Shown: one piece after another, positions 1-28,597 of the stretch
Position numbering within the stretch: the stretch's first letter is position 1
Layout of the letters: every line of letters starts with the position of its first letter
Virus record (IMG/VR): IMGVR_UViG_3300037831_000026
Span: 1 to 28,597 of that record
From: a virus
Reading direction: 5' to 3' (one strand)
DNA: 28,597 bases
The notes under the pieces: model-generated
What the model was told of the DNA's origin: nothing
The model's database searches: none
The model's input: only the letters and a program-made list of their open reading frames with translations
Translations under genes and position numbers: made by a program

Positions 1-128
1 CAAGTGATACACCGTGATATATCAACCCATATCAAGTGATACACCGTGATATATCAACCCATATCAAGTGATACACCGTGATATATCAACCCATATCAAG
101 TGATACACCGTGATATATCAACCCATAC
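1..128. repeat. Tandem 32-bp iteron array (left end)
   Basis: Four head-to-tail copies of a 32-bp unit fill positions 1-32, 33-64, 65-96 and 97-128; the last base of copy four differs. Each unit is a 22-bp core, AGTGATACACCGTGATATATCA, plus a 10-bp spacer ACCCATATCA. The core contains the perfect palindrome TGATATATCA. The same unit fills the right end of the window, so the window ends are probably one array in a circular molecule and the true copy number is uncertain. The array lies directly upstream of the promoter of the DNA polymerase operon and downstream of the membrane winged-helix gene. Replication-initiator or repressor binding is the likely role. Confidence 0.9.
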
Positions 129-139
129 CTCATAAAGAT

Positions 140-168
140 TTGACAAATTAGGTGAAGTGGTGTATGAT
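140..168 (+). promoter_or_regulatory. Sigma-70 promoter of the polymerase operon
   Basis: TTGACA at 140-145, a 17-bp spacer, and TATGAT at 163-168. It sits 12 bp past the iteron array and 35 bp before the polymerase start codon. It belongs to the promoter family found throughout this window and shares an AGGTGAAGTG spacer segment with the promoter at 20454. Confidence 0.8.
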
Positions 169-203
169 ACTAATAGATTGTTAGAACAGAAAGGAAGAAA
201 AGG

Positions 204-2273
204 ATGAACCTCATACACATAACAAACTTGCTGTCAACCCGCGGGTTAGATAGCATACCTGTTTATACCATACAAGAAGAGAGCTTACCAAAGATACGGA
301 AGGCTCTCAAACGTTTTGACTTTTCGGAGTATGACAAGGTGATATTCACAGGTTCTAAGGTTATTCAAGTAGCTTTAGAACTTGCCGGTATGTATAAAAA
401 GGGTGAAAGGTTTAACATACATAACCATCATGGTTATTGGTTTCGGATAGGTAGTACCTGGTGTATGACTTCCTATGGTAAACCTGACATTGTGGAGAAG
501 GGATATCAAGAGAAGGATATAGAGAAGTTCTATACTGAACCCTATGTACCAGAGATAGATACTACTGTTATCCCCCATATACATTCTGAATTGACTAACA
601 CTATAGTTCTAGACATTGAAACTACGGGTCTAGACTATCGCAATGATACAATCACTAGCATTCAAGTCTATTACCCTACCCTTAATACTGTATCGTACAT
701 TGATACTGATATCTCGTACTATATAGCCAAGCTGTATGAGTACGTAGCAGCATCAGGGTGTACAGTCATCGGTCATAATCTAATGTTTGACCTGTGCTTC
801 TTATCCGAAGCTTGTGGAAAGTCATTCTTTGACTTTGACATAGTGGATACTATGCTGCTATCTAAGGCGCGAGGACAGCATCATAACAGCTTGAAGCACC
901 TGGCGACAATGTACAGCACTTACCATCCCAACGCGTACTCTACTGGTACGTACAACAAAGAGTACGCTATAGTAGATAACCTTGCCACATACGATATCTA
1001 CAAACACTTCACTCGTAAGCCTTTGCGGCCTATCGATACGTTGTCAATGCGTAGCTTGCAAGTGTTTGGCAATGCAAAGATTAAGGGAATACACGTAGAC
1101 TTATCTATACTAGATAGTGTTTATAGCGACATACAGCACGAAGTACAAGCCTTAGAGAAAACCTTGACGGAGTATGCAGGTATAGAATGGAGCAACAATA
1201 ACCAGGTAAGTAAAGCACTGATTGACAATGGAGTAAAGCTACGTAGTAAGACAGCTACGGGTAATTACAGCGTGTCTGTACAGGCCTTAGAACCACTAAG
1301 AGAGCAATACTCAATTGTAGACACCTTACTCCAATATCGGAAGCTCACAAAGCTTTTGAGCACCTTCTATAGTACGTATAAGGATACTCTTACCATAGAG
1401 CATCCATACCTACACCCAGAGGTAAAAGTACTGGGGGCTGATACAGGTAGAACCTCGTGCGTTAATCCTAACATACAACAAGTACCCAAAGGTGTGAAGC
1501 GTATCTTCCCAAGCCGATTCAATGGTGGTAGCATAGGACAGTTCGACTTAGCTCAATCAGAGTTAAGGTGTGCTGTGTGGTTGTCTGGTGATACTACTTT
1601 TGCTAAAGCGCTGCAACAAGATGCACACCGTGTAACAGCCAGTAAGGCTTTTGGTATACCTGTCGAAGAAGTAACCGATGTTCAACGTAAAGCTGCTAAG
1701 GCAGTGAACTTTGCTGCATTGTATGGAGCCACCAGTGCAAGTAATCTTGCAGAAAGAACTGGAGCATCAGAGAAAGCTATACAAGCGTGTTTTGATGCAC
1801 TGCAAACCGCCTACCCAAAGCTTATACGATGGCAGCAAGAACAGGTAGCCACAGCAAAGAAGTACCTGCGGGGAATGGACAATTATAAGAAGGTAAGGGA
1901 CTTTAGATATAGCTTACTTTACGGTGGTAAGGGTAAGGTAAGACGGGATGCAATGAATACACCCGTACAAGCTATGTCTGCATATGTCTGCTTAGAACTG
2001 TGTTGCTATATAGCTGACAAGCTAACAGCACACAATAGCTTTGTGATGATGCAAATACACGATAGTGTATTCATTGACGTACATCCTGATGAAGTAGATA
2101 TAGTAACACAAATATGCAAAGACGCTTTTCAGCATCTCAATACAATAGAACCAATAGCATCCTTGCCAGGGTGGGGGCTGATACCGTGTGGTGGGGAGTT
2201 AACATATAACCAGTCTATGTATGATGATAGCGAAGATGTAATAGTGTTAAGCAGTGAAAGGAACACACAATGA
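204..2273 (+). CDS. polA: Family A DNA polymerase with 3'-5' exonuclease domain
   Basis: Phage replicative DNA polymerase of the Pol I/T7 type, 689 aa. The exonuclease domain shows Exo I D137-I-E139, Exo II H191-N-L-M-F-D196 and an Exo III-like D264. The polymerase domain shows motif A with D448 and E453 (DLAQSELR), the O-helix R495, K499, F503, Y507 (RKAAKAVNFAALYG) and motif C H619-D620. Motif C has Ser621 where E. coli Pol I has Glu. There is no N-terminal 5' nuclease domain; that activity is encoded by the next gene, which overlaps by 4 bp (ATGA). The start is set by AAGGAA about 7 nt upstream. The Phe at the O-helix position corresponding to Pol I F762 predicts discrimination against dideoxynucleotides. 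Identification is secure; the role as main replicase is inferred. Confidence 0.96.
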   Translation: MNLIHITNLLSTRGLDSIPVYTIQEESLPKIRKALKRFDFSEYDKVIFTGSKVIQVALELAGMYKKGERFNIHNHHGYWFRIGSTWCMTSYGKPDIVEKGYQEKDIEKFYTEPYVPEIDTTVIPHIHSELTNTIVLDIETTGLDYRNDTITSIQVYYPTLNTVSYIDTDISYYIAKLYEYVAASGCTVIGHNLMFDLCFLSEACGKSFFDFDIVDTMLLSKARGQHHNSLKHLATMYSTYHPNAYSTGTYNKEYAIVDNLATYDIYKHFTRKPLRPIDTLSMRSLQVFGNAKIKGIHVDLSILDSVYSDIQHEVQALEKTLTEYAGIEWSNNNQVSKALIDNGVKLRSKTATGNYSVSVQALEPLREQYSIVDTLLQYRKLTKLLSTFYSTYKDTLTIEHPYLHPEVKVLGADTGRTSCVNPNIQQVPKGVKRIFPSRFNGGSIGQFDLAQSELRCAVWLSGDTTFAKALQQDAHRVTASKAFGIPVEEVTDVQRKAAKAVNFAALYGATSASNLAERTGASEKAIQACFDALQTAYPKLIRWQQEQVATAKKYLRGMDNYKKVRDFRYSLLYGGKGKVRRDAMNTPVQAMSAYVCLELCCYIADKLTAHNSFVMMQIHDSVFIDVHPDEVDIVTQICKDAFQHLNTIEPIASLPGWGLIPCGGELTYNQSMYDDSEDVIVLSSERNTQ

Positions 2274-3064
2274 GAAATGGTATAACAAAAGTAGCAGATA
2301 TGGGTTACATAGTGTACACGTATGCGTTCCACCCCGACGTGTGGTATATGGATATGGCATACCAACTATACTCAACATTAAGTGGTTGCGTCCTGGCTGA
2401 CGAGAACAGGTTTTCATACCGTAAAGAGAACAACAAACACTACAAAGCTAACCGTATTGAGCATAGAGATGATACAGTACACCAACACGCACGTAAGTTC
2501 TGGAGAGAACAAAGAGAAACAGGTGGAGAGAATGGGCTGCACATACTCAGTATGTATGGTGCAGAAGGGGATGACATAGTAGCTTTGTTGGTATTGCAAT
2601 ATGGTCTAAAGGTTATAGGGGTTGACAAAGACTACTACCAATTGCCAGGATTAAATATGGTAAACACCCAGGGGGTTGAGCAAGGGATTAAGGTAGAGAG
2701 GTTGCCTAAAACATTACAGCATCTAAAATGGGACAATACAATGTGGCTATTACATCTTGCTATCAATGGTGATACAAGCGATAACGTGCCTAGGCTTACA
2801 GAGAAGGGAAGACGGGGTTTGGACTTAGAAGCTACCATCTTAGCAGATGATAACCCTTTCGAAGCAGCATACGACGTGTTTGGCGATAGCTTCACTCGTA
2901 ATCTATTCGAAGTAATACTACCACACCCTATGCTTATAAACGAACAACTAACCCCTAGGGATGTATACTTAATGTGTATAGATAGGGAATGGTATGACTA
3001 TGTTCTGTATGCTTCAGAGCGCATACCATTGCCGAATGTATGGGAAGCATACGGGGGTGGGTAA
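2270..3064 (+). CDS. FEN-type 5'-3' exonuclease / flap endonuclease
   Basis: 264-aa stand-alone equivalent of the 5' nuclease domain of Pol I (T4 RNase H, T5 D15 family). It removes RNA primers and 5' flaps. Metal-binding motifs are in the expected order: GAEGDD with E99, D101, D102; VDKDYYQL with D119 and D121; and the helix-3-turn-helix signature GDTSDNVP around D168 and D171. An N-terminal FSYRKE...YKANR segment matches the conserved basic region before the active site. It is translationally coupled to the polymerase by an ATGA overlap, so the two together rebuild a Pol I-like activity set. The C-terminal residues after about 180 diverge from better-known members. Function is confident from the motifs. 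Confidence 0.92.
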   Translation: MRNGITKVADMGYIVYTYAFHPDVWYMDMAYQLYSTLSGCVLADENRFSYRKENNKHYKANRIEHRDDTVHQHARKFWREQRETGGENGLHILSMYGAEGDDIVALLVLQYGLKVIGVDKDYYQLPGLNMVNTQGVEQGIKVERLPKTLQHLKWDNTMWLLHLAINGDTSDNVPRLTEKGRRGLDLEATILADDNPFEAAYDVFGDSFTRNLFEVILPHPMLINEQLTPRDVYLMCIDREWYDYVLYASERIPLPNVWEAYGGG

Positions 3065-3243
3065 TGCTAACATACAGACAGCTTTGGAAGATATTACGGA
3101 TACTAGAACAAGAGATACCATACTTATCAAACCCATTGCCATTGGTAGAACAAGTAGCTGACATACGTCTATCTTGGCAAAGGAAAGATTATCTAAGTTT
3201 TCGCATTGAAGTACACAATTTAATGGACAGTATGCGTTATTAA
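3064..3243 (+). CDS. Small hypothetical protein, 59 aa
   Basis: Begins in a TAATG overlap with the nuclease stop codon, which favours this ATG over an in-frame one 24 bp upstream inside the nuclease gene. The product (MLTYRQLWKILR...) is predicted to be helical, slightly basic, without cysteines or membrane segments. It is the last gene of the plus arm and is followed within 10 bp by a strong bidirectional terminator. No family is recognised. Its coupling to the polymerase and 5' nuclease suggests a replication accessory, but that is inference from position only. Confidence 0.65.
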   Translation: MLTYRQLWKILRILEQEIPYLSNPLPLVEQVADIRLSWQRKDYLSFRIEVHNLMDSMRY

Positions 3244-3253
3244 ACACAAAAAT

Positions 3254-3280
3254 ACCCCCTATGGGAATACCATAGGGGGT
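3254..3280. terminator. Bidirectional intrinsic terminator
   Basis: Perfect 11-bp stem ACCCCCTATGG/CCATAGGGGGT with a 5-nt loop, followed by TTTATTATTT on the plus strand and by TATTTTTGTG on the minus strand. It lies exactly where the plus-strand polymerase operon and the minus-strand structural operon converge, so it ends both. Confidence 0.93.
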
Positions 3281-3288
3281 TTTATTAT

Positions 3289-3540
3289 TTAACGACGCAA
3301 AGTATTCAAGTTCGTGTTATGACCTTGCTGCATAAGAGAGTGCAGCGTCTGTATAGACGCTACGGCAGCAGCAAGCTCTGATGCTGTTATTCCAAACTCA
3401 GTCAAGTCATCGTCTGTGATACTGTTTGCATAATCCAAGCTATCCCATATCCATCTATACTCTAAGGCTATTTGAGCGTGCAGTGCTGTGTATTGACCCA
3501 CAGCATTCATATATCGTTCAATAAAAGTACTCTTTGTCAT
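3289..3540 (-). CDS. Small hypothetical protein, 83 aa, end of structural operon
   Basis: Last gene of the minus arm, 10 nt after the fiber-like gene and ending just before the convergent terminator. The start is supported by an AAGGAG-type site (complement of TCTCCTTA at 3545-3552). The product is predicted all-helical with an Ala-rich middle (ASELAAAVASIQ) and no membrane segment or cysteine. No family is recognised. Position suggests a minor virion or tail-tip component, but nothing in the sequence proves it. Confidence 0.6.
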   Translation of the reverse strand: MTKSTFIERYMNAVGQYTALHAQIALEYRWIWDSLDYANSITDDDLTEFGITASELAAAVASIQTLHSLMQQGHNTNLNTLRR

Positions 3541-3550
3541 ATTATTCTCC

Positions 3551-4675
3551 TTACGTAAAAATTTTCCTGGCAGTAAAGTAGAACCCTGCTGAAATATTAG
3601 ACGGCGATCCAGTAGGCACCAGGCTTACGTACATCATCTGGTCTGCTGCATTAATAATTGTACCCACTATATCAAAATCAAACACGTCCCAGTCAGGACG
3701 CGTTTGTACTGTGAAACTATCTAACGCGTTATCTGAACTTGCAGCATTACGTAACCGAAACAGTACTGTCCAGTAGTTGGATGCATCCCAAGTATGACCA
3801 CCGGACCACAGCCCTATGGAAGCCTTGGTGATTTTTAAATTTTCCGCTATGGCTGTGAAGAAGGGAATAGAGTTACCTAATGACATATTGTAAGCGAAAG
3901 TATTGTATGGTGAAACCGAAATAGTTATCTCATTACCCACCCACCTTGTACCATCGTAGAACGCCATTTCCATCAAGTCAGTACGATAGAATACATCTCC
4001 TGTTGAAGGTGAACCTGGGAAGGAAGTACCACTATCAATACCACCACCGGTATCTATTGTTACTTGACCACTACCATCATCAGTAAGTGTTCCATCGCTC
4101 ACAATAATTGTCTTTACATTACTTACTGAAGGTGCTCCATCCTCTTCTTCTACAGTCAATGGCGTACCACCACCACTACCACTGCGGATAGATACATATC
4201 CTTTACCAACATTCTCCTGTATGCTGGTTAGACGGTTGTCTAGCTCTTTAATATCATCTATCCGTAACCGACGTAGTTGAACCATTCCATTGTTTGTTAT
4301 TGGTACCTCTTTATCACTGTCTGCTGGTACTGTGTGATAGTCTACTAGGCTATGCTGTGTAGGGTTATATGCTGTTGGCTTACCTGTTATGCTGCTCCAC
4401 TTGTGGTTGTGTGGTGCAGGTGGAAACTGTGCTGGTTTATCTATGATATTTGACCAGGTTAAGACTTGATACACCTGTTCTGGTAAAGTTTTGATGCTTG
4501 TGTCTATGATATACTTCATATCATTGACTTTATCATATAAGCTTTTGAAGGTAGTATAATCGTTGGCTATATTGCTAATACACTTTAATACATTATCATA
4601 TGTACTGTGTTCAACGTCTTGCTTTGCCTTCTTATATGCCATAGCATACAGCTTCTTCAAAGTTTCACTGTTCAT
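3551..4675 (-). CDS. Fiber-like virion protein (possible receptor binding)
   Basis: 374 aa. Residues 1-70 are helical and coiled-coil-like. They are followed by short fiber-type repeats (ITGKPTAYNPTQHSLVDYHT), a Gly/Ser-rich stretch (SIRSGSGGGTPLTVEEEDG), a segment rich in Thr, Asp and Val of the kind seen in phage fibers, the motif GDVFYRTDLMEMAFYDGTRWVG, and a C-terminal beta-rich domain from about residue 250. This modular layout is common in phage head or tail fibers that contact the cell surface. The start codon directly abuts the stop of the upstream connector-like gene. It is the only fiber-like gene of this size here and therefore the best candidate for host recognition. The fiber call rests on composition, not on a named domain. 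Confidence 0.6.
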   Translation of the reverse strand: MNSETLKKLYAMAYKKAKQDVEHSTYDNVLKCISNIANDYTTFKSLYDKVNDMKYIIDTSIKTLPEQVYQVLTWSNIIDKPAQFPPAPHNHKWSSITGKPTAYNPTQHSLVDYHTVPADSDKEVPITNNGMVQLRRLRIDDIKELDNRLTSIQENVGKGYVSIRSGSGGGTPLTVEEEDGAPSVSNVKTIIVSDGTLTDDGSGQVTIDTGGGIDSGTSFPGSPSTGDVFYRTDLMEMAFYDGTRWVGNEITISVSPYNTFAYNMSLGNSIPFFTAIAENLKITKASIGLWSGGHTWDASNYWTVLFRLRNAASSDNALDSFTVQTRPDWDVFDFDIVGTIINAADQMMYVSLVPTGSPSNISAGFYFTARKIFT

Positions 4676-5188
4676 CTAATGTATCTCCCTACTTATACCA
4701 GTATCAAAGTCATTCGTAAGGGTATAGCCTATACTAGCTTGTTGATATGCTTTCCGCATTTCTTTGAGGGTATCAATGCGTTCATTGCGATTGAAACTAC
4801 CCTCTTCAGTGCTAAAGCTATATTCCTTACGCAGCAAAGCAATGAGTATAGTAATGCTTTCAGCAGCCGCCGCATAAATATTACAAGACGTACCATCAAC
4901 GTACAGTCTATCTTGCTCTTCTGAGAACTTCCAGTATCCCCGCGCCAGGTCCTCACTACTGGCAGTTACTTCAGTATCATCAGCATCATATATTGTAGCA
5001 TCTATCCAGTTACCTGCAGAAGCTCTGAATGTTTTCATATTACTATGAGCAGGGACTAACTCATTCTGAAACACCTTGACGCTATGTCTATCAATTATAT
5101 TCTGCAGGAGAGTATCAGACAGGTCATATGGGGTTTCACTATCAGCAATCAGATATCTAATACTTGTTATTGTAGCTGTATACGACAT
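4676..5188 (-). CDS. Putative head-tail connector/adaptor protein
   Basis: 170 aa, helical N-terminus followed by a mixed segment, then a helical region with YSFSTEEGSFNRNERIDTLK and an aromatic/Gln-rich helix. Phage head-completion (gp6-like) adaptors often carry a similar C-terminal motif (EYSFS...G.S..R......). Its place after the portal and the Mu F-like gene and before the fiber-like gene is the usual place for a connector. It would form a ring under the portal that closes the packaged head. The family assignment is by weak motif and position; it could instead be a minor head protein. Confidence 0.5.
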   Translation of the reverse strand: MSYTATITSIRYLIADSETPYDLSDTLLQNIIDRHSVKVFQNELVPAHSNMKTFRASAGNWIDATIYDADDTEVTASSEDLARGYWKFSEEQDRLYVDGTSCNIYAAAAESITILIALLRKEYSFSTEEGSFNRNERIDTLKEMRKAYQQASIGYTLTNDFDTGISREIH

Positions 5189-5200
5189 AATACACCCTCA

Positions 5201-5554
5201 CTATACTATCTTTAGTTTTACAGTACACCTGCACCTGGGGTGGTACTTAGGGAGTACAGCCACCCTGGGGCTCCCCCCCTGAACGACTATCATCATAATG
5301 CGTTGTACTTCTAACAACGCCTGAGTTACAGTGAACGTACCAGGAAAAGTGTACTGCTTACCTTGCTTTCTCCTACACACCTTACACGTCCGCTCATCAA
5401 ACCGAACTTGTACTACCCCCATAACCTTCTTATTCTTCATCTCTTGCACTTTCTTACGTAAGATAGCTGATGCAGTTTTTCCGCTTTCTTTAGCAATCTT
5501 CTTTGCAGTACGTACAGTCAGGTCAAATAAGAATTTTAGGACTTGTCCTACCAT
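5201..5554 (-). CDS. Mu F-like minor head protein (stand-alone C-terminal domain)
   Basis: 117 aa with the hallmark of the Phage Mu protein F head-morphogenesis domain: DERTC57KVC60 followed by H105-P-R-C108-R-C110, probably a zinc site. In most phages this domain is the C-terminal part of a 250-400 aa protein; here only about 110 residues remain, after a short basic helical leader (residues 1-45). It starts in a TAATG overlap with the upstream gene and lies three genes after the portal, as expected. These proteins are low-copy head proteins that interact with the portal. The domain call is firm; the short form is unusual. Confidence 0.8.
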   Translation of the reverse strand: MVGQVLKFLFDLTVRTAKKIAKESGKTASAILRKKVQEMKNKKVMGVVQVRFDERTCKVCRRKQGKQYTFPGTFTVTQALLEVQRIMMIVVQGGSPRVAVLPKYHPRCRCTVKLKIV

Positions 5555-6132
5555 TACAACCCTCGCTTATCGATATCTTCTTCTAATAGATATGGGAAAT
5601 ATTGTAGTGCAAACATAGTTTGTACCTTACATAGTGTATCAAGCTCCGTGTTTACATCTATACACAATGTCAACAGTCTACTCTCAGTATATATACGCTC
5701 TTCCTTACCCTCTCCTAACCACTTTTCGTTGCTCTCTTCAAGCTGTTGTGTCTTCATTGGTATATATTCGCTTATAATATACTCTTTAGTTAGCTCAATA
5801 GGGTACTTAACAAAGTCATTGACAGGTATTAAGTCATATACTTTGCCGTCAGGGTGAAGCTTAGATAGTTCTTTCTTACAAGTACCTGACGCAATAGTTA
5901 TTGCTATTGCTTGTAGCTCTTCCATAGATGTACGGAATGGTGTTTCTTCATTCCAGGTTAACCTCAATGCGTTATATATTAGTAACTCATCTCGTTCCAA
6001 GTCCTTCACAGAGCTACTCTTAACAGCGACAATGCCTGGAGCTATATCATCTTCACTGCAATGTCCACAACCACACGAGGGTGTCTTATGTATGTTAGGC
6101 TTGATTGTCTTCTTTCCCATCTTCTTTAGCAT
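5554..6132 (-). CDS. Hypothetical protein, 192 aa, between portal and Mu F-like gene
   Basis: No family recognised. The N-terminal 30 residues are basic and then Cys-rich (CGCGHC at about residues 20-25, with H23 between), which could bind a metal. The rest is predicted helical and acidic. An AGAAGGG site 7 nt upstream supports the first ATG; a second ATG four codons on is possible. It overlaps the end of the upstream gene by 38 nt and is coupled to the Mu F-like gene by TAATG. Since Mu F proteins normally have a larger N-terminal region, this gene may be the split-off N-terminal half. That is an inference from position only. Confidence 0.55.
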   Translation of the reverse strand: MLKKMGKKTIKPNIHKTPSCGCGHCSEDDIAPGIVAVKSSSVKDLERDELLIYNALRLTWNEETPFRTSMEELQAIAITIASGTCKKELSKLHPDGKVYDLIPVNDFVKYPIELTKEYIISEYIPMKTQQLEESNEKWLGEGKEERIYTESRLLTLCIDVNTELDTLCKVQTMFALQYFPYLLEEDIDKRGL

Positions 6133-6430
6133 TAGAATACCCTTCTATGTCTACTGCTAGTGTTTCTAGTAGTGCGTCTATATCAGTAGTCTTACTCTTT
6201 ACAGGTTGAGATAGTTCTATATTGTCTAACCCTGCTATCTTCATTGCATCTTCTACTGCGATGCCTGTATCAGTTAGTACTTTAAGATTAGATATCTTTT
6301 GAGTGACATTATCTGGAGTATGAGAGTTAGCCTGATCTAGATCATCAAACATTGTATAGATATTAATTATGTCTTGTTCTAACGCTTCTATCCTGTCTAA
6401 TATCTTATTGATAGCATCATCTATGTTCAT
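6095..6430 (-). CDS. Small coiled-coil protein next to portal, 111 aa
   Basis: The ATG at 6430 (MNIDDAINKILDRIEALEQD) is preferred to a TTG two codons upstream. It overlaps the end of the portal gene by 14 nt. The product is very acidic, with a predicted coiled coil in residues 1-35 and a helical middle (GIAVEDAMKIAGL). No family recognised. Size, acidity and coiled coil would suit a head assembly factor or a small scaffold, but the capsid gene already contains a linker that can serve as scaffold, so the role is open. Confidence 0.55.
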   Translation of the reverse strand: MNIDDAINKILDRIEALEQDIINIYTMFDDLDQANSHTPDNVTQKISNLKVLTDTGIAVEDAMKIAGLDNIELSQPVKSKTTDIDALLETLAVDIEGYSNAKEDGKEDNQA

Positions 6431-7679
6431 CAGCAACCCCCAGCCGCTTAATAGTTTCCTCTTGGATACTCATAAAACTACTATCTTCTTCTTTATTACC
6501 CACTAGTTTTTCCACTACAGGTCTATCATAGTCAAAGTCTTCTGGTTCATTATCCTCAATAGGAGAATACCCCAACATTTCTCTCGCTTCATTCACGCTT
6601 ATCATACCACCATATACAAGCCGCTGTAGGTTTATTGCCTTCTCTGTTTCCATCTCCTGTAGTACTTCTAATTGTTTGAAGTTGAACACTAGTTCTACGT
6701 TGTACTCGTTTAAGAACTTAGTATTAAGTTGTTCTGCAATAAATTCAGCTTCAGGTATAAGCGTGTTCATATAGAATGATAACCGCTCTTCTTTAGCTGT
6801 TGCGTAGTTTGATGAAGATGGAAGTAGAAGAGCCATAGGTACACCCATAGCAATCGTAATCTCCTCTTGCTTCTGTGTTGCTATGGCTTGAAAATCCATA
6901 TCCTTTAACCCATCGCCCACAGTCATAGGTGTAACCTGTGCAGTAGTAACACCAGTGCTCCAGGCATTCTTGACACCATTGACTAACTTTGACCACCAGG
7001 TTTCAAGCTGCGATAGCTGTTCCCTGGTAGGTGTAGCTAATGGATTATCACCCCCTACGGATAGCAATGTGGCTTTAATGGCACCCCTGCGAAAGAAATT
7101 AGTAGTGAAGGTATCCATATTCGCCATTGCATCAGCACTAGAAAGAGCAACACGTGCAGGTGATTGACCAGGGTATCTCGTATTGGTTAGGTTAGGATAC
7201 CATATTACTACTATGTCTTCAGGTTGCACTTCACTATAGACATTATATGCAGAAAAACGATAGTAGTCTGGTTCAAAAGCATTAGTACTATAGTACGGGG
7301 TTATATCGCTAGCAGGTATACATACGGGCATAGGGTTAAAACCATACTCGTTAGTTTGTCGTATCATATACGCGGCACCAGTCAATGCTAGACTTGCTTC
7401 AATATAGAACAAATAATCTTTTATTCTCGTATGCCATAGTCGTATTGGTTGTGGCACCTCATTGTTTGGGTCATACTCTTTTCCTCTCCACCTGTATTTA
7501 ACGGGGAATGAAGCAATAGTCTTTGCACGTATATCAATGCATCTATAAAGTGTAGGTACTATGTTGTATAAGTCAATCGGTGAATGCAAAGACTGTTCTG
7601 AGATATAGTCATCTTCTCTCAGAAAATCGTCTAGTGTATAACTTTTGATGCCTTCATTAGCTGTATGTTTGAAAAACAT
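6417..7679 (-). CDS. Portal protein, HK97 family
   Basis: 420 aa, normal length for an HK97-type portal (Phage_portal). The typical order of segments is present: an N-terminal region with YRCIDIRAKTIASFPVKYR, a core with the GAAYMIRQ and PEDIVVIWYPN motifs, PGQSPARVALSSADAM, the FFRRGAI segment, and the C-terminal MGVPMALLLPSSSNYATAKE and MISVNEAREMLGYSPI motifs, the last being very characteristic. It forms the dodecameric DNA entry channel and docks the terminase. The start has an AGGGGGTTAAG site immediately upstream. It lies downstream of capsid and decoration-like genes rather than next to the terminase, which is not the most common order. Confidence 0.93.
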   Translation of the reverse strand: MFFKHTANEGIKSYTLDDFLREDDYISEQSLHSPIDLYNIVPTLYRCIDIRAKTIASFPVKYRWRGKEYDPNNEVPQPIRLWHTRIKDYLFYIEASLALTGAAYMIRQTNEYGFNPMPVCIPASDITPYYSTNAFEPDYYRFSAYNVYSEVQPEDIVVIWYPNLTNTRYPGQSPARVALSSADAMANMDTFTTNFFRRGAIKATLLSVGGDNPLATPTREQLSQLETWWSKLVNGVKNAWSTGVTTAQVTPMTVGDGLKDMDFQAIATQKQEEITIAMGVPMALLLPSSSNYATAKEERLSFYMNTLIPEAEFIAEQLNTKFLNEYNVELVFNFKQLEVLQEMETEKAINLQRLVYGGMISVNEAREMLGYSPIEDNEPEDFDYDRPVVEKLVGNKEEDSSFMSIQEETIKRLGVADEHR

Positions 7680-7688
7680 CTTAACCCC

Positions 7689-8159
7689 CTAGATAGCACT
7701 TACATCAGCTATGGAAGATATAGGTACCCATATGTTTTGTGATGTATCGCTGCTGAATAGAACTAATACCTCTTTGTTTGCTAGTGAATGTGACGTTGGC
7801 ATTGAACCAACAAGATAGATATAATTACTTGCTGCACAGGTTACGGTGTGAGTACCACCAGCAGCAATCATAGCTATAATACTAGGGGTGTCTGTTATAG
7901 AAGGTAGCGTTATGTTTGCTTGTACCACAACAAGTACAATACTTTCTGTTGGGGTTATTGCACCAGCAGAAGTATGAAGTATAAATTCTGTACTTATACC
8001 AGTGCCCCCACCACCACCACTAAAGAAAGATGATAGAACGTCAAGTCCTACTCGTTTTGTATCGCTTGCGCTATCATCGTAGATTACCATATCATCTGCA
8101 TTCTCTAAACCACTAGGAAGGTTTGTTAAGTCTGGTATGGTTACATAATCACTGCTCAT
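7689..8159 (-). CDS. Putative virion decoration/fiber protein, 156 aa
   Basis: The N-terminus (SDYVTIPDLTNLPSG...DDMVIYDDSASDTKRVGLDVL) resembles the short anchor domain found on many phage tail or head fiber proteins. It is followed by a Gly linker (SFFSGGGGGTG, about 47-57) and a beta-rich C-terminal domain with little charge. Coupled to the upstream gene by TAATG and placed 9 nt before the portal gene. The anchor-linker-beta-domain plan suggests a protein displayed on the particle surface. No specific family recognised. Confidence 0.5.
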   Translation of the reverse strand: MSSDYVTIPDLTNLPSGLENADDMVIYDDSASDTKRVGLDVLSSFFSGGGGGTGISTEFILHTSAGAITPTESIVLVVVQANITLPSITDTPSIIAMIAAGGTHTVTCAASNYIYLVGSMPTSHSLANKEVLVLFSSDTSQNIWVPISSIADVSAI

Positions 8160-8827
8160 TATTTTGTCCTCACTAACTTATTATTAAAACTTAATGCTAC
8201 TGGTGGGTTATTACTAACAATCAAGATAGATGGGTTAGTAGGTATAGTAGTATTGTCTGCTATTGCACTTCCTGGAAACAAGTATGCTTCATCCCAACCT
8301 GTTAGAGCGGTTAATTCCATAGCGGTATCTTTTGTAAAGCTATCTTGTTTTGCATCTATTATCATAAGTGTAGGTATCGTATCGTGTGTCGTTGCCCCAT
8401 CAATTGTATAGATAACACCGTCGTATGCTATCCAGGTACCTTGTTTGGCTATAACATACCCACTTGTAAGCGTTGGGTGTGAAACTTCCCTATACGGGGA
8501 TTGTGGTATATTAACAGTTTCATCTAACGATACATAAAATTGCATTCTTTGCACGTAGAACGTACTATTACTTCGCTGTTCGGTATCAGTACCAATAGAA
8601 ACCGCACGACAATCAACGGGGGATGTATCCCAACCCTCATTCCCGCTAAGTCCTACCCATCGGTATACCTCTACATTGTTATCTAGTGTTGTCTGTAGAA
8701 AAGCTAAGGTTGCTAAAAACCTTTCTACTGTAAAACTCCCAAAATAGCATACATCAGTTAGCCTGCTTTCTAATAGGGTTTGTATATCATACTTTTCTTT
8801 CGGGCTTAAAACAGGTTTGCCGAACAT
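8159..8827 (-). CDS. Hypothetical structural-region protein, 222 aa
   Basis: No family recognised. The first 50 residues are helical (SPKEKYDIQTLLESRL); the rest looks beta-rich with many Thr, Asp and aromatic residues. It is the first gene after the hairpin at 8853-8882, and is coupled by TAATG to the decoration-like gene that follows. Length, beta-rich composition and location between capsid and portal genes fit a virion protein, possibly a head or neck component. Confidence refers to the gene being real; the function is unknown. Confidence 0.55.
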   Translation of the reverse strand: MFGKPVLSPKEKYDIQTLLESRLTDVCYFGSFTVERFLATLAFLQTTLDNNVEVYRWVGLSGNEGWDTSPVDCRAVSIGTDTEQRSNSTFYVQRMQFYVSLDETVNIPQSPYREVSHPTLTSGYVIAKQGTWIAYDGVIYTIDGATTHDTIPTLMIIDAKQDSFTKDTAMELTALTGWDEAYLFPGSAIADNTTIPTNPSILIVSNNPPVALSFNNKLVRTK

Positions 8828-8852
8828 ATATCCCCCTATATGATCAAAAGAA

Positions 8853-8882
8853 GGGCATTACCCATTATGTAGAGTAATGCCC
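8853..8882 (-). terminator. Intrinsic terminator/attenuator after decoration-like gene
   Basis: Stem GGGCATTAC/GTAATGCCC (9 bp) with a 12-nt loop. Read on the minus strand it is followed by TTCTTTTGATC. It would reduce transcription past the abundant capsid and decoration genes into the portal region. Confidence 0.7.
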
Positions 8883-8897
8883 CTAATGTGAGTATGG

Positions 8898-9365
8898 TCA
8901 ATCCACTTCGGTTACACTATCAAGCAAAGTATCTACAGTCTCATAACGGTTGTTGCTTGTGACAATCAAACCACTAACAGTCAGTTCATTGGTAGAAGTG
9001 AGTGTACTGGTAACCCTAATACGCATATAGGGATGAGTAGTAGGCAAATCAGTACTGTTTACTTCAATACCAATTACTTCACCAGAACCACCAGTAGCAG
9101 TAGCAGCAGTGTTATATTGTGTCCAGGCAAAAGCAGTAGCACTACCAGCAGTGTTATACGCAGCACTTCCATAATCTACATAGGCAGTACAAGTATTGTC
9201 ACTATCACTCCCTACCTGCACTACAGCGAGTGCTTTATCAGCAACACGCATATCTACACTATCCGTAGGAATGCTGGTAGCAGCACTCGTTGCACTAGAC
9301 AGGGTGGTACTAGCAACCCTTCCCTGTACTCCTAAACGCTCATACAGACGACTTTCAGTAGACAT
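8898..9365 (-). CDS. Probable capsid decoration (cement) protein
   Basis: 155 aa from the ATG at 9365 (MSTESRLYERLGVQGRVAST), chosen because TAAGGAGA lies 5 nt upstream; an in-frame start 36 nt further upstream lacks such a site. The product is rich in Ala, Ser, Thr and Val, beta-prone and weakly acidic, with no cysteine-rich or membrane segment. It lies directly after the major capsid gene and is bounded by hairpins on both sides (9393-9417 and 8853-8882), an arrangement that suits separate high expression. Phage cement proteins often occupy this position. The call rests on composition and context, not on a recognised family. Confidence 0.55.
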   Translation of the reverse strand: MSTESRLYERLGVQGRVASTTLSSATSAATSIPTDSVDMRVADKALAVVQVGSDSDNTCTAYVDYGSAAYNTAGSATAFAWTQYNTAATATGGSGEVIGIEVNSTDLPTTHPYMRIRVTSTLTSTNELTVSGLIVTSNNRYETVDTLLDSVTEVD

Positions 9366-9392
9366 TATATTCTCCTTATATATTAGAATAGG

Positions 9393-9417
9393 GCCCCTCA
9401 AAACGGATATGAGGGGC
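9393..9417 (-). terminator. Hairpin between capsid and decoration-like genes
   Basis: Stem GCCCCTCA/TGAGGGGC (8 bp) with a 9-nt loop. On the minus strand it is followed by CCTATTCTAAT, too poor in T for an efficient terminator. A role as partial attenuator or as an mRNA 3'-end stabiliser is plausible. Confidence 0.5.
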
Positions 9418-9429
9418 GCTATATATTAC

Positions 9430-11106
9430 TCATTGACTAAGAACAAAAGCGCTAACGGTTTCATCAGTACCAGAGCCAATTTTAATTGTGCTATCAAGCC
9501 AGGGTTGTCCATCCCCGCGCCAGGTGAAGCGCCAGGTAATCTTGTCATTCACAAACGACACGTGTTCACTTGACTTAACACTGATAGCTTGTTTTTGCCC
9601 AATGACATAGTATGACATATCAACAAGGGCAATACCACCTGCTGCAACAGTGGTAGGCATAACCTCGCTATACTCAATTGGGATACCCAGGAAGGTATAG
9701 GTAGGCTTACCCTGCAAGTTTGGCAAGAACCCAACAGCGTCATTGTCAAGGCCAAAGATGAGATGAGATAGCAGTGGGTTAATAAGCCAAACAGCTTTAC
9801 CATAAGATGAACTGATCAAACGACTACGCATTTCTGCAAACTCAGTCAATGTGGGGCTGGAGTCAGTCAAGTCAACTTTGATAAGTACATCAGGTTTATT
9901 CAGAAAACCCAATGGTTCACCTGCTCCACTACCATTCACATACAGCCAGTCTTTTCGATATGACAATGACTGTGCAACAAGTTGTGTCAATACACTCTCA
10001 ATAGTCAGTGGGCTGTCCGTCATAAGCTCTTCAGTAACTTCAGTGTACCCTGCTTGCTTGTGAGCAGTCAAGGTAATCTGGTTGAAGACAGGCTGTGTTT
10101 CAGTAATTGCTTCACCTTCGCCAGTCTTAACCCATTGCAACCCGCCAGCATACTGAGTTTGACCATCCACATATGTACCTGTCTGTTTAAGGACAGGAAT
10201 GTTAAGCGTTTTGTTCTTCATTGGGAATGATGTAGCAAGACGTTCAATGGTACTAGCATCTCGTGTTGCTTGCATAAGTCGAGCAATGAATTCTTCAGGT
10301 ACAGTGTAACCACCATCTTCACCGCTACTTTCATTCAAAGACTTAACATTATAAATACTCTTAAGGCGTCGTGTATCATTGCGATAGACAGCCAGGAAGT
10401 AATCACCCAAAGACTTTACATCATTTCCAGCACTATTGCTATCCCCGCCTTTGGTGCTAAACTGCAACGCATTAGAAGGTTTAGCGTTGTTCATTGCTTC
10501 CATAATAGACTTATACTGCTCATCTATCTTATCAAGTTTTTCTCTAAGTTCTGCAATAGTATATCGCTGTTCGTCTTGCTTCGTTTCTTCTTCTTCCTTC
10601 GCAACGACTTCTACACTTTCTTTCTGTTCAGTATCCATCTGTTCCTTATCCATTGATTTTGTTACTCCTCTTACAGTATTAACAGTTTCCTTCATCGCAG
10701 GGATAGGGGTTAAACTAAGCTCTCCCATATCCCAACGTTTAATTATTCCATTCTCTCGTATAGATGTATGACTTAATGCACCACTTGATAGACCTATAGC
10801 CTTGGCTTCTATAAGCCTCTGTATTTCCTCAACGTACTTGTGGTGTCTGTCAAGTTCAACCTCAAACTTTATGCCAACGTCATCTATCGTATAACTCTTA
10901 ACCATACCAATGCGAGTCTTTATTCCACTACCATCAGTAGATTGCAGTGTATGGTTATAGTATACTGGCATACCTTTAACTTCACGTTCAAACCCAAGGT
11001 GAGTATCTCTTGTAAAGGTTTCGCCAGTCAAGTCAGGTATGTCAAATATAATACCATAACCCTCATACGTATAGCTACCATCCATTGACCTGATAGCATA
11101 ATCCAT
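9430..11106 (-). CDS. Prohead protease-major capsid protein fusion
   Basis: 558 aa. Residues 1-145 are an HK97-type prohead protease (peptidase U35): catalytic H52 in MPVYYNHT, Ser in GLSSG (S107/S108), and the conserved GELSLTPIPA at 128-137. Residues 150-210 form a charged, Glu/Lys-rich helical linker, probably acting as scaffold (delta-like domain). From about residue 230 the HK97-fold capsid domain follows, with GGYTVPEEFIARLMQ (265-279) and conserved downstream segments such as EELMTDSPL and GKAVWLINP. The protease would release the mature capsid protein by cutting in the linker, likely between about 205 and 265. Most HK97-type phages have protease and capsid as separate genes; fusions are known. 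No separate scaffold gene is needed. Confidence 0.93.
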   Translation of the reverse strand: MDYAIRSMDGSYTYEGYGIIFDIPDLTGETFTRDTHLGFEREVKGMPVYYNHTLQSTDGSGIKTRIGMVKSYTIDDVGIKFEVELDRHHKYVEEIQRLIEAKAIGLSSGALSHTSIRENGIIKRWDMGELSLTPIPAMKETVNTVRGVTKSMDKEQMDTEQKESVEVVAKEEEETKQDEQRYTIAELREKLDKIDEQYKSIMEAMNNAKPSNALQFSTKGGDSNSAGNDVKSLGDYFLAVYRNDTRRLKSIYNVKSLNESSGEDGGYTVPEEFIARLMQATRDASTIERLATSFPMKNKTLNIPVLKQTGTYVDGQTQYAGGLQWVKTGEGEAITETQPVFNQITLTAHKQAGYTEVTEELMTDSPLTIESVLTQLVAQSLSYRKDWLYVNGSGAGEPLGFLNKPDVLIKVDLTDSSPTLTEFAEMRSRLISSSYGKAVWLINPLLSHLIFGLDNDAVGFLPNLQGKPTYTFLGIPIEYSEVMPTTVAAGGIALVDMSYYVIGQKQAISVKSSEHVSFVNDKITWRFTWRGDGQPWLDSTIKIGSGTDETVSAFVLSQ

Positions 11107-11108
11107 AG

Positions 11109-11432
11109 TTACTCCTCTTTATTCATCTTAAGGACCTTAGCGGCGCTCTGATAGCTTTCTACATCGCTACCACTGAACGCTACCATCAAAGCAGCTTCTA
11201 TCTTCTTAACAGACGCGACGGTTTCATAATAATGCTTTGATAACTCATTGTACTGCTGCATAATATCTGTTGTCTTCTGTACTAGTTCCCCTACCACTTT
11301 TGTATAGTCGTCAAGGGATTGTCGAACTTCTATAACTTCAGCCTTAAGAAACTTAAAGAAATAGAGTAGTACCACTACCAAAATGGCAGCATAACCACCA
11401 TCCTTAAGAACGTTTGCTATAAACTCTTCCAT
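11109..11432 (-). CDS. Membrane-anchored coiled-coil protein, holin-like
   Basis: 107 aa. The N-terminus reads MEEFIANVLKDGGYAAILVV; residues 13-30 are one hydrophobic membrane segment, followed by a long coiled-coil-like helix. This plan resembles the BhlA/UviB class of small holin-like proteins (one N-terminal membrane segment, charged C-terminal helix). It lies between the terminase and the capsid fusion, separated by 2-5 nt on each side, far from the endolysin. It may be a holin, or a membrane tether linking packaging or head assembly to the envelope. The membrane topology is clear; the function is inferred. Confidence 0.55.
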   Translation of the reverse strand: MEEFIANVLKDGGYAAILVVVLLYFFKFLKAEVIEVRQSLDDYTKVVGELVQKTTDIMQQYNELSKHYYETVASVKKIEAALMVAFSGSDVESYQSAAKVLKMNKEE

Positions 11433-11436
11433 ACAA

Positions 11437-12630
11437 TTACATCCTTCTTAATGCCCATACCGCTAGTGCAAGTGCAATGACGCAATCATCATTATACCCA
11501 GGCGGTGCATTGAATGATCCATTCCTTTCTTCGTATACGCTTAACTCTTGTATGAGTCGTTTGTTATTAAGTAATGTTACTTTACTCTGTTCTAAGTATA
11601 GTATTAAGTTGTTGATAAGATTATTCTTTATCTCTTTAGTAAACATAACAGGGTTAATAGGTAATCCCAAAGGTATTAGATATTGAACAACAGGTACACC
11701 CACCCCTGTAGCATCTATCATTATAGTATCAGGTTTATATCTCTTGTCCAGTTCTACTAACATGTCACCTAAAACTTGCATATGCCATTGCCCCTGATAC
11801 ATCTGTACCATAGTACTTGTAGTAGCATCTATAACAACGATAGCGGTATAGTCGTGCTTGAATGCTAAGTCTATGCCGATAACATATGTATGGCCCTGTA
11901 TTGGTTCTTGTGGTACAGCTGTAGCAAGTTCTATAACATTGCTAAACAATTGACCATCTGAGATAAATTCAGCAAGTATCTCCTGGCGGTATACCCTCTC
12001 TGGCAATGTCTGTTGCAAAGAATCTAGTTCTTCGTGTGGTATATGGGGGTTGCTGTACGATGAATAATTCCACTGCGTATACAAGGTAGACGCATAGCAA
12101 TCAGCAAAGTAATTTTGCCCCTTCGGTGTACCAATTAGCCACAGGGTACCAGAATAGTCTATAAGAGTAGGGTTAATCACCTGTTCTACCAGTTCCTCAA
12201 GCCTGGATATAACCCCACCCTCGTCTATTATTGCAAGAGCATACTTTCTACCCCTCATCCTATCTGGTTTTTCTGCACTCTTAAAGTCTATACGTATGTT
12301 TGTATCAGGTATTGTGATAGTACGTTCAGACTTATTTACTATTGCTTTATCTGGAATATACCTCAATGTTTCGTTCCATACCGGAAGCAAGTCTGAGTAC
12401 GTTGGTGCTATATATACCCTTGGAGCATTTCGATAAAAGTACAACAACAAGAACGCAGCAAGTGTACTCTTCCCTAACCGTCTACCAGCACAAAGAACAT
12501 TTTTCCTACTTGCTGTACTTATTATGTCGTGTTGTACATCGTGTAGATCAGGGAAGGGAGTATATGTACTAGCAGTAGATAACTTGTTCTTGCTCTTCTG
12601 CTGTCTGTACAATTGTACAACTTTGCTCAT
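11437..12630 (-). CDS. terL: Terminase large subunit
   Basis: 397 aa packaging motor. The ATPase domain has a Walker A-type motif AGRRLGKST at 48-56 (K54), Walker B with D136-E137 (YALAIIDEGG) and the coupling motif GTPKG at 167-171. The RNase H-fold nuclease domain has its acidic residues at D254 (VIGIDLAFKHDY), D306 (IMIDATGVG) and D381/D382 (YNDDCVIALALAVW). It cuts concatemers and pumps DNA through the portal. It is short for the family (often 420-600 aa) but complete in motifs. Its start lies inside the end of the preceding small gene, a 62-nt overlap, so the two are translationally linked. Confident. Confidence 0.95.
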   Translation of the reverse strand: MSKVVQLYRQQKSKNKLSTASTYTPFPDLHDVQHDIISTASRKNVLCAGRRLGKSTLAAFLLLYFYRNAPRVYIAPTYSDLLPVWNETLRYIPDKAIVNKSERTITIPDTNIRIDFKSAEKPDRMRGRKYALAIIDEGGVISRLEELVEQVINPTLIDYSGTLWLIGTPKGQNYFADCYASTLYTQWNYSSYSNPHIPHEELDSLQQTLPERVYRQEILAEFISDGQLFSNVIELATAVPQEPIQGHTYVIGIDLAFKHDYTAIVVIDATTSTMVQMYQGQWHMQVLGDMLVELDKRYKPDTIMIDATGVGVPVVQYLIPLGLPINPVMFTKEIKNNLINNLILYLEQSKVTLLNNKRLIQELSVYEERNGSFNAPPGYNDDCVIALALAVWALRRM

Positions 12631-12799
12631 ATGGAATGTCCGCTCCTTCCAACTTCAAAGCCTGTACCTCTTGTCGTAAAGTTTGGATATTCTTCCGTGC
12701 ACCCAGGGCTGCGTGAAAACTATTGTTCTCCATAGCAGCATTATACAAGCTCTCTAGCTTAGATATTTCTTCGTATATTGTTAGGATATACTCATACAT
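12569..12799 (-). CDS. Small terminase-like protein (putative TerS)
   Basis: 76 aa, helical, with LESLYNAAMENNSFHAALGA followed by RKNIQTLRQEVQAL. This resembles the helical segment of several phage small terminase subunits (A...G...AAL.A...L..L..L). It overlaps the terminase large-subunit gene by 62 nt and the glycosyltransferase gene by 8 nt. There is no clear helix-turn-helix for DNA recognition, and the protein is shorter than usual TerS (about 120-180 aa). It could be a reduced TerS, or a small coupled regulator of TerL translation. The gene itself is well supported by its overlaps. Confidence 0.5.
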   Translation of the reverse strand: MYEYILTIYEEISKLESLYNAAMENNSFHAALGARKNIQTLRQEVQALKLEGADIPYEQSCTIVQTAEEQEQVIYC

Positions 12800-13514
12800 T
12801 GATATACTCCTTGCGTATAAAGCCTGTTGCTGAAGCGTCAGGTATCATTATAAAACAACTATCAGCATCAAAGTGTATATGACCGTTAGGTACACCAAAA
12901 TGTGTATAGCTACTCTTCCCTAACCGCAAACAGTCCATTGCAAAAGTGGTATCGCTATGAGACACAAAACCGCTTAACTCTTTCTCTTCTACTGTTTGGG
13001 TTCTGAATGTAATATCTATTAAGCACTTTCTTGAGATACAAGTAAAGCCAAACCCCAAACCATCAGAGGGTATAACACTACCTTCAGTAAGCCAATGAGT
13101 ATAGTTATCAGTGAATTTTTCTGCTGTATAATAGTATGCACGGTCCTGGTCTAAGGCAATAGCACACGATGATAAGTTACCTGCATTCCTGAATATATAA
13201 GGACTATACATAACATCAGCTTCATATTCTATAGCTGTCTGCACTAAAGTTTGCAAGTCTGTGTTACGGAGCAACACATTGTCATCTTCTATCGTAACCA
13301 TATAGTCATAGTTACCAGACAGACAATGGTTACGTGCTACATTAAGCTTATCGACTATCTGCTGTATACCTCTGTCATTATAGTTCGGGTATCCTTGATG
13401 CATCATTAGAAAATCTAGCTTACCTAGATTATACTCCTGACGCATAACACTACCATACCATATATATGTTGGGCGATACATAGGTGTAACAACTAACACA
13501 TTGACTTTACTCAC
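12792..13514 (-). CDS. Glycosyltransferase-like protein (GT-A fold)
   Basis: 240 aa from a GTG start with AAGGGG 7 nt upstream. N-terminal VNVLVVTPMYRP begins a Rossmann-like nucleotide-sugar domain. Residues 59-80 contain a conserved VARNHCL followed by YMVTIEDDNVL with E76-D77-D78 in the position of the metal-binding DXD motif of GT-A enzymes. C-terminal HSDTTFAMDCLRLGKSSYTH resembles the acceptor/metal region with a conserved His. It likely transfers a sugar from a nucleotide sugar. Possible targets are virion proteins, modified DNA or host glycans; the sequence does not say. It is the first gene of the packaging block, next to terminase genes, so virion or DNA modification are both reasonable. 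Confidence 0.7.
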   Translation of the reverse strand: MSKVNVLVVTPMYRPTYIWYGSVMRQEYNLGKLDFLMMHQGYPNYNDRGIQQIVDKLNVARNHCLSGNYDYMVTIEDDNVLLRNTDLQTLVQTAIEYEADVMYSPYIFRNAGNLSSCAIALDQDRAYYYTAEKFTDNYTHWLTEGSVIPSDGLGFGFTCISRKCLIDITFRTQTVEEKELSGFVSHSDTTFAMDCLRLGKSSYTHFGVPNGHIHFDADSCFIMIPDASATGFIRKEYINV

Positions 13515-13539
13515 AGTTTGCCCCTTCTATAAACACAAA

Positions 13540-13569
13540 TACCTCATAGCGTGCGTAGTCTATGAGGTA
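13540..13569 (-). terminator. Hairpin terminator/attenuator ahead of packaging genes
   Basis: Perfect 10-bp stem TACCTCATAG/CTATGAGGTA with a 10-nt loop, followed on the minus strand by TTTGTGTTTATAG. It ends the upstream lysis/methylase transcripts at least in part, and lies between a possible promoter (13571-13614) and the glycosyltransferase start, where it could also act as an attenuator. Confidence 0.65.
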
Positions 13570-13570
13570 C

Positions 13571-13599
13571 TTTATGTCTATTATAGTACAATATGTCAA
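13571..13599 (-). promoter_or_regulatory. Possible late promoter within an inverted repeat
   Basis: On the minus strand TTGACA (13599-13594) is followed after 17 bp by CATAAA (13576-13571), a weak -10; a TATAAT lies at 13585-13580 but with poor spacing. The region is part of an inverted repeat, TGTCAAG (13594-13600) and CTTGACA (13608-13614). It would drive the glycosyltransferase, packaging and head genes. The 150 bp around it contain no gene. Confidence 0.4.
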
Positions 13600-13664
13600 G
13601 TTTAAAGCTTGACAAACATTACAGTTAGATTACAATTGTGTTAGACTTTTGCAAGTGGTAATAG

Positions 13665-14210
13665 TTATCCCCACTGTTCAGCCATAGCTTTTGCTATACC
13701 TTCAAACGTCTTACTTCTCCTCTTCCCTCTTTCTTTCCCAGACATTCGATAGATGGACTGTTGTATGTTCTCTGTTACTATCTCTGTTGGCTTTAGTAAA
13801 GGCAATCCTTTAAGCCATAAGCCTGTCTTCTTTCTCTCGTTATGCCCAAAGTGATATGGTTGTATATACTGGTTTGGCTTCCGAATAGCTGTACTTATAA
13901 CAGATACAGGATTTTCAACACATATTCGAGGTATAGGTGCACTTAAAAGCAGTCGTACAAACTCTAATGCTTCCTGCTGCTCCCGTTGTCTATACTTAAA
14001 CCACCTTCTACCACTTACTGCTAAATACGTACAAGGTGGGTGTGCTATCATCAAGTCCCATCCACTATAAAGTATATCTCTTACATCGCCTTCATAATGG
14101 TTTCCTGGTATTTCTGTAGGTAAAAAATCACAACTCATAGCATAATGACCCATACGTTCGAATGCATCTCTTACAATACCACTGTATTCACAAGCTACTA
14201 ACACGTTCAT
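13665..14210 (-). CDS. Compact cytosine-C5 methyltransferase-like protein
   Basis: 181 aa from an ATG preceded by GGGGGAG. Motif I-like start MNVLVACEYSGIVRDAFERM, then SCDFLP, a catalytic-type PPC (residues 58-60, IAHPPCTYLAVSG) and VENP (98-101), matching motifs IV and VI of C5-cytosine methyltransferases (PCQ and ENV). It is about half the length of typical enzymes and has no obvious target-recognition domain. Small proteins of this type are common in phages and are annotated as DNA methylases, though activity is rarely shown. It could protect phage DNA from restriction, or act on a different substrate. It lies in the lysis/packaging part of the minus arm. Confidence 0.65.
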   Translation of the reverse strand: MNVLVACEYSGIVRDAFERMGHYAMSCDFLPTEIPGNHYEGDVRDILYSGWDLMIAHPPCTYLAVSGRRWFKYRQREQQEALEFVRLLLSAPIPRICVENPVSVISTAIRKPNQYIQPYHFGHNERKKTGLWLKGLPLLKPTEIVTENIQQSIYRMSGKERGKRRSKTFEGIAKAMAEQWG

Positions 14211-14234
14211 ATACTCCCCCTCTCCTCAATGAGA

Positions 14235-15008
14235 TTATAACTGTGTCAAAATTCTATGTATCTTGCGGCCATACTCATTATCTGATGCCCAAACTCCACT
14301 TAGGTTATCAATTCCACCCTTCAAAATGCCGCGTAGGTGTGTTGGTAATGGCCTATCAGATAGGGCCTGGCTTATATACGACTGCTGCTCTGGTGTAACA
14401 TTGTCATCAGGTGTGTAGTAGTATGCTAATAATCTACCTATATGACTTATTATGCCTTGCTCAACTGTATCAAAATGTAAACCCCTTCCATCCCCTACAA
14501 CTCCTAGACCTGCCGGGTTATTATGACGACTGAACCAGGTTGAAGTGAAGTAAGCAGTCTCAAGTAATGCTTGAGATATAGGTAGAATAGGCTGTATACC
14601 AACGAAATAACTATGGTGCCAGTACAACCACACATAGTACCTCGTGCGTACACTACCACCTGCTGCTTGTACAACACATTCAGGTGGTACAAATTTACGT
14701 GTATCCATTAGGTCTAAGGTTTCAGGCAATGTCCTATACGCATAGCGTAGATACATTGACCAGTGCTTATTGCTCCAGTTGTATGTGCTGTATGTTTGTC
14801 CGGAGGGTATAAACCCTATACCACTACTCAACCAAAGCCAGGCAGCGCTATCACTTTCTTTTATGTATTCCCCCCGTATAACAGCCCCTATTTCAATAAT
14901 ACAGTCATAGTCTAAAATGGCAGCAATAGTACTTTTATTGCGTTGTGGTGCTTGATAGACAGCAACAGGCTCTTTGATATATACGTCCCAGGGCAATGAT
15001 GGTATCAT
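14235..15008 (-). CDS. Endolysin: SH3-like domain plus glucosaminidase
   Basis: 257 aa. Residues about 10-70 look like a bacterial SH3-type wall-binding domain (PVAVYQAPQRNKST...WLWLSSGIGFIPSG). Residues about 135-255 match the N-acetylglucosaminidase (GH73/LytG-like) fold: SQALLETAYFTSTWF with probable catalytic E150, the NNPAGLG motif at 163-169, HFDTVEQGI around 178-186, and a C-terminal VWASDNEYGRKIHRIL. It would cut peptidoglycan between GlcNAc and MurNAc at the end of infection. No signal peptide, so release needs a holin. It overlaps the FtsK-like gene by 4 nt (ATGA). The reversed order, binding domain first, is less usual. Confidence 0.82.
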   Translation of the reverse strand: MIPSLPWDVYIKEPVAVYQAPQRNKSTIAAILDYDCIIEIGAVIRGEYIKESDSAAWLWLSSGIGFIPSGQTYSTYNWSNKHWSMYLRYAYRTLPETLDLMDTRKFVPPECVVQAAGGSVRTRYYVWLYWHHSYFVGIQPILPISQALLETAYFTSTWFSRHNNPAGLGVVGDGRGLHFDTVEQGIISHIGRLLAYYYTPDDNVTPEQQSYISQALSDRPLPTHLRGILKGGIDNLSGVWASDNEYGRKIHRILTQL

Positions 15009-15760
15009 ATTTCTTTCTCCTTATACACATTATTACTTATATCGACTGTTACCTTATCAAACTGTTCTGATACTTGATCATCTTCTATGGTGTAACTTGC
15101 AACAGGCTTCTTAACCTCAATGAACACAAAGTTGTCAAGCATATCACTAGCACGCTCAAAACCCAATTGCTTTACTAGTTTTGATTGACTAAGTACCACA
15201 AGCCACATATTAACCTTACGTGCTTCAGATGATAGTTGTTTCATAGTATTACCCACTGCACCTTTTGAAGTATTACTTGTAATAGCGGGTAGTTCGTCAA
15301 TCACTATGAATATATCATTAAACGTAGCATTGCAATCTTCATAATACTCCTGGTATCGTGTTTCCATAAGCGCAAGAATATTAGTCAAGGCGCTTTCTAT
15401 GCTTGCATAATCCCTACCACCACCTATACATTCATTCAACCCCCACTGTCCTTTTCTGTGGTGGGGGTTAACGACTATGAATTGAGCATCAGGTATACTC
15501 TTCTGGATATGTTGTAGCGCATACTCAACATACGTAGACTTACCCCTTCCTGTACTTCCATATATTAGCAGATGATACCCATACCATTGTGGCTTTGTAT
15601 ACGGCTTGTACAGACGTTTAACCCCATTGTTGATACCTAGACCTATTCCCTTCAAAATATTGCCTGCGAATGGTTTTGAGGGTACATCCTTGACAAGTAC
15701 CCAGAAGATACCAATTGCTAAAAGTATAAGTTCTGTGTAGAACAAATATGTTTCAATCAT
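15005..15760 (-). CDS. Membrane-anchored FtsK/HerA-like P-loop ATPase
   Basis: 251 aa. Residues 5-23 are one membrane segment (LFYTELILLAIGIFWVLV), followed by a basic stretch and an ATPase domain with Walker A GSTGRGKST (68-76, K74), Walker B FIVIDE (D155, E156), and a conserved LSSEARKVNMWLVVLSQS segment (sensor-like Gln191). This is the pattern of the FtsK/HerA superfamily, which includes DNA translocases and conjugative coupling proteins; Zot-like phage ATPases are related in plan. It is short and lacks a DNA-reading gamma domain. It is coupled by ATGA to the endolysin. The phage already has a terminase, so the role is probably something other than head filling, such as DNA uptake, segregation or membrane attachment. 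That is inference. Confidence 0.75.
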   Translation of the reverse strand: MIETYLFYTELILLAIGIFWVLVKDVPSKPFAGNILKGIGLGINNGVKRLYKPYTKPQWYGYHLLIYGSTGRGKSTYVEYALQHIQKSIPDAQFIVVNPHHRKGQWGLNECIGGGRDYASIESALTNILALMETRYQEYYEDCNATFNDIFIVIDELPAITSNTSKGAVGNTMKQLSSEARKVNMWLVVLSQSKLVKQLGFERASDMLDNFVFIEVKKPVASYTIEDDQVSEQFDKVTVDISNNVYKEKEI

Positions 15761-15785
15761 ACATATATCTCCTATAAAACAAAAA

Positions 15786-15817
15786 CAGAGAGAGCATAAA
15801 GATATGCCCTCTCTCTG
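15786..15817 (-). terminator. Strong intrinsic terminator
   Basis: Stem CAGAGAGAG/CTCTCTCTG (9 bp) with a 14-nt loop; on the minus strand it is followed by TTTTTGTTTT. It lies between the 4-TM protein gene and the FtsK-like ATPase gene. No separate promoter was found right after it, so read-through or antitermination may control the whole late block. Confidence 0.88.
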
Positions 15818-15836
15818 AACAGCTTAGTATTTAAAC

Positions 15837-16232
15837 TTAACTAGCGTTGTATATAACTTCCGTAGCCAGTGCAAGAATAAAACCAACAGTGATAGAAAGA
15901 ATAACCAGGAAACCGTTAGTAATTGTTACTCCTACTCCCTGCATCATCAAACCCAGCGCGTGCTTGGGTAGATTGAGAAGAGCAACAAATATGCCGGACG
16001 CTGTTAGTATACTATCTATCGCTGCGGCAATGATAACAACCACAATCATCAGGCTGTCTTTCTTATACTTGCTATACTGACGTATACCAACGTGTTCAAT
16101 GTACGTACAACTAAGCTGTACGAATGCAGCAAAGATTAAAGACATTGCAGCGTTCTCATTGAATGCATAGAAAAACACATAGTTAGCATACGTTCCAATT
16201 AGCCATAGACCTATGGCTATAAACTTAAGCAT
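15837..16232 (-). CDS. Four-helix integral membrane protein, 131 aa
   Basis: Almost the whole protein is hydrophobic, with four predicted membrane segments: about 3-24 (IAIGLWLIGTYANYVFFYAF), 28-48, 60-88 (IVVVIIAAAIDSILTASGIF) and 94-128. The short loop between segments 2 and 3 is basic (RQYSKYKKDS). The start has an AGGGGGT site. It is the last gene before a strong terminator and the gene before the membrane-bound FtsK-like ATPase, which makes a functional pair plausible. It could also be a holin, although holins are usually shorter and with charged tails. No family recognised. Confidence 0.65.
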   Translation of the reverse strand: MLKFIAIGLWLIGTYANYVFFYAFNENAAMSLIFAAFVQLSCTYIEHVGIRQYSKYKKDSLMIVVVIIAAAIDSILTASGIFVALLNLPKHALGLMMQGVGVTITNGFLVILSITVGFILALATEVIYNAS

Positions 16233-16265
16233 TCTTTACCCCCTAACTGTTGTACTATATCAGCA

Positions 16266-16478
16266 TTAATCACTAATATCTTCTCGATTCATCAAACACT
16301 GCTCCTTTGCTTTCAGTTCGCTATGTATAGCTTCAAGCAATACTTCGTACATTTCACTTAGATAAGCACCATTCTCAACCTGTGCTGAAGCTTCTACGTC
16401 TGAAAGAATCTGCTCCACAGTCTGTCTGGATAGACTGTGGAACAGGAAGCCTAAGACTAATGATACCTTCTCAACCAT
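16266..16478 (-). CDS. Small hypothetical protein, 70 aa
   Basis: Overlaps the end of the upstream gene by 22 nt, which supports a real coupled gene. It is predicted helical and acidic in the C-terminal half, with one possible amphipathic N-terminal helix (KVSLVLGFLFHSLSRQ). No cysteine pairs, no known motif. It belongs to the early minus-strand operon driven by the promoter at 16763-16791. Function unknown. Confidence 0.55.
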   Translation of the reverse strand: MVEKVSLVLGFLFHSLSRQTVEQILSDVEASAQVENGAYLSEMYEVLLEAIHSELKAKEQCLMNREDISD

Positions 16479-16723
16479 TTCTCTACTACCCCCTTTATGT
16501 ATTCCCGGCTGTCGGTAGAATCAATATCAAGCTCAAGTATCTTCACCAGTTCGTGCTCCACGTGGACTGATACACTACTACGATGCGGCAAAGATGCATC
16601 ATACGGTGTGTTACTTACACAATAAGCGTGTACCTTTTCTCCGTTGAACTGCCAATAATAGGTTACTCTATTGACAGTGTCGCCGAACTCATTAATCTGT
16701 GTGCTATGTCCAAAAGCTTTCAT
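16457..16723 (-). CDS. Small hypothetical protein, 88 aa
   Basis: First gene after the strong promoter at 16763-16791; AAGGAG (complement at 16731-16736) precedes the ATG. The N-terminal half looks beta-rich (RVTYYWQFNGEKVHAYCV) and the C-terminal half helical with an acidic patch and a basic end (VVEKWLRRYH). Small early phage proteins in this position often act on host functions, but no family is recognised and no function can be given. The promoter and ribosome site make it very likely to be expressed. Confidence 0.6.
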   Translation of the reverse strand: MKAFGHSTQINEFGDTVNRVTYYWQFNGEKVHAYCVSNTPYDASLPHRSSVSVHVEHELVKILELDIDSTDSREYIKGVVEKWLRRYH

Positions 16724-16762
16724 CTTTTAACTCCTTGACTATGTGTTTGCTTAACTGTTTAT

Positions 16763-16791
16763 AGTATAGCATAGGTTTCACAGGTTGTCAA
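16763..16791 (-). promoter_or_regulatory. Sigma-70 promoter, minus arm
   Basis: On the minus strand TTGACA (16791-16786), 17-bp spacer, TATACT (16768-16763), then ATAAACAGTTAAG. The 43 nt from 16792 to 16750 match the promoter of the RNA gene (25488-25530) at 39 positions. Confidence 0.9.
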
Positions 16792-16867
16792 GAGGCAATT
16801 TAACTATAGTTAGTAAACTAACAATCTACTCGATACTACTATCACGTAACTTCTTAGTTACTATAAA

Positions 16868-16935
16868 ATGCATATACCGCATTGTAATCACTTAGTGTTA
16901 ATTATGTACTAAGCACTGCAATGCAGTATATGTAT
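16868..16935. other. Long imperfect hairpin in intergenic region
   Basis: In the 160-bp gene-free stretch between 16792 and 16954. Three stacked stems: CATATAC/GTATATG, GCATTG/CAATGC and CTTAGT/ACTAAG, with small internal loops and an 11-nt apical loop. Two small hairpins lie beside it: GTTAGT/ACTAAC near 16810-16830 and GTAACT/AGTTAC near 16845-16862. On the minus strand GCATTTTATAG follows, so it may terminate the short operon 17478-16955; protein binding is also possible. Confidence 0.5.
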
Positions 16936-16954
16936 TAGTAGTAAAAAACTATAC

Positions 16955-17179
16955 TCAGAATGGATGCTGTGTATCATCCTTGGCATATTCAGATTCTATT
17001 ATATAAACTTCTGTATACTCCTTAACCCTACACCCAGTAGACGTATTAGTTAACTCAGTATAGGGGAACATATCTGCTGCCAGCTTCCTGGCACGCTTAA
17101 TAGCACGGGCATAGGGATATGCCCTCTTTGATAATTGTCTGTAGTTACCTTGCTTGTCTAGGATTATGTGATACTTCAT
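16955..17179 (-). CDS. Small basic hypothetical protein, 74 aa
   Basis: Preceded by AAGGAAGAGGAG directly before the ATG. The first two thirds are strongly basic (QLSKRAYPYARAIKRARKLA), the end acidic (IESEYAKDDTQHPF). Such a basic helix could bind nucleic acid. It is second in a two-gene operon after the GIY-YIG-like gene, with a 35-nt gap. No family recognised; function unknown. Confidence 0.55.
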   Translation of the reverse strand: MKYHIILDKQGNYRQLSKRAYPYARAIKRARKLAADMFPYTELTNTSTGCRVKEYTEVYIIESEYAKDDTQHPF

Positions 17180-17214
17180 ACTCCTCTTCCTTATGTATAT
17201 GCTTACGCGTTAAC

Positions 17215-17478
17215 TTACGCGTATACTGCTACGGCTTTGTCTACAATATTCAATATATCCAGGTTTGGTATATCAAACCATTCTAGTCTTACGTGAAACT
17301 TTCTCAGTAGTCTGTGGACTACGGCTTCTACCTTCTTGTTGCTAATATTATATGAGCGATATATAGAAAGTTTATACGGGTTCCCTGACTGCAAGTTCTC
17401 TAGGCGCCGTGCCGGATTGTTGGAAATACCTACTTTGTAGAAGCTAGAACATTCTTGATGAATGATGTATAGGAACAC
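17215..17478 (-). CDS. GIY-YIG superfamily protein (T5orf172/MUG113-like)
   Basis: 87 aa from a GTG start. The pattern LYIIH...FYKVGISNNPARRLENLQSG with a later NKKVEAVVHRLLRKF and EWFDI is that of the T5orf172/MUG113 domain, a branch of the GIY-YIG nuclease superfamily. Y4, K15-V-G-I, R24/R25 and E51/H55 fit the usual active-site positions. Members are found in phages and some are fused to other DNA-acting domains; the activity of the stand-alone form is not well established. It is the first gene of the minus arm, directly divergent from the primase operon, so it is probably expressed early. It may be a host-DNA nuclease or a homing-type endonuclease. Confidence 0.75.
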   Translation of the reverse strand: MFLYIIHQECSSFYKVGISNNPARRLENLQSGNPYKLSIYRSYNISNKKVEAVVHRLLRKFHVRLEWFDIPNLDILNIVDKAVAVYA

Positions 17479-17519
17479 TTTGTTTGCTCTTTCTGTCTAG
17501 TGATTACTTAACTGTCTTT

Positions 17520-17548
17520 AGTATACTACATCTCAACCGGTTTGTCAA
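17520..17548 (-). promoter_or_regulatory. Sigma-70 promoter, start of minus arm
   Basis: On the minus strand TTGACA (17548-17543), 17-bp spacer, TATACT (17525-17520), then AAAGACAG. It is back-to-back with the plus promoter at 17596-17624; the 47 bp between their -35 boxes hold direct repeats ACTATAGTACTAA and ACTATACTAA that could be an operator. Confidence 0.88.
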
Positions 17549-17595
17549 GTACCAATTTGTTACCTCACTATAGTACTAATGGACTATACTAAGTC

Positions 17596-17624
17596 TTGCG
17601 AAGATAAGGTATCTGTGGTATACT
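17596..17624 (+). promoter_or_regulatory. Sigma-70 promoter of the primase-helicase operon
   Basis: TTGCGA (17596-17601), 17-bp spacer, TATACT (17619-17624). The -35 is weaker than in other promoters of this window (4 of 6), suggesting lower or activated expression. Confidence 0.7.
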
Positions 17625-17661
17625 ATACGTATATGTTGAACTCAATATAATAAGAAAGAGA

Positions 17662-18435
17662 ATGCTTATGATAATACCCCCACAGCTTCGGCAAGGTGTC
17701 TTCATAGAGAAGAAACAGGATAGCAAAATTAACTCACAGAGATGTAGCAGTGGTGAAATAATACAGACTATAGTAGAACATTCATACGAAGAAGCAACCG
17801 CAGCAGTACAACGCAAGATGAATGTAGCGCTAAAGCTATCAAGTATGCGCATTGTTGTAGTAGATATTGACAATAAGCAAGCACTAGCGTTTGCTAATAA
17901 AAAAGGGTTGAGCAGCACGCTAACAGAAAGAACAGCACGAGGCTACCACCTGTACTACAGTATACCAGAACACGTCTTATACTATCATTCACACACGTAC
18001 AAGAACGGACTGGAGCTAAAGTGTACTGACTATATAGACAGTAACCTTAATGTTGTATGCTCTCCGTCTTGCGTAAGTGGTGTACAATATGAAGTAGTCA
18101 ATGATGTAGATATAGCTGTTGCACCTGTCTGGATACTTGATAAGATAAGACGTACTATGTCGACTGTTACTTCAGATCGCGTAGACTTAAGTAATGTCCC
18201 GCAGCTTCTTGACAACATTGACTACGATGACTATCACGCCTGGCTGTCCGTCGGTATGGTACTGCATAATATTTATGAAGGTAGCAACGAAGGTTTTGAG
18301 CTATGGTGTGAATGGTCAAGTCAGTCTCATAAATATGACTACTACAAAACACGTATGGCATGGAGTAGTTTTGATGACTACACTGGGAAAAAGAAAGGCT
18401 ATGGTAGCCTAGTGTATATGTCTAAACGTAAGTAG
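17662..18435 (+). CDS. Archaeo-eukaryotic-type primase-polymerase
   Basis: 257 aa. Residues about 1-160 form the bifunctional primase/polymerase (Prim-Pol, AEP) domain: metal-binding D68-I-D70 in RIVVVDIDN, the TERTARGYHLYY segment with H96, and GLELKCTDY followed by SPSCVSGVQYE, the usual last motif. Residues about 180-252 match the PriCT-2 C-terminal domain (LLDNIDYDDYHAWLSVGMVL...WSSQSHKYD...W). It lays down primers for replication, working with the VirE-type helicase that follows. It is compact compared with larger primase-helicase fusions. The site AAAGAG fits either the first ATG or a second one two codons later. Its stop codon falls inside the first of three 41-bp repeats. Confidence 0.88.
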   Translation: MLMIIPPQLRQGVFIEKKQDSKINSQRCSSGEIIQTIVEHSYEEATAAVQRKMNVALKLSSMRIVVVDIDNKQALAFANKKGLSSTLTERTARGYHLYYSIPEHVLYYHSHTYKNGLELKCTDYIDSNLNVVCSPSCVSGVQYEVVNDVDIAVAPVWILDKIRRTMSTVTSDRVDLSNVPQLLDNIDYDDYHAWLSVGMVLHNIYEGSNEGFELWCEWSSQSHKYDYYKTRMAWSSFDDYTGKKKGYGSLVYMSKRK

Positions 18436-18544
18436 AGTATAAGTTAATACAAGTGTATATGGCTAAACGTAAGTAGAGTATAAGTTAATACAAGTGTATA
18501 TGGCTAAACGTAAGTAGAGTATAAGTTAATACAAGTGTATAAGG
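18422..18544. repeat. Three tandem 41-bp repeats between primase and helicase
   Basis: Units at 18422-18462, 18463-18503 and 18504-18544 are nearly identical; a partial fourth (CTTAACGTAAGGAG) forms the ribosome site of the helicase gene. Each unit begins with the last codons and stop of the primase (AAACGTAAGTAG), and from unit 2 on it follows ATGGCT, giving a tiny frame MAKRK. The period is not a multiple of three. It looks like recent tandem duplication of the primase tail and spacer. Confidence 0.9.
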
Positions 18545-18565
18545 CTTAACGTAAGGAGTAATGTA

Positions 18566-19765
18566 ATGATGGAAAGTATGGAAGTAAAGTTTACCAAAGA
18601 AGCAGTCAATGATAGTACAACGACTGTGGAAAGGATGATCAGTACACTAGAAGCCAAAGGATATACGCTTCAGTACAACGAATTGACGGAGCTTGTAGAG
18701 TTTGAAAATGGTAGGCATATAGATGATGCCGATATAGCGGAAATGACAATGTACCTGGTGGAAAATGGGTACAAGAGGGCCGATATTAACGACGTGCTTA
18801 CACTTTATCCAAAACGTAACAGCTATCATCCTATGCGTGTGTACTTTAATAGCTTACCTACAACCACCAGTACAGAACATATCGACATGTTTCTTAACTG
18901 TCTAGACATAAACGATAGCCATATCACCCGTGAGGTTATAAAGAAATGGCTTGTTGGGTGTGTGGCAAAGCTGTTTGAGCAGCATCAGAACTTTGCGCTC
19001 GTGTTAGAAGGTAAAGGAGATATTGGTAAAACCACATTATGTAAATGGTTAGCAGTGAATAGGGAGTGGTACTGTTCAGAAAACCCTGCATATGGTAATG
19101 AACGAGACTTTACCATACTACAAGCAACAAAGTTTATCTGGGAACTTGAAGAACTAGAGAGTGTTACGAGCAAGAAAGCCGCAGGAAGCCTTAAAGCTTT
19201 CCTCACGCGTGATATAGGTAATGCCAGGAAAGCATACGGCAAAGTGAATAAGCTATATACTGCGATTGCAAACTTTATATGCACAGTGAATATGCCTGAG
19301 TATCTTGTCGATACGTCAGGTAACCGACGATATTTCCCTGTTTATGTAAATAGCATTGACTTTGCATACCATAGCATTGATAAAGATGCATTCTGGTCTG
19401 AGGTTGCAAATTTGTACTTTAATAGTACATATGACTATATGCTAACCGAAGAAGAGAAAGCATACCAGACAGAGCAGAACGAAACAAAGATGATGACAAA
19501 CAGCCTTGTCGATTATCTAACAGACATACTAGAACCTTCAGAAGATGGTTTCACACCTAACGTAAGGTTGTTTGATGCATTGCAAGCAAAAGGTATCAAT
19601 GTAACTACGAATGATCGTAGGGTTAAAGATGCTATGGTTATGTTGGGATATGAACAACGTATTAAGAAAATCAAAGGCAAGACGACACGGGGTTATTCTG
19701 GTTGTCGTATCAATAATGATACAGGGCTTACCAAAGAGGAACTAGAAGAACTGTACGAGGATTAA
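18566..19765 (+). CDS. VirE-family SF3-like replicative helicase
   Basis: 399 aa. The N-terminal 90 residues are helical; the ATPase core shows Walker A EGKGDIGKTTLCKWL (K155), a Walker B-like WELEELE (192-198), a conserved KKAAGSLKAFLTRD segment, sensor-type FICTVN (N242) and an arginine finger region NRRYFPVYV (R254/R255). This is the Virulence-associated protein E helicase family, which commonly partners AEP primases in phages and mobile elements. A C-terminal region of about 100 residues may be a winged-helix module. AGGAG is 7 nt before the ATG. A start-stop ATGTAA just upstream is probably fortuitous. Confidence 0.92.
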   Translation: MMESMEVKFTKEAVNDSTTTVERMISTLEAKGYTLQYNELTELVEFENGRHIDDADIAEMTMYLVENGYKRADINDVLTLYPKRNSYHPMRVYFNSLPTTTSTEHIDMFLNCLDINDSHITREVIKKWLVGCVAKLFEQHQNFALVLEGKGDIGKTTLCKWLAVNREWYCSENPAYGNERDFTILQATKFIWELEELESVTSKKAAGSLKAFLTRDIGNARKAYGKVNKLYTAIANFICTVNMPEYLVDTSGNRRYFPVYVNSIDFAYHSIDKDAFWSEVANLYFNSTYDYMLTEEEKAYQTEQNETKMMTNSLVDYLTDILEPSEDGFTPNVRLFDALQAKGINVTTNDRRVKDAMVMLGYEQRIKKIKGKTTRGYSGCRINNDTGLTKEELEELYED

Positions 19766-19775
19766 AATAGTAAAA

Positions 19776-20070
19776 GGTTACACCGGGTAACAGCAAGGTA
19801 ACAGCAAAAAACAAAATGCTGTTACCCCGGTTTACCCCATTGGTTACGCTAATATACCCCTATGTTACAGCGGTTACAGCATATATATATATAAAAGTAT
19901 AGTAGGGGTAACCTGTCGTGGGTGTAGGGGGGTTTAGAAAATTTTTAAACTTTTGTAACTGTGTGCTGTAACCTTTTGGGGATGTATGTAAAATAGGTGA
20001 TTACAATGGGATAAAACGCTACTCTTATCGTAATTTTTGCTGTTACCTTCTTTGATTTGCTGTTACCCCC
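19776..20070. other. Non-coding element A, GTTAC type (candidate origin)
   Basis: Twelve copies of GTTAC or its complement GTAAC in about 290 bp, including a perfect inverted repeat GGTAACAGCA/TGCTGTTACC (19797-19826), a tandem pair GTTACAGC-G-GTTACAGC (19864-19880) directly before an AT run (19881-19901), and a conserved 49-bp block (19992-20040). No open frame of note. It aligns along its whole length with element B. Repeats beside an AT-rich stretch, right after primase and helicase genes, are typical of a replication origin; a structured RNA is the alternative. Confidence 0.7.
19992..20040. repeat. 49-bp direct repeat, copy 1
   Basis: Perfectly identical to 20304-20352 although the flanking parts of the two elements have diverged. 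It contains weak inverted segments ATTAC...GATAA and TTATC-GTAAT, then TTTTTGC. A third, 16-bp fragment (AGGTGATTACAATGGG) is at 20393-20408. Confidence 0.95.
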
Positions 20071-20091
20071 TATATGGTAAGTAAGGGCTCA

Positions 20092-20390
20092 CTGTTGACA
20101 GCGTTGACAGCATGTTGACGGCAAACAAAAAATGCCGTCAACATATTTTTACCCATTGTAGACACCTATACCCCCCCTGTTGACAGCGTTGACAGCATAT
20201 TTTATATAATAAAGGGGGGTGCCGTCCCGTCCTGCTGTAGGGGGTTGTAGAATTTTTAAAACTTTTTGAAACGTTTGCTGTCAACACTTTAGAAATTATA
20301 TAGAATAGGTGATTACAATGGGATAAAACGCTACTCTTATCGTAATTTTTGCCGTCAACACGGGTGCTTTTGCTGGCAACACGGGGGGGT
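20092..20390. other. Non-coding element B, GTTGAC type (candidate origin)
   Basis: Paralog of element A with the core changed to GTTGAC/GTCAAC (eight copies). Perfect 12-bp inverted repeat ATGTTGACGGCA/TGCCGTCAACAT (20112-20144), tandem pairs GTTGACAGC x2 at 20094-20111 and 20179-20196, the latter followed by an AT-rich run (20197-20213), then the 49-bp block at 20304-20352. The order of parts is the same as in element A. TTGACA at 20180-20185 and TATAAT at 20205-20210 (19-bp spacing) could also act as a weak promoter. Confidence 0.7.
20304..20352. repeat. 49-bp direct repeat, copy 2
   Basis: Identical to 19992-20040, 312 bp apart. It is followed by GCCGTCAAC where copy 1 is followed by GCTGTTACC, so the difference between elements starts exactly at the binding-site-like motif. 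Confidence 0.95.
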
Positions 20391-20453
20391 AAAGGTGATT
20401 ACAATGGGGGAAGTATACTCACACCACATATTGAAGCGCTTCAAAATTGCCTC

Positions 20454-20482
20454 TTGACAAACCAGGTGAAGTGTAGTATACT
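20454..20482 (+). promoter_or_regulatory. Sigma-70 promoter
   Basis: TTGACA (20454-20459), 17-bp spacer, TATACT (20477-20482), then ATAAACAGTTAAG. The upstream AATTGCCTC is also present upstream of the minus promoter at 16763-16791. Drives the zinc-ribbon-like gene. Confidence 0.92.
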
Positions 20483-20515
20483 ATAAACAGTTAAGTAATT
20501 GAAAGGAGCTATTTA

Positions 20516-20731
20516 ATGAAGTGCACGTTTTGTAGAGAAAAAGAGGCAACAGGAGAGGTTGTCTCAACGTATCACGATGGTAGTATTATGTCGTGTGAAC
20601 CAGCCTGTGAGGACTGCGGAATGCAATACGACAACTGTGATACTTCCCAGGATGACATTGATTCTTTCTGGGGTTTCAGAGAGAGCTGGTACACTCCTTA
20701 TGGTTACTGGGAAGACGAGGACCAGGATTGA
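20516..20731 (+). CDS. Small Cys-rich, zinc-ribbon-like protein, 71 aa
   Basis: C3-X2-C6 at the N-terminus and C27-X3-C31-X2-C34 further on can form one four-Cys zinc site (KCTFCREKEATGEVV...CEPACEDC). The C-terminal third is very acidic and aromatic (DDIDSFWGF...YGYWEDEDQD). The start is fixed by AAAGGAG 8 nt upstream and the promoter 34 bp before. Small zinc-ribbon proteins are common among early phage genes. No specific role can be assigned. Confidence 0.7.
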   Translation: MKCTFCREKEATGEVVSTYHDGSIMSCEPACEDCGMQYDNCDTSQDDIDSFWGFRESWYTPYGYWEDEDQD

Positions 20732-20784
20732 CTAACCAGCGTGTTGCTCTTAATTGAAACAGCACAGGTAAGGAGTAAGGAGTA

Positions 20785-20952
20785 ATGATTGTTAAAGACT
20801 GAAGTACGAAACGCATTGAAGAACTTTCCACTAGACCGTATACGACAAACTGATCACTATTAGAGTACCTGGGGAATACCTACGTGTTTGTACATAAGGC
20901 TTTTGGATATAGAACAGTACCTATCCTGCACTTTGACGGGTTTACATCTTGA
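20785..20952 (+). pseudogene. Frameshifted small gene remnant
   Basis: An ATG with a good ribosome site (AAGGAGTA) begins a frame that stops after five codons. Neighbouring frames continue coherently: first TEVRNALKNFPLDRIRQTD, then, after another shift, LLEYLGNTYVFVHKAFGYRT and VPILHFDGFTS before a stop at 20950-20952. Two single-base shifts would restore one protein of about 55 residues. Its stop overlaps the -35 box of the next promoter. Either a decayed gene or sequencing/assembly errors; no family recognised. It occupies the otherwise empty 289-bp stretch between 20731 and 21020. Confidence 0.5.
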
Positions 20953-20977
20953 CAAAGTTCAGAAGGTATAGTATAAT
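20949..20977 (+). promoter_or_regulatory. Sigma-70 promoter, consensus
   Basis: TTGACA (20949-20954), 17-bp spacer, TATAAT (20972-20977): a perfect consensus. It serves the genes from 21020 onward, probably through the SSB-like gene to the terminator at 22907. Confidence 0.92.
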
Positions 20978-21019
20978 AATACCAGTGAAGCAATTAGTAG
21001 TACAAGGAAGGAAAGAATA

Positions 21020-21298
21020 ATGGGAACCCACAAATTTTTGAAACCGTTTCTAGATGAGGGTATGGCCCGCGGGTATGAAGTGGAGTTTGACGGAACAGTC
21101 CCATTGTGGATTGACAGTGAAGGGCATACGTTAGGGTTTAGAGGAGAACGACAAGCGTTGCCTGCTGGAGCTGTTCCCCTTTATGCATACGGGGGCAACG
21201 TTATAGGGGGTCAATGGTTTACGCGGGATGACGTTATTGCCTATAGTAGTCTTGCTGGAACTGATATTGTGGTGTTTGAAAGGTATGGTATACTATAG
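21020..21298 (+). CDS. Hypothetical protein, 92 aa
   Basis: Follows the consensus promoter at 20949-20977 with GGAAGGAAAG before the ATG. Mixed alpha/beta composition, with many Gly and aromatic residues (VPLYAYGGNVIGGQWFTRDD), no Cys and no membrane segment. No family is recognised. It is the first gene of an operon with the SSB-like, MazG and reductase genes, so a part in replication or takeover of the host is plausible but unproven. Confidence 0.6.
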   Translation: MGTHKFLKPFLDEGMARGYEVEFDGTVPLWIDSEGHTLGFRGERQALPAGAVPLYAYGGNVIGGQWFTRDDVIAYSSLAGTDIVVFERYGIL

Positions 21299-21344
21299 GT
21301 AGCTAGCGGAATAGTAAGTAACTTAGTTAACAAGGAGTAGTATA

Positions 21345-21875
21345 ATGTTCACTGACAGTATGTTTGACGTTGATGTACATTCTTTGGATGCTGAATTGAA
21401 TACCTCGAACGTGTTGTATCTTTCGAAGCAGACAGATAAAGTATCGTTGAGACTTGTATGGCAGCCTGATGTAGATAGTAAGTACTTTCAACAGTACGAG
21501 ACTTCTTATATGGAAAAAAAGGTTAGGCAGGTAGTATTCAAGGCTGTACGGGTCGTTGGGGATGAACAGTATCCTGTCTACGTTGTAGGTAAGCCTACTC
21601 ATCTGAAAGAGATAAACCGCATTTTGGTATCTCTCAAAGAGGATAATAGTATTCTGGGGTTGCATCCTCAGAAGGGTACTATTTTTACCTTCACTAAGAC
21701 AGGTGAAGGATTGCAGACAAAGTATCACGTATCTCCTACGCTTAGGGTAATTGACGTTTCAAAACATTACCACTTGTCTTTTGATATGTCGCTTGAAGAG
21801 TTTGTTGAGAAGCAAACACAGCCCCGCGATGATCATAGTGTAGAAGATACGGAGAGCGAATTGTTTGATGACTAA
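21345..21875 (+). CDS. Single-stranded DNA-binding protein-like
   Basis: 176 aa. Residues about 20-150 contain a probable OB-fold with the segment GTIFTFTKTGEGLQTKYHVS, which is close to the (I)T(R)TG.G.DT.Y.V signature of phage gp32-type SSBs, and YVVGKPTHLKEINRILVSLK. The C-terminus is acidic (SVEDTESELFDD), typical of SSB tails that recruit replication proteins. A ribosome site AAGGAG precedes the ATG. With polymerase, primase, helicase, 5' nuclease and resolvase genes in the same arm, it completes a replisome. The call rests on one motif and the tail; no search was possible. Confidence 0.65.
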   Translation: MFTDSMFDVDVHSLDAELNTSNVLYLSKQTDKVSLRLVWQPDVDSKYFQQYETSYMEKKVRQVVFKAVRVVGDEQYPVYVVGKPTHLKEINRILVSLKEDNSILGLHPQKGTIFTFTKTGEGLQTKYHVSPTLRVIDVSKHYHLSFDMSLEEFVEKQTQPRDDHSVEDTESELFDD

Positions 21876-21885
21876 GTAATGTGGA

Positions 21886-21915
21886 GTAGGCGTGTTGTGT
21901 ATGCAACACGTCTAC
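21886..21915 (+). terminator. Hairpin after SSB-like gene
   Basis: 12-bp stem GTAGGCGTGTTG/CAACACGTCTAC with one G-U pair and a 6-nt loop, followed by ATCTCTATG. Poor U-tract, so an attenuator or mRNA-stabilising hairpin is more likely than a full terminator. Confidence 0.45.
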
Positions 21916-21939
21916 ATCTCTATGTAAAGGATAGAAGGA

Positions 21940-22149
21940 ATGAACATAATGGAAACAATAGCAACAGTCGATAGGCTTTTGGAAAAGGGTATACGGAAAC
22001 AGTACTCCGATACTACTGAGTATTCTATACTCTTAGGGGATATACAGCGTATAGCACAGTCGAACCCTGATGCATTAAAAGAGCTACGACGTAAGTATAC
22101 GCATAAGTACCTAAAGTTCAAAAACAGGGGGAGAGTAGGGTATGGATAA
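21940..22149 (+). CDS. Small helical basic protein, 69 aa
   Basis: Two ribosome sites (AAGGA, AAGGAA) precede the ATG. Predicted helical, acidic to neutral N-terminal half and strongly basic C-terminal half (LKELRRKYTHKYLKFKNRGR). A nucleic-acid-binding or replication accessory role fits the context and charge, but no family is recognised. It overlaps the next micropeptide gene by 8 nt. Confidence 0.6.
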   Translation: MNIMETIATVDRLLEKGIRKQYSDTTEYSILLGDIQRIAQSNPDALKELRRKYTHKYLKFKNRGRVGYG

Positions 22150-22228
22150 GGATGATATGGTTGTGGTTACAATATGTTGTGTGTTGCTACTTATAGCATA
22201 CACTGGTGTGTTGAGTATAATAATCTAA
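22142..22228 (+). CDS. 28-aa single-span membrane micropeptide
   Basis: ATG at 22142 inside the end of the previous gene (8-nt overlap), with GGGGAG upstream. The product MDKDDMVVVTICCVLLLIAY plus a short tail has an acidic N-terminus and one hydrophobic helix (residues 6-28). It fills the gap before the MazG gene. Tiny membrane peptides are known in phages (holin-like or host-interaction), but frames of this length can occur by chance, so this is tentative. Confidence 0.45.
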   Translation: MDKDDMVVVTICCVLLLIAYTGVLSIII

Positions 22229-22240
22229 AGGAGTATAACT

Positions 22241-22639
22241 ATGGCAGCGTTTGGTTTTAGCACAACCCAATGGGACCAGGAGTATCTTGAATACATCAGG
22301 GATTTTATAATCTATCCCAAGGGACAAGGCGAAGTTGAAAGTGAGGATGGAAGACTGGTAACTATATACCTCGAAGAAAGCTACCTGCTACCTGCACTAA
22401 TTGGCGAAGTGGGTGAACTGTCTAGTATATACGCTAAGGCAGTGAGGGACCGGGAAGGTGATATAGGCGATGAGGATATCCAGAATATCAGGAAAGAGTT
22501 AGGCGATATACTGTTTATGCTAACCGCGCTGGCTTCTCTGTACGGTTACGATTTGAAGTACATTGCTGAACAGAATGTAGCAAAACTCCTTGACCGTAAG
22601 AAGCGCAATGTTCTTAGTGGTAGTGGAGATAATCGTTGA
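22241..22639 (+). CDS. MazG-like nucleotide pyrophosphohydrolase
   Basis: 132 aa, all-helical. The MazG/NTP-PPase signature is present: GEVGEL (E56, E59) and, about 27 residues on, RKELGDILF (E86, D89), which together bind magnesium and the triphosphate. It hydrolyses dNTPs or regulatory nucleotides; in phages it is thought to adjust the nucleotide pool or (p)ppGpp level during infection. AAGGAG precedes the start. It is two genes upstream of the ribonucleotide reductase, consistent with nucleotide metabolism. Confidence 0.85.
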   Translation: MAAFGFSTTQWDQEYLEYIRDFIIYPKGQGEVESEDGRLVTIYLEESYLLPALIGEVGELSSIYAKAVRDREGDIGDEDIQNIRKELGDILFMLTALASLYGYDLKYIAEQNVAKLLDRKKRNVLSGSGDNR

Positions 22640-22724
22640 TTACTATTACTAGATAATGGGGTATATGAGACGGGTATGGAAGTACCTGACAATATACACC
22701 CTATATCCCAGAAGGAGTAAATTA

Positions 22725-22886
22725 ATGGAGATATTCATTGTTCAAATTAACAAGCATAGTTTTAACTGTGCAACAATTATGTCCAGCATTGAGGGTGGGT
22801 TTGTGGTAGAGTATAATGGTATTCTCTATAAGGTATTCGGCAAGGAGCCAGGAAGTACCATTACACCAGATGATTTGAAGGCATAA
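22725..22886 (+). CDS. Small hypothetical protein, 53 aa
   Basis: The ATG at 22725 (MEIFIVQINKHSFN) has AAGGAG upstream; a longer in-frame form from 22656 lacks such a site. Beta-rich, with EGGFVVEYNGILYKVFGKEP, resembling a small SH3-like or KOW-type barrel, though this is only an impression. It is followed by a terminator at 22907-22940. Function unknown. Confidence 0.6.
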   Translation: MEIFIVQINKHSFNCATIMSSIEGGFVVEYNGILYKVFGKEPGSTITPDDLKA

Positions 22887-22906
22887 GTTGAATGTAGTAG
22901 GTGTGA

Positions 22907-22940
22907 AGGCGTGCAGCTAATCACTGCACGCTTATTTTTA
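22907..22940 (+). terminator. Intrinsic terminator
   Basis: Stem AGGCGTGCAG/CTGCACGCTT (10 bp, one G-U) with a 7-nt loop, then ATTTTTA. Ends the 20949-22886 operon. No new promoter was seen before the reductase gene, so read-through is likely partial. Confidence 0.85.
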
Positions 22941-22956
22941 TCTTAAAGGGGAGTAT

Positions 22957-24525
22957 ATGATTAACCTGGACATATGGAATGGTAAGTACGCAGCCTATTC
23001 TGGAGAAACGTATGAGCAAGGGTGCAAGCGTGTTACTGATGCTTTGGGTGTACCAGAGTTAGAACAGTTATTGCTGGATGAGAAGTTTAGTGTAGGTGGT
23101 AGGGTTTGGTACGGAGCAGGAAAACCAAAGTCGTATATGGTAAATTGTGGACTGTTTGGTGTAGGAGATAGTGCAGAAAGTTGGGCAAAACTTTCACACG
23201 ATGTAGAATTGAGCTTGACGAAAGGACTGGGTTGCGGAATAGACTATTCTGCTATTAGGCCGTATGGTTCGCGTATTGCTGGTAGTGGTGGTACTGCAAG
23301 TGGTGCTGTAAGTAAGATGTATATCACTAATGAGATAGCACGGTTTATTATGCAGGGCAACACGCGACGAGCTGCTTTGCTTGCACAATTGCATTGGCTG
23401 CACGGAGATATACATTCATTCGTTGATGCGAAAACTTGGGATGAGGAACAAACCAGATTGAAGAACATTAACCCAGATAAGTATCCCGCACCACTTGACC
23501 TTTGCAACATATCCGTTAGACTTGATGATAAGTTCTTTGCTGCTTATCAGAATGGTGATAACCAGGCTACAAAAGTATGGAATAACGCTACGAATAATAT
23601 GTTTCGATACAGCGAACCGGGGTTTAGGTATAACCCAGATAATCAGGTCTACACGAATGCGTGTGGCGAAGTAATATCTAGTTATGACCGTGATACGTGT
23701 ACGCTTGGATCTATCAATTTAGCTGTAGTAAACAGTATTGACGAGCTAGAATACATTATAAAGTACGCAGTATTGGCACTACTAAAGGTAAGACACCTAA
23801 CAAAATACCCAACAGAAGAGATGCGTCAAGTAGCAATTAATCATCCACGAGTAGGCCTAGGCGTAATGGGCCTTCATAATTGGTTAATCCAACGAAAATT
23901 ACCCTACCAGTGGTGCACAGAGCTTGACGAATTGTTCAGTGCTGTATATGAGATTGCACAATACTATGGTGAATACTGGTGTAAGAAATACCATTACAAC
24001 AAGCTAGAAGGACATATCGCTCACGCTCCAACAGGCTCAATAGCCAGGTTGTTTGGCGGTATATCTTCTGGTATTGAACCAATTTTTGCTCTTGCCTACA
24101 AGTGGAGATATACGTTGAACAATGAAGTAAGAGAACAAGTAGTTATTGATAGCAATGTCGAAACGTTTATGGAGCAGGGTATAGACCTAGATACTGTCGA
24201 GGACGCATACTATCTGGCGAACCCAGATGGTTTCAAGCGTAGAGTAGAGATGCAGGCTAACATACAACGATATTGTGACAATGCTATATCCTCAACTATT
24301 AACCTGCCTGCCTGGGGAACACCTGGTAACAACGAATTAACCTTGCCAATATATCGTAGCATTTTGCTTGAGCACCTGCAAGAGCTTAGGGGCATAACCG
24401 TATATGCCAATGGTAGTCGTAGTGGACAACCACTAACCGCAATACCTATCAATGAAGCATTGGAGCAAGTACATATACAAGGTAGTGAGTATAGCAATTG
24501 TAGCAATGGTGCCTGTGCATTATAA
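22957..24525 (+). CDS. Adenosylcobalamin-dependent (class II) ribonucleotide reductase
   Basis: 522 aa. Catalytic thiyl-radical cysteine C236 in TNACGE (N234, C236, E238), redox pair C64 (MVNCGLFGV) and C248 (RDTCTLGSINLA), the APTGSIARLFGGISSGIEP loop around 350-380, and a C-terminal swinging pair C515/C520 (CSNGACAL). No small radical subunit gene is present, which with the motifs points to the B12-dependent class II enzyme. It makes dNTPs for phage DNA. It is shorter than most class II enzymes (about 600-740 aa), with no N-terminal ATP-cone, so allosteric control is reduced or absent. Preceded by a GGGG(A)G site. A class I or III assignment is unlikely. Confidence 0.88.
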   Translation: MINLDIWNGKYAAYSGETYEQGCKRVTDALGVPELEQLLLDEKFSVGGRVWYGAGKPKSYMVNCGLFGVGDSAESWAKLSHDVELSLTKGLGCGIDYSAIRPYGSRIAGSGGTASGAVSKMYITNEIARFIMQGNTRRAALLAQLHWLHGDIHSFVDAKTWDEEQTRLKNINPDKYPAPLDLCNISVRLDDKFFAAYQNGDNQATKVWNNATNNMFRYSEPGFRYNPDNQVYTNACGEVISSYDRDTCTLGSINLAVVNSIDELEYIIKYAVLALLKVRHLTKYPTEEMRQVAINHPRVGLGVMGLHNWLIQRKLPYQWCTELDELFSAVYEIAQYYGEYWCKKYHYNKLEGHIAHAPTGSIARLFGGISSGIEPIFALAYKWRYTLNNEVREQVVIDSNVETFMEQGIDLDTVEDAYYLANPDGFKRRVEMQANIQRYCDNAISSTINLPAWGTPGNNELTLPIYRSILLEHLQELRGITVYANGSRSGQPLTAIPINEALEQVHIQGSEYSNCSNGACAL

Positions 24526-24533
24526 ATTAGTAC

Positions 24534-24562
24534 TTGACAAACAGTGTAGCATATGATACACT
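24534..24562 (+). promoter_or_regulatory. Sigma-70 promoter
   Basis: TTGACA (24534-24539), 17-bp spacer, TACACT (24557-24562), then ATAGACAG as in the rest of the family. The -10 is the weakest of the series. Confidence 0.78.
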
Positions 24563-24601
24563 ATAGACAGTTGATAGTGGTTATATACAAAGGAGTTAAT
24601 T

Positions 24602-25411
24602 ATGAAGTTGGCAGGAATTAAGCGTGTTGAGTTTCCGTATACTGATGATATTGCTGTTGAGATAGGTGCTTCCATTGACTACTACCCGTCTATGGCGGGG
24701 GTAGCATGGGAGAAAATACCGGATGTAATCAATGGAGATATCTTTCTGAAGGAAATTCTAACTACGTATCTTGATGATGAGGACGTTGACTACCCTGCAT
24801 ATGGATACTATGAGGACGTTGACAACGTCCTATCGTTGGTTATTGTGTCAAACAATGGCCGGTTAAAGTATAAGATTAACGACACAATAACACTTGAGTT
24901 CTCTACTCCTACAATAACTCACAAAGAATGGTTAGAACCGCTCATTAATGAGTATAGTGGGGTAGCAACATACGTTGAGGCAATCTGCTTATTTGTGTGG
25001 ATGATGGAAGAAGACGGTTTAGAGTTGGAGAACAGCCTCGGAGTGTACCAACTGGATGACGTGCAGGGTGTCAACGGGGAGTATTTCAGGGAGCTAACGT
25101 TGGGAAACGGTTTCATACGAAGTAGCATAAAGCATCCTGCACAATTGCGTGAAGCAGCGTATTGTCCTTCGCTTAATTATGACAATACTCATTGTTTCTT
25201 CTTTGCGTTTCTACCTGATAGTGATAGCGACAAACAATCACTTATCGAACGCCTTGAAGGTGTGGTGAATATCCGAGCCTATGCTTCGTCTATCTTCTCT
25301 TGGAGCTCTGAAATAGGGAATTATATGGAGATGGCAAGCATAGACGATGAAGGAAGTTACACCGGCCCAAGTTTAGAGAAGGACAATCTTTCAGAACGAA
25401 TAAGCTATTAA
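24602..25411 (+). CDS. Hypothetical acidic protein, 269 aa
   Basis: Has its own promoter (24534-24562), AAGGAG before the ATG, and its own terminator (25433-25470), so it is a single-gene unit. Very acidic, with Asp/Glu/Tyr-rich stretches (YLDDEDVDYPAYGYYEDVD), no membrane segment and two adjacent cysteines in the C-terminal half (AAYCPSL, HCFFFAF). Strong acidity is seen in DNA-mimic proteins that block host nucleases, but there is no further support for this. No family recognised. Confidence 0.65.
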   Translation: MKLAGIKRVEFPYTDDIAVEIGASIDYYPSMAGVAWEKIPDVINGDIFLKEILTTYLDDEDVDYPAYGYYEDVDNVLSLVIVSNNGRLKYKINDTITLEFSTPTITHKEWLEPLINEYSGVATYVEAICLFVWMMEEDGLELENSLGVYQLDDVQGVNGEYFRELTLGNGFIRSSIKHPAQLREAAYCPSLNYDNTHCFFFAFLPDSDSDKQSLIERLEGVVNIRAYASSIFSWSSEIGNYMEMASIDDEGSYTGPSLEKDNLSERISY

Positions 25412-25432
25412 CTACGTAGTATACGCATATTC

Positions 25433-25470
25433 AAGCCAGTAGACTAACAATCTACTGGCTTATTTTTATC
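25433..25470 (+). terminator. Intrinsic terminator
   Basis: Perfect 11-bp stem AAGCCAGTAGA/TCTACTGGCTT with a 7-nt loop, then ATTTTTATC. Isolates the RNA-gene promoter that follows within 19 bp. Confidence 0.93.
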
Positions 25471-25488
25471 TCTGATTACATCTACACC

Positions 25489-25517
25489 TTGACAACCTGC
25501 GAACCCTATGCTATACT
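25489..25517 (+). promoter_or_regulatory. Sigma-70 promoter of the tmRNA-like gene
   Basis: TTGACA (25489-25494), 17-bp spacer, TATACT (25512-25517). Nearly the same 43-nt sequence drives the minus arm at 16792-16750. Transcription would begin about 25524, giving a 42-nt leader with a small hairpin (CCAGT/ACTGG at 25543-25560) before the mature RNA. Confidence 0.9.
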
Positions 25518-25565
25518 ATAACCAGGTAAGGAAAGTCGTTTGCCAGTATCGTATAACTGGTATAT

Positions 25566-25692
25566 GGGGTAGCAAGGAGTTCGACTACCCTACAGGCATA
25601 GTGAGTAGAGATAACCGGCCTAGCGAAGACTTGAAAGCTATGTACTTAAACTGTAGGATAGGACGGGGGTTCGATTCCCCCCTACTCCACCA
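25566..25692 (+). ncRNA. Minimal tmRNA-like RNA, 127 nt
   Basis: Acceptor stem GGGGTAG (25566-25572) pairs with CTACTCC (25682-25688), followed by discriminator A and encoded CCA. The D-arm analogue has TTCGAC, as in tmRNA. The T-arm is GGGGG-TTCGATT-CCCCC (25665-25681). Between them lies a long helix 2: CTA-c-CCTACAG (25585-25595) with CTGTAGG-a-TAG (25651-25661), then GCATAG (25596-25601) with CTATGT (25638-25643), with a 7-nt bulge, as in tmRNA helix 2. The 36 nt enclosed are far too short for the pseudoknots and tag frame of a normal tmRNA of about 350 nt. It does not fold as an ordinary tRNA. The overlapping frame 25508-25705 is a shadow. Family: tmRNA-derived, function unknown. Confidence 0.7.
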
Positions 25693-25693
25693 C

Positions 25694-25722
25694 TTGACAA
25701 CATAGATAAATTGTGGTATACT
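25694..25722 (+). promoter_or_regulatory. Sigma-70 promoter
   Basis: TTGACA (25694-25699), 17-bp spacer, TATACT (25717-25722), then AATAACAG. It begins one base after the CCA end of the RNA gene; no terminator separates them. Drives the 25765 gene. Confidence 0.9.
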
Positions 25723-25764
25723 AATAACAGGTAAGTAAGTAAACACAGTAAAGGAGAAAGAACG

Positions 25765-26139
25765 ATGATTAAGATACCTCACGGCGTAGCTCTGGATATT
25801 TTGAAGTACAATCTACGCGAGTATAATGGTGAAGATTTTATGGTAGACTATCCGAAGTTTATCACACAACTTGGTATCCCGCAGTACTATATGCTCGACT
25901 ATGTACGTCTGTACATAGAACAGCAGTACGGAACAGACTGCGATACGTCTGAAGTCTTTGAGGACCTTACAAAATACAATTCAAAGTATCTGTTGAGAAT
26001 TAACAGATACGCCGGAAGCGATGCTTCCTACCACTGGAAGCATATCTGTGGAAGGCATAGTATACCTCACGATAAGTTAGTTTGGGAAATATCTAATGAG
26101 ATAGAGATGCTAATGCGGGAGATTAATAGCGAGACATAG
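25765..26139 (+). CDS. Hypothetical protein, 124 aa
   Basis: AAAGGAG before the ATG and its own promoter at 25694-25722; terminator at 26164. Predicted helical with many Tyr and acidic residues (YYMLDYVRLYIEQQYGTD), one CGRH segment (residues 95-98), no membrane segment. No family is recognised. Together with the 24602 gene it flanks the tmRNA-like RNA, each with an independent promoter and terminator. Confidence 0.62.
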   Translation: MIKIPHGVALDILKYNLREYNGEDFMVDYPKFITQLGIPQYYMLDYVRLYIEQQYGTDCDTSEVFEDLTKYNSKYLLRINRYAGSDASYHWKHICGRHSIPHDKLVWEISNEIEMLMREINSET

Positions 26140-26163
26140 CTAAGTAGTATTAGTAGTAGTTGT

Positions 26164-26196
26164 AGGGGGGGCATGTAGGCCCCCTCTTATTTTGCT
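26164..26196 (+). terminator. Intrinsic terminator
   Basis: 6-bp G/C stem AGGGGG/CCCCCT with a 10-nt loop, then CTTATTTTGC. Short but G-C-rich stem and T-rich tail. Confidence 0.7.
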
Positions 26197-26210
26197 TTAT
26201 AGGGGGTAAT

Positions 26211-26672
26211 ATGTTGTATATAGGTATGGATTGTAGCATCAAAAATCTGGCATTAGTAGAACCAACAACGGGCCTTGCTACGCACTATGCTACTGGTCTA
26301 TCATTAAAGAGTACACCATCAGAGTATCTGGCTAGGGCATATGAGTGTAGTAAGGTATTGAACTTATATAGAACACCGTACATTATACTAGTAGACTTCA
26401 CTATGTACCAGATGAAAGCTAGACAATCACAGATGAGACTTAATAGCCTGCTCATAGGTGCCGTGTTAGCATATTGTAATCCGTTTGATGTACGTCTCGT
26501 AGAACCTAAGCATGTACGTCAGGCCCTGGGTTTGAAAGCTAATGTAAGTAAGTCTACTGTGTATGAGATATTTGATGAGCTATATCCTATGTATAAGGTT
26601 CATCAGTATACCAATGACCATATACAAGACGCTATGGTTCTTAGTGTATTAGGGAAAGTGGGGTTAATATGA
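26211..26672 (+). CDS. RuvC-like Holliday-junction resolvase
   Basis: 153 aa RNase H-fold protein. YIGMDCSIKNLAL with D7 as first acidic residue, IILVDF with D62 at the second position (Glu in bacterial RuvC), RLVEPKHVRQALGL, and the C-terminal NDHIQDAMVLSV with D136, H137 and D140. This matches the phage/poxvirus branch of the RuvC family. It would resolve branched DNA before packaging. AGGGGG lies just ahead of the ATG. It overlaps the next gene by 4 nt (ATGA). The fold and role are confident; junction specificity is inferred. Confidence 0.8.
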   Translation: MLYIGMDCSIKNLALVEPTTGLATHYATGLSLKSTPSEYLARAYECSKVLNLYRTPYIILVDFTMYQMKARQSQMRLNSLLIGAVLAYCNPFDVRLVEPKHVRQALGLKANVSKSTVYEIFDELYPMYKVHQYTNDHIQDAMVLSVLGKVGLI

Positions 26673-27496
26673 ACACACAAACTATTATTGACAGACAGAT
26701 ACCTATAATAGCTTCCTTCAGTGGGGGCAAAGATAGTACAGCATTGGTACTCTATCTGCTGTATGAAAGTGGTATACCAAAAGAGCAGATACATATTGTG
26801 TTTGCAGACACGGGCTGGGAACACCACTACACGTATTTTAGTGTTCTTAAAATGGCTGAAAGACACCCAGTGCAAGTAGTAAGAAGTAAGAAATACCCAG
26901 GTGGTATGAGACAACTTATGATTGAGAGAGGTATACCTACTCAGAAAGCAAGATTTTGTACCTCTGAATTGAAAGTGTTTCCTATACGAGAGTATCAGGA
27001 GAGGTTTGAAGAGTTTGTATCTGCAAAAGGTATACGGAGAGAAGAGGCTACAGCAAATAATAACCGTAATGTATCTGAGTTTGAGCTAGACTATGGTACT
27101 ATGAGGTATTCCTGGTATCCTATTGCAGACTATACCTTGCAAGACGTATGGGATATACATCATAAGTATTCCTTCCCTGTCAATAAATTGTATGCTGTGG
27201 GGTGTTCTAGGGTGGGTTGTTTTCCGTGTATCTTTGCTAGAAAGAATGAGTTAGCGTTATGCAGTAAGTATGCACCAGAGCATATTGATATAATACGACA
27301 AGCAGAAGAACAGAGGCACTTTCCTTACATTTCGCCCTCAGGTAAGCCTAAGGTTTACTACAATAGAGTAGCCAAAAATGGCAAGCCATACGCCAGTATA
27401 GACAGTATACTCATATGGGCGAAGACAGACAGAAAGGACCATAAGTATCACGTACCAGAGGATACAGGTACTTGTAGTGAAGGAGTATGTGAGTAG
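26669..27496 (+). CDS. PAPS-reductase-family protein with putative Fe-S site
   Basis: 275 aa. PP-loop SGGKDS at 18-23, FADTGWEH (46-52), RFCTSELK with C97 and a GCSRVGCFPC segment with C179, C184, C187 plus C198, which could hold a 4Fe-4S cluster as in DndC/TtuA-type or APS reductase-type enzymes. Phages often encode such PAPS-reductase-like proteins; they may use activated sulfate, or act on nucleic acid (for example DNA sulfur modification), but no Dnd partner genes are seen here. The gene is coupled by ATGA to the RuvC-like gene. The C-terminus ends GTCSEGVCE, another Cys pair. Confidence 0.78.
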   Translation: MNTQTIIDRQIPIIASFSGGKDSTALVLYLLYESGIPKEQIHIVFADTGWEHHYTYFSVLKMAERHPVQVVRSKKYPGGMRQLMIERGIPTQKARFCTSELKVFPIREYQERFEEFVSAKGIRREEATANNNRNVSEFELDYGTMRYSWYPIADYTLQDVWDIHHKYSFPVNKLYAVGCSRVGCFPCIFARKNELALCSKYAPEHIDIIRQAEEQRHFPYISPSGKPKVYYNRVAKNGKPYASIDSILIWAKTDRKDHKYHVPEDTGTCSEGVCE

Positions 27497-27498
27497 GT

Positions 27499-27762
27499 AT
27501 GGACACACAGAATCTGTTGAATGAACGACGCCAGGAGTATGGACAAGCGTGGGTAGTAGCAGGTATGATTATGCAAGCATTCAATGAAGTTATCTTCATA
27601 AGTAACTTGTTCGCCTGCACACCATACGGACACAACTGGATACTAATACTTAGTAAGCTATGTCGTGCCTTGCACTCTCCGTATAACCGGGACCATTGGC
27701 AGGATATCGTAGGGTATTGCCAACTAGTGTTAGACGATATTGATACCCTGGAAGAGAAGTGA
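27499..27762 (+). CDS. Small phage protein of a DUF6378-like type, 87 aa
   Basis: Pattern LLNERRQEYGQAWVV...W...LSKLCRAL...DHWQDIVGYCQLVLDD is that of a small all-helical phage family (R.xYG, K..R, D...DI.GY), commonly found near nucleotide-metabolism genes and distantly reminiscent of MazG-like hydrolases. Function not established. AAGGAG lies 14-19 nt upstream. Its TGA stop (27760-27762) is made by the first bases of the following iteron array. Confidence 0.65.
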   Translation: MDTQNLLNERRQEYGQAWVVAGMIMQAFNEVIFISNLFACTPYGHNWILILSKLCRALHSPYNRDHWQDIVGYCQLVLDDIDTLEEK

Positions 27763-27867
27763 TACACAGTGATATATCAAGTGATACACAGTGATATATC
27801 AAGTGATACACAGTGATATATCAAGTGATATACCGTGATATATCAAACCATATCAAGTGATACACTA
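27758..27867. repeat. Array of 22-bp iterons upstream of the membrane wHTH gene
   Basis: Core units at 27758-27779, 27780-27801, 27802-27823 (identical, AGTGATACACAGTGATATATCA) and 27824-27845 (two variant bases), then a spacer AACCATATCA and a half unit to 27867. Here the 22-bp cores abut without the 10-bp spacer used at the genome ends. It lies 14 bp before the winged-helix start codon, so it should include that gene's control region. Confidence 0.92.
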
Positions 27868-27880
27868 TTGGGAGATAGTT

Positions 27881-28507
27881 ATGAATACAAGACGGGATAC
27901 ATTTTATCAGAAGCACAAAGATGAGCTTACTATACTATTCTTGGCTAGTGCCAATATACCAGTGATATATCAATGGTATACTGGATATGAAAGCAAGATA
28001 TTACTGCTCATCTTTGGCATATCAGCTTGTGTAGGGTTAGACTTTGCTGTAGTAACTCAGACAAGCAAAGTGAATAAGAACGTTTTCACTTGGGCTGCAT
28101 TGGTACTAGCTTCTATATTCACAGCATCTATAGCCATAACAATGTACGGGTCATTGCCAATTGATAACGGTTACTTACACGCTGCATACTCAATCGTGTT
28201 ACTTTTTACATCTTTAAGCAATTCGTTAGACGTAGTTGAGCAGCATTCTATTACACAACTAGACCAGAGTATCCTGGACCAGAGTATCCCATTGCCTCAA
28301 CTAACCACAAAGGAGCAGCAGGTATATGATTATCTGATAGAACGTTCACCTGAGGGTATATCAACTCGACAACTAGCTGAAGCAATGGAGATGCCTTATA
28401 ATTCCCTGCGGGTATATGTAAAGAGGTTGCGTGATAAAGAATATGTGAGGAATGATGATGGTTTTGTATCAGTGATACACCGTGATATATCAACCCATAT
28501 CAAGTGA
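27881..28507 (+). CDS. Membrane-anchored winged-helix regulator (putative)
   Basis: 208 aa from ATG 27881, which has GGGAG 6 nt upstream; a GTG 24 nt before is inside the repeat. Residues about 18-115 hold four membrane segments (for example ILLLIFGISACVGLDFAVV and WAALVLASIFTASIAITMYG). Residues about 140-200 form a winged helix: LTTKEQQVYDYLIERSPEG, then STRQLAEAMEMPYNSLRVYV and a wing. The last 12 codons, VIHRDISTHIK plus stop, are made of iteron sequence. Arrays of the same iteron flank the gene and a half site lies inside it (27960-27973). It probably binds the iterons, tying DNA or transcription to the membrane. The binding is inferred. Confidence 0.7.
   Translation: MNTRRDTFYQKHKDELTILFLASANIPVIYQWYTGYESKILLLIFGISACVGLDFAVVTQTSKVNKNVFTWAALVLASIFTASIAITMYGSLPIDNGYLHAAYSIVLLFTSLSNSLDVVEQHSITQLDQSILDQSIPLPQLTTKEQQVYDYLIERSPEGISTRQLAEAMEMPYNSLRVYVKRLRDKEYVRNDDGFVSVIHRDISTHIK
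27960..27973. repeat. Iteron half-site inside the winged-helix gene
   Basis: CAGTGATATATCAA, an exact copy of the right half of the 22-bp iteron, occurs inside the coding sequence at the end of the first membrane segment (codons for P-V-I-Y-Q). Confidence 0.8.
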
Positions 28508-28597
28508 TACACCGTGATATATCAACCCATATCAAGTGATACACCGTGATATATCAACCCATATCAAGTGATACACCGTGATATATCAACCCATATC
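28470..28597. repeat. Tandem 32-bp iteron array (right end)
   Basis: One 31-bp unit (28470-28500, missing one A) and three full 32-bp units, then one base. Positions 28501-28597 equal 1-97, so the two ends overlap or join. The array begins inside the last codons of the winged-helix gene. Confidence 0.92.

Follow-up and report, generated by a model that had tools for sequence, protein, structure and literature searches.

The window analysed here, which is the whole of an IMG/VR virus record (28,597 bases), carries a tailed-phage gene set that includes portal, major head protein and terminase genes. On its forward strand, at 25566-25692, lies a 127-nt RNA that we identify as a tmRNA without its message, on the basis of covariation and of a match to the Rfam tmRNA family RF00023 that runs end to end (model positions 1-374) and scores 54.5 bits against a gathering score of 47 (E 5.6e-19). 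The presumed mature ends are those set by the acceptor stem and the encoded CCA. In the following list the acceptor stem and helices 2a and 2b are supported by covariation, the D-loop analogue by sequence and the RF00023 match, the linker and T arm by sequence and covariation, the elements of the closing loop by a hand alignment of four RNAs, and the CCA end and the transcription signals by sequence.

25433-25461, +: terminator-like hairpin with a T tail, closing the upstream transcription unit
25489-25517, +: promoter of the 127-nt RNA, TTGACA-17-TATACT, its -10 preceded by TG
25566-25692, +: message-less tmRNA, 127 nt
25566-25572 with 25682-25688, +: acceptor stem, 7 bp, third pair G:U (G3:U70)
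25573-25585, +: D-loop analogue CAAGGAG-UUCGAC (UUCGAC at 25580-25585)
25586-25595 with 25651-25660, +: helix 2a, 10 bp with one C.A mismatch
25596-25601 with 25638-25643, +: helix 2b, 6 bp
25602-25637, +: closing loop, 36 nt, conserved in sequence
25604-25607 and 25633-25635, +: AGUA opposite GAA, adjoining helix 2b
25608-25610 with 25630-25632, +: helix 2c, 3 bp
25611-25629, +: cap ending in AAGA
25623-25634, +: GCG AAG ACT TGA frame, which lies within the structured loop and is not a conserved tag
25644-25650, +: 3'-side bulge of 7 nt separating helix 2b from helix 2a; homologues have 4-8 nt here
25661-25664, +: GGAC linker
25665-25681, +: T arm with a 5-bp stem
25689-25692, +: discriminator A and encoded CCA
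25694-25722, +: second exact TTGACA-17-TATACT promoter, two bases past the CCA
25765-26139, +: open reading frame of 124 amino acids without a known family, preceded by the second promoter

Like standard one-piece tmRNA (RF00023), the RNA has a G3:U70 acceptor stem, UUCGAC, GGAC, a T arm, an encoded CCA and a two-part helix 2 that links the tRNA-like part to the remainder; where the standard molecule has a tag frame and pseudoknots, this one has a 36-nt loop, and there are no pseudoknots in the 127 nt. Its halves stand in the full one-piece order, not permuted, and the permuted two-piece family RF04321 gives a partial match alone (24.5 bits, below the cut-off of 47). ARAGORN reports no tRNA and no tmRNA in the window. 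The RNA lacks the D stem and anticodon arm of a tRNA, as judged by ARAGORN, the fold and the covariation structure. The minimum-energy fold contains the helices that the first-pass annotation had drawn, although the fold energy is unremarkable (z -1.33), and the case for the RNA therefore rests on homology and covariation. That annotation had described, at these coordinates, an RNA resembling tmRNA but missing the mRNA-like half, with its own promoter and an upstream terminator. Sequence, fold and the score above the gathering threshold agree with it helix by helix, the full-length match and the lack of a tag frame confirm its view of the molecule, and both transcription signals are in place. 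It had overlooked that the loop sequence is conserved, that the same promoter recurs just past the RNA, and that similar RNAs make up a large family.

The TTGACA-17-TATACT motif is present in five exact copies in the window and is therefore one of the phage's own promoters. A search of the stretch from the RNA to the 124-amino-acid reading frame gave no terminator, and for this reason the transcript probably needs trimming at both ends. Neither of the two open reading frames flanking the RNA yielded an informative family. Two further observations concern the surroundings: the promoters at 16763-16791 (reverse strand) and 25489-25517 (forward strand) agree at 27 of 29 positions, counting the spacer, and have different genes downstream, and the forward-strand gene at 26669-27496 encodes a PAPS-reductase-like protein with similarity to BrxP, SspD and DndC, which are proteins of defence systems.

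Homologues of the same form and the closing loop

Searching viral contigs with a covariance model built from the window RNA alone retrieved the 121-127-nt form on three of them, L139 (73.6 bits), L136 (64.0 bits) and L312 (57.4 bits), all scoring above the best 78-nt form (52.0 bits). The three contigs and the window share no proteins with one another over the stretches compared (tblastx, 1e-6). Across the four RNAs, all 27 pairs are kept and 107 of 107 cells are paired, as against 71% in shuffles; both sides have changed in 17 of the 27 pairs (6.6 in shuffles). When the strands are slid against each other, pairing falls to about half. Helix 2, for which covariation among relatives had been named earlier as the check, shows such two-sided changes in 11 of 15 pairs (6 of 9 in helix 2a, 5 of 6 in helix 2b), and compensatory change has thus preserved it across four unrelated contigs. 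The alignment behind these counts is model-based and so fitted to the structure, a sequence-only alignment having misplaced helix 2; a model-free hand alignment gives the same helices, with the acceptor stem (7/7), helix 2b (6/6) and T stem (5/5) complete in all four RNAs and a one-base bulge required in helix 2a of L139.

Other searches for relatives gave little. By blastn, the window RNA and that of L136 found T-arm fragments alone in cultured phages, mostly in full tmRNAs or other genes; the RNR protein as query found no relatives among the viral contigs; and the sole match of a bacterial genome scan for the Type-B motif (L286) is the antisense of tRNAs and was rejected. Separately, tmRNA-like RNAs of 117-125 nt with inner parts unlike that of the window RNA lie on L063 (1727-1851, +), L313 (354-475, -) and L319 (2413-2529, -), and the first two seem to have a common core, GGC...AAAGGCCC...GCC.

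The closing loop is identical at 12 of 36 columns across the four RNAs, while the surrounding stems have diverged. AGUA and GAA, facing each other next to helix 2b, resemble a bulged-G (loop E) motif in sequence. Helix 2c is paired in 11 of 12 cells, its middle pair being A-U, G-C or C-G, and none of 20,000 shuffles matched this. The first-pass annotation had proposed the GCG AAG ACU UGA frame (A-K-T-stop) in this loop as a possible vestigial tag. L136 reads V-K-T-stop, but L139 has TGG in place of the stop, the in-frame stop of L312 comes ten codons later, and the third base of the Thr codon, which varies, is paired in helix 2c, so that the stretch is explained by structure; we therefore rejected a conserved tag.

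In the closest relative phage, G001 (37,944 bases, about 70% DNA identity in syntenic blocks), the syntenic place (L287, 13524-13600) holds a look-alike of the 5' half, GGGGATGATAGGGTTTCGAC, followed by a terminator-like hairpin, and the 3' half is nowhere in the genome. Shuffled genomes are expected to contain 0.01 such matches each, but the covariance model gives the look-alike no score. It is probably a remnant of the RNA, although the evidence for this is weak, and on that reading the RNA would be accessory in the lineage of the window phage.

Short message-less forms in other phages

Viral contigs were also scanned by pattern, for UUCGAC at various distances from a GGAC-T-arm, and the matches were filtered for full pairing of the acceptor stem (7/7) and T stem (5/5), which removed many tRNA artefacts of a first loose scan. 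At least 92 distinct RNAs of 70-140 nt passed, that of the window included, and three more were added later (about 95, a lower bound); most are short forms of 77-83 nt, a class with at least 81 members. All 92 distinct short RNAs listed, that of the window among them, have G:U as their third acceptor pair and A as their discriminator (G3:U70 and A73, together the alanine signature), features that the search pattern had not specified. The full CCA is encoded in only 23 of them. Among the 81 listed RNAs of 77-83 nt, each of the first four helix 2 pairs is standard in 75-81 (34-41 in shuffles). Twelve loci were submitted to Rfam, and every one matched RF00023 in the right place and above the gathering score (51.6-79.5 bits).

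The 77-83-nt class also has matches in cultured phages, namely the Streptomyces phages LuckySocke, GiJojo, pSt2308, BRock and Alone3 and the Pontimonas phage phiPsal1, and the structure filters confirm the short form in LuckySocke, phiPsal1 and pSt2308. The forms of about 81 nt in cultured Streptomyces and Pontimonas phages lie at

L289, 601-681: message-less tmRNA
L290, 600-681: message-less tmRNA
L305, about 1000-1080: message-less tmRNA
L306, about 1000-1070: message-less tmRNA

and in the Streptomyces phages they sit within tRNA arrays. The RNA is unannotated in the four records opened (LuckySocke, phiPsal1, pSt2308 and BRock). The structure filter was negative for SM1, Validus, Acibel004, VCM, Erwinia, Dorin, S-CAM1 and other T-arm matches, which were rejected. 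None of 19 records carrying or related to the short RNAs contains an SmpB gene.

Among larger tmRNA-like RNAs, those on L038 (1623-1762, +), L155 (11474-11613, -) and L161 (10686-10823, -) measure 138-140 nt, have a conserved GCCYACAGCAAATACGGYAGG and may contain a short tag frame, ANTAGLTE* or ANTVGMFK*, that lacks the usual hydrophobic end; the L038 and L161 contigs come from related phages, so this evidence is weak. A Pistol ribozyme (54.8 bits) on L245 (1621-1716, +) has an 81-nt message-less tmRNA some 2.3 kb away.

In the open-licence literature a message-less phage tmRNA is already known from one case, mycobacteriophage DS6A, for which a tmRNA consisting of the tRNA-like domain only is listed (PMC4131195). 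That RNA and ours are alike in being phage-encoded tRNA-like domains without a tag frame. Compared by description only, the DS6A molecule has little beyond this domain, whereas the window RNA adds helix 2b, the 7-nt bulge and the conserved 36-nt loop, so that the 70-83-nt forms look closer to DS6A than the 127-nt RNA does. Mitochondrial tmRNAs of jakobids and oomycetes (RF02544) and plastid forms of about 65 bp (PMC11915505) likewise have no tag frame but are organellar, the mitochondrial gene being usually permuted, and their sequences were compared by Rfam scan alone. The ssrA-type genes of other phages (mycobacteriophages Bxz1 and Bongo, Streptomyces phage Faust and others) encode full-length tmRNAs of about 400 nt with a tag (403 nt in Bongo), unlike the 127-nt RNA. 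The open-licence literature describes neither the 121-127-nt form with its conserved cap nor the abundance of the short form; judged by sequence, message-less phage tmRNA is far commoner than reported, and the 127-nt RNA is a variant of that kind.

Proposed function and its alternatives

Nearly all bacteria rescue ribosomes by means of tmRNA, and the process is a drug target; to our knowledge, the ways in which phages manipulate it are poorly understood. We propose, with a probability of roughly 0.6, that the RNA is an alanylated, SmpB-binding decoy that competes with the tmRNA of the host. A transcript made from the strong dedicated promoter would be trimmed to 127 nt by tRNA-processing enzymes, charged by the host alanyl-tRNA synthetase (AlaRS) and bound by host SmpB and EF-Tu; SmpB would have to come from the host, since the 19 records have no gene for it. 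The RNA might then enter stalled ribosomes or soak up SmpB, and because it offers no template, tagging could not be completed and it would compete with host tmRNA. Trans-translation would thus be damped, and truncated phage proteins might be spared tagging or rescue kept from disturbing the infection, with the cap possibly binding a protein or the ribosome.

This proposal draws on the full-length RF00023 match and the helices preserved by compensatory change in four unrelated contigs, on G3:U70 and A73 in all 92 short RNAs listed, on the strong dedicated promoter, and on published work. E. coli SmpB grips the tRNA-like domain at the elbow, with Trp122 in a pocket of A15, U17 and A334 and with G19 as a conserved contact; together with SmpB and EF-Tu, a truncated tmRNA binds to the ribosome (PMC8363625). 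By our own alignment the window RNA has equivalents of U17, G19 and A334, while the position of A15 differs on account of one extra base. A rescue inhibitor or SmpB decoy was among the roles suggested by the first-pass annotation, and DS6A provides a precedent: its RNA inhibited endogenous tmRNA in E. coli according to Mao et al. 2009, as that work is cited in PMC11915505 and PMC4131195. The latter account has the DS6A-like molecule inhibiting whether chargeable or not, perhaps by titrating SmpB (PMC4131195). That the alanine signature is so strictly conserved here suggests a use for charging in nature, and entry into stalled ribosomes may therefore matter besides titration; simple titration may be only part of the mechanism, the inhibition in the E. 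coli expression test having needed no charging. We accordingly favour a competitor or trap of trans-translation. The conserved cap is left unexplained by a bare decoy.

Two other readings also draw on the alanine signature. The RNA could assist rescue, being charged and bound by SmpB, accepting the nascent chain and adding a single alanine, with release left to another factor, as proposed for tag-less mitochondrial tmRNA, which is suggested still to help with incomplete mRNAs (PMC11915505). The strictness of the alanine signature would fit such a role, yet no release mechanism is known and the similar phage RNA, as the cited accounts have it, inhibited tmRNA in E. coli, and we regard it as unlikely. 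Alternatively, the RNA could be a sink or regulator in some process other than trans-translation, acting as a decoy of AlaRS, of EF-Tu or of an RNase or toxin attacking tRNA or tmRNA. The preserved alanine signature and tRNA-like end, and the place of the Streptomyces phage short form within tRNA arrays, would suit this. Helix 2 and the UUCGAC/GGAC elbow, needless for binding AlaRS or EF-Tu alone, are kept nonetheless, which makes a sink of this kind distinctly improbable.

Phages use ssrA as an integration site, and the occurrence of only a 5'-half look-alike in the related G001 could be taken to mean that the RNA is a decayed host ssrA copy or an integration-site remnant. Both halves are intact, however, the helices covary with compensatory changes in four contigs, the RNA has its own promoter, and no tyrosine integrase was found in the window record; an integration-site remnant was rejected on these grounds, and decay of either kind is scarcely credible. 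A functional minimal tmRNA with a tag of two or three codons (A-K-T-stop or K-T-stop) would account for the frames in the window and L136, and two-codon tags occur in nature (PMC11915505). It is nevertheless very unlikely, given the frames of L139 and L312, the pairing of the variable base in helix 2c and the lack of pseudoknots.

Beyond the decoy itself, we suggest tentatively, and with more doubt than confidence, that the 121-127-nt class is a separate functional form in which AGUA/GAA, helix 2c and the AAGA cap replace the message with a protein- or ribosome-binding module, and that message-less tmRNAs are in wide use among phages of many lineages, as a tool maintained by selection. If the cap is such a module, the 127-nt class would actively trap or redirect stalled ribosomes and would not be a passive SmpB sponge. 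Message-less tmRNAs are overlooked by standard tools and annotation, as the ARAGORN result in the window and the unannotated Streptomyces and Pontimonas phage records examined illustrate; what had been one published oddity now has about 95 distinct relatives, a lower bound, in viral contigs and cultured phages, together with a capped class. Should these RNAs block or redirect rescue, they would be natural RNA inhibitors of trans-translation.

Follow-up and report, generated by a model that had tools for sequence, protein, structure and literature searches.

A predicted membrane-anchored winged-helix protein and an adjoining repeat array, kept together in two phages, as a possible DNA-to-membrane attachment module

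The window analysed here, a single virus record of 28,597 bp (IMGVR_UViG_3300037831_000026), contains arrays of tandem repeats beside a gene for a predicted four-helix membrane protein with a C-terminal winged helix (TM-WH). Gene and array are found together in a second phage, and a core word is common to the repeats of both. We regard it as nearly an even chance, though somewhat less, that the gene and its 3' array constitute a cis-acting module for attachment of DNA to the membrane, or for its segregation, that supplies its own anchor protein; this reading is based on two phages, one of which has a frameshifted gene.

On the minus strand of the window, from about 3.3 to 17.5 kb, lie the capsid, portal, terminase and lysin genes among others. 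The plus strand, from 17.7 kb through the contig end to 3.2 kb, carries, among others, genes for PrimPol, a VapE-type helicase, MazG, ribonucleotide reductase, a RuvC-like resolvase, PAPS reductase, DUF6378 (27499-27762, plus strand; Pfam E 5e-8), TM-WH, a family A DNA polymerase (204-2273, plus strand; Pfam DNA_pol_A E 3e-56) and an exonuclease. The structural genes (3289-12630) include no long tape-measure gene, the longest open reading frame there being a 558-residue capsid-protease fusion. A HerA/FtsK-like ATPase with an N-terminal hydrophobic helix (15005-15760; predicted structure with pLDDT 45) adjoins a second small multi-helix membrane protein (15837-16232), and in the related phage described below the counterparts of these two, 56% and 47% identical, flank the contig ends. 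Sigma-70-like promoter regions (TTGACA...TATACT-like, with a common tail and pairwise 76-89% alike) recur on both strands at 16747-16801, 17503-17558, 20444-20499, 24524-24572 and 25488-25534; the iteron is in none of the five.

The upstream iteron array (27757-27846, plus strand) directly adjoins the DUF6378 gene and consists of four 22-bp direct repeats, AAGTGATACAC[A/C]GTGATATATC, recognised by TRF, by pattern count and in the sequence itself. TRF reports it as 4.1 copies of AAGTGATACACAGTGATATATC with 97% matches, and the fourth unit is a TATAC variant. After it come a spacer of 10 bp and a half iteron, AAGTGATACAC (27846-27866, plus strand; sequence and repeat search), which precede the ribosome-binding region of the TM-WH gene. 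Four units, spacer and half unit fill the 118-bp gap between DUF6378 and the TM-WH start codon; the four copies plus a half of the original prediction are thus found, the half unit ending at about 27866. The downstream array has a period of 32 bp with 99-100% matches (TRF), its unit being the same 22-mer plus AACCCATATC, and occupies positions 28467-28597 at the right contig end and 1-127 at the left (both plus strand). It starts in codon 196 of the 208 codons of the TM-WH gene, encodes residues 196-208 (the last 12-13 codons) and the stop codon, crosses the contig joint and ends 76 bp before the DNA polymerase gene, much as had been foreseen for an array running from the last 12 codons across the joint toward the polymerase. 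Between the two contig ends there is an exact overlap of 33, 65 or 97 nt, in each case wholly within the 32-bp repeat. The window contig closes on itself through this array, but the genome joint proposed earlier needs correction: because the overlap is entirely internal to the repeat, the real genome may hold 5, 6, 7 or more units, and we rejected the joint as a sign of physical ends or of copy number.

These arrays are far beyond chance. The 20-mer TGATAYACMGTGATATATCA has 12 mismatch-free occurrences in the window, every one of them inside the arrays, and none of 100 dinucleotide shuffles contained 12 copies (shuffle mean 0.02). The word GATATATC occurs 13 times, 12 times in the arrays and once inside the TM-WH gene. 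A half site within the gene had been included in the original prediction and is present as GTGATATATCA (27962-27972, plus strand). We nevertheless regard it as incidental and give it no weight as a functional part, since it is a single stray 11-mer and the TM part of the related gene has no GATATATC. Every unit contains the perfect palindrome TGATATATCA plus a second TGATA. The spacing between TGATA half sites is for the most part 10 or 12 bp in the upstream array and 10 and 22 bp in the downstream array, so that they recur every 22 or 32 bp, near whole helical turns; their helical phasing, examined once the periods were already known, has a mean vector of 0.73-0.93 at 10.5 bp per turn.

The TM-WH gene (27881-28507, plus strand; ATG at 27881, TGA at 28505-28507) encodes a protein of 208 residues, whose topology and winged helix are predictions from modelling. 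AlphaFold, given a four-row alignment, places helices at residues 2-34 (kinked), 39-61, 68-90 and 97-133, followed by a winged helix-turn-helix (wHTH) at 143-198. This prediction agrees with the four-TM, C-terminal winged-helix protein proposed from the sequence, with the helices at low confidence: mean pLDDT is 59 overall, 71-80 over the wHTH and about 48-61 for the membrane part, and the array-encoded residues past 198 form a low-confidence tail. The region encoding the putative winged helix (residues 139-198; 28295-28474, plus strand) was assigned from AlphaFold, VIA-align and weak Pfam matches to wHTH families, none of which is above cut-off; in VIA-align it aligns with ArsR, MarR and MecI-type domains (Z about 9-11). 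Lysines are found at the N-terminus and in loop 2, and acidic residues in loops 1 and 3, a charge distribution that would favour an N-in/C-in arrangement and is consistent with a cytoplasmic winged helix. Comparison of the fold with viral proteins gave no matches at E up to 0.001. Common ancestry with the phage's other membrane protein (15837-16232) was rejected on hhalign probabilities of 0.2-1.6%, which come from profiles of 1-4 sequences and hence are not decisive.

Searches of IMG/VR by way of the polymerase gave one related phage, IMGVR_UViG_3300025717_000003 (37,944 bp), with a polymerase 73% identical; of the 39 window proteins searched, tblastn matched 28 to it with E no higher than 0.01. 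In scans of viral contigs the TM-WH protein was encoded in only one other record, and the exact iteron pattern, a scan that misses distant relatives, had no further match. Scans of genome contigs with terminase and ribonucleotide reductase as queries gave no relatives. With the TM-WH protein as query, tblastn found no match in phages at E up to 1, and in plasmids it found 5 records with weak matches limited to the HTH part. The protein was in none of four distant phage records (L004, L009, L010 and L011), which may be fragments.

In the relative the gene order is PAPS reductase, DUF6378, a methyltransferase, TM-WH and the array, with the polymerase further on, so that DUF6378 is the second gene upstream of TM-WH. 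Over aligned codons the window and the relative are 52% identical in the TM part and 46% in the WH part. The relative's array, four 21-bp units of TATAGGATTGCGATATATCAG, starts at the last codon of the WH reading frame, and its units have the core GATATATCA in common with those of the window but have otherwise diverged. When shuffled with composition preserved, 23 of 5,000 pairs shared a word of 9 or more for the 22-bp unit and 35 of 5,000 for the 32-bp unit. Nothing but this array reaches a TRF score of 50 in the relative's first 19 kb, and the three such rows in the rest of the genome are all in coding sequence. Homologous genes without nearby iterons had been named as the finding that would speak against the original prediction; in the only relative found, the array is at the same place and has the same core. 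The proposal of a self-contained module of membrane-anchored winged-helix gene and iterons therefore gains support from a relative that keeps both, the binding of one to the other being presumed. Elsewhere in the relative, genes for DpdA (Pfam E 9e-57) and a Vut_1-type transporter (L002, 2132-2893 and 2874-3350) suggest 7-deazaguanine DNA modification, and the ribonucleotide reductase gene (L006, 10955-12735) has an interruption of about 212 nt between the positions of window-protein residues 235 and 237, possibly an intron or a frameshifted insertion.

The TM and WH parts of the relative's gene lie in different frames, joined across a 0-frame TGA, and the gene as assembled thus gives no single tethered protein; it may be damaged, may encode two proteins or may be read with a frame shift. 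The 61-nt stretch containing the frame change recurs, 93% identical, at L002:6564-6624, where it precedes a second, more diverged WH domain that is 48% identical to the first over aligned codons and sits behind a broken GIY-YIG reading frame (L002, 6207-6741). This stretch may be a scar or the product of misassembly, or may mark a programmed shift, and the DNA-binding domain may have been shared between membrane protein and nuclease. Differences at codon positions 1, 2 and 3 number 18/14/28 between the relative's two WH copies and 23/19/21 between the WH of the window and that of the relative, implying that selection on the protein is clear in the first comparison and unclear in the second; the corresponding counts for the TM part are 52/34/74.

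Are the iterons simply operators? TM-WH could be a membrane-bound regulator, repressing or activating its own gene and the polymerase promoter and perhaps sensing a signal at the membrane, although we consider this unlikely. The gap before the TM-WH gene is filled by one array, and from the end of the other it is about 12 bp to a good sigma-70-type match of the polymerase gene, TTGACA-17-TATGAT (140-168, plus strand; 11/12), which stands between array and gene. Positions 1-3600 of the window hold 14 promoter-like matches against a shuffle mean of 9.8, however, so this is a consensus match only, and the upstream array has no promoter-like match inside it. The WH domain resembles, in its predicted structure, MarR/ArsR/MecI regulators, and centromere-binding proteins are often also repressors, according to the available text of PMC5016525; against this, four or more near-identical sites exceed the usual need of one operator. 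In the relative, no array is found upstream of the TM-WH gene, the start of which overlaps the methyltransferase gene, and 1,855 bp separate the downstream array from the polymerase gene, a stretch that holds GIY-YIG reading frames together with a gene whose matches to phage DNA primases are weak, and in which promoter-like matches are not above those in shuffles. For these reasons control of the polymerase operon, which had been suggested earlier, was rejected as a conserved role. The conserved unit in these two phages is thus the TM-WH gene with the array at its 3' end, and not a polymerase operator.

A second alternative, that the array is a replication origin with TM-WH as a membrane-bound initiator or helicase recruiter, we judge improbable. 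The 22-bp repeats are iteron-like and adjoin the polymerase gene, and the relative's array is the only non-coding tandem array there with a TRF score of 50 or more. By the usual marks of an iteron origin, the iterons are present but no outstanding AT-rich stretch lies alongside them: none of the genome's 15 most AT-rich 60-bp windows adjoins the array. The cumulative GC-skew minimum, a measure confounded by gene direction, is near 17.5 kb, away from the array, and a different array (18411-18555; TRF), which consists of 3.5 units of 41 bp and separates the PrimPol gene from the VapE gene, is a candidate origin or operator and the more natural origin candidate. The original prediction had raised an origin; one used by the phage's own initiator is made less likely by the relative, which keeps the module although tblastn finds neither the PrimPol nor the VapE of the window there, and which has a DnaB-like helicase instead. 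Since primase and helicase differ between the two phages, the gene-array module appears to be independent of them. About as improbable is that the repeats are bound instead by some host protein or by the machinery of packaging, and adjoin the gene only incidentally: TM-WH-iteron binding is something that we infer, and near the Thermus phage four-TM and HTH genes discussed below no arrays were found in three regions, but the same gene end and the same core word recur in the relative despite clearly diverged proteins, and GATATATC is nearly absent elsewhere (12 of 13 occurrences in the window, and 3 of 4 in the relative's 18-kb locus, are in arrays).

A cis-acting site read by its own anchor fits these observations, since the gene-array unit is kept, no polymerase operator is kept, and primase and helicase differ. 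For binding, tethering and purpose we infer a scheme in which the TM-WH protein would be held in the cytoplasmic membrane by its four helices, with the C-terminal winged helix facing the cytoplasm, and several copies would bind the tandem sites. The spacing of these sites, 21, 22 or 32 bp, is close to 2, 2 and 3 helical turns; the sites would thus lie on one face of the DNA, and the array could lie flat against the membrane. Such attachment would bring the phage genome to the membrane to be replicated, or would anchor the copies for segregation, the membrane helices replacing the motor of partition systems. Autoregulation may come in addition through the window's second array, the one preceding the gene; this is proposed because DNA-binding proteins of this kind often repress their own genes.

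A parallel is found in Thermus phages. Rank 13 in the fold comparison was a 200-residue protein of Thermus phage P74-26, identified by its length as P74p12. In a hydropathy scan three of its segments exceed the threshold, and a fourth can be made out by eye; its HTH_17 match (E 1.6e-4) falls short of the Pfam cut-off. A tblastn search with P74p12 gave 11 records, all of them Thermus phages. In 8 of the 11 rows the features covered by the match include DNA polymerase, and the polymerase overlap is seen also in TSP4 and phiFa, making at least 10 of 11, with OP542242 the remaining record. Like TM-WH, P74p12 and its relatives in the Oshimavirus phages and phiFa combine membrane helices with a C-terminal HTH, and their genes lie directly upstream of, and overlap, the DNA polymerase gene. 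Unlike TM-WH, they have an HTH_17-type domain, and no iterons were found in three regions: those of P74-26 and TSP4 have no tandem repeats near the gene, and that of phiFa has a single 12-bp run (score 40) inside the polymerase gene. Homology between P74p12 and TM-WH was not detected in sequence comparison, and common ancestry was rejected on hhalign probabilities of 0.2-1.6%, again from profiles of 1-4 sequences and so not decisive. In our reading the Thermus proteins have probably converged with TM-WH on one arrangement, a DNA-binding protein held in the membrane and encoded next to the polymerase, and do not count as members of its family.

How does TM-WH compare with other known systems? 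ToxR and CadC have an N-terminal cytoplasmic winged helix, one TM segment and a periplasmic sensor, whereas the winged helix of TM-WH is predicted to be C-terminal, behind four helices. The phi29 protein p16.7 has a single N-terminal TM segment and a C-terminal DNA-binding domain, and thus differs from the four-helix topology predicted for TM-WH. It acts on terminal protein and displaced strands, with no iterons, whereas the window combines four predicted helices with a winged helix and has a family A polymerase, the tandem sites lying next to the TM-WH gene. The likeness is that p16.7 and p1 serve in membrane anchoring of phage DNA, as phage-encoded membrane proteins that tie replicating DNA to the membrane, as given in the available text of PMC4974454. 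DUF2637 proteins are similar in having a multi-helix membrane part, with an entry from Rhodococcus phage RGL3 at a weak E of 0.067 in the fold comparison, but membership of DUF2637 (PF10935) was rejected, no Pfam match being found for TM-WH at E up to 10, and none in either of two phage records, and the RGL3 protein, unlike TM-WH, has no DNA-binding domain in Pfam. Pfam assigns that protein, which is labelled an excisionase (L021, 21544-22017), to the DUF2637 membrane proteins (E 1.4e-12), and the label therefore looks wrong.

Partition systems offer a comparison for the site. In type III TubZRC and type II ParMRC, as described in the part of PMC5016525 available, a small DNA-binding protein coats direct repeats adjoining its own operon and can repress it, the protein of TubZRC being TubR, a winged helix. 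As in ParABS, ParMRC and TubZRC, the repeats in both the window and the relative are adjacent to the gene of a putative DNA-binding protein. The difference from type I, II and III partition lies in the motor NTPase: hmmscan against Pfam and/or PHROGs gave no ParA, ParM or TubZ, and no integrase, among the window proteins scanned, a set that covers part of the short or overlapping reading frames. TubR is absent from the best 50 structural matches listed, which excludes nothing, and the TM-WH model is that of a generic winged helix. In the AlpAC system of Corynebacterium prophage CGP3, the adaptor AlpA binds a repeat cluster, alpS, that adjoins its gene, and couples the phage DNA to filaments by which this DNA is driven to the membrane (PMC4446434, available part). 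AlpAC differs in needing an actin-like filament, and the available part of that paper does not describe AlpA as a membrane protein (PMC4446434). A search of the literature, covering few subscription papers, found nothing on membrane-anchored centromere-binding proteins or on membrane-anchored phage DNA-binding proteins with tandem repeats, and the available portions of PMC11437467 and PMC10770324 do not mention the gene.

The phage may thus tether its DNA to the cell membrane, with binding as the presumed link. To our knowledge, attachment of replicating phage or plasmid DNA to the membrane has long been proposed but has few molecular examples, and a gene-plus-site cassette of about 900 bp, in which gene and site have diverged together in two phages, makes a concrete case that can be tested. 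It is a more doubtful proposition, yet one that we entertain, that a one-protein, motor-free, centromere-like system, with an integral membrane protein bound to helically phased iterons next to the gene that encodes it, pins the phage DNA to the membrane for replication or inheritance, and that unrelated phages (the two described here and the Thermus Oshimaviruses) have independently joined a multi-helix membrane anchor to different DNA-binding domains near the polymerase gene. The Thermus parallel has named hosts, so that the idea could be tested in a cultured phage.
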